A stretch of 64,000 bases of DNA, from assembly GCF_003003795.1 (NCBI RefSeq), contig NZ_PVWK01000140.1, positions 62,001 to 126,000 on the forward strand, given 5' to 3'. Made by a program: the position numbers and the translations under genes. The notes under the pieces were generated by a model. The model was not told the DNA's origin. It did not search any database and saw only the letters and a list, made by a program, of their open reading frames with translations. This DNA is from Stenomitos frigidus ULC18. GTDB taxonomy: Bacteria; Cyanobacteriota; Cyanobacteriia; Leptolyngbyales; Leptolyngbyaceae. This document shows positions 1-64,000 of this stretch, piece by piece (positions within the stretch are counted from its first letter, which is position 1; each line of letters opens with the position of its first letter).

Positions 1-1
1 C

Positions 2-634
2 TTCAAACTGCCACCAATTAAAAAAACACCTTCAAAACCACCGGCTGACCAGGCTATAAAACCGCCCAAGTCCCCTGAGAAAACAGAGCCAAAAAAGACA
101 GATGCAGACACGCCGAAAACGCCTGTCGATCCAACTGCGCCTGCACGGCTTGACAAACTATCACCTGAGCAACTTACTGCGTTGCGGCAACAAGGAGAGC
201 GATTGGGTCAGTTACGAACTTTATACACGTTTAATGGTCCAGATACAAAGGAAAAGGCGGGTGGGGTCTTTCAGGCGAATGCAACCACCTTCATAGACTT
301 GGCGAAAAAGATTACTGGTGGGAATGCTGACGACAGTCGCCTTAAAACGCCAGAAAGAGTGACTGGTGTCTTTCCCAAAGAGGCGTGTCCGTTCGTGAGA
401 GGATTTCGGAATGCGTCTTTTGCTGCGATCGTGAAACCTGATGGCACTTTGGCAGAACCGCCAACAGTGCTGCTAACGACTGGGTTTAAGGGTTTAGATA
501 ATGCTGCGATCGACGACATTACGAGCTCAGTCAAAAACAAGAAATTTGGTGACGGTAGCAAATTTCAACTCATCCGGTTCGATTTTATTTTTGATCCCAA
601 AACATCCTGTTCGGCTTCTGATAAACGTGCTTAA
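2..634 (+). CDS. C-terminal part of a proline/lysine-rich protein with a TonB-like C-terminal domain (5' end outside window)
   Basis: The frame is open from the left edge to the TAA at 632-634, so the true start lies outside the window. About 60 residues rich in Pro, Lys, Thr and Glu form an extended linker, as in periplasm-spanning TonB-like proteins. A compact domain follows, beginning near the in-frame TTG at 182. Its end resembles the C-terminal alpha/beta unit of the TonB family: FAAIVKPDGTLAEP, then an alternating segment, then RFDFIFDP. Two cysteines are present, in EACPF and TSCSA, and could form a disulfide. The TonB assignment rests on architecture and a weak motif only; a generic periplasmic protein is equally possible. 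The next gene starts 130 bp downstream and may have its own control region. Confidence 0.6.
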   Translation, partial: FKLPPIKKTPSKPPADQAIKPPKSPEKTEPKKTDADTPKTPVDPTAPARLDKLSPEQLTALRQQGERLGQLRTLYTFNGPDTKEKAGGVFQANATTFIDLAKKITGGNADDSRLKTPERVTGVFPKEACPFVRGFRNASFAAIVKPDGTLAEPPTVLLTTGFKGLDNAAIDDITSSVKNKKFGDGSKFQLIRFDFIFDPKTSCSASDKRA

Positions 635-736
635 GCGTTTGACTGATGGCAAACCTTGCAGTCAGATAGCGTTTTTCGCCTTGAGTGCATGTGTGAATGC
701 CCGAATGCGCTACTCTGGCTGAGGTGAAGTTGTTGG

Positions 737-756
737 CGTACGTTGAGCAACGTACG
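737..756. promoter_or_regulatory. Perfect 8-bp inverted repeat ahead of the sugar kinase gene
   Basis: CGTACGTT (737-744) and AACGTACG (749-756) are exact reverse complements separated by GAGC. The dyad ends 7 bp before the ATG at 764, where a ribosome-binding site would lie. It could be an operator or an RNA hairpin that masks initiation. It also spans the alternative TTG start at 743, which makes that start less likely. Function is inferred from position only. Confidence 0.4.
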
Positions 757-763
757 ATCGTCT

Positions 764-1822
764 ATGGCTCTTGATGCGTCTTTTGCAGTCCAGCTGATCG
801 CTTCGGCTGAGCGGTTGTTTGACCTCATCGATCGCTTCCACGAAGCGAAGGTGCTAATTGTTGGTGACTTGACGCTCGATGAGTTTCTCACAGGGCAGGT
901 CGAACGGCTGTCGCGTGAAGCGCCTGTGCTGATTATTCGCCATGAAACCACACAGCAGGTACCGGGTGGTGGCGCAAATGCAGTCTATAACTTTGCGAAA
1001 CTGGGCGCACAAGTAAAAGCCGTTGGGCTGCTGGGTCAAGATGACCAGGGCAAGACACTGCGGGGTATTTTTGAGGCAGCCGACATCGACACACACGGCA
1101 TTTTGCTGGATGCCGATCGCCCCACTGTGACCAAAACCCGCATTTCTGGTCATGCCCGTCAGTCTGTGACGCAGCAAATTGTGCGGATCGATCGCAAGTC
1201 AGATAACCTGCCTGATGAATCACTTCAACTTCAGCTTGCCGACTACATCCAGCAGCACATTGGTTCAGTGGATGCCGTTATTTGCTCCGACTACGGCGAT
1301 GGTACGCTAACTCAGCCTGTGATTGCAGCGGCATTGGCTCACCCGCTCAGCATTGTGGATGCTCAAACCAAGCTCGATCGCTACAAAGGGGCAACCGTCT
1401 TCACGCCCAACTTGCCCGAAGCCGAGCAAGCGGTTGGCTATTCTCTCGTCAGCCCATCGGGCAATCCCTCTGATTTGACTCAGCTGCAGCAGGGTGGGCA
1501 CGATCTGCTGCAATTGACGCAGGCAAAACAGGCATTGATTACCCGTGGCGAAGAGGGCATGAGTTTGTTCGATCGCGATGGCACTGAACATCACATTCCT
1601 GCGTTCAATCGCACAGATGTTTTTGATGTCACGGGGGCAGGCGATACCGTGGTTGCTGCGTTTACCCTGGGGCTCATCGCTGGGGCAACTCCGTGGGAGG
1701 CAACGGTCTTAGGCAACCTGGCAGCCAGTATCGTTGTCCGGCAGTTCGGCACCACACCGACAACCCCAACCGAGATGAAAGCGTCGCTCCAGGCGCTTTT
1801 GGATGAGTTTCAACATGAGTGA
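764..1822 (+). CDS. PfkB-family carbohydrate kinase, HldE/RfaE N-domain-like (heptose 7-phosphate kinase type)
   Basis: This is a ribokinase-fold sugar kinase of 352 residues. The N-terminal segment VLIVGDLTLDEFLTGQVERLSREAPVLI and the following PGGGANAVYNFAKLGA match the D-glycero-beta-D-manno-heptose-7-phosphate kinase branch (HldA, or the N-domain of HldE). The C-terminal PfkB signature DVTGAGDTVVAAF supplies the catalytic base, Asp294 when counted from ATG 764. The cytidylyltransferase domain of bifunctional HldE is absent, as in stand-alone kinases. ADP-heptose is an LPS-core precursor, but the exact substrate here is an inference. An in-frame TTG at 743 would add 7 residues; ATG 764 is preferred because the 743 start lies inside an inverted repeat. 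Confidence 0.85.
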   Translation: MALDASFAVQLIASAERLFDLIDRFHEAKVLIVGDLTLDEFLTGQVERLSREAPVLIIRHETTQQVPGGGANAVYNFAKLGAQVKAVGLLGQDDQGKTLRGIFEAADIDTHGILLDADRPTVTKTRISGHARQSVTQQIVRIDRKSDNLPDESLQLQLADYIQQHIGSVDAVICSDYGDGTLTQPVIAAALAHPLSIVDAQTKLDRYKGATVFTPNLPEAEQAVGYSLVSPSGNPSDLTQLQQGGHDLLQLTQAKQALITRGEEGMSLFDRDGTEHHIPAFNRTDVFDVTGAGDTVVAAFTLGLIAGATPWEATVLGNLAASIVVRQFGTTPTTPTEMKASLQALLDEFQHE

Positions 1823-1970
1823 GGAATAGCGGTCAGCGGTTGGGAATAACTCAAAACTCAAAACTTTCTCGCTACCTACCGAAGCTAAATGTCATAACAT
1901 CTAAATTAAATAGTACAAATATACTGATTTGTGTGTAGAATACTTAGAGCAGAACGTTGAGGAACTCCCT

Positions 1971-2237
1971 ATGCAACCAGCGCTCAAATTCTCGCTCGAA
2001 ATTGTTGATGGTGAACGACTGGGCAAACTCTCTGTACCCTACATCCATGTCGCCCGTTGGCTAAACTTCATTACCTCACCTCACTACGGTGCGCAAATTA
2101 TCTTCTCGGAACAGGATAGAGAAGGCGTCACTATTTATTTTGATGCCTGCGAGGGTATGTACAGTTACTTGAGCGATCGCATCCACCCTCAAACCAAAGC
2201 CCCTCAGCAAGAGGTTGCCTTCGCGATCGCCAGCTAG
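1971..2237 (+). CDS. Small conserved-type hypothetical protein (88 aa)
   Basis: I do not recognise the family. The start at 1971 is chosen because GAGGA lies about 7 nt upstream and the protein then begins MQPALKFSLEIVDGER; a TTG at 1929 would add 14 residues without a ribosome-binding site. The product is a small soluble alpha/beta-looking protein with no signal peptide, membrane segment or cysteine cluster. It converges with the TIR-WD40 gene, and the two stop codons share the tetranucleotide CTAG at 2234-2237, so no terminator separates them. Confidence 0.6.
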   Translation: MQPALKFSLEIVDGERLGKLSVPYIHVARWLNFITSPHYGAQIIFSEQDREGVTIYFDACEGMYSYLSDRIHPQTKAPQQEVAFAIAS

Positions 2238-5035
2238 GGGCGGGGTCTTGTGTCTTCACACAACTGGCGATCGTCTTGAGTAACATTAGGGTTTGTTGTG
2301 AGGTAATCATGTAGCCAATTGCAGCCGCGTGTAATCAATGCATTCAGGTTTAAATCGGCCAATTTCCACAGCACAACTCTTTTGTCATCACTTGCAGTTG
2401 CTAGCGTTTTGCCATCGGGGCTAAAGCTTAGCCCAACGACACCGCCACTGTAACCAGCCAGCGTAGCGATCAAAGTCCCGTCCGGCTGCCAGAGCTTAAC
2501 GGTTTTATCGTCGCTAGCAGAGGCAAGAGTTTTGCCATCAAGGCTAAATTGAACTCCCTCAACAATGCCAGTATGTCCCGTAAAGCTGTTTAGCAGTGTG
2601 CCGTCTAGTTTCCAAAGCTTGATGGTTTTGTCTGCGCTGGCAGAAGCAATTAGTTTTCCATCCGGGCTGAAGGCAATGCCATAAATAATGGCACCGTGTC
2701 CGCTGAAGGTGCGAATCAAGGTGCCGTCTAGTTTCCAAAGCTTGATGGTTTTATCGGCGCTGGCAGAAGCGATCAGTTTCCCATCTGGGCTAAAGGTGAC
2801 CCAGTAGACGTCTGACTGATGTCCCCTCAAGGTTCGGATCAGCGAACCATCAAGCCGCCAAAGTTTAACAGTATTATCGCCACTGGCTGAGGCAATCGTC
2901 TGTCCATCCGGGCTGAAGCTAACACCGTTTACATAGCTGCTGTGAGCAGGCCAACTCTTTAGCAAGCGGCTGTTTTGACCGCTCATTTGCCATAACTTAA
3001 TGGTGCGATCGTTGCCGCCAGAGACGAGTAGCTGCCCCTTGGGACTAAAGCCAATACTATAAATTTCAGCGGTATGTCCACGCAATGTCGCAATTAATGC
3101 TCCCTGGGGTTGCCAAAGTTTGATGGTGCCATCACTACTTGCCGATGCCAATACTTGGCCGTCTGGGCTGAATTGAACACTGCCCACCCGTTCCTGATGA
3201 CCCACTAGAACATTGATCAGACTTTTATCTTGCTTCCAAAGTTTGATAGTTTGGTCCTGACTGGCGGTTGCAATCATCTGCCCGTCTGGGCTGAAGGCAA
3301 TACCATTGACATAGCTACTGTGGCCAAGCAGATCGCCAATCAAACTGCCGTCGCGTTGCCAAAGTTTCACCTTGTTGTCAGCGCTACCTGATGCAATAAC
3401 CTGTCCATCAGGGCTAAAGGTCACGCTATACACTGCATATGTGTGTCCATAGAGTGTTTTCTGCAAGGTCCCATCCTGTTGCCATAGCCTCACTGTTTTA
3501 TCAACGCCTGCGCTGGCAATTGTTTGACTGTCTGGACTAAAGGCGACATCACTCACGGGGGCAGTGTGCCCACTGAGGGTTTTGATGAGGTTGCCAGTAG
3601 GCTGCCATAGCTTCACTGTTTTATCAGAACTGGCCGAGGCAAACAGTTGCCCATCTGGACTGAACTGCAAACTATTGACGGCACCACGATGTGCGTTGAT
3701 GGTGAGTTTTAAGCGCCCATCTCGCTGCCAGAGTTTAATAGTGCCATTCTCTTCACCTGAGGCGATCGTTTTTCCATCGGGGCTGAACCTGACAGCTCTC
3801 ACTCTGCTTTGGTGTCCCACAAGCGTTCTCAATAACGTTCCGTCTGGCTTCCAAAGCCTCACCGTTTTGTCACTGCTAGCAGACGCAAGCATCTGCACAT
3901 CTGGGCTAAAACTGACATCCAAGACCTCGTCGGTATGGCCTTTCAGTGCAATGGTCGAACGACCGTCTAGTTGCCAAAGTTTGACCAATCCGTCTCCACT
4001 GGCAGACGCGAGCATTTTTCCGTCGGGACTAAAGCTGACACGCCGAACCCAACTGGAATGTCCTTCTAAGCGGTTAGACTCCCTGACCCAGTAAACTGAT
4101 TGACCAAAGGTCTTCAAGACGCGATCGCGGGTATCTGCTGGTGCCCAGGATGCTTGTTTAAGCAGTTTGGCGGCTCTTAACCCCTGAATGAGCGCATCAA
4201 ACTCCTGATGATTAATGAACAAGCCGTCTGAGGTTGCTGTGAGTGCTTTGACTTCACCCAGTACCGCCTCCTTGCGGCGGGCTTCTGCCGATCGATACTG
4301 GCTAAACGCGACCAAGCCGAGTGATACTGAGACGATTAGTCCTAGCGTCAGGCTCCCGAGAGCCAGTCGTTGGCGTTGAGTTTCTCGCTTCTGCCGTGCC
4401 GTTTCTGCTAAGCGGCTGGTGATGGCGTATTCGGTCTGAACCTGCGTTGGCTGAGGTTCTTTGTCAGTTCCCTGAGCAATCCATTGTTCAACGCTTTCTA
4501 AATCGGTGCCGCGCAACAAAAAGCTATCATCGCGATCCCTATTCTCCCACTCGATTGCGCGAATGAGCAGTCGGGTATGGAAGCGAACATGGGCAAGATC
4601 GGTGTCGAGTGCTTGGATTAGCGCCTCAACGGCAGTGTCAAAAGCATGGTCGTTTTGGAAGTCAATCCAGTTGAGGTCTGCCAAAGCTCGATTGACGGTT
4701 CCAGCGTCTACGTCGCGCCGCAGAATGGGCATCAGCCGCTTGTTTAGCTTGATGGCGTGCTGTAGCTCAACGCCACATTCACGAGAGGCAATGGACTCTG
4801 GACTAATGACAAACAGAAACGTGTCAGCTGCAATAATGCCTGTATAAATTTCTTCTCGCCAGGGAGCATTGGGTGGAATGTCTTCCCAATCAACCCAGGT
4901 CGTTCGATTCTTTTGCTTGAGGGCATGGCACAGTGACTGCACAAAGGTCTTGTCGCGACGCGAGTAAGAAATAAAGATTTCAACGTTGATTTTTGATGGA
5001 TTGGCAGCAGCATCGGATAAATTTGCGATCGTCAT
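2234..5035 (-). CDS. TIR domain - transmembrane - 14x WD40 repeat protein
   Basis: The protein has 933 residues. Residues 16-140 form a TIR domain: FISYSRRDKTFV opens it, WVDWEDI follows, and Glu90 in SRECGVEL sits where NAD-cleaving TIR domains carry the catalytic glutamate. After a charged helical region, one hydrophobic helix (LTLGLIVSVSLGLVAF, about 230-246) should anchor it in the membrane. A helical segment of the kind found in cyanobacterial STAND-WD40 proteins follows, but there is no NACHT/STAND ATPase. I count 14 WD40 units from about residue 322 to 890 (GH...V..V.FSPDG..IAS.S.D.T.KLW), enough for two seven-bladed propellers. The C-terminus carries GCNWLHDYL...NPNV, a tail often seen on such proteins. 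AAATGACG is preceded by GAGG. The protease gene ends 73 bp upstream on the same strand, so co-transcription is likely. NADase activity is inferred. Confidence 0.9.
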   Translation of the reverse strand: MTIANLSDAAANPSKINVEIFISYSRRDKTFVQSLCHALKQKNRTTWVDWEDIPPNAPWREEIYTGIIAADTFLFVISPESIASRECGVELQHAIKLNKRLMPILRRDVDAGTVNRALADLNWIDFQNDHAFDTAVEALIQALDTDLAHVRFHTRLLIRAIEWENRDRDDSFLLRGTDLESVEQWIAQGTDKEPQPTQVQTEYAITSRLAETARQKRETQRQRLALGSLTLGLIVSVSLGLVAFSQYRSAEARRKEAVLGEVKALTATSDGLFINHQEFDALIQGLRAAKLLKQASWAPADTRDRVLKTFGQSVYWVRESNRLEGHSSWVRRVSFSPDGKMLASASGDGLVKLWQLDGRSTIALKGHTDEVLDVSFSPDVQMLASASSDKTVRLWKPDGTLLRTLVGHQSRVRAVRFSPDGKTIASGEENGTIKLWQRDGRLKLTINAHRGAVNSLQFSPDGQLFASASSDKTVKLWQPTGNLIKTLSGHTAPVSDVAFSPDSQTIASAGVDKTVRLWQQDGTLQKTLYGHTYAVYSVTFSPDGQVIASGSADNKVKLWQRDGSLIGDLLGHSSYVNGIAFSPDGQMIATASQDQTIKLWKQDKSLINVLVGHQERVGSVQFSPDGQVLASASSDGTIKLWQPQGALIATLRGHTAEIYSIGFSPKGQLLVSGGNDRTIKLWQMSGQNSRLLKSWPAHSSYVNGVSFSPDGQTIASASGDNTVKLWRLDGSLIRTLRGHQSDVYWVTFSPDGKLIASASADKTIKLWKLDGTLIRTFSGHGAIIYGIAFSPDGKLIASASADKTIKLWKLDGTLLNSFTGHTGIVEGVQFSLDGKTLASASDDKTVKLWQPDGTLIATLAGYSGGVVGLSFSPDGKTLATASDDKRVVLWKLADLNLNALITRGCNWLHDYLTTNPNVTQDDRQLCEDTRPRP

Positions 5036-5108
5036 TTGGCCTCAAAGCATTAGACACAGTGCAACGTAATTACAGTGAATGCGACTAGTTCTCTTAGCAA
5101 TCAACTGG

Positions 5109-8100
5109 CTATGAGGCCGGTTGCGGCGGTGGCTGTCCATGGTCGCCGCCACGTCCCATGTTGGAGCCCCAACTGTTATTAGAGCCCAACCCAAACTGCT
5201 CTGTCTCTACCCACTCTGCTTTGATCAGCGACCACCAATCGCGTGCTAAGCCTACCAGCACATAGTCGTAGGGTAGCCAACCATAGCCGCTTACTCCCCA
5301 GGTTTTGCCCCAAGAATTCTTAATGAGTAACGCTCCTGCATTGGGCGCGTTTTTGACCTTTTTGTAGTCGTCATAGCCGACGACGATCGCGGCATGCCCA
5401 CCTTCTCGCTTTTCATTCCCCTTTGGGTAAAGAATGTGACCAGGTGGATTGGCCTCGTCATAGATAGAGTCGTAGACTGTAAACCCAAACATACAGGGAA
5501 AGCCCGCAACCAAAACTGTTTTAATCTGCGCTAGCAGTTCTTTTGTAGCGATTCCGGCTGCATCCAGACGAAAGTAAGTCATAGCCTGATAATTCTGGGC
5601 AAACGCATAGCAAAAAGCAGACGGATCTTCGTCATAGCGCTTCTCGTCATAGGGGCAGTATTCTTCTGGCGGTACGCCAAACAGCACCATCGCCTTCATG
5701 GTTTCCCGTACGGACGCGCCCGTATCGCCCTGACTGTGCATTAGATCACGGGTGACTTTATAAAGGAAACGCCGAGAGGCATCAATGGGATTACCACAGC
5801 TACGCTTCTCAAAGTATTCAATCAAGGCAACCCCAGCATGGGCAGTACAGGCATCCAGATTACCCTGATCCTCAACAGGCGTACACCAAAAACTTAAATC
5901 GACTGCTGCGGGTAGAGTCAGGTATAAGCTGCTACCTGAGTCGATCAATAGCGGTTTTGTGGACGCTTGAGCAATAGGCAACAGCGTTTTGCAGAGCTTA
6001 CCGAGCATCGGCACTTGCAGCAAACATTCGTTGCACTCATGCTGCACATGGATAAAGGTTTGTGTTCGCACAGGGTTCACCGCCTGATCAGGCGAGTTTG
6101 AGCATCGATCGAACGGCTGGGTCTTTAAGAAAGCCTGGATGTCTTCAGCATGCTGACCATCGTACTCAGGAAGTAGACAAAGTTCTCGGAGCAAACATTC
6201 CTGAACATTTGCTCCGATCGAAGGCGATGTTGTGTCAGTGGGTGCGTCCACTGCGTTCTTGGGTGACGGAAAAAGGATACCCCATTGAGCAACCGTTTTT
6301 AGTGCGGTCATTACCAGTGGTTGAAATTGGCTCAGCGGGTTGGCCTGTTCAAGCGATCGCCCATAGCGCTTAAATTCTGCTTGCATAGTCGTCAGCGTTT
6401 CAACCAGCGGTTCGTACTGGTCTGGGGACTCAGGCCTATCAGATACTGTGAATACATGCCCTTTTAGCTGCCTCTCGATGACTTTGACGCGATCGAAGTT
6501 GGCAAACACCTTAAACCGAGCCAGACCGTCGGCACAGGCTTCTTCCAGATCACTATATTGAGCGATAGGTGCAACGATTTGGGCAATCACCTTGACAACC
6601 GGGCGAGTAATGACGGTTGTCATCAGCACCAGCATCTGTTTGACGGCGTCTTGCCTAACGGCTAAGGGCTTTTGCGAGTTGATTGCCTCTTTGAACAGTC
6701 CAGCAACTATTTGCTGCCTGTCTTGGGACTCGCTGTTGCTCTCGTCCAACACCACCAGCTTTGACAGTTCATCATTGAGCTGTGTGGCGATCGCAGTCAA
6801 TCGATCGAGTTGCTGCGTGGGCAGAGTTGATGACTGTCCTGTTTGAGCATCTGCTAACAGCACTTTCATGGTTCGCCCGACAACTTTGGTTTGACAAATG
6901 AGCGTTTCAATAAATTGAGGCGCAATTGGGGGTTCTAGCGCTTTGAATGCTTCCCGACGAGCATCCGGGTTTTCATAGAGCTTGAGTATGGTGGCAAGAT
7001 TAACAACACCATCTAATGCTTCCCCGTCCCGCATTATGGCAGTCTGAAATTGCTTGACGGCCTCTTCTGTAAGCTGCTCAAAATAGCCTGTAATGGGAGC
7101 GCTGTAATATCCTAGGGCGCGTAAACGTTCCTGGATATAAATAACGGCTGGCCCAGAATCACCAATTTTGTAGTCTGCGTACTGGAAGATGTTACTCGCA
7201 ATGTAGCCTGCATCTTTAAGACGCTCGATAATTAGTTTTAAGTCATTACCCGTTAACGGTACGTCTTGCTCATTAGGGGGAGAAAATTTTGGCTGACCGC
7301 TATCATACGTCTTGAACGGAATGCGCTTCACAATGTTGTAACCAGTCTTTAAGGCAGTTATGCGATCGTCTTCGCCAAGACAGGGAGCTAATTGAGTTAA
7401 AAGTTCAGTCAGTGGCTCAATGTATCGTTGAACTTTTTCTTGCGACGTAAGTGATAAATTTGATGCACTAATTGATGTACTAGAACCGAGCAAAACAGCG
7501 CTAATTTGATCATGACCTCCTAACAAATCAACAATCTTATCCTCTCCACCTTCTGCAGCTAAAATGATGTTGTAGATCTCATTAGCACGTTCCTTAAAGA
7601 TGCGACGCGGCACTGGCCTTAAAGGAAAGTCGAGTGTCTGCTTGCGCTTCCTTTCTAGCGCTTCTCCTGTCTGTGGCCCAATAATGCCATCGGCTAATAA
7701 ACTGTTTGCCGTTTGAAAGGCGATTACGGCTTCATAGGTCGATTTGCCAAAAATGCCCGGTGGATCGGTGATAGTCAGTTTTGGCATTGCTTGCTTAAGC
7801 AACTCTTGAGCACATATAGTTGTCAGGTTAAAGTTGCTAAAGTTTTTGAGCATTGGATTGTACTTGCTCCGACGAATCTTGCCATCAATTGCGGTTAGTG
7901 CAAGTAATTCGGCTTTAGTAACGGCTGTTACAATGCCATTTGCAGGCTCAATGAGTTGATTCTGTTGAAATTGTTTGACAGCGTTCTCAGTAGCTTCATC
8001 AAAATATCCTGCAGCGGCGAGATCCGTTTCATGCAAAATGCCTAATTTGATCAATTTTGCCTGCAGTTCAGTAACTTCTTTCCCTTCGCTTTCTAGTGCA

Positions 8101-8375
8101 AGTATCCCTTCTGTAAAGGCAGCTGTCAAAAAATAGAGATGCTGATCAATATCTTTTTGAACATCAGTTGTGAGGGCTGTGAGCGCGTCAAATTCAATGT
8201 TTGGTAATTTGATTTTGAGAATGTCAATCAGTTGCCGGATGCGTTGGTCGGTCTGATCGATATCACCGAGTGGTTGCGCCGTACCTTTCTGAACGTTTTG
8301 CACGCGATCGTGGCGAAGTGTGCAATCTCTCACATCCGGGTAGTCAGGTACCCAGCCCATGCCTTTTTTACCCAT
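5109..8375 (-). CDS. Peptidoglycan-binding repeat protein with C-terminal papain-like (C1) cysteine protease
   Basis: The protein has 1088 residues. It begins MGKKGMGWVPDYPDVRDC, a motif found at the N-terminus of bacterial C1-family peptidases (GWxPDxPDxRD). Three peptidoglycan-binding-type helical units follow, each with a GYFDEATENAVKQFQ-like core: about 110-165, 190-245 and 405-465. A long helical region of unknown role comes next. The C-terminal 260 residues are a papain fold with an intact triad: Cys843 in EDQGNLDACTAHAG, His994 in GGHAAIVVGYD, and Asn1020 in LLIKNSWGKTWG. No signal peptide is visible, so the protein may be cytoplasmic or leave by a non-Sec route, despite its wall-binding-type repeats. 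AGGAG precedes the ATG. It is followed by the TIR-WD40 gene and probably forms a two-gene unit with it. Its substrate is unknown. Confidence 0.88.
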   Translation of the reverse strand: MGKKGMGWVPDYPDVRDCTLRHDRVQNVQKGTAQPLGDIDQTDQRIRQLIDILKIKLPNIEFDALTALTTDVQKDIDQHLYFLTAAFTEGILALESEGKEVTELQAKLIKLGILHETDLAAAGYFDEATENAVKQFQQNQLIEPANGIVTAVTKAELLALTAIDGKIRRSKYNPMLKNFSNFNLTTICAQELLKQAMPKLTITDPPGIFGKSTYEAVIAFQTANSLLADGIIGPQTGEALERKRKQTLDFPLRPVPRRIFKERANEIYNIILAAEGGEDKIVDLLGGHDQISAVLLGSSTSISASNLSLTSQEKVQRYIEPLTELLTQLAPCLGEDDRITALKTGYNIVKRIPFKTYDSGQPKFSPPNEQDVPLTGNDLKLIIERLKDAGYIASNIFQYADYKIGDSGPAVIYIQERLRALGYYSAPITGYFEQLTEEAVKQFQTAIMRDGEALDGVVNLATILKLYENPDARREAFKALEPPIAPQFIETLICQTKVVGRTMKVLLADAQTGQSSTLPTQQLDRLTAIATQLNDELSKLVVLDESNSESQDRQQIVAGLFKEAINSQKPLAVRQDAVKQMLVLMTTVITRPVVKVIAQIVAPIAQYSDLEEACADGLARFKVFANFDRVKVIERQLKGHVFTVSDRPESPDQYEPLVETLTTMQAEFKRYGRSLEQANPLSQFQPLVMTALKTVAQWGILFPSPKNAVDAPTDTTSPSIGANVQECLLRELCLLPEYDGQHAEDIQAFLKTQPFDRCSNSPDQAVNPVRTQTFIHVQHECNECLLQVPMLGKLCKTLLPIAQASTKPLLIDSGSSLYLTLPAAVDLSFWCTPVEDQGNLDACTAHAGVALIEYFEKRSCGNPIDASRRFLYKVTRDLMHSQGDTGASVRETMKAMVLFGVPPEEYCPYDEKRYDEDPSAFCYAFAQNYQAMTYFRLDAAGIATKELLAQIKTVLVAGFPCMFGFTVYDSIYDEANPPGHILYPKGNEKREGGHAAIVVGYDDYKKVKNAPNAGALLIKNSWGKTWGVSGYGWLPYDYVLVGLARDWWSLIKAEWVETEQFGLGSNNSWGSNMGRGGDHGQPPPQPAS

Positions 8376-8494
8376 GCTTGCTCCTGATTGCTTAGCTAAA
8401 AAATCTAGTCACTATGCAGTGTGCTGCTACTTATATAGCGTGTTCGACTAATATAAAGATGATTTTCTAACAAAAATTTTGGGGCAAGGAATAA

Positions 8495-8986
8495 ATGGTT
8501 GCCACACCCACAGAGGTGATGTTGCGTTCAGCGACCCCTGATGATGTGTCTGTTTTGTTCAAATTAATTCAGGCGTTGGCAGAGTACGAGCGATTGCCAG
8601 ATGCCGTAACGGGCACTCCAGAGGCACTCAGAGAGCATCTATTCGGCTCCAGGCGCTATGCAGAGGCGATTTTGGCAGAAGTGGACGGACAAGCTGCTGG
8701 CTTCGCGTTGTTCTTCTATAACTATTCAACCTTTTTGACGAAGCCAGGCATTTACCTGGAAGATCTGTTTGTGTTGCCAGAGTATCGGCAGCGAGGCATT
8801 GGCAAAGCGCTACTCACTTATTTGGCGCAACGAGCGATCGCAGAAAATTGTGGACGCCTGGAATGGAGCGTGCTGGACTGGAATGCACCCGCGATCGCCT
8901 TCTACGAGAAAATGGGAGCCACTGTTTTACCCGATTGGCGCATCTGCCGTGTCACAGGAGACGCACTGACGCTGATGGCAGGGTAA
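8495..8986 (+). CDS. GNAT family N-acetyltransferase (diamine acetyltransferase-like)
   Basis: The enzyme transfers an acetyl group from acetyl-CoA to an amine; the acceptor is not known. The protein has 163 residues, the normal size for the family. Motif A is clear: YLEDLFVLPEYRQRGIGKALL (residues 88-107) contains the R-x-x-G-x-G CoA pyrophosphate loop at 98-103. The C-terminal half, with LEWSVLDWNAPAIAFYEKMGA, matches the spermidine/spermine and thialysine acetyltransferase branch. It is divergent from the protease gene, with 119 bp between the two starts. GGGGCAAGGA lies just upstream of the ATG. Confidence 0.88.
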   Translation: MVATPTEVMLRSATPDDVSVLFKLIQALAEYERLPDAVTGTPEALREHLFGSRRYAEAILAEVDGQAAGFALFFYNYSTFLTKPGIYLEDLFVLPEYRQRGIGKALLTYLAQRAIAENCGRLEWSVLDWNAPAIAFYEKMGATVLPDWRICRVTGDALTLMAG

Positions 8987-9148
8987 GAAACGTGACGAAA
9001 CCATTGCAGATTATAGCGTTTAGGCTGAAGATGAGAGCGGTTGAAGATGGGAGAAGCATCGCCGATTACACTCACTGGCTTGCTTCTGAACGCTACAATC
9101 CGAAAGCCATCACCTAAAGCTCCACAATCTCCCAAGGAGGGCGCAACT

Positions 9149-9355
9149 ATGTCTATTTGGGTAAATGAACAGATTGATCCGTCCGGCATCCTTTACTCCT
9201 GCATTGCGTGCTGTGATGAAAGCCACGCGCAAGATTGCCATCAATCCTTTCAGGAAAATTTGACGGACGATCAGGTTGCAGCCGGGTGGATTGCTCGACT
9301 GCGCACGGTTACTTCGTGGGATGACGTTCCTGCCAATGCGCTGAAGTTGGACTAA
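9149..9355 (+). CDS. Small hypothetical protein (68 aa)
   Basis: The start is fixed by a strong AAGGAGG at 9134-9140, 8 nt before ATG 9149; upstream in-frame starts have no such site. The product, MSIWVNEQIDPSGILYSCIACCDESHAQDCHQSFQ and onward, has four cysteines within about 16 residues (CIACC and QDC), which may bind metal or form disulfides. I do not recognise the family. It lies 162 bp after the acetyltransferase and before the long psbA leader. Confidence 0.6.
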   Translation: MSIWVNEQIDPSGILYSCIACCDESHAQDCHQSFQENLTDDQVAAGWIARLRTVTSWDDVPANALKLD

Positions 9356-9994
9356 CTGGGGGTGGCGATCGCCTTCGATGAATCAGTCGACGGGAACCGA
9401 GCGACAGACGCCTTGTTTCTATCGGCAAAGTTTCTGTACCTAAACTTGCCATTGCTGACTGAAAGAACTCGCAAAATGAGGGCCCGTGGCTCTCGTTGTC
9501 ACTACAGCGATTTAAGTAAACTGGTTGTCTAACAACCACGTATTCGGCCAGTGAAAAAATTTTGGTCAGTGAAGATTTCGGAACTCTAACAATTAAGAAA
9601 GATTGCTAATCGTTGCAGACACGTTAAAAAGCGTAGCCTTGAGAACACCAAAATTCTACATTCAATTGTTTCTTAGACCCTGATTGGCTAGTACTTGCAA
9701 GCGTTAGGCGAACCCATTGATGCATCATTTAAGCTTTACAAAACTTAAATGACACTGCCTCACGCCATTCGTTGAATTGCATTAGGCAATACTCAAAAGC
9801 CTTTCTAACAAGCGGTTTTGGAGAATAATTTCAGAGGGTAATCTCATTGACAAATATTCACAGACAGCGCCGACAAAGAAAAACGAATGTTAATACTATA
9901 AGAAGTAGGTAAAACCTGTAACTGGGTAAAAATTACCGAACATTCATTCTTTGGCTACGGATTTCTCCTGTAGTTTCTAGCAATTATTACCACT
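9356..9994. other. Non-coding region upstream of psbA
   Basis: This is 639 bp with no convincing gene. It contains the psbA control region. A TTGACA lies at 9847-9852 but has no good -10 at normal spacing. A TACTAT at 9894-9899 is better placed relative to the coding start. The rest is AT-rich and shows no clear repeats. The short open frames here lack codon bias and ribosome-binding sites. Confidence 0.5.
9870..9899 (+). promoter_or_regulatory. Candidate psbA promoter
   Basis: TACTAT at 9894-9899 could serve as -10, with the weak -35-like CCGACA at 9870-9875 and an 18-bp spacer. Transcription would begin near 9906, giving a leader of about 90 nt, close to the usual range for cyanobacterial psbA. 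There is no strong Shine-Dalgarno sequence before the ATG at 9995, which is also common for psbA. Confidence 0.3.
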
Positions 9995-11077
9995 ATGACG
10001 ACAACCATTCAAAGACGCGAAAGCGGCAGTGTATGGGATCGGTTTTGCAACTGGATCACCAGCACTGATAACCGCATTTATGTAGGCTGGTTCGGTGTCT
10101 TGATGATCCCGACTCTGCTGACCGCTACTATTGCGTTCATCATTGCCTTCATCGCTGCTCCTCCTGTAGACATCGATGGTATCCGTGAGCCCGTCGCTGG
10201 CTCCTTGATGTACGGCAACAACATCATCTCTGGTGCCGTTGTGCCTTCGTCTAATGCGATCGGTCTGCACCTGTATCCCATTTGGGAAGCTGCTTCCCTG
10301 GATGAGTGGCTCTACAACGGTGGTCCTTACCAGCTGGTTGTGTTCCACTTCCTGATTGGCATCTTCGCTTACATGGGACGCCAGTGGGAACTGTCCTACC
10401 GCCTCGGCATGCGCCCCTGGATCTGCGTGGCTTACTCTGCACCTTTGGCTGCAGCTACGTCAGTGCTGTTGATCTACCCCATCGGACAAGGTTCTTTCTC
10501 CGACGGTATGCCTCTTGGTATCTCAGGTACGTTTAACTTCATGTTCGTGTTCCAGGCTGAACACAACATTTTGATGCACCCCTTCCACATGTTAGGTGTG
10601 GCGGGTGTGTTTGGTGGTAGCTTGTTCTCCGCAATGCATGGTTCACTGGTGACGTCTTCACTGGTGCGTGAGACCAGCGAGAATGAATCGGCAAACGAAG
10701 GCTACAAGTTCGGTCAAGAAGAAGAAACCTACAACATCGTCGCAGCGCACGGCTACTTCGGTCGGTTGATCTTCCAATATGCCAGCTTCAACAACTCTCG
10801 CTCCTTGCACTTCTTCTTGGGTGCATGGCCAGTAGTGGGTATCTGGTTCACGGCTCTGGGTATCAGCACGATGGCGTTTAACCTGAATGGGTTTAACTTC
10901 AACCAGTCGATTTTGGATTCTCAAGGTCGCGTTGTAAACACCTGGGCAGACGTGCTGAACCGCGCCAACCTTGGTATGGAAGTGATGCACGAGCGCAACG
11001 CTCACAACTTCCCACTTGACCTCGCATCTGGCGAACCCACCCTCGTCTCGATGCAGGCTCCCGCGATCGACGGCTAA
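9995..11077 (+). CDS. psbA: Photosystem II reaction centre protein D1 (D1:1 type)
   Basis: The protein is the D1 subunit of photosystem II in the thylakoid membrane, which binds P680, pheophytin, QB and the Mn4CaO5 cluster. It is full length at 360 residues. All key residues are visible: TyrZ Tyr161, His190, chlorophyll ligand His198, iron ligands His215 and His272, QB-site Ser264, and Mn/Ca ligands Asp170, Glu189, His332, Glu333, Asp342 and Ala344. The 16-residue tail after Ala344 is removed by CtpA. Residue 130 is Gln, the form associated with low-light D1:1 rather than high-light D1:2 (Glu130). It stands alone with its own terminator. Confidence 0.99.
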
Positions 11078-11097
11078 TCCACCAGTCTCTCGCTAAA

Positions 11098-11130
11098 CAA
11101 AAGCGCTCTCTTCTATGGGGGCGCTTTTGT
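11098..11130 (+). terminator. Intrinsic terminator of psbA
   Basis: CAAAAGCGC (11098-11106) pairs exactly with GCGCTTTTG (11121-11129) around a 14-nt loop. The stem ends in a short T run and lies 20 bp after the psbA stop codon. Confidence 0.75.
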
Positions 11131-11233
11131 CTGTAAATAAAAAAGTTTTATAAAAGGTTGTTCTCACGGCAGCAAGTTCGATGAACTTTGCCAATAATGA
11201 AAGAAAGAATGGCATCAATGCTGGAGTGACACA

Positions 11234-11815
11234 ATGGCTACCTCAAAGCATCCGACCGATCGCTTCCGTTCGGCGACCGATTTCCCGAAAACGGTGGAGC
11301 ATCTTAGTTTGTCGGATGCCAGTCAGTTTTATGTCGAGATGCGAGACTGTCTGATTTTTACAAACCGAAGTCGATCGCAACTCATTCGTCGGAACGAAGA
11401 GCATAAGCAGACGATATCGACACTGCAGAATGATGCCGCCCGGTTAGAGCAGTTCATCCATCAGCTTGAGCAAGACAAACAAACATTAACTCAGAGCCAA
11501 CAGGACAACATTACGTCCTTGAAGCAGGAATTAGGCACGATGTCTTCCCATCTGGATCAAATTTCCCAGGCGTTTAAGGATGTTGAGGATATCGGTAGCC
11601 CGATGGGAGCAATGGCATTCCCTGGTCGCTTTAACCGCTTTTGGCGAGCGTTGAAAGCATTAATTACCTGGTGGCGAGAAGAAAATGATGATTTCAGCGC
11701 GGGTTCAGGAACCTTGCCTCCTTCGCCTACACCCTTAAACCCAGAGGATCGTCAGGAAAACCCGCAAATGTATTCTGATCCGGCTTCTGTTCAACGATCG
11801 CTGCGCGATTTATAA
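11234..11815 (+). CDS. Coiled-coil protein of unknown function (193 aa)
   Basis: I do not recognise the function. The N-terminal third holds an ordered segment (FPKTVEHLSLSDASQFYVEMRDCLIF). Residues about 55-120 are a long Gln/Glu/Lys-rich heptad region (NEEHKQTISTLQNDAARLEQFIHQLEQDK) expected to be a coiled coil. A basic/aromatic stretch (RFNRFWRALKALITWW) could touch the membrane, and the tail is Pro/Ser-rich and probably disordered. GGAG lies about 9 nt before the ATG. The next gene starts one base after its stop, so the two are almost certainly co-transcribed and likely act together. Confidence 0.75.
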   Translation: MATSKHPTDRFRSATDFPKTVEHLSLSDASQFYVEMRDCLIFTNRSRSQLIRRNEEHKQTISTLQNDAARLEQFIHQLEQDKQTLTQSQQDNITSLKQELGTMSSHLDQISQAFKDVEDIGSPMGAMAFPGRFNRFWRALKALITWWREENDDFSAGSGTLPPSPTPLNPEDRQENPQMYSDPASVQRSLRDL

Positions 11816-11816
11816 C

Positions 11817-12212
11817 ATGGGCAAAAAACGCATTACTCAGTTATTGGATCAACTACAGACCAATCACCAGGCGGATCTTGTGAATGCCGCCCAAATTTTC
11901 ACAGTAGCGCAAGTTGCGGTTAATCAGCTTAACCAGCAAGCAGAGACAAACTCTAATGCCCTACCCGCCACCCGTTTTCAGCCTCCACCTGTCCTTGATC
12001 AAGCCGCACTGAAACAACGGTATGGTTCATTCAATGGGTGTCGAAAAGCGGCAAAGCAATTGGGCATCCAGTTTCATCACAATCCAACATGGGCGCAGTT
12101 AGTCGCTGCCTTTCGCTATTTTGACGCACTGCAAACCCTCGTTCAAGACTATACAACGGCTTTTCCAGATGCCAATCTGCATAATGTGACGGTAGCATTC
12201 AAGCTGAAGTAG
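11817..12212 (+). CDS. Small hypothetical protein (131 aa), partner of the preceding coiled-coil gene
   Basis: The ATG is separated from the upstream TAA by a single base, indicating translational coupling. The N-terminus is helical and Gln-rich (LLDQLQTNHQADLVNAAQIFTVAQVAVNQLNQQ). A Pro-rich hinge precedes a second helical domain containing RYGSFNGCRKAAKQLGIQF and a repeated aromatic pattern (FRYFDALQTLVQDY). There is no signal peptide or membrane segment. I do not recognise the family; co-occurrence with the coiled-coil gene suggests a two-component complex. Confidence 0.72.
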   Translation: MGKKRITQLLDQLQTNHQADLVNAAQIFTVAQVAVNQLNQQAETNSNALPATRFQPPPVLDQAALKQRYGSFNGCRKAAKQLGIQFHHNPTWAQLVAAFRYFDALQTLVQDYTTAFPDANLHNVTVAFKLK

Positions 12213-12293
12213 AAAAGGCTTTAGAAGCAGCTAATTTGACTTTAGATAGCCGTTTTCAATTACGATCGATCTTCCGCTATCTTTTTGGACACT

Positions 12294-13382
12294 ATGGGCA
12301 ACACCTTCGGTCATCTCTTTCGCATTACCACCTTTGGCGAATCGCATGGCGGCGGCGTAGGTGTCGTCATTGATGGTTGCCCACCCAGACTGGAGATTTC
12401 GGTCGAAGAAATCCAGGCAGAGCTCAATCGTCGCCGACCGGGGCAGAGCAAGATTACAACGCCGCGCAATGAAGCGGATCAGTGCGAAATTCTCTCTGGC
12501 ATGATGGACGGCAAAACGACGGGCACGCCGATCGCCCTCCTCGTTCGCAACAAAGACCAGCGATCGCAAGACTACGACGAGATGGCAGTCAAGTATCGTC
12601 CGTCTCATGCGGATGCCACCTATGACGAAAAATATGGCATTCGCAGCTGGCAGGGTGGTGGACGATCGTCCGCGCGGGAGACCATTGGACGAGTGGCAGC
12701 AGGAGCGATCGCCAAAAAGATTCTCCATCAGGTCGCAGGCGTTGAAATCATCGGCTACGTCAAGCGCATCAAAGATCTAGAAGGCGTAGTTGATCCTGAA
12801 ACGGTGACGCTGGAGCAGGTTGAGAGCAACATTGTCCGCTGTCCTGATTCCAACGCTGCCGATCGCATGATTGACCTGATCGAGCAGGTGCGGAAGGAAG
12901 GAGACTCGATCGGAGGTGTGGTCGAATGTGTTGCCCGTCAAGTGCCCAAAAGCCTGGGCATGCCCGTTTTTGACAAGCTAGAGGCAGATCTAGCAAAAGG
13001 CGTAATGTCCCTTCCAGCCAGCAAAGGCTTTGAAATTGGCTCTGGTTTTGCGGGCACATTGCTCACAGGCAGTGAGCACAACGACGAGTTTTATACCGAT
13101 GAGAACGGCAACATTCGTACCGTCACCAATCGATCGGGCGGCGTACAGGGCGGCATCTCCAACGGCGAGAACATCATCATTCGCGTTGCCTTCAAGCCCA
13201 CTGCCACCATTCGCAAAGAACAGAACACAGTGACGAATGAAGGTGAAGCAGTCACGCTCGCTGCGAAAGGTCGTCATGATCCCTGCGTGTTGCCTCGTGC
13301 CGTGCCAATGGTCGAAGCAATGGTTGCGTTAGTGCTATGCGATCATCTGCTACGCCATCAAGGGCAATGTGGCGTATTGTAA
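12294..13382 (+). CDS. aroC: Chorismate synthase
   Basis: This enzyme makes chorismate from 5-enolpyruvylshikimate-3-phosphate, the last common step of aromatic amino acid, folate and quinone synthesis; it needs reduced FMN. The 362-residue product begins [21 protein letters not shown], which includes the first family signature. The central signature [27 protein letters not shown] and the C-terminal [14 protein letters not shown] are intact, as is the late segment [20 protein letters not shown] 12294 fits the conserved N-terminus; an in-frame TTG three codons earlier is less likely. It is convergent with the pentapeptide gene. Confidence 0.98.
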
Positions 13383-13453
13383 CAGTATTGCGTTAGATGG
13401 ATTGATAAGTTTGCAGGGTCGGCGCAGTTTACACAGGAGGTAGACTTTCAATA

Positions 13454-14638
13454 CTAATTCACTATCCATCCGCCATCTTCAAGTTGAACCCAAGTGGAAC
13501 CATCTGCATACCGTTCTGCACCAGTCAAACGAATTTTATCATTTACTTCTAAAGACCCGATCGTTGGAGATTTAATTCCCGGACTTGAACGAATGTAAAT
13601 CCGTTCTGCGGCATAAGCTGCTCCGCCTGAAATAGCTTGCGGTCCTGGGCAACCAACACCAATCCGTTTTCCATCTGGTAACGTTGCACCACAAATTCCT
13701 ACAAAAGGTAGCTCTGGCAAAGCTTGCGAAGATTGCTTCTCCGTAAGCTTTGCTGCTATCTGTAAAGCGTCATTCAGTTCAGGATCTAATTGAGCATCTT
13801 GCAAATTAGCTCCAGACAAATCAGCTCCTTGGAACTCTGCTTTTTCCAATTTTGTTCGTTCCAATTTTGCTCGCCTCAATTCGGTGTCTTTAAAGCTAGT
13901 TCCACGAAGGTCTGCTTCCTGAAGATTCACGTTGAAAAAGTGGGTCTTGGATAAATCTATATCTTTGAGAACTGCTTGACTTAAATCTGCTGTACTCAGG
14001 TCAACCTTAAGATCTCTCCGCTTAATGAGGTTGGCTTCTTTTAGAAAGCGAATCACCTGCCCTTTTCGTTGCCCATCACCCTTGAGTTGACGAAATACTG
14101 TCAGCGTTCTTGTCCGTGCGATGATACTGATTTCGTCCTCAGGTTGAGCGTTTCTTAGTGTGGGCATCAATCTTTCGATGTTGTCAATATAAGCATTGAA
14201 AGCCTTCTCTCGATCTTGGTCATCTGAGAGCTTTTGTTTCTCTCGATTTTGGTCGTCTGAGAGCTTTTGTTGATTTGAGCTTGCCCAGAATTGAAGCAAA
14301 AAGGCAGCTAATGCTAGTCCTAGAGGAACAACAACCAACTGCAATAAATCCCAGGCGGTTTTTCCTTGAAACCCTGTCCATGTAGGAAATCGTGGAGGAA
14401 GTGTTTTTTCGTATAAACCAAAGAGTCGGCGGTACTTTCCAATCGCAAGATTATTCTCTTTTGCTTTTTCGGCAAGCAGATACTCACGCTTAATTGGATC
14501 AGTCTCCAAATCAAGCGCTTTGAAACTTTCTCGCAGTTTAATCAAATCTTCTGATTCTTGAACCTGGGCATCAGTTGCTTGTTGCGAGAGTTGAGTGCCC
14601 GGTTCTACAGGTGGTTCTTCTAAAGATTCTTTTTTCAT
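13454..14638 (-). CDS. Membrane-anchored pentapeptide-repeat protein with C-terminal SH3-like domain
   Basis: The protein has 394 residues. A charged cytoplasmic N-terminus is followed by one hydrophobic helix at about 97-118 (LLQLVVVPLGLALAAFLLQFW). Next is a Lys/Asp-rich segment in which KLSDDQNREKQ is tandemly repeated. From about 208 to 282 there are pentapeptide repeats (A(D/N)LXX type: STADLSQAVL, QEADLRGTSF, KAEFQGADLSGANLQ), which form a right-handed beta helix. The last 55 residues (IYIRSSPGIKSPTIGSLEVNDKIRL through DGGWIVN) look like a bacterial SH3 type 3 domain, often wall-binding. Function is unknown. The repeats may be a protein-interaction scaffold. Confidence 0.85.
   Translation of the reverse strand: MKKESLEEPPVEPGTQLSQQATDAQVQESEDLIKLRESFKALDLETDPIKREYLLAEKAKENNLAIGKYRRLFGLYEKTLPPRFPTWTGFQGKTAWDLLQLVVVPLGLALAAFLLQFWASSNQQKLSDDQNREKQKLSDDQDREKAFNAYIDNIERLMPTLRNAQPEDEISIIARTRTLTVFRQLKGDGQRKGQVIRFLKEANLIKRRDLKVDLSTADLSQAVLKDIDLSKTHFFNVNLQEADLRGTSFKDTELRRAKLERTKLEKAEFQGADLSGANLQDAQLDPELNDALQIAAKLTEKQSSQALPELPFVGICGATLPDGKRIGVGCPGPQAISGGAAYAAERIYIRSSPGIKSPTIGSLEVNDKIRLTGAERYADGSTWVQLEDGGWIVN
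14205..14270. repeat. 33-bp tandem duplication inside the pentapeptide gene
   Basis: Two adjacent 33-bp copies (14205-14237 and 14238-14270) differ at two positions. They encode the duplicated peptide KLSDDQ(N/D)REK just after the transmembrane helix. The duplication keeps the frame and lengthens the stalk by 11 residues. Confidence 0.8.
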
Positions 14639-14837
14639 CCCTCAAAATATTAATTACCTAATCTGTCATAACACGTTTTTTTACGGTTGCCAATTCACAC
14701 AATCAAAATAGTTAGATAAAATCGTGCCTAGCGATCGCAGCCTTCACCAATCCTCCGATACGTTAACCCACCAGCAAATTAGGGCACACTGGATACGACT
14801 CAGCCGTCGCTTCTGTTCTCGTTTTTCGGAGTGTTTG

Positions 14838-16688
14838 ATGCCAATGCAGTCCACTCAATTAGGCTTGGAATCGAACAGTATAGAAACTGATCAAGCCACA
14901 CTGCTGCGGGTGTTTGTCGAACAAAGCCCTGCCTCGATCGCCATGTTCGATCGCAACATGCGTTACCTGGTCGCGAGCCGTCGTTGGCTGGAAGATTACG
15001 ATTTGGTCGATCGCGATGCGATTGGGCAGTCTCACTACGACCTTTTCCCCGATCTGCCGCTGCATTGGAAAGCCATTCATCAGCGGTGTTTGGCGGGCGC
15101 GATCGAGCGGTCTGAGGAAGAAGCCATCACCCATGCCGATAGCAGCATTGATTGGCTCAAGTGGGAAGTGCGCCCCTGGTACTACCCCACAGGCGCTCAG
15201 ACGGGCACAATCGGCGGCATCATGATTTTTGCTGATTTGATTACACAACAAAAGGAACGTGCACTGGCATTACAGCGCATTAATGCCGAACTCGAAGCCA
15301 GTATTAAAGCTCGCAATGCTGAACTGGAACTGACGGTTGAACAGTTGCAACAAGAAATTTGGGAGCGCCACGCTGCCCTGCGCGATCGCAGAGAAGCCGA
15401 AGCTCAACTGCAACAACAAGAGCAGTTGTTACGCAGCATTTATGACGGCGTTAGTTGCTCCATTTTTGTTGTCAATGTCCTGGAAAACGGTGAATTTCAC
15501 TACGCCAGCCATAACCATACATCCGAGCAGCTAACGGGGTATCCAAGCGCTGATGTGGCAGGTAAAACGGCAACTGAGCTGTTTGGTGTGGCTGAAGGGG
15601 TTGCCATTGATCAATTCCTCAGCCGTTGCGTTGGTGCCAGAACTGCCATTACAGAAGCCGAAACTCTAACCTTTGATGGCAAATCAACCTGGGTGATGAC
15701 GACACTGAACCCATTGATCAATGCAGAAGGGCGATTGCACCGCATTGTCGGCACGAGCTTCAACATTACGGATCTCAAGCAGGCAGAAGCCCAGCTCAAA
15801 CAACAAGCGGTGGACTTGGCACACGCCTTGCAAGAGCTAAAGCGCACCCAAACGCAAATGGTGCAAAGCGAGAAGATGTCAAGCTTGGGGCAACTGGTCG
15901 CTGGCGTAGCGCACGAAATCAATAACCCCGTCAATTTTATTTATGGCAACTTGCTGCACGCTAATAAGTACTTACAAGATTTACTGAGCTTGCTGGCGCT
16001 CTACCAACAGTACTATCCCAATCCTCACGCTGCCATTCAGTCTGAGATTGAAGCGATCGACCTGGAATTTTTGCTGGCAGATCTCCCCAAACTTCTGGTC
16101 TCCATGAAAGTGGGTGCCGATCGCATTCAAAAAATTGTGGCATCCCTGCGATCGTTCTCGCGGTTAGATGAAGCGGAAGTGAAAGGTGTTGATATCCATG
16201 AGGGCATCGACAGCACGCTGATGATTCTCCACAATCGGCTGAAGTCCAAGTCAGACTATCCTGCCATCCAGATTGTGAAGGACTACGGCACGCTGCCCAA
16301 AATTGAATGCTATGCGGGACAGCTCAATCAGGTGTTTATGAATATTCTCAGCAACGCGATCGATGCCCTCGATGAACAGAATCAGCAGCGCTCTTTAGCC
16401 GAGGTCAGCGCTCATCCGAGTGTCATTACGATTCAGACCAGGGTGGTCGGTGCAGATTTTGTCGCGATCCAGATCACTGATAATGGTCCTGGTATCCCCG
16501 ACGCATTGCAAACCCGTCTGTTTGAACCGTTCTTTACCACCAAGGCAGTGGGTAAAGGGACAGGCATGGGGATGTCCATTAGCCATCAAGTGATTACAGA
16601 ACGCCACAAGGGACGCCTAACGTGTCTTTCATCCTTTGGGCAGGGTGCAACGTTTGTGATCGAGATTCCCATGCGACAAACCACGTGA
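14838..16688 (+). CDS. PAS-PAS sensor histidine kinase (soluble)
   Basis: The protein has 616 residues from ATG 14838, which is preceded by GGAG at suitable spacing. A GTG at 14724 would add 38 poorly conserved-looking residues. Two PAS-like sensor domains (about 20-140 and 195-315) are joined and followed by coiled coils. The HisKA domain has the H-box [15 protein letters not shown] with phospho-acceptor His359. The HATPase domain has the N-box [15 protein letters not shown], the G1 box DNGPGIP, the F-box FEPFFTTK and the G2 box [11 protein letters not shown]. No transmembrane segment is seen, so it should be cytoplasmic. No response regulator is adjacent. Its last 285 residues align without gaps to those of the kinase at 18007-19767. 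Confidence 0.93.
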   Translation: MPMQSTQLGLESNSIETDQATLLRVFVEQSPASIAMFDRNMRYLVASRRWLEDYDLVDRDAIGQSHYDLFPDLPLHWKAIHQRCLAGAIERSEEEAITHADSSIDWLKWEVRPWYYPTGAQTGTIGGIMIFADLITQQKERALALQRINAELEASIKARNAELELTVEQLQQEIWERHAALRDRREAEAQLQQQEQLLRSIYDGVSCSIFVVNVLENGEFHYASHNHTSEQLTGYPSADVAGKTATELFGVAEGVAIDQFLSRCVGARTAITEAETLTFDGKSTWVMTTLNPLINAEGRLHRIVGTSFNITDLKQAEAQLKQQAVDLAHALQELKRTQTQMVQSEKMSSLGQLVAGVAHEINNPVNFIYGNLLHANKYLQDLLSLLALYQQYYPNPHAAIQSEIEAIDLEFLLADLPKLLVSMKVGADRIQKIVASLRSFSRLDEAEVKGVDIHEGIDSTLMILHNRLKSKSDYPAIQIVKDYGTLPKIECYAGQLNQVFMNILSNAIDALDEQNQQRSLAEVSAHPSVITIQTRVVGADFVAIQITDNGPGIPDALQTRLFEPFFTTKAVGKGTGMGMSISHQVITERHKGRLTCLSSFGQGATFVIEIPMRQTT

Positions 16689-16954
16689 AACGGCTTAGGT
16701 GATTTCTGAGTTGCCCACGTTGCACTTCTCGGCACGCCCTCACCAGCGTTAGCCCATCGATGAATCAGGGAATACTGAAAGCGTCGCCTGTGGGTGCTAC
16801 TTGTTTCATGGACGACGTTGCTGGAACGCAGAATGCATCGTAACGAACGTTCAATTCCCAGACTCTTTTTCACTCCTAGCTCAACAACGCCTTGTGATAT
16901 CCGGCTTCAAGGGACGTTGTAAGGCAGGAATTGTCACATGCATTTGAGGTATAG

Positions 16955-18019
16955 ATGGCTATGAAGCAGGTAAAGATGCGCTGGTTAAACGCGTTGAGCA
17001 ACCGAGTCAGAAGTAAGAAGCAACGGTGGCGATCGATCACTGGCTTGTGCCTCATGGCCTTGATCATGAGCTTAATAGTTAATGCTTGTAGCCTGGGTCA
17101 AACACCGACACTGAAACCGCTGAAAATCGGCATTACGACCTGGCCCGGCTTTGATGTGGTGCTATACGCAAAAACTGCTGACCTCTTCAAAAAGCATGGC
17201 TTGGAGGTTGAACTGATTCGGTTTGAAAACCAGCAAGACTCTTCCCGCGCTGTCCTCCGGGGCGCACTGGATGCCGCCTTTGCGTCGCTTTGGGATGTTG
17301 TACAGGTCGATCCGGGCAACGACAAACCGGCGGTTGTCATGGTGACGAACATTTCGCACGGTGCCGATGGCATTGTTACGCAAGCTGGCATCAAAGCCGT
17401 TGAAGCACTGCGCGGCAAACGGGTCGGTGCCAAACTAGGTACCGTGAATCATTTGATTTTGTTAGAAGCATTGAAGCTGCATCACATCAAGCCAGCGGAG
17501 GTCAGAATCGAAGATGTTTCCAATGAATCTGCCGTTGAACTCATGGAGCAAGGCAAACTGGACGGAGCCGTTATCTGGGAGCCACTGTTGGGTGCGACAG
17601 CGAAAAAAATTAAAGGCAACATTGTCTACACTACCAAAGAAATTGACAGCCTTGTCATTGACACCCTGATGTCCCGATCGACTGCCGTCGCTGCCAAGAA
17701 AGCAGAACTCACCCAATTTATTTCTACCTGGCTGGATGTCATGCATGCGGTTGATGTCGAACCAAAAGCCGTTTTCGAGCAAGTTGGGAAGCAAATCAAT
17801 CAAAGTGGTGCGTCCTTTGGCAGCGACTATGCCGGACTCAAAAAAGGGGATATCTCTCTACAACAGCGCATGTTTCAGTCGCAAAGCAGACTCAAGCAAG
17901 CGATCGCCCAAATGTCGCAGCTTTTGAAGGATGACCCCCGCGCCGGACGCGCCCCGCGCGAGGATATTGAAATTGATGCTGCACCCGTTACCACTGCGAT
18001 CGAGGGATGGAAATCTTGA
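16955..18019 (+). CDS. Substrate-binding lipoprotein of the NMT1/THI5-SsuA-like family
   Basis: The protein has 354 residues with a long basic n-region, a hydrophobic core LMALIMSLIV and a lipobox VNAC (Cys45), so it should be a lipoprotein facing the periplasm. The mature part is a type II periplasmic binding protein: LKIGITTWPGFDVVLYAKTADLFKKHGLEVELIRF is typical of nitrate/sulfonate/taurine/pyrimidine-precursor binders. The ligand cannot be read from the sequence. No ABC permease or ATPase is nearby. Instead the next gene, a membrane histidine kinase, overlaps its 3' end by 13 bp, so the binding protein probably delivers a ligand signal to that kinase. GAGGT precedes the ATG. Confidence 0.9.
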   Translation: MAMKQVKMRWLNALSNRVRSKKQRWRSITGLCLMALIMSLIVNACSLGQTPTLKPLKIGITTWPGFDVVLYAKTADLFKKHGLEVELIRFENQQDSSRAVLRGALDAAFASLWDVVQVDPGNDKPAVVMVTNISHGADGIVTQAGIKAVEALRGKRVGAKLGTVNHLILLEALKLHHIKPAEVRIEDVSNESAVELMEQGKLDGAVIWEPLLGATAKKIKGNIVYTTKEIDSLVIDTLMSRSTAVAAKKAELTQFISTWLDVMHAVDVEPKAVFEQVGKQINQSGASFGSDYAGLKKGDISLQQRMFQSQSRLKQAIAQMSQLLKDDPRAGRAPREDIEIDAAPVTTAIEGWKS

Positions 18020-19767
18020 AGCAGTTTTTCCGCATCCGACAACAAAGTCTTTCTAAGCAACTCTTGCTTGGCTTTGGACTCTCACTTACAACAGTTGGGC
18101 TGGCAACGATGTGGGTTAATTACCGTTTGATTCAGGCAGATTTAGCCCAGCAGGTCAAACAGCGCGCCCAAACCATCACGCAATCGCTGGAGTTCTCCAC
18201 TGAAGGTTTGCTGGCACGCGAAAACCGCAATATCCTACGCCGGGTTGTACAAAACTACGCGACCTTACCGGCTGTGGTTGAAATTACGGTGGTCAGTCCC
18301 GATAACCTGATTTTGGCTCAGAGTTCGCAAGATACCGTGCAGTTCTCTTCTTCTGTGGCAGGAAATTCCTTCCAAGCCAAACATCCAGAACTGACAACCG
18401 CCCTTGAGCAAGCCTCACTGAAGGGTACAGAGAGCAGCCAGGAAATTGTGGTTGATGGCAAACCTGCACTGGCGCAAATTTTGCCGTTTAGTAGCGTGCT
18501 GTTTGGCACTTCGGGACGACGAGGATTGGTCATTGCGATCGTCGATTTAAAGCAGATGCAATTCGATGCCGAAAAGTCGTTCTTTACCTCTACCCTCGTT
18601 CTGCTGGTGGGCGTGGTCGGCATCCTTTTATTCATGGGCATCATCATCCATCGCACGGTGCTGCATCCTTTAAAGGCGCTTAACGATGCGGTAACCAGTA
18701 GCAAACAAACGGGCGTTTTCACGATGCCTCAGGCTCTTCTTGCCAATGAAATTCGGTTTCTAGCCACCACCTTTGACAAAGTGCTCAAAGAATTACAGGC
18801 GCACAATCAACTGAAATCGGAGATTGCACAACGCAAGCAGGTCGAAGCAGAATTGCGGGAAAGTGAAGCCAGCGAAAAGCAAAAAACCCGTGAGCTTGAG
18901 CAGACACTTCAAGAACTGCGCCACGCTCAAACGCAACTGGTACAAAGTGAGAAAATGTCGAGCCTGGGGCAACTGGTGGCGGGTGTCGCGCACGAAATCA
19001 ATAATCCTGTCAACTTTATTTATGGCAACCTGCTGCATGCCAACGAGTATACGCAAGATTTACTCAATCTGCTGGCACTGTACCAACAGCACTATCCCAA
19101 TCCCCATAATGCCATTCAGGATGAGGTGACGGCGATCGACCTGGAGTTTTTGATGGCAGATCTCCCCAAACTTCTGGTCTCCATGAAAGTGGGTGCCGAT
19201 CGCATTCAAAAAATTGTAGCGTCGCTGCGATCGTTCTCGCGTCTAGATGAAGCCGAAGTGAAAGATGTCGATATCCACGAAGGCATTGACAGTACGCTCA
19301 TGATTCTCCACAATCGGCTGAAGTCAAAATCAGAGTATCCTGCCATCCAGATTGTGAAGGAATACAGCATCTTGCCCAAGATTGAGTGCTACGCGGGGCA
19401 ACTCAACCAGGTGTTTATGAACGTTCTTAGCAACGCAATCGATGCTCTGGACGAACAGAATCAGCAGCGCTCTCCCGCTGAGGTAGCAGCGCAGCCCAGC
19501 ATCATTACCATCCAGACACGATCAAGCGATCACGAGACTGTGGCCATTCAAATTGCCGACAATGGACCTGGTATACCCGAAACCGTCCAAAAACGTCTGT
19601 TTGACCCGTTCTTTACTACCAAAGCTGTGGGCAAGGGTACTGGCATGGGGATGTCCATCAGCCACCAGGTGATTACCGAACGACACAAAGGCAGCTTGCA
19701 GTGTTTCTCAGTCCCCGATCAGGGTGCGACCTTTGTGATTGAGATTCCGATTCGCCAGACTGCGTGA
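18007..19767 (+). CDS. Membrane sensor histidine kinase with periplasmic sensor domain and HAMP
   Basis: The protein has 586 residues. TM1 lies at about 18-38 and TM2 at about 192-214, enclosing an extracytoplasmic domain of about 150 residues that resembles single-Cache/CHASE-type sensors. HAMP ([10 protein letters not shown] onward) and a coiled coil follow. His329 in [15 protein letters not shown] is the phospho-acceptor, and the N, G1, F and G2 boxes of the ATPase domain are intact. The start overlaps the binding-protein gene by 13 bp, so translation is coupled. No cognate response regulator is in the window. The kinase core closely matches that of the 14838-16688 kinase. Confidence 0.93.
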
Positions 19768-19812
19768 TGCTTTGTCGATCGTTTGATAGCGGTGTTGCTG
19801 CTTTGGCAAAGG

Positions 19813-20118
19813 CTAGATAGCCTCAACTGGTACCAAGGTTTCTAAAGACAAATAGTCATGAGCCATCTCAGCCGAGCGCAATGACAGCCATACCGTGTAG
19901 CCAGCCTTCGATTTGGTCAGGGCAGCTTGTTGATTCTGCTCACAGAGGTTGGTTCCCAAGCTGTATGCCTGTTGCTGCTGACTGAGCGGAAAAGAGGCAA
20001 CGCAGCGGTAGAGATTCGTGCCGTAGCGCATTCCCTGATGAACGTTGTCACCGTCCCAAAACTTAAACTCAGACACTAATCGTGCTGGAATGATGGCAGG
20101 AAACATGCACTGAATCAT
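19813..20118 (-). CDS. Small hypothetical protein (101 aa)
   Basis: I do not recognise a function. The protein is globular-looking and not membrane-bound: FKFWDGDNVHQGMRYGTNLYRCVASFPLSQQQQAYSLGTNLCEQN, then KAGYTVWLSLRSAE. Codon use resembles the neighbours. It is convergent with the histidine kinase gene 45 bp away. The start is uncertain between ATG 20118 and ATG 20106; neither has a clear ribosome-binding site. Two tandem 31-bp repeats lie directly upstream. Confidence 0.6.
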   Translation of the reverse strand: MIQCMFPAIIPARLVSEFKFWDGDNVHQGMRYGTNLYRCVASFPLSQQQQAYSLGTNLCEQNQQAALTKSKAGYTVWLSLRSAEMAHDYLSLETLVPVEAI

Positions 20119-20144
20119 GCAGAACGGAATACTATGCGTTTACA

Positions 20145-20206
20145 TCACTATTGTACTTCGTTAAGAAGTGTATCGTCACTACTGTACTTCGTTAAAAAGT
20201 GTATCG
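20145..20206. repeat. Two tandem 31-bp direct repeats, candidate operator
   Basis: Copies at 20145-20175 and 20176-20206 abut and differ at two of 31 positions. Each contains a small dyad, ACTTC-GTTAA-(G/A)AAGT. The pair is 27 bp upstream of the minus-strand gene at 19813-20118 and downstream of the MBOAT gene, so a regulator-binding role for the small gene is plausible but unproved. Confidence 0.6.
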
Positions 20207-20262
20207 AATCTTCCTGTTGGATGAATTCAATGCTGTGCACCTGCACCTATGACATAGCCGTT

Positions 20263-21753
20263 TTAAAAATCGAAGTAGATGTATGGCAGGGAGCCTTTGG
20301 GTGCCAGAATCCATACTAAAAACAGGCAGAGCGGCACTAGCATGAGCTTGATGTGCCAATTGAGCTGTAGTTTGAAGACGCGATCGCAGGTGTACGCAAC
20401 GCCCATGCAGACTATCAGCGCCCAGAGCAACAGCGCAATTTGCAGCAGCCCCAGCCCGATCGCTTCTAAATAAACTTTTTGAGCAAACTGAGCGTCGGCG
20501 GCATGTCCCCACAGGCGCTGTACCACCAGCCAGGAGTCTTTCAAGTCTGGCAATCGAAAGAAAATCCAGGTGGTAAAGACCATGCCTTGCGTGAGTCCCC
20601 ACGCCAGAACCACACCTGGTAGACTTTGCCATGCCCGCTCCAACCAGGAAAACCGTTTTGAGAGTGCTTCCGCCAGTCGGTGCACCACTAGCGCGATGCC
20701 ATGCAGCAGTCCCCAAACGATGAAACCCCAGGCGGCACCATGCCAAAGTCCTGCGATCGCCATAATGATCATGAGATTCAGACACGTCCGCAGCAAGCCC
20801 TGGCGCGAGCCACCCAACGGGAAGTAAAGATAATTGCGCAACCAGTCGCCCAGCGTCATATGCCAGCGTCGCCAAAAGTCTGCAATGCTGGTGCTGAAAT
20901 AGGGGAAGTCAAAGTTTTGCGGTAAGTCAAAGCCTAGCAACACAGCACTACCGCGTGCCATATCGACATAGCCGCTGAAGTCGAGATAAAGCTGCAGCCC
21001 ATACGCTACAGTCGCCAACCATAGATCAGCACTACCTGCCCGCTGTAGGTTTTGAAAGCTTAAATCAACCAAAACACCCAGATTGTCTGCCAGGAGCCCT
21101 TTTTTGACTGCACCACAGGCAATCAACCATACTCCTTCGACGAGGCGATCGACACTGGGAAACGTCTGCGTTTGCACTTGAGCGGCGAGTGGGTGATAGC
21201 GAGTAATCGGGCCACTAATCAGCTTGGCGAAAAACAGCTTGTAAGCAGAAAAATCAAGAAACCGCTGTGCCGCTGGCGCTCCACGATACACATCGACCAG
21301 ATAAGCAATGCACTCAAAGCAGAAAAAGCTCAGTCCCAAGGGTACAACTAGATTAGAGCGCGTCCACACCGCCCGCTCTTGTAGTATTGGATTCCCGATC
21401 AGCGCCCCAACCGTAGACAGCAAAAAAGGAATGTACTTAAAGCCCAACAGCAGTAAAACATTGACCACAATCCCTAGCCACAGCAGCCTCACCCGTTGTC
21501 GATGCCAGTCTTGTTGGGCAAACTGCCAGTCTTCAATCCGCCAATCGGGTGGCACTGCAAGCGCCTGCCCCAATTGAAACGTGACCCACGTGCCAGCCAG
21601 CAGCAGCGGAATGTACTGCACCTGAAAGGATGAGTAGAAGACGATACTGGCAGCAAGCAGTGCCCACATGCGGAGCCACTGCTGTTGCACCGACCAGTAA
21701 ATGCCAATCACGCTTAGCAGGAACAGTCCGTAGGTGATGGAAATGAAGGTCAT
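20263..21753 (-). CDS. MBOAT family O-acyltransferase (AlgI/DltB-like)
   Basis: This is a multi-pass membrane enzyme of 496 residues that should transfer an acyl (often acetyl) group from a donor to a hydroxyl on an extracytoplasmic glycan. The family hallmarks are clear: FWRRWHMTLGDWLRNYLYFPLGG with His298, and the invariant active-site His338 in IAGLWHGAAWGFIVWG. The segment LYLDFSGYVDMARGSAVLLGF also matches AlgI. No AlgJ/AlgX-like or other partner gene is adjacent. The acceptor polysaccharide is unknown; the large glycan cluster 25 kb away is one candidate. Confidence 0.93.
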   Translation of the reverse strand: MTFISITYGLFLLSVIGIYWSVQQQWLRMWALLAASIVFYSSFQVQYIPLLLAGTWVTFQLGQALAVPPDWRIEDWQFAQQDWHRQRVRLLWLGIVVNVLLLLGFKYIPFLLSTVGALIGNPILQERAVWTRSNLVVPLGLSFFCFECIAYLVDVYRGAPAAQRFLDFSAYKLFFAKLISGPITRYHPLAAQVQTQTFPSVDRLVEGVWLIACGAVKKGLLADNLGVLVDLSFQNLQRAGSADLWLATVAYGLQLYLDFSGYVDMARGSAVLLGFDLPQNFDFPYFSTSIADFWRRWHMTLGDWLRNYLYFPLGGSRQGLLRTCLNLMIIMAIAGLWHGAAWGFIVWGLLHGIALVVHRLAEALSKRFSWLERAWQSLPGVVLAWGLTQGMVFTTWIFFRLPDLKDSWLVVQRLWGHAADAQFAQKVYLEAIGLGLLQIALLLWALIVCMGVAYTCDRVFKLQLNWHIKLMLVPLCLFLVWILAPKGSLPYIYFDF

Positions 21754-22049
21754 GCGATCGAAGGGGTGATGGTCATGCAGAGAGAGACAGAAGCAATGCC
21801 GCTCGCGTTGATTATAGTGAAGGTCTGCACATTCGCACAGATTCTTGACGTAACGGCGCGATCGATCGGTCTCTTGCGGGTTGCAGGTTGCAAATTGTGG
21901 ACTTCAGGTAGGGTACGGCTAGATGTCAACGGCATGTCAGCCGATCGAAGTGAATCGTAGAGCTGCACGAATTGTTTCGCGATTAAAATCTCACTGACTA
22001 TGAATCTGATGCACCCTGTTGTGCTAGGATCAATTTCCGTGGGTGAAGT

Positions 22050-22131
22050 GGGTCGATGCCCGAGTGGTTAATGGGGGCGGACTGTAAATCCGCTGGCTAC
22101 GCCTACGCTGGTTCAAATCCAGCTCGGCCCA
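22050..22131 (+). tRNA. tRNA-Tyr(GTA)
   Basis: The acceptor stem GGGTCGA pairs with TCGGCCC (one G-T), with discriminator A at 22131. The anticodon GTA is at 22084-22086 in GGACTGTAAATCC. The long variable arm typical of class II bacterial tRNA-Tyr and the T-loop GTTCAAATC are present. CCA is not encoded as a complete triplet. Confidence 0.95.
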
Positions 22132-22223
22132 TCCACGTTGAAAGGATGAAGTATGAATGATAAACGCTAAAAGAACCGTGTTCTTTTTAGCCTTTATCCT
22201 TAAGCCTTTATCTTTTCCTAAAT

Positions 22224-22295
22224 GCCCGTGTGGCTCAGTGGTAGAGCACACCCTTGGTAAGGGTGAGGTCACGAGTTCAATCCTCGTCACGGGCT
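22224..22295 (+). tRNA. tRNA-Thr(GGT)
   Basis: The 72-nt cloverleaf has acceptor stem GCCCGTG/CACGGGC. The anticodon loop CTTGGTAAG carries GGT at 22256-22258, and the T-arm is CGAGTTCAATCCTCG. It lies 92 bp after tRNA-Tyr and may share its transcript; Tyr-Thr pairing is common in bacteria. Confidence 0.95.
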
Positions 22296-22463
22296 CTTTA
22301 TTGCAGAGGCTTTCAACGTCCAAAAATCGCACTTCTGGCCCAAGCCTTAGTCAGGTTTAGGTCAGCGAGACGAGAGAAACTGTCTCAAGCTGGTTTCGCA
22401 TCAGCATAGTAGCCAGTGACTTACAGCTTGGCCTGCATTTCCCCACCACTGTGAGGCTTAGGA

Positions 22464-22685
22464 TCAAGCTTCGGCTCTAACTTTGCGGGACGGCAAGGCG
22501 TAGGCAGAAAGCCAATCGCGATAGTCTAGCGCTTCCTCTTTAGAGCCAAAGACGGGTGTGCTCAGAAAAGGTAAGTGCGCGATCGTGCATGAGCGAACGA
22601 GGTAAATCGATACGCCCCATTGCAAATACCAATAGCGTTTTTGCATAGAGTTAACAGGATCAACAGGGATGAGGCTAAACCACAT
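22464..22685 (-). CDS. Small hypothetical protein (73 aa)
   Basis: ATG 22685 is preceded on the minus strand by GGAG at good spacing; the TTG four codons upstream lies inside that site. The protein, MWFSLIPVDPVNSMQKRYWYLQW and onward, is aromatic-rich and ends in a basic helix (DYRDWLSAYALPSRKVRAEA). I do not recognise a family and see no signal peptide. The large non-coding stretch upstream of it is also the leader region of the DUF11 block. Confidence 0.5.
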   Translation of the reverse strand: MWFSLIPVDPVNSMQKRYWYLQWGVSIYLVRSCTIAHLPFLSTPVFGSKEEALDYRDWLSAYALPSRKVRAEA

Positions 22686-23796
22686 CTTTAGCTCCAATTA
22701 AAACTAAATTATTTCGGCAAGTCCTTTGAGAAACCACTCATACGGGTGAAGGGCTAAGATTCAACCACTGAGGCATCAAGCGAGATTCTGTAGCAGATGA
22801 ACCGTTTGCAGGATGCTCGATCGAGTAAAGGCGTGCTCTCACAATTTTTTCCAGGCAGGCAAACAAGCGATCGGTGTCTGCGTTTAGGCACAAAGAATTA
22901 GGCGGCCACCCGAACGAGCGGTTGGCAAAAAAGTATTAGGAGCCAGTTGAAGTATCCATCGGGCTCTTTTGTGTCTCATCCATCACCACAACGCCATCAC
23001 TACTTGGTTAGCATTACCCATACGGCAAATGGCGTATTTTTGCATCATGATGGGTGCCTTTTGCTCTTCAAATTCGAAATTTGCTGCTGAAAAGACAGAT
23101 GTTCCTTAATGCCTAGTTCTTCTATTAATCACGGTTAATATTATTTTTTGAAACTCTAAAAAACCCATTCAATAAAAGGTTTTAGGAAAAAGAGTATTCA
23201 GATCGATCGCTGTTTTCGATTTCAATATTCATTGAGAAATGCCATTTTTTTAATGAAATTCATATCTTTGTAGCAACTCAGCACTCAGCACCTGAGATAC
23301 AAATTTACGTAAAGACACCGAGAACAAAATATTGTCTATTCGGGCACACTTTATCTAGGAAGATACTTAAACCCAAGCAAAGACGAACGTTGCTGGAAAG
23401 CGTCCTCATCTAACGCCCTAATCGGATGAGGCAACAAAGCGTTCTAATCGATGTGTTGTGAAGAACAACTGCACTGACATTTCGTCTCCAATGAACTCGG
23501 TGCTGTGTGTCTTGTAAAGCAGCTTTGCTTCAGTAGCGCGTAAGAACGTCCGAGCCCGACGTTAGCCTCTTACGCTCGCTCGTTCATCGTTTTAACTAAT
23601 CGCCAAACTCACACATGGTTGCAAGCCACATCAAATGGATGCCGTAAGGCTCTGTTTAATCGACGCTCATCTGTGTGTGCGATCGCGCTTTTACTGCCTC
23701 TTCCGCTTTTCAGGCGTGAATCCAGCTGCGGTTCTGATGAACACAGATGCAGTCTGGTTCAAGCTGCCACCTGCGATCTACAGCCTTACTCAGGAT
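22686..23796. other. Long non-coding region before the DUF11 block
   Basis: This is about 1.1 kb without a convincing gene. GAGCC...GGCTCTTTT (about 22941-22975) could be a weak plus-strand terminator. CCTCATC/GATGAGG at about 23404-23430 is a perfect 7-bp stem. The middle part (23080-23280) is very AT-rich. An open frame in phase with the DUF11 gene extends back to 23635 but lacks a signal-peptide-like start. A long leader or an undetected small RNA is possible. Confidence 0.4.
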
Positions 23797-26190
23797 ATGA
23801 ACACTCAAACCCGTTGGTCTTACTGCAAACTTTTAGCCGCAACTCTGCTAGTGGGTAGTTTACTGCCTCTAGCCTCTCGTGTACTTGCCGATGGCACGTC
23901 TGCTGGAACCACCATCAGCAACACCGCTACAGCCACCTACGAAGACCCCAATGCTCCGGGAACCACCATCAACGCCACGTCCAACACGGTGACAGTCACT
24001 GTTGCAGAGGTCGCAGGTGTCACGGCGACCCCACTGGCAATTACCGATGTGAACGGTGGCACGGTGCTGCCAAATGATGTCATTAACTATGACTACCGGA
24101 TCACCAACGTCGGCAACGATCCGACTCGCTTCTTTATCCCTAGTAGCGCAACGGTGACAGGCCCTGGTACAGCCGGGACATTACAATACAGTACTGACGG
24201 TGGAACGACCTTTAATACTGTGACAGCAGGAGGCTTGACAACAACGTCCATTCCGGCTGGCAGTTCGGTCATTGTGCGGGTGCCTGTCACTATCTCTGGG
24301 CTGGCTTCCTCGGGTGCAACTGTTGCTGTGCGTTTGGGCGACACCGGAGCGAATGACAACAGCGCGGCTACCCAAAACCAACCTGATGTCACCGATGGTG
24401 CTACTGCTGGCGAAATTCGGACGGTTGACAACCTGGATGGTACTACTAATGAAGCAACGGGTGTGCCTACCAATGGTGAACGGGAAGCCAGTGTGACGCA
24501 ACAAGTCCTGGTGGGTTCGCAGCCTCAAGCCTTTGCAGCGATTCTCAAGACCCGCACAGCTTATAGCGATTCCAGCACGACCGCACTCAATGACGATGTA
24601 TTGACGTATGGATTGTCGCTGCGGGTGGATGCGACTGCCCCTGCTGGAACCGCTGGACTTAGCCCTGCGAACCTGGCAGGCACCACGATTAACGTAAACG
24701 GTGGTGCTGTGACGCGTGTGCTGGTATCAGATGCAGTTCCGGCAAGCACAACCTTGTCTGGAACGCCAGTTGCTCCAACTGGATGGACGATCGTTTACAC
24801 CAATAGCCCCACTACCACTAATGCGAATGCAGCAAACTGGGTCACAAACGTCGCGACGATCGGCGGTATCGGCAATGCCATCCGGATTGGTTTCGTTAAC
24901 AATGGGCCCATCACCGCTGGCACCACGGTTACAGGCTTTACATTCCAGGTAACAACGACGGGAGTGACAGGCACAACGACGATCGCTAACCTAGCTCAGG
25001 TCTTTGGTCAAACGGCAGGCGGCGGTACCACGCTGGTTTACGACGAATCGGGTGATCAGACTCCCAGCAACTTCAATGACGATGGCACAGCGGGCTCGAT
25101 CACACCGACCAATGGCGTTGCTAACCCTACGACAGATGGTATCGATAGCAACAACAACAATACCGCTACGGGTCCCGGCGGTGAAGACAACGTCTATACC
25201 GTGGCGGCAGCAGGCACCATTCTTAACGGTTCCAACGGGCAGCCAGGGGCAGTTGGGCCAAGCAACAACAATGATGACTTCACCAACAAGTCATCCACAG
25301 TGCCAGCGAACCAGACACCCAATACAACCATTGATCCAAATTCAGTTACCTTCCTGAACACGATCAATAACCCGACTACAGGCAGTTTGAGCAATATTCT
25401 GCTAGTACCGGACTCTGTCAACTTCACCCCTGGTACAGGCGAGGTTCTACCCCCTACAGGGACAACCGTCACACTAACCTATGGTGCTCAAACGGCAGTC
25501 TACACCTACAACGGCACCAACTTCATCTTCACCTCTGGCACCGCCATTATTATTCCCACGCTGACCGCTGGCACGTCGGTGAACTACAGCGTGGCTGTAG
25601 ATTTGCCGACTGGCACCGCCCTTTCCACCGATACTGGCAATGGGTTCTCTATTCCTATTTACGCCTTCCAGGATGTGAATGGAAACGGCAGACCGGATCT
25701 GGCGGCCGCAGAACCCACTCAAAACCGAACGATCGATCGCGTTTACACCGGCTTCCTGAAGGTAGTGAAGGATGCTCGCATCCTTGATACCGATGGTACG
25801 ACGGTGGTTGAGAACTATACGCAGACCCCAACGGCTGCCAATCTGCGTACTGGCAGATTCATTGAGTACCGTATTACCTACACAAATATTTCGATCGCTC
25901 CCGTCGGTGCAGGGAACGTCACCCTCAACGCAGGCAATGTGGTCATCACTGAGGATGGCACCGCTGGCACCAACACATGGGCGAAAGATAACGATACCAA
26001 CGGCACGATTGATACCAGCAATGTGGTGGGTTCAACGACTGCCCAGTTCGGCACGATCGCTTACTCCCCCAGCGGCGATCAGACGGGAACGACGGCAGCA
26101 GCGGATGTCACCCGTTACACCAACACGCTAGCCATCTCCATACAACCCGGAGCCAGCGGCACCTTCATTTTCCGCCGCAAGATCAACTAG
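23797..26190 (+). CDS. Secreted DUF11-type surface protein (797 aa)
   Basis: The start at 23797 is chosen because MNTQTRWSYCKLLAATLLVGSLLPLASRVLADG is a Sec signal peptide; the frame is open for 54 codons upstream, but that part does not look like coding sequence. The mature protein is Thr/Asn/Gly/Asp-rich and made of beta-sandwich repeats of the DUF11/conserved-repeat type. Recurrent motifs are ISNTATATYEDPN, VLPNDVINYDYRITNVGND and YTNISIAPVGAGNV. Segments such as DNNSAATQNQPD, DSNNNNTATGPGGEDN and DVNGNGRPDLAA suggest calcium-binding loops. It ends SGTFIFRRKIN, close to the end of the 32583-36041 protein. It is the first of five same-strand genes. It is probably a surface or extracellular structural protein. 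The ligand is unknown. Confidence 0.85.
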   Translation: MNTQTRWSYCKLLAATLLVGSLLPLASRVLADGTSAGTTISNTATATYEDPNAPGTTINATSNTVTVTVAEVAGVTATPLAITDVNGGTVLPNDVINYDYRITNVGNDPTRFFIPSSATVTGPGTAGTLQYSTDGGTTFNTVTAGGLTTTSIPAGSSVIVRVPVTISGLASSGATVAVRLGDTGANDNSAATQNQPDVTDGATAGEIRTVDNLDGTTNEATGVPTNGEREASVTQQVLVGSQPQAFAAILKTRTAYSDSSTTALNDDVLTYGLSLRVDATAPAGTAGLSPANLAGTTINVNGGAVTRVLVSDAVPASTTLSGTPVAPTGWTIVYTNSPTTTNANAANWVTNVATIGGIGNAIRIGFVNNGPITAGTTVTGFTFQVTTTGVTGTTTIANLAQVFGQTAGGGTTLVYDESGDQTPSNFNDDGTAGSITPTNGVANPTTDGIDSNNNNTATGPGGEDNVYTVAAAGTILNGSNGQPGAVGPSNNNDDFTNKSSTVPANQTPNTTIDPNSVTFLNTINNPTTGSLSNILLVPDSVNFTPGTGEVLPPTGTTVTLTYGAQTAVYTYNGTNFIFTSGTAIIIPTLTAGTSVNYSVAVDLPTGTALSTDTGNGFSIPIYAFQDVNGNGRPDLAAAEPTQNRTIDRVYTGFLKVVKDARILDTDGTTVVENYTQTPTAANLRTGRFIEYRITYTNISIAPVGAGNVTLNAGNVVITEDGTAGTNTWAKDNDTNGTIDTSNVVGSTTAQFGTIAYSPSGDQTGTTAAADVTRYTNTLAISIQPGASGTFIFRRKIN

Positions 26191-26274
26191 ACCAATGGCA
26201 CCCTAATCAGCGGTTTCTGCAAGGAATCGCTGACTCCCACTTTATTCATTACCAAGCTTATAGAGGTTGAAAGC

Positions 26275-26838
26275 ATGAAACGTCAATTCGCACTTGGTCT
26301 GAGTGTCGCGGCTGTGATCCTGACCATTCCCTTCGCCAGCAAATTGCCCGTTGTGGCGGGTTTGTTTAACTCCGATGTGGCGATCGCCAAAGCGATGCAG
26401 CATCCGAAAGTACAGCTGAATCTGATGGGTGAGAAGCAAGTCATCAGCAAAGATGCTCAAGGCAAGGAAATCATTTCCTGGCAGGGTGGACAGTTGGCAG
26501 CCCAACCGGGTGATGTCTTACGGTATCGCCTGATGGGTAAGAACGAGGGCGATCGTCCCATTAAAAACCTGACTCTGAATCAATCGATTCCCAAAGGAAC
26601 AGTGTTTGTCCTCAAATCCGCTAAAGCTACTTCCAGTCAAGCAGCACGGATGACCTACAGCATCGATACCGGACGCAGTTTTGTCGAAGCACCCACAGTG
26701 CAGGTAACACTGCCCAATGGCAAGGTCGAAACCCGCCCTGCTCCGGCTGAAGCCTACACCCACATTCGTTGGAACCTGCCCAATATGCTGGCGGCAAAAG
26801 CCCCCGTTAACGCGGAGTACCAGGTGAAAGTGCGCTAA
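26275..26838 (+). CDS. Small secreted DUF11-like protein (187 aa)
   Basis: An N-terminal signal peptide (MKRQFALGLSVAAVILTIPFASKLPVVAG) precedes one beta-sandwich domain. That domain has the DUF11 hallmarks QPGDVLRYRLMGKNEGDRPIKNLTLNQSIPKGTVFV, the PGD..Y.....N.G....N....D.IP pattern. A helical segment AMQHPKVQLNLMGEKQV precedes it. It lies 84 bp after the large DUF11 protein and in the same orientation, and is followed by a possible terminator. It may be a chaperone or minor subunit of the surface structure; that role is inferred from context. Confidence 0.82.
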   Translation: MKRQFALGLSVAAVILTIPFASKLPVVAGLFNSDVAIAKAMQHPKVQLNLMGEKQVISKDAQGKEIISWQGGQLAAQPGDVLRYRLMGKNEGDRPIKNLTLNQSIPKGTVFVLKSAKATSSQAARMTYSIDTGRSFVEAPTVQVTLPNGKVETRPAPAEAYTHIRWNLPNMLAAKAPVNAEYQVKVR

Positions 26839-26862
26839 TTGTAGCCTCTGATCTGATCTGAT

Positions 26863-26905
26863 GGGTCGGCCTTCAAGGTTGTAACGGCTGTTGCCGACCC
26901 TATTT
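26863..26905 (+). terminator. Candidate terminator after the 187-aa gene
   Basis: GGGTCGGC (26863-26870) pairs perfectly with GCCGACCC (26893-26900), followed by TATTT. The T tract is poor, so this may be a partial or processing stem rather than a strong terminator. Confidence 0.45.
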
Positions 26906-26993
26906 CCTCAATTTAGCGTTTGAATTTTGGCTCGCGGAAAGCACTCTTTTGTGGTTCCGACAGAGCTTTTATGCATGCTTTTTGGATGCACCG

Positions 26994-28571
26994 ATGTCAC
27001 ATCAGACTTTTCCCAGATCTTTAAAACAGTTGGCAGCCACGCTGTTACTCAGTAGTATGCTGCCGACGACGATGGCGCAGGCGCAAACTCCGACACCTGC
27101 GGCGGCAAGCGCTATACCGAGTGTTCGGCTACAAAATACAGCATCTTACCAGTACGACGCGATTAATCAACCGCTGTGCGATCCGCAAACGGGCAATAGC
27201 CAGAACTGCGGTTTGACTCAGTCGGTTCAGATTTTGAACGTGACGAACCAGATTGGGGGCGCGTTTACGCCAAGCCTGGTTGACCCTTTGGGGCGCATTG
27301 TGGGCTGTGCCGGAGAGGCGTTAAGTGATTACACCGGGTTCAGCATTGCGCTGTATGCCTCTGACACAGGAGACCCGACTGGCGTCAATCTGGGACGACT
27401 CCTTTCGTTGACACCAACAGAGGTGCCGGACAAGCCAGGCAACGGGATTCCAGAAGGTCAGGCACCCAACACCGAAAACAGCAATCCATTCTCGCTCACT
27501 AATAGCGATCGCGGCACTTACAACTTCCTGCTTGACCCGCAGAAAGGGCAGCTAGATTCGGGACGCTCCTACGTTCTGGTGGTCAATCCGCCACGCAATT
27601 CGATTTACGCTCAGCGACGGTTTCGCTTAACGATCGGGGCACGCAATGGCAATCAGGTTGCTTACACGGCAACGGCGATCGATGGCAGACCGATTAACAG
27701 CGGCAGCAATGAAACCTCCGTCACCAGCACCATTACGATTCAGGATGCTGCACAAACCAGCCTGGTGCTTGCCGCGCTCAACTTTGGGGCTGGAGTTTGT
27801 CAGGCACAGGAGATTCAGATTATCAAAACGGGCGATCGGGCAACGGCAGAACCAGGCGATACCGTCATCTACCGTCTCTTGATCAGAAACCTCTCCAGTG
27901 CTGCCATCAACAGTTTGACCGTTACTGACACGCTTCCGCTGGGCTTCCGCTTTTTACCGAAAGCAGTACGAGGCGATTTTCGTGGCACTGCCGTTCCGAT
28001 TACAACGACGCAGAGTGGCTCTACCGTTACGTTCAGCATTGGTACTGCCCTACCACAGGGCGCAACCGACCCCAGTGCTGTCATGAACATTGCTTACGCA
28101 GCTGTAGTGACACCAGATGCAGTGCGCGGCAAGGGACGGAATAGCGCGATCGTCTTCGGGAAGCGAGCCGATAACGGCTTTGGTGTGAAAGACGGCCCAG
28201 CCATTCACCAGCTTCGGCTTCGCTCTGGCATCATCACCGACTGCGGCACCATCATCGGGCGCGTGTTTGTAGATAAAAACTTCGATGGCGAACAGCAGCC
28301 TGGAGAAGCAGGAGTACCCAACGCGGTCATCTTCATGGATGACGGGAACCGTATCACCACTGATAAAGACGGTCTGTACTCGGTTGCCAATGTGCTGCCA
28401 GGATACCGCACGGGTGTCCTCGATCTGAGCAGCATTCTGGGCTACACCCTGGCTCCCAATCTTTACTTCAACGAACGCAATAGCCAGTCCCGCCTGGTGC
28501 ATTTAGAACCCAACGGCATGGTGCGGATGAACTTTGCTGTCACTCCTTCTGCTGGGGGAGCTAAACCATGA
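26994..28571 (+). CDS. Secreted DUF11/SdrD-B-like protein coupled to the barrel gene (525 aa)
   Basis: ATG 26994 gives a clean signal peptide (MSHQTFPRSLKQLAATLLLSSMLPTTMAQAQ); an upstream in-frame start at 26949 adds an unlikely leader. After a cysteine-containing N-terminal region come a DUF11 domain (AEPGDTVIYRLLIRNLSSAAINSLTVTDTLPLGFRF) and an SdrD-B/carboxypeptidase-regulatory-like domain. The latter runs from GRVFVDKNFDGEQQPGEAGVPNAVIFMDDG to DKDGLYSVANVLPG and has EF-like Asp loops. The TGA overlaps the ATG of the barrel gene (ATGA at 28568-28571), so translation is coupled and a physical complex at the outer membrane is likely. Confidence 0.87.
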   Translation: MSHQTFPRSLKQLAATLLLSSMLPTTMAQAQTPTPAAASAIPSVRLQNTASYQYDAINQPLCDPQTGNSQNCGLTQSVQILNVTNQIGGAFTPSLVDPLGRIVGCAGEALSDYTGFSIALYASDTGDPTGVNLGRLLSLTPTEVPDKPGNGIPEGQAPNTENSNPFSLTNSDRGTYNFLLDPQKGQLDSGRSYVLVVNPPRNSIYAQRRFRLTIGARNGNQVAYTATAIDGRPINSGSNETSVTSTITIQDAAQTSLVLAALNFGAGVCQAQEIQIIKTGDRATAEPGDTVIYRLLIRNLSSAAINSLTVTDTLPLGFRFLPKAVRGDFRGTAVPITTTQSGSTVTFSIGTALPQGATDPSAVMNIAYAAVVTPDAVRGKGRNSAIVFGKRADNGFGVKDGPAIHQLRLRSGIITDCGTIIGRVFVDKNFDGEQQPGEAGVPNAVIFMDDGNRITTDKDGLYSVANVLPGYRTGVLDLSSILGYTLAPNLYFNERNSQSRLVHLEPNGMVRMNFAVTPSAGGAKP

Positions 28572-31500
28572 AAGCGCAGAAACGTTACCTGAACTCTTAT
28601 TTACTCTGGCTGTCACTGACCACTGAATTGCTGTTATTGTTCTGGCTCAAGACACCAGCGAAGGCAGTTACTCCCGCCACAGAAAGGCCATCTGCCACAA
28701 CTGCTCAAGTACTTACAGACAATACGCCAGGAAGTGAACTTGTTAGCCCTCAACCATCAGTAGCACCCAGTCCGGTTGTTCAATTAGCTCCGATCGCTGC
28801 CCCTGAAATCATTCCATCCATTTCAACACTGCAGCCATCCCCGTCTGCCTCCCCTGCCTCCCTGGCTCCCAGTGAAGTCCGGATTTTGACACCGATTGCT
28901 CAAACCCTCCTGGATGTCCCCGCTGCCACTGTGGTTTTGCAATATCCCCAGGGCAGCCAAATTGAACTGAAAGTCAATGGTGCGAAAGTATCCGACAGCC
29001 TGATCGGACGCACAGAGACAGACAAAACGACTGGTATTGTGACGCAGATCTGGTATGGGGTGGCACTGAAAGAGGGCGAAAACACTCTGAGTGCACAAGC
29101 TGTAAGTAATGGCGTGGCGGGCGCGCTGGCGACCGTGCAGGTACAGGTGCGTGGTGATGTGAAACAGATTGCCATTAGTTCTGTTGAAACAAGGATTCCG
29201 GCGGATGGGCGATCGACTGCCACGATTCAAGGGCAACTGCTGGATGACAAAGGCAACCATTCAAATCGGGATGAGATCGTCACGCTGATAGCCTCCGAAG
29301 GTGAATTTGTGGGCGCAGATGCCAGTCCCGATCAGCCGGGATTTCAGGTGAAGGCAATGCAGGGGCAGTTTACTGCGTCGTTGCGCTCTAGCCTAAATGC
29401 CAGAACAGTCAATATCCGGGCGCTATCTGGAAGCCTGGAAGCCTTTACCCAACTCCTGTTTGAAACCAACCTGCGTCCATCGATCGCCACTGGCGTCATC
29501 GATATTCGCTTCGGCAAACGGGGCACTAATTTTTACGATAGCTTCCGAGGTTTTCTACCCGCCGATCGCAACAACCGCTATGAGTTAGATGTGCGGGGAG
29601 CCGTGTTTGCCACCGGGAAAATTGGCGAATGGCTATTCACCGGGGCTTACAACAGCAACCGTAACCTGAACCAGACTTGTGACGGCACCACGCGCCTGTT
29701 CCGCGATACCCAGTCCTGTGATCAGGTTTATCCCACCTATGGCGACAATTCCCAGTCCACGATCCTGGCTCCATCTACCGATAGTCTCTATTTGCGACTG
29801 GAGCGGACTTCGCCTGTGCTCGGTGCTGGCATTGACTATGCCATGTGGGGCGACTACAACACCGAGGAGTTTGCGCGGCGATCGCAGGAGTTCACCGCTA
29901 TTACCCGCCAACTGCATGGCTTGAAGGTCAACTACAATCTTGGCAACCTGCAACTGACAGGCTTTTACGGCAACAACGTGCAGGGCTTTCAGCGCGACAC
30001 GATCGCTCCCGATGGCACCAGTGGCTTTTACTTTATGTCGCGTCGCTTGCTGGTCGAAGGCAGTGAAAATGTGTTCCTGGAACTGGAAGAGTTGAATCGT
30101 CTGGGAACAGTGATTGAACGTAAATCTCTCAGTCGGGGGCCAGATTACGAGATTGACTACGATCGCGGCACCTTGTTGTTCCGTCAGCCTGTTTTGCGAA
30201 CCGCTATCGGCAGCGATGGCGAAACACTAGTGCGTCGGATTGTCGTCACCTACCAGTACGATACGCCCGGTTCCAACAACAGCATTTATGCCGGACGAGC
30301 CGTTTATCATCTCGCACGGGAGCAGAACCGGGAAAGCTGGATTGGCGCAACCTACTTAAAAGAAGACCAGGGCAACCGCGATTTTGAACTGTACGGTGCC
30401 GATGCCTTCATTTCTTTGGGTTCCAGTGCTCGTCTGATTGCCGAATACGCCCACTCCAGCAACCTCTCTGACACACTGGGTCGGGTCAGCGGTGCAGCCT
30501 ACCGGGCAGAACTGGAAGGAGACATTGCCAATGGCATTCATGGACGTGCCTATTTCCGCTCTGCCGAAACCGGGTTTGCTAATAACGCGACGGTAAGCTT
30601 TGTGGCAGGTCAAACCCGTTATGGTGCCCAGCTCGCTGCCAAGCTCTCCCCCATCACAGCACTCCGCTTTCAGTACGATCATGAAGATAACAAAGGGATT
30701 GCACCACGTCCGCTGAATACGCTGGAAGACTTGCTGACACCCCGACTAGAAGCGGTGCCTGGTTCTAGAGTAGACAACTCGCTGACCACCATTGCGGCGG
30801 GAGTGGTGCAGAAGCTGGAATCGGCGGAACTGGCGATCGACTGGTTCCACCGCGATCGCTCCGATCGCACAAACTCCGTCTTCAACACCACCTCTGACCA
30901 GTTGCGATCTCGCCTCACCATTCCGCTCAACTCCCGCCTGACCTTTCTGGCACAAAACGAAACTACACTGTCGGCTCAGACTGATGCGGTGTATAACGAT
31001 CGCACCCTGCTGGCTCTGAACTGGCAGGCAATGCCCGGTATCAACCTTCAACTGGCGCAGCAGTTTTACACACGAGGACAGTTTGCTGGACAGTCCATTA
31101 CCAGCTTGGGTGTGGCTGGAGACTATAAGCTCGGTGCCAATACTACTTTGAGCGGACGGCTCTCGTTGCTCAGAAGCTCTGATGCGATGACCATGTATGG
31201 AACAGCGGGCATCAGCCACCAGATCGTCCTGGCACGCGGTCTGAAGATGGATCTGGCGTATGAGCATGTGTTTGGCAGCTTTTCGGGCAGAACGGCTGCC
31301 GGAAGCCAATTTGCTCAACCCTTTGCCCCTGGTCAGTCGAGCGCATCGATCGGACTGCAATCTGGCGACACCTACAGCGTTGGCATCGCCTATACCGATA
31401 ATCCTGACTTCCAGGCAAGCGCCCGGTTTGAACACCGCACGTCCTCACAGGGGAACAATACGGTGATTTCTGCTGCCGCTACGGGCAAAATTTCCCCCTC

Positions 31501-32254
31501 CTTAACAGCTTTGGTGCGCTATCAGCAAGCCAACGCTGCTAACCAAAAGCTCACTGGGCTGGGCGACACCGCCACGTTAAAGCTGGGTCTGGCCTACCGC
31601 GATCCTAACGATGATAAGTTCAATGCCCTGCTGCGCTATGAGTACCGCAAAAATCCTTCTACCATCCCCGACACCATTCTGTTTGGTACGGGCACTGGCT
31701 CCGTTGATCATGTCCTTGCAGCAGAAGCGATCTATGCCCCTAACTGGCGCTGGGAGTTCTATGGCAAATTTGCCCTCCGAAGCAGCACGTCTTATCTGGC
31801 AGATGATTTCGTAAATACGGGACTTGTCACTCTCGGTCAGGCACGCGCCACCTACCGCCTTGGCTACAAGTGGGATCTCGTCGGTGAAGCTCGCTGGATC
31901 AATCAGCCTGGAGTCGGTTACAGCGAAACAGGTCTGGTTGCAGAAGTGGGCTATTATCTGACCCCAAATCTACGTCTTGCGGCAGGCTATATGTTTGGCA
32001 GAGTGGGCGATCGCGACTTCGACGGCAACTCCCGCTCCTCTGGTGGTCCCTACCTCGGTGTCACCATCAAACTCAACGAACTCTTCAATGGCTTCGGTCA
32101 ACAGCGTATTGCTCCACCCCAGAAGCAACCCTCAACATCCATCACTACGACTTCTTCTCACCCACTGTCCTCATCTCTTTTATCCCCCACTCCTGTTCCT
32201 GAAATACCCTTCCCTGGCAGCGTTTCATCTGCTGCCACCCTCCTGAATCCATAA
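28568..32254 (+). CDS. Large outer-membrane beta-barrel protein with N-terminal Ig-like domains (1228 aa)
   Basis: A signal peptide (LLWLSLTTELLLLFWLKTPAKA) is followed by a Pro/Ser-rich linker. Then come at least two Ig-like beta-sandwich segments (IELKVNGAKVSDSLIGRT...; QIAISSVETRIPADGRSTATIQGQLLDDKGN, Big_1/invasin-like). From about residue 300 the protein is built of alternating amphipathic strands with short turns (YELDVRGAVFATGKIGEWLFTGAYNSN, LKVNYNLGNLQLTGFYGNN and many more), consistent with a large barrel of more than 20 strands. The last strand pair is followed by an unusual Ser/Pro-rich tail (SPTPVPEIPFPGSVSSAATLLNP). There is no TonB plug motif. I infer an outer-membrane exporter or anchor for the adjacent DUF11 proteins. 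Confidence 0.85.
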   Translation: MKAQKRYLNSYLLWLSLTTELLLLFWLKTPAKAVTPATERPSATTAQVLTDNTPGSELVSPQPSVAPSPVVQLAPIAAPEIIPSISTLQPSPSASPASLAPSEVRILTPIAQTLLDVPAATVVLQYPQGSQIELKVNGAKVSDSLIGRTETDKTTGIVTQIWYGVALKEGENTLSAQAVSNGVAGALATVQVQVRGDVKQIAISSVETRIPADGRSTATIQGQLLDDKGNHSNRDEIVTLIASEGEFVGADASPDQPGFQVKAMQGQFTASLRSSLNARTVNIRALSGSLEAFTQLLFETNLRPSIATGVIDIRFGKRGTNFYDSFRGFLPADRNNRYELDVRGAVFATGKIGEWLFTGAYNSNRNLNQTCDGTTRLFRDTQSCDQVYPTYGDNSQSTILAPSTDSLYLRLERTSPVLGAGIDYAMWGDYNTEEFARRSQEFTAITRQLHGLKVNYNLGNLQLTGFYGNNVQGFQRDTIAPDGTSGFYFMSRRLLVEGSENVFLELEELNRLGTVIERKSLSRGPDYEIDYDRGTLLFRQPVLRTAIGSDGETLVRRIVVTYQYDTPGSNNSIYAGRAVYHLAREQNRESWIGATYLKEDQGNRDFELYGADAFISLGSSARLIAEYAHSSNLSDTLGRVSGAAYRAELEGDIANGIHGRAYFRSAETGFANNATVSFVAGQTRYGAQLAAKLSPITALRFQYDHEDNKGIAPRPLNTLEDLLTPRLEAVPGSRVDNSLTTIAAGVVQKLESAELAIDWFHRDRSDRTNSVFNTTSDQLRSRLTIPLNSRLTFLAQNETTLSAQTDAVYNDRTLLALNWQAMPGINLQLAQQFYTRGQFAGQSITSLGVAGDYKLGANTTLSGRLSLLRSSDAMTMYGTAGISHQIVLARGLKMDLAYEHVFGSFSGRTAAGSQFAQPFAPGQSSASIGLQSGDTYSVGIAYTDNPDFQASARFEHRTSSQGNNTVISAAATGKISPSLTALVRYQQANAANQKLTGLGDTATLKLGLAYRDPNDDKFNALLRYEYRKNPSTIPDTILFGTGTGSVDHVLAAEAIYAPNWRWEFYGKFALRSSTSYLADDFVNTGLVTLGQARATYRLGYKWDLVGEARWINQPGVGYSETGLVAEVGYYLTPNLRLAAGYMFGRVGDRDFDGNSRSSGGPYLGVTIKLNELFNGFGQQRIAPPQKQPSTSITTTSSHPLSSSLLSPTPVPEIPFPGSVSSAATLLNP

Positions 32255-32361
32255 GTCAGTGCAATCACTACCCATCCCCGGTACGGCATCTCAGAACCGG
32301 CAATGAATGCTGTGGTGCTTGAATTAAAAATTAAAAATTAAACATGCAAAAAACTGGAATT

Positions 32362-32519
32362 CTTAAAACAATACCTTCGCCAACCTGCTGCCCGGAAGGG
32401 CAAAGCATTCGTAAAAATCTTGGGACACTAACCGAAGCGATTAGCCGAATGCTTTGCCCCTACAGGTGGTTTTTTTGCACAAATTATTTTGTTTTTTTTG
32501 GCGAAGGTATCGTTAAAAG
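32362..32519. repeat. MITE-like nested inverted repeat (about 158 bp)
   Basis: The outer arms ATACCTTCGCCAA (32371-32383) and TTGGCGAAGGTAT (32498-32510) are exact reverse complements, with imperfect extension outward. An inner pair GGGCAAAGCATTCG (32398-32411) and CGAATGCTTTGCCC (32446-32459) is also exact. No coding frame is present. The inner motif is of a type dispersed in cyanobacterial intergenic DNA. It sits between the barrel gene and the last DUF11 gene and may separate their transcripts. Confidence 0.7.
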
Positions 32520-32582
32520 CGTAATCCTTTACTGACAAATATTTCAATGTTGCCCTGCCCTAAATCCTTTGTGAGAGAACCC

Positions 32583-35500
32583 ATGAGTCGTGTGAAATCG
32601 CGATCGCTGCTGAAATGGATGCGGCGAGATTTGTCTAGAGCAATGCCCCAACTTGCCGGTCTTGTGACCGGTTGCGCACTGGTTTCCTACGCCCCGGCGG
32701 TACTGGCAAATGCTGCGATCAACAAGTTCTTTTCTCCTATCAGTGTCAATCCGGGGGATGTCTCAACCTTGACGGTAGTGCTTTACAACAGCAACACAAC
32801 GCCTCTGACTGCGGCAGCGGTGACCGATAATTTGCCAGTGGGCATGACGATTGCGCCGAATCCGAATATTACCAATACCTGCGGTGGCAGTGTCGGGGCG
32901 ATCGCAGGCAGCACAAACGCATCCCTTACGGGTGGCACTGTCCCTGGTCGTACGGGGTTTGTGGATGGCAGTTGCCAGTTTACGGTCGATGTTGTTTCCG
33001 TTGTTTCCGGCAACTCGGTCAACACCATTCCAGCCAATGCGTTGACCACCGCCCAAGGACAGACCAGCCCTCAAGCAGCTAGCGCCACCCTGCAAGTCAA
33101 AACGCTGAGCGCGATTTCGGCCAGCAAAGCCTTTGCACCCAATACGATTCCAGTCGCAGGGGTTTCCAGACTGACGATTACGCTGAACAACGGCAATGCT
33201 ATCAATGTTCCGGGCACCGCCTTGACCGATAATTTGCCAGCCGGAGTCACGCTAGCAGCAACCCCCAGCCCAACCACGACCTGCGGCGGCACCGTCACTG
33301 CTGTACCGGGTGCATTCAGTGTGTCGCTGGCAGGTGGCAACATTCCTGCTAGCGGCAACTGCCAAGTGACGGTTTTAGTCACGGCATCCAGTGCCGCTTC
33401 TTTCACCAACAGTGTCCCCGCCGGAGCCATCACCAATAGCCGTGGTATCACGAATACGAGCGCCTTTACCGCCACGCTCAATGCCCAGGCAGATGCCCCC
33501 ATTTCCAAGAGCTTCAGCCCAACGTCGATCTTCCAGGGGCAACCCTCAACCCTGACTATTACCATCAACAATGCCCAGTTCATCGCGTTGACCAATGCGG
33601 CTGTCACTGATAGCCTCCCCGCTGGACTACAAATTGCCAACCCGCCCACGGCTTCAACGACTTGCACAGGTGGAACGGTCAGCGCTACTGCGGCTGGAAC
33701 CAGCGTGTCGCTTAGTGGTGCGACTATTCCCGCCGCCTCAACCCCAGTTGGCGGTACTTCTAGCCGTGGTGTCTGTACGTTTCGGTTTAACGTCACTAAC
33801 GTCACAGGTGTGACGGGTACTCGGACTAACACCATTCCAGCCAGTGCCCTGACCAACACTCAAAATGTGACGAACATCGCAGCGGCAACTGCCAATCTGA
33901 CAATCAATGCATTGGCAGGTGGGGGCAGCGGAATGACCCTGTCCAAGAGCTTTGGTACAACGGCGATCGCGCCGGGTGCCACATCAGTACTCACCATTCA
34001 GATCACCAATAACGCTGGAGTGGCTGTCTCCAGCCTGGGCGTGACCGATAATTTACCAACGGGTGTAGTTCTTGCTGCTACTCCCAGCGCTTCCACAACC
34101 TGTAGCGGCGGATCAGTGACGGCACCTGCGGGCGGTGGGGCGATCGTGCTATCCGGTGCCTCCTTGAACAGCGGCAGCAATTGCCGAGTCACAGTCACCG
34201 TGACCGGAAACACCCCTGGAGTGTATGGCAACACCATCCCCGCTGGTGGCATCACCACCGCCCAGGGCAACTCCAACGCATCTGCCGCTACAGCCAATCT
34301 CACTATCCTGGATGTGGTCAGTGTTTCTAAAGCATTTTTCCCCAGCACCATCGTGCCGGGAGGCAGAAGTCGCCTCACTCTGACCCTGAGCAACGCCCTC
34401 ACCACCGCGATCACCAATGCCGCGATTACCGATAACCTCCCAACGGGTGCCCAGGTGGTCACCGTTGCATCGTCGCCCAATCCCACCACTACCTGCGGTG
34501 GCACAGTCACGGCGAATGCCGGTGGCGGCTCTGTGCGTCTAACGGGGGGCACCATTCCTGCCCAGGTTGGTGCAGTTCCTGGCATCTGTACGGTATCCGT
34601 CGATGTGACTTCCCCCAACACGGGCACATCCACCAACACCATCTCAGCCAATACCCTAACCAACGATCAGGGGCGCACCAATTTCCAGACGAGCACAGCG
34701 ACCCTGACCAAGACCAACATGACGGTGAACTTGAATAAGGCGATCAGCCCGGTGGCGATCCAGGGCGGTGATCCAGCCGTATTGACCGTCACCATTACGA
34801 ACCCAAATGCTGCTCCCCTCAGCAGTTTACGGTTTGTGGACAACATGCCTGCCGGGATGGTTGTGGCGGCGGTTCCCAATGCCACCACAACCTGTAGCGG
34901 TGGTAGTGTCTCAGCAACGCCGAATGGGACAAGTTTTACGGTCACTGGAGTCAGCCTGACCGCTGGACAGACCTGCACTGTTTCCGTGAATATCACCAAC
35001 TTGGTCGCAGGCAATACGATTAACACGATCCCTGCCAATGGCGTCACCACTCAGGAGGGCGCAACGAACGCCAGCGCCGCCAGCGCAACCCTCACAACCT
35101 TGGCATCTGCTGCCCTGAGTAAGGCATTCACCCCCAATTCAATTTCGGCAGGTACGGTGGCAACATTGACCATCAACGTCTTGAATGCCAATCTGTTCCC
35201 CCTCACCAATGCCGCTCTGACGGACAATTTGCCCGCTGGTTTAACGATCGCCCCAACCGCCAATGCCTCAACCACCTGTGCTGGTGGCACCGTTACCGCC
35301 ACATCGGGTGCCACGTCCGTCGCCCTCAGTGGCGCAACGGTACCAGCGAATGGGCTTTGCTCCGTGACGGTCAGCGTCAAAGCTTCAGTCTCCGGCACTT
35401 ATACCAACACTCTGGCTGCTGGCACCCTCAGCACCAACGAAGGCATTACGAATCCCAAACCCACCTCGGATGTACTGACTGTGATTGCGGATGTACCTGC

Positions 35501-36041
35501 CTTAGTTCTGGTCAAGCGGATTACAGCCATTAATACGGTTAACGTTCCTACTTCGGTAGATGATCCCGGTTCCACCAATGACAATGCTGCCAATTGGCCC
35601 ACGCCATTAGATGCTAGCAGCAACATCAGCACCTATCTGCGGGGTGCCTTGAATGGGGGAGTCGTGAGACCGGGGGATGTACTGGAGTACACGATCTATT
35701 TCCTCTCGGCAGGTAGCGTCCCTTCCACAAATATCAACCTATGTGATCTAGTTCCCACCAACAGCACCTTTGTGCCCAATTCTTTTAGTGGTGCCCCAGA
35801 ATCGGGTATTAACCTGACGATCGGTGCTACGTCAACCAACCTGACTAACGTGCCTGACAGCGACGAAGGACAGTTCTTCAACCCTGGTGCCACTCCTTCG
35901 GTTTCCTGTGCGGCTGCCAATACCAACGGAGCGGTGGTCGTAAACGTGGTTAAGAGTCCAGCGAATTTGCCCAACGCCACTGCACCGGGTACGCCGACCA
36001 ACTCCTATGGCTTTATTCGCTTTCGCGCCAGGGTGAACTGA
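32583..36041 (+). CDS. Secreted protein with seven DUF11/DUF7933-like repeats (1152 aa)
   Basis: ATG 32583 is followed by a long signal peptide (LAGLVTGCALVSYAPAVLANA); an ATG at 32547 would add 12 residues. The mature protein contains seven homologous beta-sandwich units of about 125-145 residues. Each opens with (S/N)KxFxPxxIxxGxxSxLTIxxxN, has a central TDNLPxG and the pair TTCxGGxV...C.V.V in the second half, and closes with NTIPAxxLTxxQGxTN. The paired cysteines in each unit suggest one disulfide per repeat. A different C-terminal domain has VRPGDVLEYTIYFLSAG and ends YGFIRFRARVN, like the end of the 23797-26190 protein. It is probably a rod-like surface adhesin or sheath component. The family name is from memory and should be checked. 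Confidence 0.87.
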   Translation: MSRVKSRSLLKWMRRDLSRAMPQLAGLVTGCALVSYAPAVLANAAINKFFSPISVNPGDVSTLTVVLYNSNTTPLTAAAVTDNLPVGMTIAPNPNITNTCGGSVGAIAGSTNASLTGGTVPGRTGFVDGSCQFTVDVVSVVSGNSVNTIPANALTTAQGQTSPQAASATLQVKTLSAISASKAFAPNTIPVAGVSRLTITLNNGNAINVPGTALTDNLPAGVTLAATPSPTTTCGGTVTAVPGAFSVSLAGGNIPASGNCQVTVLVTASSAASFTNSVPAGAITNSRGITNTSAFTATLNAQADAPISKSFSPTSIFQGQPSTLTITINNAQFIALTNAAVTDSLPAGLQIANPPTASTTCTGGTVSATAAGTSVSLSGATIPAASTPVGGTSSRGVCTFRFNVTNVTGVTGTRTNTIPASALTNTQNVTNIAAATANLTINALAGGGSGMTLSKSFGTTAIAPGATSVLTIQITNNAGVAVSSLGVTDNLPTGVVLAATPSASTTCSGGSVTAPAGGGAIVLSGASLNSGSNCRVTVTVTGNTPGVYGNTIPAGGITTAQGNSNASAATANLTILDVVSVSKAFFPSTIVPGGRSRLTLTLSNALTTAITNAAITDNLPTGAQVVTVASSPNPTTTCGGTVTANAGGGSVRLTGGTIPAQVGAVPGICTVSVDVTSPNTGTSTNTISANTLTNDQGRTNFQTSTATLTKTNMTVNLNKAISPVAIQGGDPAVLTVTITNPNAAPLSSLRFVDNMPAGMVVAAVPNATTTCSGGSVSATPNGTSFTVTGVSLTAGQTCTVSVNITNLVAGNTINTIPANGVTTQEGATNASAASATLTTLASAALSKAFTPNSISAGTVATLTINVLNANLFPLTNAALTDNLPAGLTIAPTANASTTCAGGTVTATSGATSVALSGATVPANGLCSVTVSVKASVSGTYTNTLAAGTLSTNEGITNPKPTSDVLTVIADVPALVLVKRITAINTVNVPTSVDDPGSTNDNAANWPTPLDASSNISTYLRGALNGGVVRPGDVLEYTIYFLSAGSVPSTNINLCDLVPTNSTFVPNSFSGAPESGINLTIGATSTNLTNVPDSDEGQFFNPGATPSVSCAAANTNGAVVVNVVKSPANLPNATAPGTPTNSYGFIRFRARVN

Positions 36042-36073
36042 TACCAATTCGCTCAATTCCATTTACACACCCT

Positions 36074-36103
36074 CGTAGGGGCGTACGGCCGTACGCCCCT
36101 ACG
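36074..36103. repeat. 30-bp perfect palindrome
   Basis: CGTAGGGGCGTACGG (36074-36088) is followed immediately by its exact reverse complement (36089-36103). It lies 33 bp after the last DUF11 stop codon and could form a very stable hairpin. It belongs to a type of short palindrome common in cyanobacterial spacers, so it may be a mobile repeat rather than a dedicated terminator. Confidence 0.8.
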
Positions 36104-36176
36104 GACGGTCATCTGCAAGTGCTATCTTCTGGCATTAGTATGATTGGGACTGATCGAGTTCACTAGCAATACACCT

Positions 36177-36280
36177 AGAGCTTATGCAACTGCTAGAGTT
36201 CGCCCCCTAGCCCCCAAAGTTGGGGGAACCGCACTCATTTAAAGCTCCCAGAATTGGGTGGGGGCACATGCGTCAGTCCT
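36177..36280. mobile_element. Degenerate MITE-like element, copy 1
   Basis: The core TTCGCCCCCTAGCCCCCAA, then TTGGGGGAACCG, CATTTAAAGC and CCCAGAATTGGG match the better-preserved copy at 61135-61244. The ends AGAGCTTATGCA and TGCGTCAGTCCT are decayed versions of that copy's 13-bp terminal repeats. No coding capacity. Confidence 0.7.
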
Positions 36281-36352
36281 AATGCCTACTGTTTCTTGCG
36301 TCAACTGCCCGATGGCGATCGCGCTTGCAAGTTAAGGTTTGCCTACGCAGTT

Positions 36353-36628
36353 TCACCCTATGTGGGTTTCTCGCTGCCCGGTGAGCTGCTGCCAAAGATA
36401 GTTCAAGGACTGGTTCACGACAAGTTTCTCTTCGATAGAGCAGTCTAGCTTGTCGATCAAGGGGGCAACGGATGTAGCTCCTACTGCCGTCATGCCGTAG
36501 TTGATGAGCACGGTCTGGTACAACTGATCACGGTATGCTTTCACGGGGTTACAACCGCAAGCAAGCTGCTGGAGGTAGTCATGGTCAGACATGCCCAAAT
36601 CGACGATGATCGGTTGCTCTTCTGGCAT
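36353..36628 (-). CDS. Small hypothetical protein (91 aa)
   Basis: I do not recognise the family. The protein begins MPEEQPIIVDLGMSDHDYLQQLACGCNPVKAYRDQLYQTVLINYG and is helical throughout, with two cysteines close together (ACGC). It has no signal peptide or membrane segment. It lies 190 bp downstream of the helicase gene on the same strand and could be co-transcribed with it. The opposite-strand open frame over the same DNA has poorer codon use. Confidence 0.58.
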   Translation of the reverse strand: MPEEQPIIVDLGMSDHDYLQQLACGCNPVKAYRDQLYQTVLINYGMTAVGATSVAPLIDKLDCSIEEKLVVNQSLNYLWQQLTGQRETHIG

Positions 36629-36817
36629 AGCGGTATCGCGTAACGGTACAAGCGTGAGCGTTGACTAATCACTGCGTGAAGCGATCGCGGATTAGCCAAG
36701 CGATCGAACGTTCAAATCAGTCTAACCTTCAGAACGAGAAATGGCTCGAAACCGGATTAAAGCTCACACTTATACATCTATCTAAAGGTGTAATATGGCA
36801 AAAATCTGATACAGTGA

Positions 36818-39016
36818 CTACCAATCACTCACCGTTCTGCCTAAGTCTTCGATATCGAGTTGATCGGCTGCAAACGCGCGACGAAGTAGATCGGAAGGGA
36901 TGAACTCGTCGTACTTTTGCAGTTTGGGTACTTCCTCTTCGCCTAGCAACTCGTCTGCGGTGAGACGACGACTGCCGATCGATTTGATCTCGTGATAGAG
37001 GCTGACGGTATTGCATTTGCCCATGTTGACCACCAGGAAGTACGGCGATCGCCCGACCACGCCCTTAATTTTTAGCGCCTCTCGACAGTGCAACCGTAAA
37101 AACCGCTCCAGGGTGCGAACGGCGATCGTGCCTGCCCAGGGCAAAATGCAGCAGGCGTTCCCTTCTAGCGGAAAGAGGCGACTGCTCTCAAACCCTTCTT
37201 TCTGCGCGAGTTGACGAGCCGCCGCTAAACGCGCTTTGGCACCAGGTTGCAGGTAGAGATAGTCCGTGTCTTCTAGCAATGCCTGCCGCATGCGCTCTAA
37301 AACGCGCGTGTGAATATTGCCGCTGCTCCCACGCCAGGAAACCGTCGAGGTGCCGATCGCGGGTTTGACTTGAAGTACTTTGCGGCGATTGTTGACTTCG
37401 GTGACTTCCCAGACGCGTCCAGCCAGTGCAAGGCGATCACCGATGGCAGGCGGCACGACCACGGTGCCCAACTCTACCCCATCGCTCCAAACGGCGTATT
37501 CTTCGTTGTCGGGGAAGATGGCATAGAACTTAAAGTTTTTGACAATCCGCTCAGCGGTCATCCCAACAATGAGTCCGTTTTCCTTGGTGCGTTGAATGTG
37601 GTCTAGCTCGATCCAGTGGCGTAGCACCTGGCGAAAATCGTCCTGTGAGATCGAGCGAAAGGGTGGCAGCGTGAGAACCTGTTGTGCGAGGGCAGCGGGA
37701 GACAGTTCACCCAGAGCGACGAGCGTGCTCATGGTTTGCTGATATAGCAGGCTGAATGGGTAGTGTAACGGTGCGATCGGCTCGATCCACTTTTCCTCTA
37801 AATAAAGCTGAATGACTGCAATGCACTGAAGCAGTTGCCACGGAATGAGCTCGGGCAACGATTCACCACCTGTCGGTTTGTCTTCAGCGCAGACAAACCG
37901 CATGTCGGCTGGACTGCCTCGCCGACCCGATCGCCCCAGCCTTTGTAAAAAGCTCGCCACCGATGGCGGGGCTTCTAGCTGAATCACGCGATCGAGTTGT
38001 CCTAAGTCGATGCCCATCTCAAACGTGACGGTTGCCGCCGTCACAGTGGGGCTGGTTGGGTCACGCATGGCGTTTTCGGCAGCTTCTCGGAGCGGTGCTG
38101 CAATGCTGCCGTGGTGGACGTGATACACGTCAGGAAAGCCTTTAGCCTGGGCAATTTGCCGTAGAGAAGCAATCACAGTTTCTGTTTCGGTGCGTCCGTT
38201 GGCAAAGATCAGACACTTGCGGGATTGGCTCTGCTCGAATAAATGGCGCTGATAGGGGTTGAAAGCCGCGTCTCGTGTATCGCCTTTCGCCCGCACAGTG
38301 AGGCTGGATGTGTAGAAATGCTCCAACGCCAGTTGAATGGTGCGCGGCGCAGCCGGTAGATGAGGGGTTGTGACGGAGCGCTGTGTGCCCGATCTCAACC
38401 AGTCTTCTGCCATGCCGTAGTCGCCCAGCGTGGCCGATAGCCCGATGCGTCGCGGGTGGTTTTGCGTTAATTGAGCCAGCCGGGACAGCTGACAGAGAAT
38501 TTGAGCCCCGCGATCGGAGCCAATGAAGGCATGAATTTCGTCAATAATGACAAAGCGGAGTTCGCCAAATAAGCGCTCCAGCTCGTTGTGTTTATTAATC
38601 AGCAGGCTTTCTAGCGATTCAGGCGTAATTTGTAAAATGCCTCTGGGATGCTTCAGCAACTTGTTTTTGTGGCTTTGCACCACGTCGCCATGCCATGCCC
38701 AAACGGGGATGTCTGCTTGCTTAAGCAGGTCGGTGAGGCGATCGAACTGATCATTAATAAGCGCTTTGATGGGGCCAATGTAGAGTGCACCCACGCTGCT
38801 TGGCGGACGATCGTGCAAGAGGGTCAGCACCGGCAGAAAAGCCGCTTCGGTTTTGCCTGATGCCGTTCCAGCTGCGATTAACAGATGTGTATCAGTTTCG
38901 AACAGCACTCGACAGGCTTCTACCTGCACAGGACGCAGATCTGCCCAACCCTGGCTATAAATGTATTCCTGGATGAAGGGAGCGAGACGGTGATAAGGAG
39001 AGGTTAGATCAGGCAC
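36818..39016 (-). CDS. Lhr-type DEAD/DEAH superfamily 2 helicase, BrxHI-like (732 aa)
   Basis: This is an SF2 helicase. The Q-motif-like RPVQVEA, Walker A AAGTASGKTEAAF (Lys55), motif Ia GPIKALINDQ, motif II DEIH (159-162), motif III LSATLGD and motif VI QRLGRSGRRGSP are all present. A large C-terminal region follows, with Lhr-like features (WEVTEVNNRRKVLQV; ILPWAGTIAVRTLERFL). Size and architecture match the Lhr-type helicases called BrxHI in type 2 BREX systems and also found alone. A BrxD-like ATPase is encoded upstream on the same strand, but none of pglX, pglZ, brxC, brxA or brxB is present here. The role could be phage defence or DNA repair. Confidence 0.85.
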   Translation of the reverse strand: MPDLTSPYHRLAPFIQEYIYSQGWADLRPVQVEACRVLFETDTHLLIAAGTASGKTEAAFLPVLTLLHDRPPSSVGALYIGPIKALINDQFDRLTDLLKQADIPVWAWHGDVVQSHKNKLLKHPRGILQITPESLESLLINKHNELERLFGELRFVIIDEIHAFIGSDRGAQILCQLSRLAQLTQNHPRRIGLSATLGDYGMAEDWLRSGTQRSVTTPHLPAAPRTIQLALEHFYTSSLTVRAKGDTRDAAFNPYQRHLFEQSQSRKCLIFANGRTETETVIASLRQIAQAKGFPDVYHVHHGSIAAPLREAAENAMRDPTSPTVTAATVTFEMGIDLGQLDRVIQLEAPPSVASFLQRLGRSGRRGSPADMRFVCAEDKPTGGESLPELIPWQLLQCIAVIQLYLEEKWIEPIAPLHYPFSLLYQQTMSTLVALGELSPAALAQQVLTLPPFRSISQDDFRQVLRHWIELDHIQRTKENGLIVGMTAERIVKNFKFYAIFPDNEEYAVWSDGVELGTVVVPPAIGDRLALAGRVWEVTEVNNRRKVLQVKPAIGTSTVSWRGSSGNIHTRVLERMRQALLEDTDYLYLQPGAKARLAAARQLAQKEGFESSRLFPLEGNACCILPWAGTIAVRTLERFLRLHCREALKIKGVVGRSPYFLVVNMGKCNTVSLYHEIKSIGSRRLTADELLGEEEVPKLQKYDEFIPSDLLRRAFAADQLDIEDLGRTVSDW

Positions 39017-39437
39017 TGCAAACTGCCTCTAATAATCGTTAAATTTGTCTTACGAAACACACGATCTGGGCCACGATCACCATGTGTCAAAATGCAAAAA
39101 TAATCGTTACATTGTGTAGACTTCTAAGCGTTGGTTCTAGCTCCTACGCCTGTTACCCAAGACAGATTTAATTAAACTTAGCATCTACCTTGAGAAAGAT
39201 TTCGCTAACGATGTCATCCTCACGACATTGCTATTGATGGGTTTTTGCTGCTGTTATAACGCTGCTGTGTCGCTCACGACTCCAGCTTTGTAAGGTGCAT
39301 TGTTATCAAGGCGTTGTTTTTCCTAGTTCCGATAAAATTTGGGTTGCGTGAGCGGTATAATTTACATGATTGTGTTTTTAGTAGTATCAATCATTACTAC
39401 TAAACTGTTGTTTTTAGGTTTTTAGGAGAGTTGAATT
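39017..39437. other. Intergenic region between divergent helicase and GlsB-like genes
   Basis: This is 421 bp without a gene. TAATCGTTA occurs twice (about 39032 and 39101), at the helicase side. TATAAT at 39356-39361 is a good -10 for the plus-strand GlsB-like gene, about 77 bp before its ATG; a -35 at normal spacing is not obvious. The other side must contain the helicase promoter unless that gene is read through from the ATPase gene. Confidence 0.4.
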
Positions 39438-39707
39438 ATGAATCTTATTGCGTGGATTGTTCTTGGTTTGATTGCTGGCGCGATCGCAAAGGCGATTTAT
39501 CCTGGTACTCAAGGTGGCGGTCTTCTGGCAACGCTGGTCTTAGGTGTCGTTGGTGCCTTCATTGGTGGTACCTTGTTTACCCTCTTGACGACAGGAACGT
39601 TTGCTCTGGCTGCGCCAGGTTTTAGCATTGGCGGCATTGTCGTAGCGATTCTGGGTGCGATCGTTGCGATCTTCCTGTGGGGCTTGATTACCCGTCGCGC
39701 TGCTTAG
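39438..39707 (+). CDS. GlsB/YeaQ/YmgE family small membrane protein
   Basis: The 89-residue protein is almost entirely hydrophobic, with three predicted membrane helices. The family pattern is clear: IAWIVLGLIAGAIAKAIYPGTQGGGLLATLVLGVVGAFIGG, then GGIVVAILGAIVAIFLWG. The family (transglycosylase-associated protein) is often induced by stress; its biochemical role is unknown. TAGGAGAG lies 10 nt before the ATG. It interrupts the helicase and ATPase genes on the opposite strand and is likely unrelated to them. Confidence 0.92.
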   Translation: MNLIAWIVLGLIAGAIAKAIYPGTQGGGLLATLVLGVVGAFIGGTLFTLLTTGTFALAAPGFSIGGIVVAILGAIVAIFLWGLITRRAA

Positions 39708-39724
39708 AGAACGGCATCGTTGCA

Positions 39725-39782
39725 TATAGGGACGAAGCATCTGACCAGTCAAAGCCTGCTCGCCAGATGCTTCGTCCCTATA
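39725..39782. repeat. 19-bp perfect inverted repeat with 20-bp spacer
   Basis: TATAGGGACGAAGCATCTG (39725-39743) and its exact reverse complement (39764-39782) flank a 20-bp spacer. ATTTTT follows immediately, so it may end transcription of the GlsB-like gene. The sequence type is a dispersed cyanobacterial repeat. Confidence 0.75.
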
Positions 39783-39860
39783 ATTTTTGGCATTGACCAT
39801 CACTTCACGTTGTTTCAGTGAGTACACGTCAGCCTGAACGAAGGCGAACCGCTCGTCCAA

Positions 39861-41189
39861 TTACACTGTAAATTCAGCGAACTCGCTGGTTTCATCGATC
39901 GACTCATCTTTGTGAGCTTTCGATGGTTGAAAGGTTGAACTTTGCATCACTTGGCTGAGCGTCATTTTAGGATTCTGCTGCAAAACGCTCAAGACACCCA
40001 TAAAGTCGCGCACTACTTCGCCGGGAGTCAGCAAAGCTTCTGCGCCGACTCGGCTAGTGACTGCCCCTAAAAAGTCCTGAAGCTCTCGCTCTGTGAGTCG
40101 TTGCTTGCCATTGTGATGGGTCGCGTGAATTTCTGAGAGGCGCTGCAAGAGCCCCAGAATGTCTTCCTTGCTCAACGGCTCTAGCCAGATCGCTGGCCCC
40201 GAAACATCCTCCGCACTAACGTTGACAAAGCGACTTTTGGCGGTGCGACGCTGCCAGGCTGGGTCACTATAAAGTCCGCGACGTGGATCTTCTAAAAGCT
40301 GGGGTGTGCCGCCGATAATGGTGCCCAAGTGGCTAACTCTGCCTTGCATGGCATCGTTGAACATTGCCAGCAGTTTGTCGTAATTATTTTGACGCGCGAT
40401 CGTGGTGTTGATTTTGTATAGGTGAATGGCCTCGTCCAGGAAGATGAGCAAGCCTTTGTAGCCAATATCAGCGACGAAGCGGGCAAAAAGTTTGATGTAG
40501 TCGTACCAGGTGTCGTCGTCGATAATTACCCGTACACCGAGTGCTGCCCGTGCTTCTGTCTTGGTAGCAAATTCGCCGCGTAGCCAGCGTAACGCGGCTG
40601 TTTTCTTGCTGTCATCGTCTGTGCGATAGCCCGACCAGTAAGTAATGATGACGTTGGCAAATTCAAAGCCATTGACCAGATCGGCAACATCTTTCACAAC
40701 TTCGCGAATTTTGGCTTCTACCTGACCGTCAAAGCCATCGTCGTTCGGCTTTTTCCCGGTTTCCTGGGCAACCTGGGTTTGGATGCCTGCGATCCAACGC
40801 TCCAAAATAATGGTGAGTGCACCACCGTCAGGACGGCTTTTCGTCGCCAGGTTGTGCATTAATTCGCGATAGGTAGCAACGCTAGAGCCGCTGCTGCCGG
40901 CTAAACGACGTTCGGGGGTGAGGTCCGCATCAGCCACGACAAAACCTTGTTCCATCGCATAGTTGCGGAGCAATTGCAGGGTAAAGCTCTTACCAGCTCC
41001 GTAACGACCCACAACGAACCGAAAGGCTGCCCCACCTTCGGCAATATTGTCGAGGTCTTGCATCAGGGCTAGGACTTCCCGTTCACGCCCAACGGCGATA
41101 TGTTCTAGCCCTACACGTGGCACAACGCCAGCGCTGAGGGCATTGATGAGCGCTGTTGAGACTCGTTTAGAAAGTTTGGATGGAGACAT
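39861..41189 (-). CDS. BrxD-like P-loop ATPase (DUF2791 type)
   Basis: The protein has 442 residues from ATG 41189; a GTG at 41207 would add 6. The N-terminal half contains GLEHIAVGREREVLALMQDLDNIAEGGAAFRFVVGRYGAGKSF, with Walker A GRYGAGKS, and ADADLTPERRLAGSSG. Walker B is GLLIFLDEAIHLYK. A sensor-like region NYDKLLAMFNDAMQGRVSHLGTIIGGTPQLLEDPRRGLYSDPAWQRR follows. This arrangement is that of the BREX BrxD/DUF2791 ATPases. It likely works with the BrxHI-like helicase downstream. The nuclease, methylase and phosphatase parts of a full BREX are not in the window. Confidence 0.85.
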   Translation of the reverse strand: MSPSKLSKRVSTALINALSAGVVPRVGLEHIAVGREREVLALMQDLDNIAEGGAAFRFVVGRYGAGKSFTLQLLRNYAMEQGFVVADADLTPERRLAGSSGSSVATYRELMHNLATKSRPDGGALTIILERWIAGIQTQVAQETGKKPNDDGFDGQVEAKIREVVKDVADLVNGFEFANVIITYWSGYRTDDDSKKTAALRWLRGEFATKTEARAALGVRVIIDDDTWYDYIKLFARFVADIGYKGLLIFLDEAIHLYKINTTIARQNNYDKLLAMFNDAMQGRVSHLGTIIGGTPQLLEDPRRGLYSDPAWQRRTAKSRFVNVSAEDVSGPAIWLEPLSKEDILGLLQRLSEIHATHHNGKQRLTERELQDFLGAVTSRVGAEALLTPGEVVRDFMGVLSVLQQNPKMTLSQVMQSSTFQPSKAHKDESIDETSEFAEFTV

Positions 41190-41372
41190 GGGCGTTTCTT
41201 CGTTCACTCAGTGCCAGGTTCATTTGTACCAGGACGATCGCTTATTCACCATAGTAAGACCTGAAAGGCAATACTCTGCGCCCAGTTGCAGGATTCATCA
41301 AGTCAGCTTCACCAGAAATTTCTGATGAGGTTGGGAATCGACAGCGTCATTTCTCATGTCAGACGGTTTAAA

Positions 41373-41434
41373 CGCCTTTAACCCCCGCTTCGAAAAGCGA
41401 GAGTTAGCTGCAAGAGCATTAAGGGTTTAAGGCG
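41373..41434 (-). terminator. Stem-loop structure downstream of the PA14-glycosidase gene
   Basis: CGCCTTTAACCC (41373-41384) pairs with GGGTTTAAGGCG (41423-41434) with one mismatch, and encloses a second hairpin CGCTT-CGAA-AAGCG (41386-41399). It lies about 120 bp beyond the minus-strand stop at 41555 and may end that transcript. It could equally be another dispersed repeat. Confidence 0.35.
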
Positions 41435-41456
41435 CTTTCTTGTAAACAAAGTACCC

Positions 41457-41522
41457 GTACGGGCAGGTTTGACCACAAGGTTAACGGCTAGAGGACAAGA
41501 CTCTGGCAAAACCTGCCCGTAC
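41457..41522. repeat. 14-bp perfect inverted repeat (66 bp overall)
   Basis: GTACGGGCAGGTTT (41457-41470) and AAACCTGCCCGTAC (41509-41522) are exact reverse complements. No coding frame lies between. It is another palindromic spacer repeat of a cyanobacterial type and lies 33 bp after the glycosidase stop codon. Confidence 0.75.
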
Positions 41523-41554
41523 CCAACGGTAAATTTTTTCTTGGAATTTCCTTA

Positions 41555-43495
41555 CTAAACAGGGGTCAGTGCTGTAGCAGCCGGAAGACTGGCTGTAGCT
41601 GCGGCTGCGGCTGTGACTGGGGCTGACAGTTTCACAACTAAGGGTGCATCTGTGACGTTGAGCGTAAGTTGAGTGGGTGACGCATAGGCTGCGACTGGGG
41701 CGATCGATTGACTGGGTGCATACGTGGTTGCCTGCCCTAACGCCGTGTTGAAGTTTAACGTCACGCTTTGGCTAACCGATTGATCGGTACTGGGCACTTC
41801 AACCCAAAGTACCAGGTAGAACTCGCCGTTGCTCTTCTGTAGCAGCGTGTGGTGTACGTTTTGAGCTGTGCCGCCGATCGAGTAATTGAGTGCTCCTAGT
41901 GGGGTTGGTGTAGTAACAACTGGCGTGGTTACGGTTGCAGCGGGTTGAGGATCGTTGAGCAAGCCAATCAAATTTTTCAGCACTGTGTAGGCTGGCTTGG
42001 GCGTGCCATCGCTACGGATCAGACCATAGTTGTTTTCGCTGTTGTTTGGATCAGCCTTCTGATCAATCAACTCATACGAGAAGGTGCGGGGTACGCCCAG
42101 ATTGAAGCTCTCTAAAAAGAGACGGGGAATATATTTGCCCTGGACAGCTTCTGTAACGGGTCGATCGGATGTGGCACTGCCAGTCGAATAACCCACTTCG
42201 GTTGCAATCAGCGGTTTGGTGCCAAAGGCCTGCGATCGCAAAGCATAGTCTTTCGCCAGACTACCGTCACCTGGATTTTTGGGGTTGTTGTATGGGTGGA
42301 AGTTGCCATAGTCTACCCACTGGCTCAAGTCGCCCACGGCGCTAGTAGAGGTGGAGTAAACAAACGATGGCCCGATGATGGGGATTTTGGCCGTTGCGGG
42401 GTCTGACTTGAGCGCTATGTAAACATCGCGTGTAAAGTCACGCACATAGCTAATCCAGCCGTTGCCTGTGACGGGTTGCCCATTACGGCTATAGGCAAAA
42501 ATGCTGGAGAACAGGTCAAATTCATTCAGGATTTCGACTGCCTCAACTCCAGTCGCCACGAGATTTTTGACAAAGTTGGCGACGGTATAGCCAGGCGGTT
42601 TGATGTCGTAGGAGGCATCCGGCCCAATGCCAATATTGGGGTCAAGCACCAACGTGGACTTAATCCCTAAACTCCCTAACTCATTAATGCGCTGAATCCA
42701 GGTTGGGTCGCTGCCGCCATCGCGAATATGGCGAACACCGAGATCGAGCAAACTTTGTTTGATGAACGGATAATTACCATACGCGGTGTCGTAGTAGCGA
42801 ATGTGGGTGTTAATGCCGATCGAATCCACAAACGCATTAGCACTTTTGGCGGGTTCACCCGTTGCAAACGCGAGCGTGCTAATACCCTGAAACAGTTGGC
42901 TAGCGGGAACGATCTCTTTCGCCTGTGTGGGGCTAGACCACAGCAATTGCGATGTCGCGCCGCCCGTACTGTCGTAGTACTCCAGCTTGATATCGTAGGC
43001 TTGTCCTGCTGCAAGGGTGATCGCGCCACTGTTTTCTATGAGGTCGTGATCAGTCCAGTTATCAATCAACAGTTGACCATTGACCCATAACCGAATGCCG
43101 TCATCCGATCGGGTGTAAAACGTATAGGCTTCAGAATATTTGGGCTGTACCTGCCCCGTCCAACGCACAGCAAAGTTATCGGCTGGTACGATCGAGTTGG
43201 GTGCATTCGTTCCCCATGTGAAATTGACGTTCGGATCAATTTGCGACCATTTGAGATTGGTAAAATCTTTGCCTTGATAATACTGCGCGCGTAACCCCAA
43301 TTGGTTAACCGCAGGAGCCGCGATCGGTGTCGTGGCAGCAGCGCTGGTAGGGGTGCTGCTAGACGTTAGGCTGCTATTAAGATTAGCCGAGTTGCCAATT
43401 TGTGTGGTGAGGGTGGAAGCGGCGACTGGATTGGCACTGACATTTGTATTCAGAGCAGAGCTGCTTGGCACAGCTACGACGGTTGAATCTGCCAC
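41555..43495 (-). CDS. PA14 domain - clan GH-A-like glycosidase (646 aa)
   Basis: The start is a GTG with AGGGA about 8 nt upstream. The N-terminal 65 residues are Ser/Thr/Ala-rich and show no Sec signal peptide. Residues about 68-205 are a PA14 domain (LRAQYYQGKDFTNLKWSQIDPNVNFTWG; YTFYTRSDDGIRLWVNGQLLIDNW), a carbohydrate-binding beta sandwich. A TIM-barrel-like glycosidase region follows, with VEILNEFDLF (acid/base Glu after Asn) and KPLIATEVGYS (candidate nucleophile Glu), as in clan GH-A (GH5/GH39-like). A C-terminal beta domain ends the protein. Substrate and export route are unknown; type I-like or other non-classical secretion is possible. Confidence 0.82.
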   Translation of the reverse strand: MADSTVVAVPSSSALNTNVSANPVAASTLTTQIGNSANLNSSLTSSSTPTSAAATTPIAAPAVNQLGLRAQYYQGKDFTNLKWSQIDPNVNFTWGTNAPNSIVPADNFAVRWTGQVQPKYSEAYTFYTRSDDGIRLWVNGQLLIDNWTDHDLIENSGAITLAAGQAYDIKLEYYDSTGGATSQLLWSSPTQAKEIVPASQLFQGISTLAFATGEPAKSANAFVDSIGINTHIRYYDTAYGNYPFIKQSLLDLGVRHIRDGGSDPTWIQRINELGSLGIKSTLVLDPNIGIGPDASYDIKPPGYTVANFVKNLVATGVEAVEILNEFDLFSSIFAYSRNGQPVTGNGWISYVRDFTRDVYIALKSDPATAKIPIIGPSFVYSTSTSAVGDLSQWVDYGNFHPYNNPKNPGDGSLAKDYALRSQAFGTKPLIATEVGYSTGSATSDRPVTEAVQGKYIPRLFLESFNLGVPRTFSYELIDQKADPNNSENNYGLIRSDGTPKPAYTVLKNLIGLLNDPQPAATVTTPVVTTPTPLGALNYSIGGTAQNVHHTLLQKSNGEFYLVLWVEVPSTDQSVSQSVTLNFNTALGQATTYAPSQSIAPVAAYASPTQLTLNVTDAPLVVKLSAPVTAAAAATASLPAATALTPV

Positions 43496-44233
43496 TGGTA
43501 TTTTCCCTAGTAAACGAACTTGACGTCAATGAGCCTTTCAAATAGCGGCAGACTGGACAACTAGAACCAGAATTGCCATCTGTATTGAGTAGCTACTACG
43601 GAATGAGCTGTTTGCTGGGAACACACGAATTTGACTTGAAGGCATCTGCAAACGAAATTTGACTAACGGTCATCAGAGCAAGGTATTGAAACGGGCGATC
43701 AAATGGTTCCTCTTGAACCTCACTACTCTCTCAACACGAGAATCATTACCTGCGATAGCCGCGACTAATATGTATCACGAGTTTTCATAAATCTCAACCC
43801 CTTGGTAGGAGGGCTCAAACTAAAGTCGTTGCTTTGATGGGGAAAGGAAGCCACTTTTTTAGACAAAAATGGCATGAATCCAGCAACAAAATGGGCAGTC
43901 TGATGATCTTTCCTGATGTAAGCTGCGTTAAACATGAGACCTTCTGATAATGATTGAAACCTCCAAAAAACAATCGTATCAGTATTTTCAAGGCAGTTAA
44001 GCGCTTAAATTTACATGCTACAGTCACCTAAAGTTTGACTCCTCAGGATCTTTGTTTTACTTTCTGCGCTGCAAAAGCTTTTGTTCGTTATCTTCACAGA
44101 AAATTTAAATAAGCTTTGAATTTCCAGTCGCCACAGCTTGACCATTTTCTATCATTCAACCGCTCATGCTGAAAAACTTAGGAGGATGGGTAATCCCTCG
44201 TCTGTATAGGGTGAGATCCGTTCAGTCAAAGCG
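43496..44233. other. Non-coding region between the glycosidase and radical SAM genes
   Basis: About 740 bp hold no convincing gene on either strand; the short frames lack codon bias. GCCACTTTTTT...AAAAATGGC (about 43850-43873) is an imperfect hairpin. AGGAGG at 44180-44185 directly touches an ATG that opens only seven codons (44186-44209). This region must contain the promoters of both divergent genes. Confidence 0.4.
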
Positions 44234-44253
44234 GATTGCACGATCGTGCAATC
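44234..44253. promoter_or_regulatory. 20-bp perfect palindrome upstream of the radical SAM gene, candidate operator
   Basis: GATTGCACGA (44234-44243) is followed by its exact reverse complement TCGTGCAATC (44244-44253). The dyad ends about 36 bp before the chosen GTG start at 44290. Its length and symmetry fit a dimeric repressor site. Binding is inferred only. Confidence 0.5.
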
Positions 44254-44289
44254 ATTACGATAAAGAGACGTTTAGAGAAGACATTGATT

Positions 44290-45393
44290 GTGACAACCAC
44301 CGTTTCGGAACGTTCCTTGTCATCCGGATCGACCTCGCTTCAAAACGCTTCTGACGCTCCGCGCTTGTGGCTCCCTGAGCGCGTTTTGTTCACGCCTTCA
44401 GCCTTGGAGTTGCCTTGGGGGCAGCAGATTCTGTCGCGTGTAGAGGCACTAAACTTGCCCGTTGAAACCTTGCCGCGCGATCGCCTGACGGGATTGCGGG
44501 GTGAAGATGACCGCGAGACCTACGCGATCGCCAAACGGACTCTTGCCGTTGTCGTTGCTCCACCTAGTCACTTTAAGCTCAGTCCCATTCCACCCTCCGC
44601 AGACTGGCAGTTTCATTTGGCGGAAGGCTGTCCGGCTCACTGTCAGTACTGCTATCTGGCAGGCAGTCTGCAAGGGCCACCGGTGATTCGGGCGTATGCC
44701 AATCTGCCGCAGATTTTAGAGAACCTGGCAGCGTATGAGCGTCCCGGTCAAATAACCTCTTACGAAGTCAGTTGCTACACCGATCCGCTCGGTATTGAGC
44801 ATTTGACGGGTAGCCTTGCCGAATGCATTCGCTACTTTGGTACGCGACCTGATGCTCATCTGCGTTGGGTGTCGAAATTTGATGGAGTCGATCGTCTGCT
44901 TGACCTACCGCACAATGGGCGCACACGCTGCCGGATGAGTGTAAATGCAGCTCCGATCGCTCAAAAGCTTGAGGGTGGCACAGCTTTTGTCGCTAAGCGT
45001 CTGCAGGCACTACGACAACTGGCCTTACCCCGATCTCAGGGTGGCGGTGGTTATCCGATTGGACTGGTGATTGCGCCGATTATGCCGATCGATGATTGGC
45101 AGATTCACTACAGCCAGTTGTTTGATGCCATTGAAGCGGCGATCGACTTCGATTGTGATTTCACCTTTGAACTTATTTCTCACCGCTTTACACCCGGCTC
45201 CAAGGATGCGCTGCTGAGTTGGTACCCCAACACAACCCTTGACCTGGACGAGTCTACCCGTAGCGTCAAACGCAACAAGTTTGGCGGCACGAAATATGTT
45301 TACGCTACCGAAACGATGAAGACCCTGCGTCGCTTTTTTGAGCAAGAAATTGCCCGACGCTTTCCGCAAGCAAGGGTACTTTACTGGACTTAA
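44290..45393 (+). CDS. Spore photoproduct lyase-like radical SAM protein
   Basis: The protein has about 367 residues. The radical SAM cluster motif CPAHCQYCYLAGSLQG (CX3CX2C) binds the 4Fe-4S cluster. The following AYANLPQIL, SCYTDPLGIEHLTGSLAECIRYF and RWVSKFDGVDRLL segments, and the C-terminal region FELISHRFTPGSKDALLSWYPNTTLDLD with RNKFGGTKYVY, match the SplB family. SplB repairs spore photoproduct in DNA. Cyanobacteria make no endospores, so a UV-damage or other radical role is likely but unproved. The start is uncertain: GTG 44290 or TTG 44284, both after GAGAAG. A TTG at 44236 lies inside a palindrome and is unlikely. Confidence 0.87.
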   Translation: MTTTVSERSLSSGSTSLQNASDAPRLWLPERVLFTPSALELPWGQQILSRVEALNLPVETLPRDRLTGLRGEDDRETYAIAKRTLAVVVAPPSHFKLSPIPPSADWQFHLAEGCPAHCQYCYLAGSLQGPPVIRAYANLPQILENLAAYERPGQITSYEVSCYTDPLGIEHLTGSLAECIRYFGTRPDAHLRWVSKFDGVDRLLDLPHNGRTRCRMSVNAAPIAQKLEGGTAFVAKRLQALRQLALPRSQGGGGYPIGLVIAPIMPIDDWQIHYSQLFDAIEAAIDFDCDFTFELISHRFTPGSKDALLSWYPNTTLDLDESTRSVKRNKFGGTKYVYATETMKTLRRFFEQEIARRFPQARVLYWT

Positions 45394-45404
45394 AAGCTTT
45401 GGGC

Positions 45405-45523
45405 TGGCGATTAAAATCGCGCCTACAAGCACCAAGTCCGCCTGCGCGGACTAAGCTTTGCATGGGTTTTCGAGAACCCGTGTAGGCGGGTTTTGTCTCT
45501 GTAGCTGCGGTTTCAACGCCCAT
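45405..45523. repeat. Structured dispersed repeat with nested hairpins
   Basis: GCGATTAAAATCGC opens the element. GCCTACA/TGTAGGC, GTCCGC-CTGC-GCGGAC and GGGTT-TTCGA-GAACCC form nested stems. The block GTGTAGGCGGGTTTTGTCTC is a sequence type I know as dispersed in cyanobacterial spacers. It starts 12 bp after the radical SAM stop codon. Confidence 0.7.
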
Positions 45524-45663
45524 CGGAAAGATTTGTCAGGCAGGCAGCTTAAAAGCTTTCCTCAAAATGCCTCAGATTTAGCCAGGTTACGACGGACGTA
45601 CTGATTGCCAAGCCATAATGGAAATACTATGAATGAATATGCTCCTGAAACCTGGAAGGTCGT

Positions 45664-45885
45664 ATGACTAAGCGATTGGATGTTGAAGCAGCGATTAAGC
45701 AATTACCAGAGCGTGAAGTCCGCGATCTTGCAAAGTGGCTGCAAGACTATCTGAATGAGATCTGGGATCGGCAAATTGAAGCCGATCTAGCATCGGGGAA
45801 ATTAGATCATTTAATGGCTCAAGCAGAAGCAGAGATTGCAGCAGAGAGCGTGAGGGATTTAGATGGAGTCCTTCGCAACGGCTGA
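45664..45885 (+). CDS. Type II antitoxin-like protein (73 aa)
   Basis: The small acidic protein MTKRLDVEAAIKQLPEREVRDLAKWLQDYLNEIWDRQIEADL looks like the antitoxin partner of RelE/ParE-type toxins: a short N-terminal helical domain, then a flexible acidic helix (AGKLDHLMAQAEAEIAAESVRDLDGV) suited to wrapping the toxin. AAGG lies close before the ATG. Its 3' end overlaps the start of the toxin frame by 23 bp, the usual arrangement for such operons. Confidence 0.75.
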   Translation: MTKRLDVEAAIKQLPEREVRDLAKWLQDYLNEIWDRQIEADLASGKLDHLMAQAEAEIAAESVRDLDGVLRNG

Positions 45886-46121
45886 TTTCTGGAAGGCTTA
45901 TGCGGCACTGCCACCTGATCTATAAAGAGCAAGCGCAGAAAACGTACCAACTTTGGCAGGAAAATTCACTTCATCCTTCTCTGCATTTCAAGAAAGTCGG
46001 TAAGCATCTTTGGTCTGTTCGTGTCGGTGGTGTCTATCGAGCCTTAGCTTTGAAGAAAGGCGACGATTATTATTGGTTTTGGATTGGTGCTCACGATGAA
46101 TATGAGCGTTTTTTGCATTAG
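45863..46121 (+). pseudogene. Frameshifted RelE/ParE-like toxin
   Basis: Translation from ATG 45863 gives MESFATADFWKAYAALPPDL, the expected N-terminus of this toxin family, then hits TAA at 45923-45925. The rest of the toxin (YKEQAQKTYQLWQENSLHPSLHFKKVGKHLWSVRVGGVYRALAL...WIGAHDEYERFL) continues in another frame up to 46121, with the break near 45917-45922. An ATG at 45900 opens that second frame but would give a toxin lacking its first helix, with an unrelated MRHCHL start. Either the toxin is inactivated by a 1-2 base change or the base call is wrong. The catalytic-region residues themselves look intact. Confidence 0.65.
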
Positions 46122-46192
46122 TCTCTCTCATAGGGCATGTTACGCCGCACCAACACACCGAAGCTGATGGATTACCGACTTCTCCATCAGGT

Positions 46193-47251
46193 TTATTCCG
46201 AAAGTAGTTCGGAGTACACTGCCACTGTTTCAGCGTGAACTCGTGCTACTTTCAGCCAGTCTAGATTTCGGCGCGATCGCGCTTTCCACTCCTTCAACAA
46301 CTCAGAATCACGTAGTAAGGGGGCGATCGCGTCTGCCAATGCTGTGGGCTTGGCGGTTGCTACAAGGATACCTGCTTTGCCACCATCCAACGCTTCTGGA
46401 ATGCCGTCAACATTGCTTGCTACGATCGCGCAACCAGCTCCCCGCGCTTCTGATAGGACTAAACCAAACGGCTCCTGACGCGAGGCGAGGACGAAAATAT
46501 CGGTAGCGTGTAAGTAGCGCTGGGGTTCTGCCTGGTAGCCTTCAAAGTGAATGCGATTTGCAACGGCTGTAGCGTGTGCTTGCGCCTCAAATTCGGCGCG
46601 ATCGGGGCCATTGCCAATTAAATAGAGATGAGCGTCTGGGAACTCTGCTCCCAGACGCTCAAACGCCGTAATCAGGTCTGCAATGCCTTTGCGATGGTAC
46701 ATACCAGCCAGTGTGGCGATCGAGGGATGCTGAAGCGTGACAGGCGGCAATTCCGATAACCGTTCGCGCGGACTGCCCAACGTGCCGTTGCAGACCACTC
46801 GCAGTTTTGCTTGGGGGATGCCTCGCTGAGCCATCGAGTCTGCTACTGACTGACTGACGGCAAGTACGCGGTCGGCTAACCCCATTAAAATGGCGCTGCG
46901 CTGGAATTCGTTGTGGACAGTAGACACCAGTCTGTAGGGTGACTGTCCTCGGAGTGTCCATGCGATTACGATGCCCGTCATCATGTGAGCGTGAACAACG
47001 TCTGGCTGCATGGTTTTCACTAGCGTCCGATACAGCCCAGCCGCCCGCAGCAGATTCAGTGGTTGACGGCGTTGATCGAGCGGCACGTGGGTCACTCCGT
47101 AGCGGCCTAAGAGGCGATCATAGCTCCCTCCCGCAGACGCGACGACCACCTTATGACCAGCTTCTGCCTGCAGGCATGCTAAATCGACTGCCGCATTAAC
47201 GATGCCGTTGCCAATTTCCTGAATGTGGTTGAGGAGGTGCAAAATTCGCAT
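46193..47251 (-). CDS. GT4-family glycosyltransferase
   Basis: The 352-residue GT-B fold enzyme has an N-terminal Rossmann half beginning MRILHLLNHIQEIGNGIVNAAVDLA, HAHMM in the middle, and the C-terminal donor site SRQEPFGLVLSEARGAGCAIVASNVDGIPE (the E-x7-E motif). It should transfer a sugar from a nucleotide donor to a growing cell-surface glycan. It starts 5 bp after the stop of the fusion gene, so it is the last gene of the same transcript. The sugar specificity cannot be read. Confidence 0.93.
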   Translation of the reverse strand: MRILHLLNHIQEIGNGIVNAAVDLACLQAEAGHKVVVASAGGSYDRLLGRYGVTHVPLDQRRQPLNLLRAAGLYRTLVKTMQPDVVHAHMMTGIVIAWTLRGQSPYRLVSTVHNEFQRSAILMGLADRVLAVSQSVADSMAQRGIPQAKLRVVCNGTLGSPRERLSELPPVTLQHPSIATLAGMYHRKGIADLITAFERLGAEFPDAHLYLIGNGPDRAEFEAQAHATAVANRIHFEGYQAEPQRYLHATDIFVLASRQEPFGLVLSEARGAGCAIVASNVDGIPEALDGGKAGILVATAKPTALADAIAPLLRDSELLKEWKARSRRNLDWLKVARVHAETVAVYSELLSE

Positions 47252-47256
47252 GTTGC

Positions 47257-50200
47257 TTAACTGACCTGAAGAGCCTTCTGGTGTGTTAGTTGCGACAGCA
47301 CATGGATGTACTGATCGGTAACGCGATCGACTGAAAATTCCTGGGCACGTTGGCGGAGCACATCAGCGGCGATCGGCGCTTGCAAGGTAGCTAGGATACC
47401 CTCTGCCAGCGCTGCCGGATCGTTTACGGGAACCAGCTTGCCATACTTGCCACCCTCCAAAATTTCGGCGGGTCCACTGGGGCAATCGGTGGAGACGATC
47501 GCGGTGCCTGCTGCCATCGCTTCGGCGACGACATTGCCAAAGCCTTCAAAAATTGAGGACAGTGCAAAAACGCTGGCATGAGCCATGTAGGCATAGGGAT
47601 TTTCGGCAAAGCCCGGTAGCGCTACGTCGTCTTGCAAGCCCAGTGCACGGATCTGTGCCTCCAGCTTTGCCCGATCTTCGCCTTCGCCTAAAATCATCAG
47701 CCGTGCCGATCGCTGTTTGCGCACGATCGCAAACGCCTCTACCAGAGTGGGAAAGTCTTTCTGACTGACCAAACGACCGACACCCAGAATGACGGGTGGT
47801 TCTCCTGTTGCGAACCAGGGATGGTCAACGGGCTGCTGCATTTTTGCAAGCACCGCAGGCGTGACGACCGGGTTATAAATCACTCGAATGGTGTCTGATG
47901 AGATTCCTGTTAACCGAGCAACATCCTCTGCAACACCTTTGGATGCCGCCACGATCGCATCTGCCCACGGGTAAAATAAGCGCACCAATTTGGGTCTGAT
48001 CCGGCCGATCGTGTTGGGTTGATGATCACGAAACTGCTGCGACAGATTCGTTTGCACACACATCACAACTCGAGTGGGTACGCCAGCTAATCGTTGTGCC
48101 CAGGTTGCAGAACTGAGAATATCCAGGGCCGAAAAGAGTACGGACGGTTGTTCCTGTTGTAAGTAGCGACGCAGTGCCAGTGTTTTCGATACCAGCAGTG
48201 GCGATCGTGCCTTCAAGTCCACAATCCGAATCGAGGACGGCACGGTGTCTAGATAGGCTCCTTTGGTCTCTGCCAGTACCAGGTCAATTTTGAAGCCACG
48301 TCCTGCCAAACCTTCTGCAAGATGAAGCATCGCTCGTTCGGCACCACCGCCTTCGAGGGCGGGAAGGAAAACGCTGAGGAAGGGCGTAGAGGGAGAAAAG
48401 GGCATAGGGTGAGAGGGGGAGGGGGGGAGGGGAGATGGCGATGGAGGGGAATTTTTGAATGTTGTATAGCCTTTGGCATTCCAGAAACGCGAAGCGTCTC
48501 CAAAGGAGATTTGCCTTAATTCTGACCGCTGACTGCTGACTACCGCTTGCAACAATTGATCGATCTGTTGCCAAATGTGATTGATGTCAAAGCGTTGCGT
48601 GGCCTCGACTTGGGCAGCTTGGGCAATTGTGTGAACGGGCTCTGGATGATCGCGGCAGTGGGCGATCGCGGCGGCTAGTGCCTGTACATCGCCTGGTGGC
48701 ACTAACCAACCAGTGACGCCTGACTCGACTAATTCCACAGCGCCGCCAGAGGCAGAAGCGATGACAGGTCGCCCACAGAGCATGGCTTCGGCAATGACAC
48801 GCCCAAAGGGCTCGGGTGCTGTAGAGGTGTGAGCCACCACATTACACGCCTGCATTAACGGTACGACATCAGAGCGGAAGCCTAAGAAACGCACTCGGTC
48901 TTGTAGCCCTAACGCGTCTACTTGTGCCTTAAGTGTCTGCACATAGTCCTGTTCACCAAAAAGCGCATCACCAACAAAGAGAGCGACAACATCGGCAGGG
49001 CAGTGAGGCAACGCTTCAAGCAAAATATGCTGTCCTTTCCAGGGAGACAGACGGCTAAAATGCCCTACCACAAAGCGATCGTCTAGCCCAAGCTGTTGCT
49101 TTAACTGGGTTGTCATCCCACTTGCTTGCTTGTATGTGGCTAATTCAAAACCGTTGTAAACCACAGCCGCTAAATCTGCCCGTCCACCCGCGTCAATAAA
49201 TGCATCCCGGCTAGCCTCTGAGGTGGCGATCACTTGACTGGCAAAGCGATTGGCTAAGGTGACAGCAAGACGGCGATTCGTCGGGCTAAAGTGATCGTCG
49301 GAAAGAATGTCGTGCAAATGGAACACCAGCGGACGGCGACTGAACAGGCTTGCCAGTACACCGACCACCAATGCCTTTTGAGTGTTGGCATAAATCAGAT
49401 CGTAGCGACGGCTGAGACGCGCTACTTTCATCGCTATTGGTAGCAGTTGCCCGAGGCTTTGCAATCCCTGCACTAAACCGCTGTCTTTCCGCACCTGAAT
49501 GGGTTCTGTTTCCAAGACCTTGACTGGTACTCCATGTTTGCTCAACGCCGCTTCAAACGGACCATTGGTGAAGAGACAAACCAGGCATCGATCGCGATAC
49601 GGCTGCACAATATCCAAGAGACACAATTCCGCACCTGCCAGTGCACCACTTTGGTCAAGAAAAAGAATCTTCATTGCCGTTGTTGGAGACGCTGGATCGA
49701 GAGGCTGTGTTGCGCTTGCTTTGGGGCTCATGATTATTTGTCTTAGACCATTGACCATTGGCATTTCAATCCATAAATAGGTGAGATACCCTGTGACGAG
49801 TGTGGTTGTCAGCAACAAACCAGCAGTAACTGGATAACCAATACGGTCAAGCAGATGGGTTGTGACGATCAGCTTCAACAGTACCGAGAGACAGAGATAG
49901 TGTGTCAAATAAACCGAATAAGAAGCATCACCCAAAGACGTAAATAGTCGTGCTAGCAATGTCGTTGTTTGGCGGCGCGATCGTTGCAAGTCGAAGGCCG
50001 CTGCACCAAAGACGATCAGCGTTGACGGTATGCCATAAGCAAGAACGGGATTCAGAATGAGCGATCGCTCCGCTTGAGCAAAACCAAAGAGGAGAAAGCA
50101 TGACGTACCTAACAGTAAGAAAAAGGTACTCTTTAGCTTCAAACGGTTCAGTAGCACCAGGCAAGCCGCTAAACAGCCCAGCAGAAACTCAAGATTGTGA

Positions 50201-50892
50201 GCGTTAAACAGAAACTGCAGCAGAAAGTGCTTCTCTGGGTTGATACTACCTGAAAGACTGTCTAAGAAGAGAACAACTGTACCGAAGAGCCATCCCAATA
50301 GCAAATAACGAAATCGTTTGAGCGGTAGTACGATGGCGAGTGCAAAGACGACATAAAAAAGCATTTCATGGGTCAATGACCAGCCCACAATTAAGATAGG
50401 AAGATGCGGCTGGGGCACTAACAATAACGATTGAACAATGACCGCTAAATCACGTTCATGGCCGTAGCCCACTTGAGGCGCTAAGAAGTAGATGGGCAGT
50501 ATGGCTAAGGTGATCAGCCAATAGAGCGGATAAATCCGAATGAGTCGTTTGAGAATAAACGGTTTGAGTCGATTGCGCTGACCAATATCGGCTTGATGAA
50601 CGAAGAAAATAATAAAGCCACTGAGTACAAAGAAAAAATCGACTCCAGCACCACCAAAGGTGAACAAGTTACCTAAAAACGGCTGACCCAGCTTTTCTTG
50701 GCTCAGTTGAGTGATGTGGAACAGCAGCACCAGCAAAGCGGCAACGCCCCGACAGATCTGAATGCCTTCTAAGCGAGGTTTTACCGCTTTTTGCAACGCG
50801 ATCGAGGCTGCTGTAGAACCCACTGCTCCTATCTGATCGGTCACAGCAGTGCTGTCAGCGACGGGTAGATCCTTCCCACTTGATGCCCTCAT
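47257..50892 (-). CDS. Acyltransferase 3 - GT4 - GT4 triple fusion (1211 aa)
   Basis: ATG 50892 overlaps the upstream TGA (ATGA), which fixes the start; an ATG 26 codons earlier lies inside the upstream gene. Residues about 40-385 are a multi-pass acyltransferase 3 domain (LEGIQICRGVAALLVLLFHITQL; FGGAGVDFFFVLSGFIIFF; GWSLTHEMLFYVVFA) that should acylate glycans. After a short linker a GT4 enzyme starts at about 407 (MKILFLDQSGALAGAELCLLDIV) with EPFGRVIAEAMLCGRPVIASASGG. A second GT4 begins at about 840 (VFLPALEGGGAERAMLHLAEGLAGRGF) with EGFGNVVAEAMAAGTAIVSTD. The second linker (about 786-839) is translated repeat DNA. It could be one polypeptide, or a recent merger of genes whose internal starts (ATG 49674; ATG near 48408) are still used. 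Confidence 0.85.
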   Translation of the reverse strand: MRASSGKDLPVADSTAVTDQIGAVGSTAASIALQKAVKPRLEGIQICRGVAALLVLLFHITQLSQEKLGQPFLGNLFTFGGAGVDFFFVLSGFIIFFVHQADIGQRNRLKPFILKRLIRIYPLYWLITLAILPIYFLAPQVGYGHERDLAVIVQSLLLVPQPHLPILIVGWSLTHEMLFYVVFALAIVLPLKRFRYLLLGWLFGTVVLFLDSLSGSINPEKHFLLQFLFNAHNLEFLLGCLAACLVLLNRLKLKSTFFLLLGTSCFLLFGFAQAERSLILNPVLAYGIPSTLIVFGAAAFDLQRSRRQTTTLLARLFTSLGDASYSVYLTHYLCLSVLLKLIVTTHLLDRIGYPVTAGLLLTTTLVTGYLTYLWIEMPMVNGLRQIIMSPKASATQPLDPASPTTAMKILFLDQSGALAGAELCLLDIVQPYRDRCLVCLFTNGPFEAALSKHGVPVKVLETEPIQVRKDSGLVQGLQSLGQLLPIAMKVARLSRRYDLIYANTQKALVVGVLASLFSRRPLVFHLHDILSDDHFSPTNRRLAVTLANRFASQVIATSEASRDAFIDAGGRADLAAVVYNGFELATYKQASGMTTQLKQQLGLDDRFVVGHFSRLSPWKGQHILLEALPHCPADVVALFVGDALFGEQDYVQTLKAQVDALGLQDRVRFLGFRSDVVPLMQACNVVAHTSTAPEPFGRVIAEAMLCGRPVIASASGGAVELVESGVTGWLVPPGDVQALAAAIAHCRDHPEPVHTIAQAAQVEATQRFDINHIWQQIDQLLQAVVSSQRSELRQISFGDASRFWNAKGYTTFKNSPPSPSPLPPSPSHPMPFSPSTPFLSVFLPALEGGGAERAMLHLAEGLAGRGFKIDLVLAETKGAYLDTVPSSIRIVDLKARSPLLVSKTLALRRYLQQEQPSVLFSALDILSSATWAQRLAGVPTRVVMCVQTNLSQQFRDHQPNTIGRIRPKLVRLFYPWADAIVAASKGVAEDVARLTGISSDTIRVIYNPVVTPAVLAKMQQPVDHPWFATGEPPVILGVGRLVSQKDFPTLVEAFAIVRKQRSARLMILGEGEDRAKLEAQIRALGLQDDVALPGFAENPYAYMAHASVFALSSIFEGFGNVVAEAMAAGTAIVSTDCPSGPAEILEGGKYGKLVPVNDPAALAEGILATLQAPIAADVLRQRAQEFSVDRVTDQYIHVLSQLTHQKALQVS
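48376..48537 (-). repeat. Intergenic-type repeats translated as the linker of the fusion protein
   Basis: Read on the minus strand, the segment contains TCAGCAGTCAGCGGTCAG heptamer-like repeats, then CTCCTTTGGAGACGCTTCGCG-type repeat sequence, then a polypyrimidine run of C and T. All three are kinds normally seen between cyanobacterial genes. Here they are in frame and encode SSQRSELRQISFGDASRFW and a Pro/Ser run. Confidence 0.75.
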
Positions 50893-52304
50893 TCGCTTCC
50901 TACCTCCGACAGCAGCTGTTGCTGACGATAGAAGCGTTGAGCTGCCAGTGCGATACCTGCAAAACTCCACATCACGACGCCCGATAACGCCAGCGTCGAA
51001 CTGCCCAAGCCGATTTGGGCAAACACACCCAGGCTGATGGCACGTGACGCGCTGACAAAGGGGTCAGATCGCCCCTCTGTTCCCCGAAACAGGCTAAAAA
51101 ACAGCAGAATCATGCCGCCCAGATAGGGGATAGTCCCGAACCAACCCAGGTTAAACAGCATTGACAGAATGCCGCTATCATTGCTGCCCAGGCTATCGTT
51201 CGCCAGCACAAAGCCCAGCCCGTTGCCTGGAATTTCTGCCAGCGCATCACCCAAAATCTGACCGTATCCTTCCAGGCGCTGGTTGTAGCTCACGTCGTTC
51301 TGCGTATTCGAGAAGGTTTGCAGCCGCGCCGCGATCGCCCCTGAAAATGGCTGCATATTCACGAGCGGAATCACACAGATTGCCATCACCAAAATCGTCA
51401 CAATCAATCGCATCTGCAGTCGTGGCTTGAGCGATGGAATGTACATCACCACGCCCACCACCCACCCCAACCAGGACGATCGCACCAGCGAGAGCAAAAA
51501 CGATAGATAACCGACGCCGACTGCCGCAAACCGCAACATACTCTGACTGCTAAACAGCAACAGGAGTCCCGCCATCATCACGGTGGCAAACGGCCCCGGC
51601 GAATTCATGGTGCTGAAGACGCGCATTCCCAAGGGCTCTGGCGTACCAAACGCGATCGACTTTGAATTAATCAACCAAAAGCGATCCCATTCTGGTGCGA
51701 TGAGATATTGCAGTACCCCGTATGCTCCTGATACCAGCACGCCCCACAAAAACACACGCTCTAAATTCTGGCGATAGGCCGGGTAGCTCCGCCAGTTAAC
51801 GAACAAATGAAAGCCAAACAGAATAGGCGCTAACCAGTTCAGCAGCGGCACCACAACTGCCGTCGGTGGGTACTTAATGAGACCGACCAACATGCCATAG
51901 AGAACTCCCCCCGCCGATAAAATAAACGGCAACCCATCCTGTCTCAGGTAACGGGGAAAATGCTGCACAAAGGTCAACCCCGTCAGCATCATCACCAGAA
52001 ACGGTGCCAGCAACACAGGGCTTGGATCAACCCAACCACTCTGAAAGTCGATCAAGCGCCTGACAAACGGAGTCAAGAACGCGAGCCACCAGGCAAAGCC
52101 CAGATAGAGCACTGGATAGCGCCGAAACAGAAAAAGCCCAACTGCCAGCGCCCCAGCAGGATAGGCCAACCGCAGCAACCCACCCGCATGCGCCAGGATG
52201 CAGAGCAATGAGAAGAACACCAATCCTAACATGGCAGTCCACGCCAGCGTTGGCTGTAAACCAAACTGGGGGCGACGACTGGGAGTGGCGACATCGGTTT
52301 GCAT
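50889..52304 (-). CDS. O-antigen polymerase/ligase family membrane protein (Wzy/WaaL-like)
   Basis: The 471-residue protein has about 11-12 hydrophobic helices and a large extracytoplasmic loop (SKSIAFGTPEPLGMRVFSTMNSPGPFATVMMAG, then SYNQRLEGYGQILGDALAEIPGNGLGFVLANDSLGSNDSGILSMLFNLGWFG). This is the layout of the O-antigen ligase/Wzy family. It should join lipid-linked repeat units or transfer the finished chain to an acceptor. Its TGA overlaps the ATG of the fusion gene, so the two are translationally coupled. Confidence 0.87.
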   Translation of the reverse strand: MQTDVATPSRRPQFGLQPTLAWTAMLGLVFFSLLCILAHAGGLLRLAYPAGALAVGLFLFRRYPVLYLGFAWWLAFLTPFVRRLIDFQSGWVDPSPVLLAPFLVMMLTGLTFVQHFPRYLRQDGLPFILSAGGVLYGMLVGLIKYPPTAVVVPLLNWLAPILFGFHLFVNWRSYPAYRQNLERVFLWGVLVSGAYGVLQYLIAPEWDRFWLINSKSIAFGTPEPLGMRVFSTMNSPGPFATVMMAGLLLLFSSQSMLRFAAVGVGYLSFLLSLVRSSWLGWVVGVVMYIPSLKPRLQMRLIVTILVMAICVIPLVNMQPFSGAIAARLQTFSNTQNDVSYNQRLEGYGQILGDALAEIPGNGLGFVLANDSLGSNDSGILSMLFNLGWFGTIPYLGGMILLFFSLFRGTEGRSDPFVSASRAISLGVFAQIGLGSSTLALSGVVMWSFAGIALAAQRFYRQQQLLSEVGSE

Positions 52305-52385
52305 CGGGAAAAGTTGAAGGGGACAGGCTAAAGGCTAAAGGAGTTTTTAGTTTTTAGAAGAAAGCTGACTGCTGACCGCTCAATT

Positions 52386-52440
52386 AATTCAAAACTCATA
52401 ATTCAAAACTCAAAACTCAAAATTGATCATTCAAAACTCA
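52386..52440. repeat. Short AATTCAAAACTC-type repeats
   Basis: About four imperfect copies of (A)ATTCAAAACTC lie between the ligase and GT2 genes. Related ACTCAAAAC runs occur at about 1850-1866, and the reverse-complement type GTTTTGAGTT at about 61258-61280. These are short tandemly repeated repetitive sequences typical of cyanobacterial spacers. Confidence 0.6.
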
Positions 52441-53253
52441 TTTCCTGCCTTGTCGCCTCGCTTTCCAATCAATTTCGTACAGCTTGGCTTCCTTCAAAAA
52501 GATATAAAAACTCCACAATCCAGAGAGGGTAAAACCCGCCATGCCCTGACGAAACATGCCGTACCAGAGGTACTGCTGTACAAATTTAGCCAAGGGTTTG
52601 AGCACCAGGCGGAGCAGGCTAAAGCGTGTGCCGGTACGGTGAGCCTGCTGGGCATCCAAGTCGGTGTAGCGATTGAAGCGAATCACTAAATCGCTGATGT
52701 CGCGGAACCCGTAATGCCAGATCACGCCTGGCAGTTTCACCACGGGAGCATCTTTGATATCGGGGCCTTCATGCACCAGCACGTCTTTAATGCGAAACAC
52801 GGTTTTGTTGTAAAGACGTGTGTGGTACTCCGGTCGTGTGTCGAGCCAGGTGTCCCAAAAGTCGCCGATGCGAACAGCAGAGAAGGCGTTGGCTGTGATC
52901 GTGGGTGCCTGCTTCCATTCCAGCAATGCATTTGACAGACGATTGTCAATCACCTCATCCGCATCAATGAAGAAAATCCAATCGTGCTGTGCCTTGTCAG
53001 CACCAAAATTACGCTGATTGGAGTAGCCCGACCAGGGATTGTGATAAACCTGACAGCCGAGATCGTGAGCGATCTGAACAGTGGCATCCTCGCTACCACT
53101 GTCTACAACCACAATTTCATCAGCAAACGGTTTGCACGATCGAATGGCGTTGGCGATACATTCCTCTTCGTTCTGCGCAATGATGACGATCGACAACTGT
53201 CTTAACGGTATTGCGTTCACTGATTTAGATGGTGATGCTTGGCTCACTTGCAT
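52438..53253 (-). CDS. GT2 glycosyltransferase, WaaE/KdtX-like
   Basis: The 271-residue GT-A fold enzyme starts its catalytic domain with LSIVIIAQNEEECIANAIRSCKPFADEIVVVDSGSEDATVQIA. The metal-binding FIDADEVID and the acceptor segment ARIGDFWDTWLDTRPEYHTRLYN-like region (VRIGDFW...) fit the WaaE family of LPS-core beta-glucosyltransferases. The C-terminus has a membrane-associating hydrophobic patch (LWYGMFRQGMAGFTLSGLWSFYIFLKEAKLYE). It probably acts at the inner membrane in the cluster's glycan pathway. Confidence 0.9.
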   Translation of the reverse strand: MQVSQASPSKSVNAIPLRQLSIVIIAQNEEECIANAIRSCKPFADEIVVVDSGSEDATVQIAHDLGCQVYHNPWSGYSNQRNFGADKAQHDWIFFIDADEVIDNRLSNALLEWKQAPTITANAFSAVRIGDFWDTWLDTRPEYHTRLYNKTVFRIKDVLVHEGPDIKDAPVVKLPGVIWHYGFRDISDLVIRFNRYTDLDAQQAHRTGTRFSLLRLVLKPLAKFVQQYLWYGMFRQGMAGFTLSGLWSFYIFLKEAKLYEIDWKARRQGRK

Positions 53254-53342
53254 AACGACCTACTGATAGAAAGAAGAATCAAAAAGAATGTTGTTTACGA
53301 GGCAGAGTTTTGATTGAAGAAACGTGTCTAAGTCAATAGGGT

Positions 53343-54422
53343 CTAAGACAATATTTTTTGCTCTACCAGGCTTAAAAGCCGAGAGGCAAAGACGTTGACT
53401 GTATTCATCTGATTGTGAGTCTCATACCACTGATGGGCTGCATCTGCGATCGCCTGCATTTGCTCCATTGCCAACTGTTTTGCTTGCACTCCAGCGAATA
53501 AAAATTGCTCATCTGTTTTCAATCCATCCATAAGGGGTGATCGATTCTGTGTGACGATCGGCACCAGTCCATGAGCGCAATAGGTGGCGAAAACACCTGA
53601 TTTTGCTAAACGACCATTATCAGTAGAGTAGACGATTCCTGCAAGGGAATCAGAGAGCAACTGGCTAATCAAAGCGGCGGGCTGTTTGCCTTTTTCAACC
53701 AGTCGAATGCCTGCGATTTCTGGCTGGTTGAGATGCAAAGACGGCCCCACATCACAGATTTCTTGGATCCCTAAAAGCCTACAGCTATTGATGAGCATTG
53801 CCTGCGATCGCTGATAAATTCTGGCGCGGCGTCCGGATGTGCCAAAAACAATTAAGCGTCGCTGCCGTTGCTCCAGCGGTAGTGGTTGATCACATTCACC
53901 AATATTAGAAAACACAGGCAGATTGATGATTGGTTGCCGTAACCGTCTGGTTAGTATTGTCTTTGTGACAGCATTATTGGTCACAATGGCGTTGGCTAAG
54001 GTTGCCAGCTTCCAGGCAACTTGTTGCTGCCAGGGAAAGAGATAAAAGGTTTTCTTTAATAAATAGAACGATGGGAATTCGTGAAACACAATGATGAGTG
54101 GAAGCGATCGCTCTTGCTGCATAGATTTCAGGGCTTTAACCAACCAATTGGGTGCGCCACGTTTGGGATCGTAAGGATAGTCTGAATAGTGTAAAACAAC
54201 GGCTTGAATGCGTGTTGGAATTGCTTTAACAAACGCCTGCGGGCTCTCAACAGGCAAGTGAAGATGCGGAAAGCGATGGTCGTCTAAGGCATGCTCTTGT
54301 GGAAACGTCATAAACTGTGTGCGAATACCGTGTTGCAACAGTCCATTCGCTAACGTCAAGGCATAATCACCAATGCCATCGATCGCGGGGGGAAGTTTGG
54401 GGCATAGTTGTAAAATTTCCAT
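53343..54422 (-). CDS. Glycosyltransferase-like protein, GT-B fold (359 aa)
   Basis: The N-terminus MEILQLCPKLPPAIDGIGDYALTLANGLLQHGI is that of GT4-like enzymes, with a Gly-rich donor loop. The C-terminal half (RRLIVFGTSGRRARIYQRSQAMLINSC; SGVFATYCAHGLVPIVTQ) is more divergent, and I do not see a clear E-x7-E motif. It may be a less typical glycosyltransferase or have lost activity. It lies 24 bp after the GT4 gene at 54447 in the same direction. Confidence 0.75.
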   Translation of the reverse strand: MEILQLCPKLPPAIDGIGDYALTLANGLLQHGIRTQFMTFPQEHALDDHRFPHLHLPVESPQAFVKAIPTRIQAVVLHYSDYPYDPKRGAPNWLVKALKSMQQERSLPLIIVFHEFPSFYLLKKTFYLFPWQQQVAWKLATLANAIVTNNAVTKTILTRRLRQPIINLPVFSNIGECDQPLPLEQRQRRLIVFGTSGRRARIYQRSQAMLINSCRLLGIQEICDVGPSLHLNQPEIAGIRLVEKGKQPAALISQLLSDSLAGIVYSTDNGRLAKSGVFATYCAHGLVPIVTQNRSPLMDGLKTDEQFLFAGVQAKQLAMEQMQAIADAAHQWYETHNQMNTVNVFASRLLSLVEQKILS

Positions 54423-54446
54423 CAGTTGCGGATCATCTAACGGTGC

Positions 54447-55736
54447 TTAACTGGGGCTTGAAAGAAGCGGTGTTGGCGTTTTTGTGAGTCCTAACGCTTG
54501 CTGCATGGAGCGGCGAATTGAGTGCACAATGTTGGCACGATCGTAGTGCTTGATTGCGGTCACTCGAGCTGATGCCCCTAGCCGACCGCACCGATCATCG
54601 TTTTGTAAGAGGGCCACACAGGCAGCGGCGAATGCTTGTGGCTCATCTCGCTGCACAAAATCTTGACCATCCTTAAAGACCAGTCCTTCTGCCCCAATAC
54701 GAGTCGAAACGATAGGTTTGCCATAAGCCGCAGCTTCAACCAGTTTTACGCGTGTACCGCCGCCCGACAGAATGGGGCAACAGACTACCCGCGATCGACA
54801 ATACAACGCGTCCAAATCATCCACAAAGCCTGTGAATTCTACGCCTGGTGGGTTGCTGCGGTAGGTGCGAATATTCTCAGGCTGTTTGCCAGCAATAATC
54901 AAACGAGCTTCGGGCAACTGCTGACGGACGATCGGAAACACGTTCTCAATCAAAAAATTAGCCGCGTTGATGTTCGGATAATAGTGATACGCTCCCAGCA
55001 GCATGAGGGTTGGCTCTGCCGTTAGTGGTTGCGGTCGGGGCATCGTGACCGCATTGGGAATGGAGACGACATCGGCTAAGCCCTGCCTGGTTAAATACTC
55101 CTCATCGTGTTGTGAACAAACATAGGTTTGCTTTGCCAACCGGATTGCTTGCCGTTCGCCCCACCAAAACGCTGGCAGTTGTAAATAGTAGAGAGACGTG
55201 ATCAGTCGCGTGGGTGGTTGCCGAATGTCGCGTAAGAAAGCGATGTGCTCAATGTCGTCCAGGTCAAAGAAAATGGGCGGCAGCGGCTTTTGAGTCAGCA
55301 TTGCGGGACACATCGATCGCAGCCGATGGATAAACACTGCATCCGGTTGACGGCTTAGACAGGCTTCAAAGGCCTGAATTTGCTTCGGTTGGCTGGTACG
55401 AATCAAGTCACGCTGCTGAAAAAAGTTCAGCATTCCCGGTGTTTGCTGTTGCCATTTTGAAAGCGGCTTGGCATGCATGAACTCTGGACACAGAAACAGA
55501 GTGATGGGTAGGTTCCAGTGTTCTGAAAGGGCCTTCTCAGTGGCCGCGATCGCCTCTGGTGATGTATCGGTTTCAGGTGGAACGTAAAACAGCACATCCA
55601 ATGCCGCCTTTGCGGAACGTTGGTCTTGCAGCATCAATTGCAACGCTTCAACAAACATGGCCATCCGCTTATACGTGCCCTGCACATCAAGCCGCAGATC
55701 ACTTGGAAAGTGGGTTGAGACAAAAAGCACTCGCAT
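54447..55736 (-). CDS. GT4-family glycosyltransferase
   Basis: The start is placed at MRVLFVSTHFPSDLRLDVQGTYKRM (55736); 25 further codons upstream are hydrophobic and lack a ribosome-binding site. The 429-residue protein has a divergent N-domain and a C-domain with LMLLGAYHYYPNINAANFLIENVFPIV, GVEFTGFVDDLDALYCRSRVVCCPILSGGGTRVKLVEAAAYGKPIVSTRIGAEG, the typical donor site of TuaH/GT4-like enzymes. It likely adds one sugar in the cluster's repeat unit. Confidence 0.87.
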   Translation of the reverse strand: MRVLFVSTHFPSDLRLDVQGTYKRMAMFVEALQLMLQDQRSAKAALDVLFYVPPETDTSPEAIAATEKALSEHWNLPITLFLCPEFMHAKPLSKWQQQTPGMLNFFQQRDLIRTSQPKQIQAFEACLSRQPDAVFIHRLRSMCPAMLTQKPLPPIFFDLDDIEHIAFLRDIRQPPTRLITSLYYLQLPAFWWGERQAIRLAKQTYVCSQHDEEYLTRQGLADVVSIPNAVTMPRPQPLTAEPTLMLLGAYHYYPNINAANFLIENVFPIVRQQLPEARLIIAGKQPENIRTYRSNPPGVEFTGFVDDLDALYCRSRVVCCPILSGGGTRVKLVEAAAYGKPIVSTRIGAEGLVFKDGQDFVQRDEPQAFAAACVALLQNDDRCGRLGASARVTAIKHYDRANIVHSIRRSMQQALGLTKTPTPLLSSPS

Positions 55737-55897
55737 AGGGAAGAGAGGTGGCAGATGAACAAGAACAAGAACGACGATCGTGAGCAAGGAGTGGTGAGCA
55801 ACCAGTAGCAAATAATCGACATTGGGTTTAGCGATACTTGCTACTGAGTTACTTAAGCATTAAAACCTCTTTTTGGCGTCTAGCTAATGAATGTTGT

Positions 55898-56917
55898 TCA
55901 AGCGATTATAGATTGAAATTGGTGTCGCCATCGCTCAATTGCGGCAGTGTCAATGGTAATTCTGGTGACAAAGGGAGCGTTAATCCATTGTTGTATAGAC
56001 TTGAAATCATGGCGATCGGCTGATGGTAAGCCAGTCGATCGAGCAATTTCGGCAGCACGATGGTCAATCTTGAGAATTAAGGATCGTCGTCTTGCTAAAA
56101 GGCAGCGAATGCCACCATGCAGACGGGTGCCAATATAATCCAATGATGGCTCAAACTTGAGCAAATTCTCTAGCATCGCTAGCGATCGATCGAGTAACGT
56201 AACAGGTAGATTGAAACTCTTAACATAGTCAGAATCGCCTGCCCCTTGAGGCCAAAAATAAACGGTTTTATAGCACGAGATGACAAGTTCTAACAGCGTC
56301 CGATCAAGTTCAACATTGCGAGAGTAATCGGTCAGCATCAACAGCGCATTTTCTGCCTTTGTGTGCGGAATGTCGGCAGACTTTAAGTTAGCCAGCGTCC
56401 ACATGGTAGGACAACCTGTATTAATCACATTCCAGAAACCCATCGAGCGTAATTTCAACTCTGTATAGTGATCTCTCACTGAATGTATGCAGCTTGACGA
56501 TAGCGCCAGATGTAGTAGTGCCATGGTATAGAGGTTTGGCCTACCCTGGTATTGCCACCAGCTTACACCGAGTAAGATGACCCGTTTTTGTAACCGTAGT
56601 GCATCTCGAAAAAAGATTTTCCATTGGTTGTAGTGGTTCATCTGCGATGACAGTAAATTTGTGCCGCCGACTAAAACAACAGAACTTTCTTGGATAATCT
56701 GAAAATGCTTTTCCTCTAATGGCACATGAGTTGAAATTTTGGCGGTTTGTTGATCGCCGAAAATATGTTTAATCTCGCGCAAGACCGCTTTTTGAATAAT
56801 GAGATCGCCCAGATTTTCGCTGGGTGATCTGTTGTGATCTGCAATGCCTGGATCAAATAGGCAAACTTTAAATGGTCGTGCAGCATTTTTCTGATCGACG
56901 TAGAGAGGTTTCAACAT
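55898..56917 (-). CDS. Polysaccharide pyruvyl transferase family protein
   Basis: The 339-residue protein has the family layout of CsaB/WcaK/EpsI-type enzymes, which transfer a pyruvyl ketal from phosphoenolpyruvate to a sugar residue. The N-terminal SENLGDLIIQKAVLREI (GD-binding loop), central VVLVGGTNLLSS and VILLGVSWWQY, and the C-terminal DYIGTRLHGGIRCLLARRRSLIL (the conserved R-L-H-G) are all present. Pyruvylation would make the polymer acidic. It is flanked by glycosyltransferases on the same strand. Confidence 0.9.
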   Translation of the reverse strand: MLKPLYVDQKNAARPFKVCLFDPGIADHNRSPSENLGDLIIQKAVLREIKHIFGDQQTAKISTHVPLEEKHFQIIQESSVVLVGGTNLLSSQMNHYNQWKIFFRDALRLQKRVILLGVSWWQYQGRPNLYTMALLHLALSSSCIHSVRDHYTELKLRSMGFWNVINTGCPTMWTLANLKSADIPHTKAENALLMLTDYSRNVELDRTLLELVISCYKTVYFWPQGAGDSDYVKSFNLPVTLLDRSLAMLENLLKFEPSLDYIGTRLHGGIRCLLARRRSLILKIDHRAAEIARSTGLPSADRHDFKSIQQWINAPFVTRITIDTAAIERWRHQFQSIIA

Positions 56918-57101
56918 AATCGGCTTTTCTTGAAACTGTTCGGTGAGTGAATTTCAAGAACTATCTAAACATAAAATGTCGATAGCATTTGTTGAGTTCG
57001 TATCACTCTGACGACTATTAAATGAGCGGTGAACCATTAATTTTTCCTTTTCCTGAGCTGAATTGCATTACTAAAACAAAGGACTTTGGTTTTAAAAAGA
57101 A

Positions 57102-58310
57102 TTAGTTGATTGACTCGGAGACTGCTGTGTAATGATTCCTTGCTTGCGATGTTGATGGGAGCTTTTGCAGCAGACTCAATGTTTGCTCAATCATGGCCGT
57201 TTGAGTAAATATTTGTACCTGTTTCTTTGCCTGCTGTGCCATGCGCTGCATTTGCTCAGGGTGCTGCAGTGCCCAACGAATGGAGTGATGCAACTCGTCA
57301 CTCTCTCCTGCACGGCATAGCAGTCCATGCACTTGATGTTCCATGACTTCAGGAATACTGCTGGCATTGGTAGTCACAATGGGCACACCATAGGCCATCG
57401 CTTCTAGCAAGGCAAAAGGATGTCCTTCAAACCGAGTTGGAAACACAAATAAATCTGCTGCAAGCAGCAGGCGAGGCAAATCAGAACGGTGTCCGAGTAG
57501 GAGCACTTTGTCTGCGATCGCGGCTTTTTGCAGGCGATCGTATAGTTCTTGCCGTTGTTCGCCCTCTCCAGCCCAGACAAACCGGAGATCAGGATACTCC
57601 TCAAGCAGCGTTGGAATCGCATCAATTAAATCGGTATACCCTTTTTGCGGTACTAGCCGACTGGCAGTTAAGAGAACCTTACTATTTGCAGGAATTCCCA
57701 ATTCCTGCCGTACCGCTTGACGTAAAGTTGCTTGTGCTGAAGGGTTACAGTCCAATGTTGAAGGCAACTTGATGCCGTTGTAGATGTACCGAATGTCGCT
57801 GGTAGGCATCTGGAATAAGGCGGCAAGCAGATTGCAGTTCGCTTTAGAGTTGGTGAGCCATTGCTGCTGTCTGGTTCGCATCCAGGCATACGCACGCAAG
57901 CGCGATCGGCTCAGTGGAATCAACTCTGGTGGAATCAGGTGAAACATCACGACTGTTGGCATCTGCAGCCGTCCACAGGCAAGAAGGCTGCCCAAACAAT
58001 GGTCTGCCCAGGGTAGGTTGATGAGTACTACATCTGGTTGGAGGGCGAGCAGCAGCGCACGCGTGCGGGTGAAACGTAAAAAGGCGTCGCTCATCGCTTG
58101 TATGCCCCGACTCAGCGTCTCAGCAATGTCTAGAGGGTGGTAGAAGACCTGACTAGTTGCCAATGCCTGTCGCAACGAGGTGTTTTCTTCCGTCTGAGGA
58201 AAGGCTGCATGGGTCTCCCATCCTGCTTGAGCTGCTGCCGTTGCGATCGCCAGCGCATAGGCTTCGGCTCCACCACACACAGTGGCCGATGCAATGATCA
58301 AGCACCTCAT
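57102..58310 (-). CDS. GT4-family glycosyltransferase
   Basis: ATG 58310 overlaps the upstream TGA (ATGA at 58307-58310), which decides the start; 16 upstream in-frame codons belong to the previous gene. The 402-residue protein begins MRCLIIASATVCGGAEAYALAIATAAAQAGWETH, the GGAE-type acceptor loop. VLLTASRLVPQKGYTDLIDAI opens the C-domain, and the donor site is RFEGHPFALLEAMAYGVPIVTTNASSIPEVM. It is translationally coupled to the GT2 gene. Specificity is unknown. Confidence 0.92.
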   Translation of the reverse strand: MRCLIIASATVCGGAEAYALAIATAAAQAGWETHAAFPQTEENTSLRQALATSQVFYHPLDIAETLSRGIQAMSDAFLRFTRTRALLLALQPDVVLINLPWADHCLGSLLACGRLQMPTVVMFHLIPPELIPLSRSRLRAYAWMRTRQQQWLTNSKANCNLLAALFQMPTSDIRYIYNGIKLPSTLDCNPSAQATLRQAVRQELGIPANSKVLLTASRLVPQKGYTDLIDAIPTLLEEYPDLRFVWAGEGEQRQELYDRLQKAAIADKVLLLGHRSDLPRLLLAADLFVFPTRFEGHPFALLEAMAYGVPIVTTNASSIPEVMEHQVHGLLCRAGESDELHHSIRWALQHPEQMQRMAQQAKKQVQIFTQTAMIEQTLSLLQKLPSTSQARNHYTAVSESIN

Positions 58311-59233
58311 GAGCTGGCCCCTTTCGGTGTCGTTCCCCGTGTCCACTGCCGCTGCCACTGTTTATAAAGAGGTTTCCAGAGTGCTGCTGGCAGGCTGGGG
58401 CTGAGATAGCCATACGTCCAAAACAGTCGATACAGTGGCGATCGCAACAGCCATTGACGATCTTTGCCAGACTTTAGAATGAACTGCCAATCTGCCAGGA
58501 CGGATTGGTGCCAGCTTTTCCAGGCATCACGCAGGCCGGTATCGTAGCCATACAGGGCTTGCAGCGCTAGCGTTTCCCGATAGGTGCGCTTATAGACCTG
58601 GCGCAGCGGCTCATTGTGAGAGTGATAGACCGCCGCCTCTGGTGCATAGATGATTTTTTTGCCCAGCGCGAGGATTGCCCATGCCCACTCCACGTCTTCG
58701 CATCCAGAGAGTACTTCATTGAAGGGACGTTTTTCCCAGCACTGACGACGAATTGCGGCATTGGCATTGGAAAACACACGATCGCTCAGTTCGTTTGGGT
58801 TGGTTTGTACGCGTGGTTGATCGCTATAAAAGCTACAGTAATCCCGCTCTACAGGGGGATAGGCGTCAGGATGCGGCACTTGCTTGCCATAGACGCCCGC
58901 GACATTAGGATCAGCAAAGGGCAATACTAGATGCTTTAACCAATCGTGATCGCAGGGAAACGCATGAGCGCTCAGCGCAACAACAATGTCTGCTGACGTG
59001 GCGGCAAAGCCAAGGTTTAGCGATCGTCCAAAGGTGAAGTCTTCAGGCAGCATGGTCAGCAGCCTGACAGCAGGACGCTGTTTTACCAACTCGATCGTGC
59101 CATCCGTCGAGCCTGAATCCACGACGATGATTTCGTCTGGCTGTAGCGATTGCTCGATCATTAAATCAAGCGTCTTGGCAATATCTTTCGCTTCGTTTTT
59201 CGTGCGAATTAAAATACTGACTTTGGGTTTCAT
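58307..59233 (-). CDS. GT2-family glycosyltransferase (rhamnosyltransferase-like)
   Basis: The start at MKPKVSILIRTKNEAKDIAKTLDLM is favoured by GAGA upstream; up to 12 further codons are possible. The 308-residue GT-A enzyme contains DEIIVVDSGSTDGTIELV, LNLGFAATSADIVVALSAHAFP and the acceptor/base region SGCEDVEWAWAILALGKKIIYAPEAAVYHSH, which is common in GT2 enzymes adding rhamnose or similar sugars. A C-terminal amphipathic region probably docks on the membrane. Confidence 0.9.
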   Translation of the reverse strand: MKPKVSILIRTKNEAKDIAKTLDLMIEQSLQPDEIIVVDSGSTDGTIELVKQRPAVRLLTMLPEDFTFGRSLNLGFAATSADIVVALSAHAFPCDHDWLKHLVLPFADPNVAGVYGKQVPHPDAYPPVERDYCSFYSDQPRVQTNPNELSDRVFSNANAAIRRQCWEKRPFNEVLSGCEDVEWAWAILALGKKIIYAPEAAVYHSHNEPLRQVYKRTYRETLALQALYGYDTGLRDAWKSWHQSVLADWQFILKSGKDRQWLLRSPLYRLFWTYGYLSPSLPAALWKPLYKQWQRQWTRGTTPKGASS

Positions 59234-59294
59234 AAAGATCTCGATCATAGGTAGAGCAGCCAGAGGCAAAGCGAGAAAGACACTGAGCTAGTGA

Positions 59295-60125
59295 TTATCT
59301 CGCAGCCGATGAAAGCTTGAACATTTTTGCTTTGATGGCCTCTGGTAACGCTTGAGGCTTGCGCAAAAAATAAGCGGCTGTTGCCCAGTGATCGCGCAAA
59401 ACTAGCTGCATTTGTTGCAGTAACGGTAAGTCTTTACGGTAATGCTTGAGCAACTGATTTACTCGATGATTCATCTGTCCCTTTTTCATATCATTCACTG
59501 TTTTTGTTCCTTCCAGGCGACGGTAATTTCCCCAGGTGCGATCGACATAAACCACGTTTGCCGCCTGCACTGCTTTCAAAATAAAATCCAAGTCCATTGA
59601 ATAATGATCATCAAGCGAGTAAAGTCCAATTCTTTGGTGCAGCGATATGTGATAAAAGTAGGCAGCAGGGTTGCAGGGATAGGGGTTGACATTCACCCCA
59701 ACGACTAAATCGAATAGACCGAGTTTGCCAGGTTTATTCACTTCAATTAATCTGCCGTCATCATCCCAAATATTGCAGTTGCCGACTAAAAGACTCGGTT
59801 CCGGTAAAGACTGAAAGCGATCGACAACATCGTTTAAGACATTGGGTTCATACTCATCATCGACGTTGAGTACGCCCATGACGGTTCCGCTTGCCATCGT
59901 AATACCCTTATTCATGGCGTCTGACTGTCCACGATCGGGCTCTGAACGCCAGCGAATATGAGGGTAGCGATCGGCATATTGCTGAATAATATCTACCGTA
60001 CGATCGGTGGAACCGCCATCGATGATGATGTGTTCAAGATCAGAACAGTGTTGCCCTATCACAGCCTCAATGCAGGCCGCAATAAATCGTTCACTGTTAT
60101 AAACCGGGGTAATAATACTCAACAT
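59295..60125 (-). CDS. GT2-family glycosyltransferase (WcaA/PGL-like)
   Basis: The 276-residue GT-A enzyme begins MLSIITPVYNSERFIAACIEAVIGQ, has IIIDGGSTDRTVDIIQQYAD and EPDRGQSDAMNKGITMASGTVMGVLNVDDEYEP, where the VDD supplies the DXD metal site. The lower part with YFYHISLHQRIGLYSLDDHYSMDLDFILKAV and ANVVYVDRTWGNYRRLEGTKTV is typical of this small GT2 group. It lies 12 bp after the preceding GT2 gene in the same transcript. Confidence 0.92.
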   Translation of the reverse strand: MLSIITPVYNSERFIAACIEAVIGQHCSDLEHIIIDGGSTDRTVDIIQQYADRYPHIRWRSEPDRGQSDAMNKGITMASGTVMGVLNVDDEYEPNVLNDVVDRFQSLPEPSLLVGNCNIWDDDGRLIEVNKPGKLGLFDLVVGVNVNPYPCNPAAYFYHISLHQRIGLYSLDDHYSMDLDFILKAVQAANVVYVDRTWGNYRRLEGTKTVNDMKKGQMNHRVNQLLKHYRKDLPLLQQMQLVLRDHWATAAYFLRKPQALPEAIKAKMFKLSSAAR

Positions 60126-60137
60126 AAGCGATCAGAA

Positions 60138-61088
60138 TCAGAGTTCTACATAGGTATTAAACGCAGACGCAATGCCAGCAGAAAGACGCACTCTGCGACC
60201 GAGATATGGCTGCTGCCAAAGCATTGAACCAACATGACGCAACAGCGTTTTATCCTCTGCTTTTGCAGCTGTTTTCAACATGTGTTGGGCATAGTTAGAC
60301 ATGCGATCGCGAAAATATCGCTCGACATCCGTACTCAGGTTTGCGTAGCTAAGAATGGTTCGTTCAATCGCCTCTAGCTGCGACCAAAAATCGGCTCGAC
60401 GCCACGTTTTGTACTGATAATTTTGGTCGTGCTGGTTGTAGTACAAAATCTCAGGGTTTTCAATTACTAGCGATGGATAGTGGGCACAAATGCGTGCAAA
60501 ATATTCCAGATCGCAAGAGTAGGAAAACTGCTCATTAAAGGTTCCGATCGCTTTGACAATGTCCCGATGCAGCGTGACTCCAGAAGGCGTCGTGGTTGTG
60601 TTCAGCACTGACCAGGCTCCAGGCTCAGCCAGTCGGTAACGAAACGCTTGATCAAGGTGCGCGTCCACTGAGCAATGGGCAATGAGCGCGGGCTCGCCTA
60701 CCAGCAGGCAGGCTCGTCGAATGGTTTGAAGCGCAGTTGGTGCGACGCTGTCGTCATCGTGAATGACACAAAGCCAATCCTGCGAGGCACCAGTAAGGCA
60801 GCGATTCCAGGTTTTTACCATGCCGTAGTTGGATGGATTAGACACCAGCTTGACGGCAGGAAGACGTTGCAAGGCCTCAGTCGTGCCATCCTGGGAGCCA
60901 TCATTCACGACCAAAAGCTCATCACCTGGTAGTAGTTGGGGAATGAGCTGGTCCACTAGCGCCGTCACTGACTGACAGCGGTTGTAAGTGGGAATGGCGA
61001 TCGTCAGCCGTGGCAATGCTCCAGCATCATGATCAGAGTGCCTCTGCAAGGTCTTAGCTTGGCTTAAGTTTGCTTCTCGTAGATGCAT
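60138..61088 (-). CDS. GT2-family glycosyltransferase
   Basis: AGGAGA lies just before the ATG. The 316-residue protein has a short N-terminal extension, then LPRLTIAIPTYNRCQSVTALVDQLIPQLLPGDELLVVNDGSQDGTTEALQRL. VIHDDDSVAPTALQTIRRA carries the acidic metal site, and SYSCDLEYFARICAHYPSLVI follows. Its product or substrate cannot be identified. It is the first gene after a MITE-like insertion and heptamer repeats that separate it from the next upstream transferase. Confidence 0.9.
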   Translation of the reverse strand: MHLREANLSQAKTLQRHSDHDAGALPRLTIAIPTYNRCQSVTALVDQLIPQLLPGDELLVVNDGSQDGTTEALQRLPAVKLVSNPSNYGMVKTWNRCLTGASQDWLCVIHDDDSVAPTALQTIRRACLLVGEPALIAHCSVDAHLDQAFRYRLAEPGAWSVLNTTTTPSGVTLHRDIVKAIGTFNEQFSYSCDLEYFARICAHYPSLVIENPEILYYNQHDQNYQYKTWRRADFWSQLEAIERTILSYANLSTDVERYFRDRMSNYAQHMLKTAAKAEDKTLLRHVGSMLWQQPYLGRRVRLSAGIASAFNTYVEL

Positions 61089-61134
61089 CGTCTCTCCTGT
61101 AAAGTGGGGGCAGATGAGGGACTAGGAGATGGGC

Positions 61135-61244
61135 AGGACTTACGCAGAAGTTGTCGAAGTTCGCCCCCCACCCCCCAAGCTTGGGGGAACTGAGCTTATT
61201 AAAGCCCCCAGAATTGGGGGTTTGGGGGCAACTGCGTAAGTCCT
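61135..61244. mobile_element. MITE-like element, intact copy with 13-bp terminal inverted repeats
   Basis: AGGACTTACGCAG (61135-61147) and CTGCGTAAGTCCT (61232-61244) are exact terminal inverted repeats of a 110-bp non-coding element. The interior holds C-rich and G-rich blocks and the mirrored CCCCCAGAATTGGGGG. A decayed copy is at 36177-36280. This family of short elements is frequent in cyanobacteria. No transposase is encoded. Confidence 0.85.
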
Positions 61245-61294
61245 AATGGGGAAAGCTTTGAGTTTTAAGTTTTGAGTTAACGCTGGTTTTTACC

Positions 61295-61334
61295 TTCTGA
61301 CTTCTGACTTCTGACTTCTGACTTCTGACTTCTA
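61295..61334. repeat. Heptanucleotide tandem repeat (TTCTGAC)n
   Basis: Five consecutive copies of TTCTGAC run from 61295 to 61329, followed by a partial copy. It is a classic short tandemly repeated sequence of cyanobacterial spacers, lying just beyond the stop of the minus-strand GT4 gene. Confidence 0.85.
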
Positions 61335-61352
61335 AATTTCTTCTAACAACTC

Positions 61353-62405
61353 TTAAACCTGTACTTGATTCAGCGTTTTCGCTAAGGTGTCTGTAAAAAC
61401 GTCTAAATTGTATTTTTTTTCGCAAAGACGACGACCACGATCGCCCATGGCGGCTGCTTCCTCTGGGTTTGCTAAGAGATATGCGATCGCCTGTTGCCAA
61501 CCTTGCACATCTTCGGGCTCTACCCAAAGGCCAATCCTTTCTTTTTCGATGTCTAGCTCAATGTGTTGGTTGCGTGTCATGACGACTGGTTTGCCCACTG
61601 CTATAGCGTCAATCAAACTGGTCAGACCGGCTAAATTATGGGTCTTTGTGAGTGGGATTGCGATCGCAAAGGCCTTACGATAGGCGGTTAAAAGTTCTTG
61701 GTACGAAACAGCATTGTGAGCAGAATGGCTTGCATGAATCTGAATACGATCGGGCAAGTTGATAATACGGGGTATTGTATTTGCAGAGCAGTAAACTTTC
61801 AGTGCACATTCAATGTTGAGGCACGCTTTGACCAACGTGTCATGGTCACGTTCAGTTTTGCCAGCGCTGACGATAGTTGGTGAGCTGGCGATCGTTGCTA
61901 CATCTTGTGACCCTGCATCATAGAATGGTAGATCTGCTCCCCATCCAATAAAGTCCATCTTTTTGTAGATATCAGGTTTCTGTGCAAACGGCTCCATGAC
62001 TTTTTCACTGAGACACAGTAAGCGATCGTGCCCTTGGAGAAAGAGAGCCTTTTTGAATGAGTGACTGAAGGGATGATGAATGAGAGCAACTAGCGGTTTG
62101 TGAAACAATTTGAGCGATCGTAAGCACGCTAGCAGAAATGTATTGGTCTGGCAGGCGGAGTAAACAACGTCATAGTTGGCGCGGCTGAACAGAACATAAA
62201 GCTGCTGATCAAGATGATCGCCCAAACCGATTTTGCGTCCAATTTTATTGAGCAGCCTAGACGTTTGATACGGCACAATTTCAACCTCAATGCCATGTTT
62301 GGCAAGATGCGTTGCCCCCCAAAGATGCTGTCCGGGATACTCGCCGTTTTGCCAGAGTTCCCAGGCGTGATCCATTGGGTAATTGTTGAGCAACAGCACT
62401 TTCAT
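61353..62405 (-). CDS. Divergent GT4-like glycosyltransferase
   Basis: The 350-residue protein starts MKVLLLNNYPMDHAWELWQNGEYPGQHLWGATHLAKHGIEVEIV. The middle has VYSACQTNTFLLACLRSLKLFHKPLVALIHHPF, and the C-domain has TIVSAGKTERDHDTLVKAC and LAGLTSLIDAIAVGKPVVMTRNQHIELDI, the donor-site region of a GT-B enzyme with an atypical motif. It lies 146 bp after the ABC exporter gene in the same direction and is followed by the repeat-rich spacer. Confidence 0.85.
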   Translation of the reverse strand: MKVLLLNNYPMDHAWELWQNGEYPGQHLWGATHLAKHGIEVEIVPYQTSRLLNKIGRKIGLGDHLDQQLYVLFSRANYDVVYSACQTNTFLLACLRSLKLFHKPLVALIHHPFSHSFKKALFLQGHDRLLCLSEKVMEPFAQKPDIYKKMDFIGWGADLPFYDAGSQDVATIASSPTIVSAGKTERDHDTLVKACLNIECALKVYCSANTIPRIINLPDRIQIHASHSAHNAVSYQELLTAYRKAFAIAIPLTKTHNLAGLTSLIDAIAVGKPVVMTRNQHIELDIEKERIGLWVEPEDVQGWQQAIAYLLANPEEAAAMGDRGRRLCEKKYNLDVFTDTLAKTLNQVQV

Positions 62406-62551
62406 GGACAGTTTTGAGTGGAGAGAGGAGTCAGGAGTCAGAAGCGTATTGAGTTGATTGAGCGGTTAGGGAGCAGTGGTCAGCGTCTTTCTAACAACTA
62501 ATCACTTCTTCTGCTCCATAAATTGAGGACTGCGATCGCAGGCTTTGCTAA

Positions 62552-64000
62552 CTAAAACTGTTCGGTATTGGTGGCTCCTGTGATGGTGGCTTCGGCGATC
62601 GCACCAACATTGCCGCGATCGCCCACTTCGTACTGCATTTGGTGATAGTTCCAGAGCTTGCCGCGTTGATCAAGCAGTTCCTGGTAGGAGCCTTCTTCAA
62701 CAACACGTCCCTGCTCCATCACGACAACTTTGTCGGCGCGAATGATGGTCGAAAGACGGTGGGCGATCGCAATTACGGTGCGTCCTTCTGCTAACTTTTC
62801 GAGCGATGCCTGAATGAGCCGTTCAGAAATTGAATCGAGGGCACTGGTGGCTTCGTCCAGAATGAGGATGTCAGGATTGCGGAGAATCGCACGCGCGATC
62901 GCGATCCGTTGTCGCTGTCCGCCTGAGAGCCGCACTCCACGATCGCCCAGGCGAGTATCAAAGCCTTCAGGCATCTCCTGGATGAACTCTAGAGCGTTTG
63001 CCAATTTCGCCACTTCAATAATGTCGTCCTCTGTGGCTCCTTCTGTGCCGTAGGCAATGTTGTCGTGTACAGTCGTGTTGAAGATGAACGTATCCTGGCT
63101 GACGATCGCAAAACGTCGCCGCAGCGAATTAATTTGAAACTCCCGCAAATCAACACCATCAATGAAAATGCCTCCCCTCGTTGGATCGTAAAAGCGGGGA
63201 ATTAAGTCAACGAGAGTGGTTTTGCCAGCTCCCGACGCGCCGACCAGAGCCGTCATTTCGCCCTGCTTAATCGTCAGATTGATGTTGTTGAGGACAAATT
63301 GCTCGGAATCATAGCCAAAGTCAACAGACTTAAACGTAACGGCCTGACGCAATTCCGAAAAGGGAAGATGTCCGTCCTTTAAATAGGGCTTGTTTTCGGT
63401 CTCCAGCAACTCTCTAATGTTGTTCAGCGATCCCCAAAAACCGCCCATTGCTGCTCGACTGCCGTTAATTTCGTGTAGGGCTGGTACCAGGCGAAACAAA
63501 ATAAACAAAAACGTCAGCAGCGTCGCCGTTTGCATAATGCCATTGGTGACAAACAAGGTCAGTGCCAGAATGATCATGCCAATCAGCACCGTCGTGGCTA
63601 AGGCCTCTGCAAGCGGACGCACCAACGCATACCCTTTGGTCGCTTTCATGGAAGCGTCTAAAACATCGCTGCTTGCTTTGTAGAAGCGTCGCCGCTCAAA
63701 GTCTTGGGTCGCAAATGCCTGTACGGTACGGATGCCGTTGATGAACTCCATTGCCGTGGCAGTAAAGCGACCATTGGACGATGATACCCCCGTGCTAGCC
63801 TGCCGAATCCGCGTCATTAGCCCAGACAAAGCAACTGAAAGCAGGATGAAGAGCGTCAACGAGACGATGGATAGCTGCCACGAGAGCCGAAACATCAGGT
63901 AGACGTAGACAGTGAGCGTCAGACTGCGCGTAATGATGAACGAAAGTAGACCGAAGGCAGCTTGCAGTCTGCCAATTTCACTGGTGAGTGTATTGAGTAA
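62552..64000 (-). CDS. MsbA/HepA-like ABC exporter, 3' part (5' end outside window)
   Basis: The reading frame is open to the right edge at 64000, so the N-terminal membrane helices are missing. The visible part begins LLNTLTSEIGRLQAAFGLLSFIITRS, membrane-domain sequence of a half-size exporter, with further helices (LSIVSLTLFILLSVALSGLM; LAEALATTVLIGMIILALTLFV). The ATPase domain is complete: Walker A LVGASGAGKTTLVDLIPRFYDP, Q-loop VSQDTFIFN, signature VRLSGGQRQRIAIARAIL, Walker B ILILDEATSALD and H-loop AIAHRLST. It probably flips a lipid-linked glycan. The resemblance to HepA (heterocyst envelope polysaccharide) is from family knowledge; MsbA-type lipid export is the alternative. Confidence 0.93.
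   Translation of the reverse strand, partial: LLNTLTSEIGRLQAAFGLLSFIITRSLTLTVYVYLMFRLSWQLSIVSLTLFILLSVALSGLMTRIRQASTGVSSSNGRFTATAMEFINGIRTVQAFATQDFERRRFYKASSDVLDASMKATKGYALVRPLAEALATTVLIGMIILALTLFVTNGIMQTATLLTFLFILFRLVPALHEINGSRAAMGGFWGSLNNIRELLETENKPYLKDGHLPFSELRQAVTFKSVDFGYDSEQFVLNNINLTIKQGEMTALVGASGAGKTTLVDLIPRFYDPTRGGIFIDGVDLREFQINSLRRRFAIVSQDTFIFNTTVHDNIAYGTEGATEDDIIEVAKLANALEFIQEMPEGFDTRLGDRGVRLSGGQRQRIAIARAILRNPDILILDEATSALDSISERLIQASLEKLAEGRTVIAIAHRLSTIIRADKVVVMEQGRVVEEGSYQELLDQRGKLWNYHQMQYEVGDRGNVGAIAEATITGATNTEQF

Follow-up and report, generated by a model that had tools for sequence, protein, structure and literature searches.

Conserved fusion of an AT3 O-acyltransferase to a HepE-type glycosyltransferase, with probably incidental attachment of a second glycosyltransferase, in Stenomitos frigidus and related cyanobacteria

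Open reading frame and operon

The window (the whole stretch of 64,000 nucleotides that was analysed, from Stenomitos frigidus ULC18, whose genome comprises 7.0 Mb in 167 contigs) contains an open reading frame that extends without interruption from an ATG at 50892 to a stop codon at 47257 on the minus strand, on which all other features described here also lie; the opposite strand has many stops across 47257..50892. The sequence-only reading of this locus as a single 1211-residue frame with an acyltransferase and two GT4 glycosyltransferases was borne out by the uninterrupted frame and its Pfam domains: Acyl_transf_3 matches residues 43-372 with 92.4 bits, above the gathering cut-off of 31, and two GT4 units, here named GT4-1 (HepE type) and GT4-2, are delimited by Glycos_transf_1 (best at residues 596-760) and Glyco_trans_1_4 (best at residues 1033-1171), each of which matches two stretches. 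The GT4 motif E-X7-E is present in both units, as EPFGRVIAE in GT4-1 and EGFGNVVAE in GT4-2. The occurrence of three strong domains in an open frame of 3.6 kb is well above chance; the absence of a stop codon between GT4-1 and GT4-2 is near chance level; and the two joins within the frame have different histories.

The frame belongs to a cyanobacterial exopolysaccharide operon, which also contains additional GT4, GT2 and pyruvyl-transferase genes and of which the synteny is kept in relatives. Its start codon overlaps the stop codon of the upstream gene as ATGA (50889..50892). This syntenic upstream frame (50889..52304) has no Pfam or NCBIfam match and is presumably polymerase/ligase-like, and a syntenic GT4 gene (46193..47251) follows downstream.

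AT3 domain

The AT3 domain (PF01757; residues 43-372, 49777..50766) has its motifs intact: R-X10-H at residue 48, corresponding to the R/K-X10-H motif of the first transmembrane helix, and RLIR at residue 116, corresponding to the RXXR motif of the first cytoplasmic loop. The four motif residues (R19, H30, R87 and R90 in the numbering of the aligned sequence) are invariant in all 11 rows of the AT3 alignment. In the AlphaFold model (mean pLDDT 70) there are ten membrane helices, the first at 13-39 and the last at 324-358, and an extra short helix (120-127) between helices 3 and 4 that agrees with the re-entrant loop described in the accessible part of the AT3 model paper (PMC9833829); simple hydropathy gives 11 segments, one of them doubtful. 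A Foldseek search of the AT3 model against the PDB and a viral library returned no match at E<=0.001, and in the PDB none below E 0.2. With a second aligner, the best structural matches were HGSNAT (Z 16.7, 290 residues aligned, rmsd 5.1) and GWT1 (Z 11.1), the remaining rows being below Z 7 and the next, unrelated one at 6.7.

An eleventh helix is absent from the model, in which the chain passes into GT4-1 directly after helix 10, and Pfam finds no SGNH domain in the frame, which places it outside the AT3-SGNH class. With ten helices and no eleventh, the model puts the C-terminus of the domain on the inner side, so that GT4-1 should face the cytoplasm; the N- and C-termini of Oac are likewise cytoplasmic according to the portion of PMC9833829 at hand. 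The proposal that the fusion sets cytoplasmic transferases beside a membrane acyltransferase is supported by this topology model for the first GT4.

HepE-type glycosyltransferase

GT4-1 (residues 407-790, 48523..49674) is, judging from its sequence and predicted fold, an enzyme of the HepE/Alr3699 family. It aligns over its full length with HepE/Alr3699 of Anabaena PCC 7120 (PDB 4xso, 4xsp, 4xsr and 4xsu), to which it is 58-61% identical; the sequence match scores 507 bits and covers positions 1-376 of 379. The predicted fold superposes on HepE with the same GT-B fold (Z 49.8, rmsd 1.5, 358 residues aligned, 60% identity), in a structure model for which several GT4-1 rows were misaligned, their C-terminal half onto GT4-2, leaving the C-terminal half of GT4-1 with fewer rows. 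According to the titles of their entries, crystals of HepE contained UDP, UDP-glucose, or UDP plus glucose. Assignment to a named NCBIfam glycosyltransferase equivalog such as HpsP or HpsO was rejected, all listed glycosyltransferase matches being under the curated cut-offs.

Fusion of AT3 to GT4-1

Relatives were sought in a sample of 42 genomes that was the same for the family and for the order, in a class sample of 388 genomes and in a plasmid collection, and by scanning genome contigs at the protein level, a method limited to close relatives. Those referred to by name (Stenomitos rutilans, Tildeniella nuda, Leptolyngbya FACHB-321, Lyngbya HA4199-MV5, ES-bin-22 and Centralia_MAG_596) are all cyanobacteria. 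The family search matched the AT3 part in ten of the 42 genomes, and in eight of these AT3 and GT4-1 are fused. The single open frame is found in 8/8 genomes, all seven of genus g1 and one of the sister genus g10, a count that includes ES-bin-22, a contig-edge fragment that begins inside AT3; besides the window and ES-bin-22, genus g1 contributes five complete two-domain frames of 788-829 amino acids. The possibility, raised from the sequence alone, that homologues are always separate genes therefore does not hold. The eight genomes with fused AT3 group together (support 92/91) in a 14-row tree built from GT4-1 and GT4-2. Sequencing error as the sole cause of the AT3-GT4-1 frame was ruled out, as the frame is open in every one of them.

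The class search with the AT3 part matched 28 of 388 genomes at E<=1e-40, and the matching frame exceeds 500 amino acids in the same eight only. With the AT3-GT4-1 query at least 149 of the 388 genomes match at E<=1e-40, and among the matches listed most are stand-alone frames of about 390 amino acids that match the GT4 part. Copies of the pair on plasmids were rejected, as 24 records of the plasmid collection match it but none of them over 80% of the query. A separate AT3 gene directly before a GT4 gene was found in three genomes of family f25, one of f18 and the four inspected of f13. The genes share an ATGA overlap in five of these genomes (that of f18 and all four of f13), and stop-containing spacers lie between them in the f25 genomes. 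Since the two are adjacent, separate genes in other families, AT3 and GT4 were neighbours before they became one gene.

Linker 1 (residues about 388-406, 49675..49731) is short, of low pLDDT and in frame in all eight genomes; across the fused clade its length is 27-37 residues and differs by whole codons only. Its differences at codon positions 1, 2 and 3 are 0.46, 0.37 and 0.63, and those of GT4-1 are 0.21, 0.12 and 0.52, a codon signature that is weak for linker 1 and is favoured by a protein-guided alignment. The ATG of GT4-1 (residue 407, 49672..49674), which served as start codon when the ancestral gene stood alone, is kept in six of the eight genomes and replaced in two, by CTA in Lyngbya HA4199-MV5 and by AGC in FACHB-321. 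Near the lost methionine, FACHB-321 has a GTG two codons further on and Lyngbya HA4199-MV5 an ATG 14 codons upstream, either of which is a possible alternative internal start. AT3-GT4-1, found in a few filamentous cyanobacteria, is an evolved fusion, conserved across the orthologues of the clade.

Joining of GT4-2

GT4-2 (residues 830-1211, 47260..48405) is a second GT4 glycosyltransferase by Pfam, sequence and fold, with more distant solved relatives (best E 2.7e-17). Its ATG (residue 830, 48403..48405) is retained in nine of nine genomes, namely the eight with fused AT3 and G031, in which the two GT4s are joined without AT3. Linker 2 (residues about 791-829, 48406..48522) is repeat DNA of intergenic type read in frame. 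It contains a dispersed repeat element (48453..48510) found at 13 other places in the genome at E<1e-4; a short repeat of the GTCAGC type (48522..48541) present at many other genomic places lies at its upstream end; and a nearly pure, C-rich pyrimidine tract runs up to the GT4-2 ATG. AlphaFold gives linker 2 a pLDDT of about 25-31, and it is predicted to be disordered.

GT4-2 is joined in three of the eight AT3-fused genomes: the window, ES-bin-22 and G021, which represents another genus of the same family and has a 1280-amino-acid frame with the full domain order in an assembly of three contigs. In the five others, all of genus g1, the spacer is broken and GT4-2 is its own gene, past at least one stop or in another frame. 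The search for the same domain order in other genomes that the sequence-only reading had proposed thus succeeded in two, one of them (ES-bin-22) the contig-edge fragment, and the order is as rare as had been supposed. The idea of one three-way fusion stood in part: the AT3-GT4 join is universal in the group and the start at 49674 is lost in two of the eight genomes, but the third unit is attached in three of eight only and through unrelated linkers. Accordingly, a conserved AT3-GT4-GT4 architecture was rejected, as was the idea that linker 2 is a conserved element of the protein, in view of the differing linkers, the repeat DNA and the low pLDDT.

The joined GT4-GT4 state requires four changes on the same 14-row tree (in the window, ES-bin-22, G021 and G031), the linkers of the joined genomes are unlike one another, and the joins arose separately, as judged by these comparisons. 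The sister of the window on the tree is Tildeniella (93/94), in which the GT4s are not joined; aligned with it, the window is without about 40 nucleotides that hold the stop codon of Tildeniella, beside GTCAGC repeats, and this segment may have been lost by slippage. Pairs of GT4 genes on the same strand, with GT4-1 first and close to GT4-2, were chosen non-exhaustively (25 pairs), and two (G024 and G174), in which the GT4-1 tail escaped recognition, were left out; visual inspection shows stops ahead of the GT4-2 start, in its frame, in both. Joins occur in four of the remaining 23 pairs, compared with 1.42 expected by chance from dinucleotide shuffles with random frame (P of four or more, 0.042), an excess inflated by the choice of the window because it is joined. 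Shuffled spacers are free of stops in about 31% of cases for the window and for ES-bin-22; the open linker of G021, at 300 nucleotides, is improbable in shuffles (0.043). Attachment of the third domain is probably incidental, with some selection for it conceivable, the excess being weak but not nil and the G021 linker improbable.

Interpretation of the two joins

The reading that we favour, and consider likely, is that AT3 plus the HepE-type GT4 is an evolved unit born of adjacent genes, and that the run-on into GT4-2 through a repeat linker is probably incidental. The fusion would have arisen from two neighbouring genes, often overlapping as ATGA. In the window, the stop codon of GT4-1 and those of the spacer would have disappeared, and ribosomes would continue into GT4-2 by way of the disordered repeat linker. 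With no stop to prevent it, the joined chain must arise whenever AT3 is translated, although there is no sign that the join is required; free GT4-2 is probably also made, to judge from its retained ATG. A fixed enzyme ratio, proposed for all three enzymes, is arguable for AT3 and GT4-1, but GT4-2 keeps its ATG at 48405 and a free form of it is plausible.

An error of assembly or sequencing in repeat-rich DNA could have removed the stop between GT4-1 and GT4-2, and indel errors are indeed common in sequence like that of linker 2, with its repeats and C-rich pyrimidine tract; however, the join recurs with different linkers in two further genomes, one assembled into three contigs, and shuffles of such spacers are free of stops in about 31% of cases for the window and ES-bin-22. 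Such an error is very improbable. A further reading, also improbable, is that no single protein is made from the frame, internal ATGs giving rise to both GT4-1 and GT4-2 and the AT3 tail being clipped or irrelevant. The window does have an ATG at both ancestral starts, and that of GT4-1 has survived in most of the fused genomes, but without a stop the translation of AT3 must continue into GT4, the GT4-1 ATG is missing from two of the eight genomes, and linker 1 is in frame throughout.

The remaining alternative is a selected assembly line of three enzymes, re-formed repeatedly since linkage of the GT4s helps. The full order in three genomes of two genera, the GT4 join without AT3 in G031, the four changes on the tree and the excess of joined pairs all speak for it. 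Against it are linkers that are all different and intergenic in character, the stop and other frame in the sister Tildeniella, the preservation of the GT4-2 ATG in all eight genomes and G031, and the selection of one of the four joins for being joined; on balance it is unlikely.

For the evolved AT3-GT4-1 unit we infer substrates, a shared acceptor and a benefit of fusion as follows. GT4-1 would add a hexose to a lipid-linked glycan at the inner leaflet, a hexose donor being suggested because HepE binds UDP-glucose. The AT3 tethered to it would take acyl groups supplied by acyl-CoA and pass them across the membrane to that glycan, and tethering would keep the two steps, adding the sugar and O-acylating the glycan, together in place and in a 1:1 ratio. 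A bolder version, to which we give only a small chance, is that the AT3-HepE chain couples the addition of a sugar to a lipid-linked repeat inside the cell with O-acylation of this repeat across the membrane, so that acylation would be set during assembly, before export, and that GT4-2 in some strains would extend the pair to a three-step assembly line.

Relation to known systems

HepE is encoded by a stand-alone gene of about 390 amino acids, as are most of its relatives in the class, whereas here the enzyme forms either the central or the C-terminal portion of a protein that begins with AT3. The AT3 domain resembles the AT3-only O-acyltransferases (Oac, WbaK) in PF01757, ten helices, R-X10-H and RXXR, but differs from them in bearing a cytoplasmic GT4 at its C-terminus. 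AT3-SGNH proteins (OafA, OafB, OatA) likewise combine AT3 with a C-terminal catalytic partner in one chain; their partner lies outside the cell past an eleventh helix, whereas that of the window is a GT4 predicted by the model to lie inside, with no eleventh helix. In the accessible portions of the AT3 papers, including PMC9558356 and PMC9833829, the usual forms are stand-alone AT3, AT3-SGNH and AT3-alanine racemase, the last being the second most common AT3 fusion in the available text of PMC9558356; VanT, of this type, also has a C-terminal enzyme on AT3, but a racemase and not a glycosyltransferase. The capsule polymerase Cps3D (PDB 8qoy, titled multienzyme) carries several polysaccharide enzymes per chain and part of it matches GT4-2 by sequence, but its glycosyltransferase part alone is matched by sequence, and no match to AT3 was seen. 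No AT3-glycosyltransferase fusion was recognised from titles and abstracts in the literature, in a coverage outside which most subscription journals lie. The AT3-HepE architecture appears to be new, the sequences compared being those of the class sample, the plasmid collection and the scan for close relatives.

A cytoplasmic glycosyltransferase as partner would physically tie AT3 acylation to glycan assembly, and a natural AT3-GT4 chain makes the place where AT3 meets its acceptor testable. If the GT4 makes the substrate of AT3, the acceptor that this AT3 uses can be identified. The separate GT4-GT4 joins show spacers of repeat DNA turning operon neighbours into fusion proteins.

Joined glycosyltransferases and repeats in spacers

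In the genome G031, GT4-1 and GT4-2 occupy one 791-aa frame with no AT3 (locus L084, 3628-6000), and the linker that joins them is another pyrimidine-rich stretch. Heptamer tandem repeats are found in spacers of the polysaccharide gene cluster of S. frigidus, TCAAAAC at 52385-52441 and CTTCTGA at 61294-61333; their presence in these other spacers is in keeping with linker 2 (48406..48522, minus strand), which joins GT4-1 to GT4-2, as spacer DNA.

Neighbouring genes

In the genomes of families f18 and f25, which have AT3 and GT4-1 as neighbouring separate genes, GT4-1 and GT4-2 are separated by an ORF related to the C-terminal portion of the window ORF 41555-43495 but lacking its PA14 part (L085, 5797-6993; L086, 2325-3512; L087, 2372-3547; L088, 2373-3557). 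In G021, a genome of another genus of the window's family with AT3-GT4-GT4 in one frame, the counterpart of ORF 41555-43495 looks broken because it is split over two frames (L089, 3745-5383).

The cluster is adjoined by an ORF at 44236-45393 (plus strand) whose product belongs to the spore photoproduct lyase family (297 bits to PF20903), and a similar ORF lies close to the cluster in several relatives. The window also contains a 1164-aa ORF with seven DUF7933 stretches (32547-36041, plus strand). Two ORFs on the minus strand, neighbours of each other and adjoining the polysaccharide genes, match PADLOC profiles: SngC at 36818-39016 (820 bits, BrxH-like domain) and SngB at 39861-41207 (587 bits, BrxC/D-like domain). 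SngA was not identified with this pair; on their profile matches, the two ORFs are a candidate SngABC-type phage defence pair.
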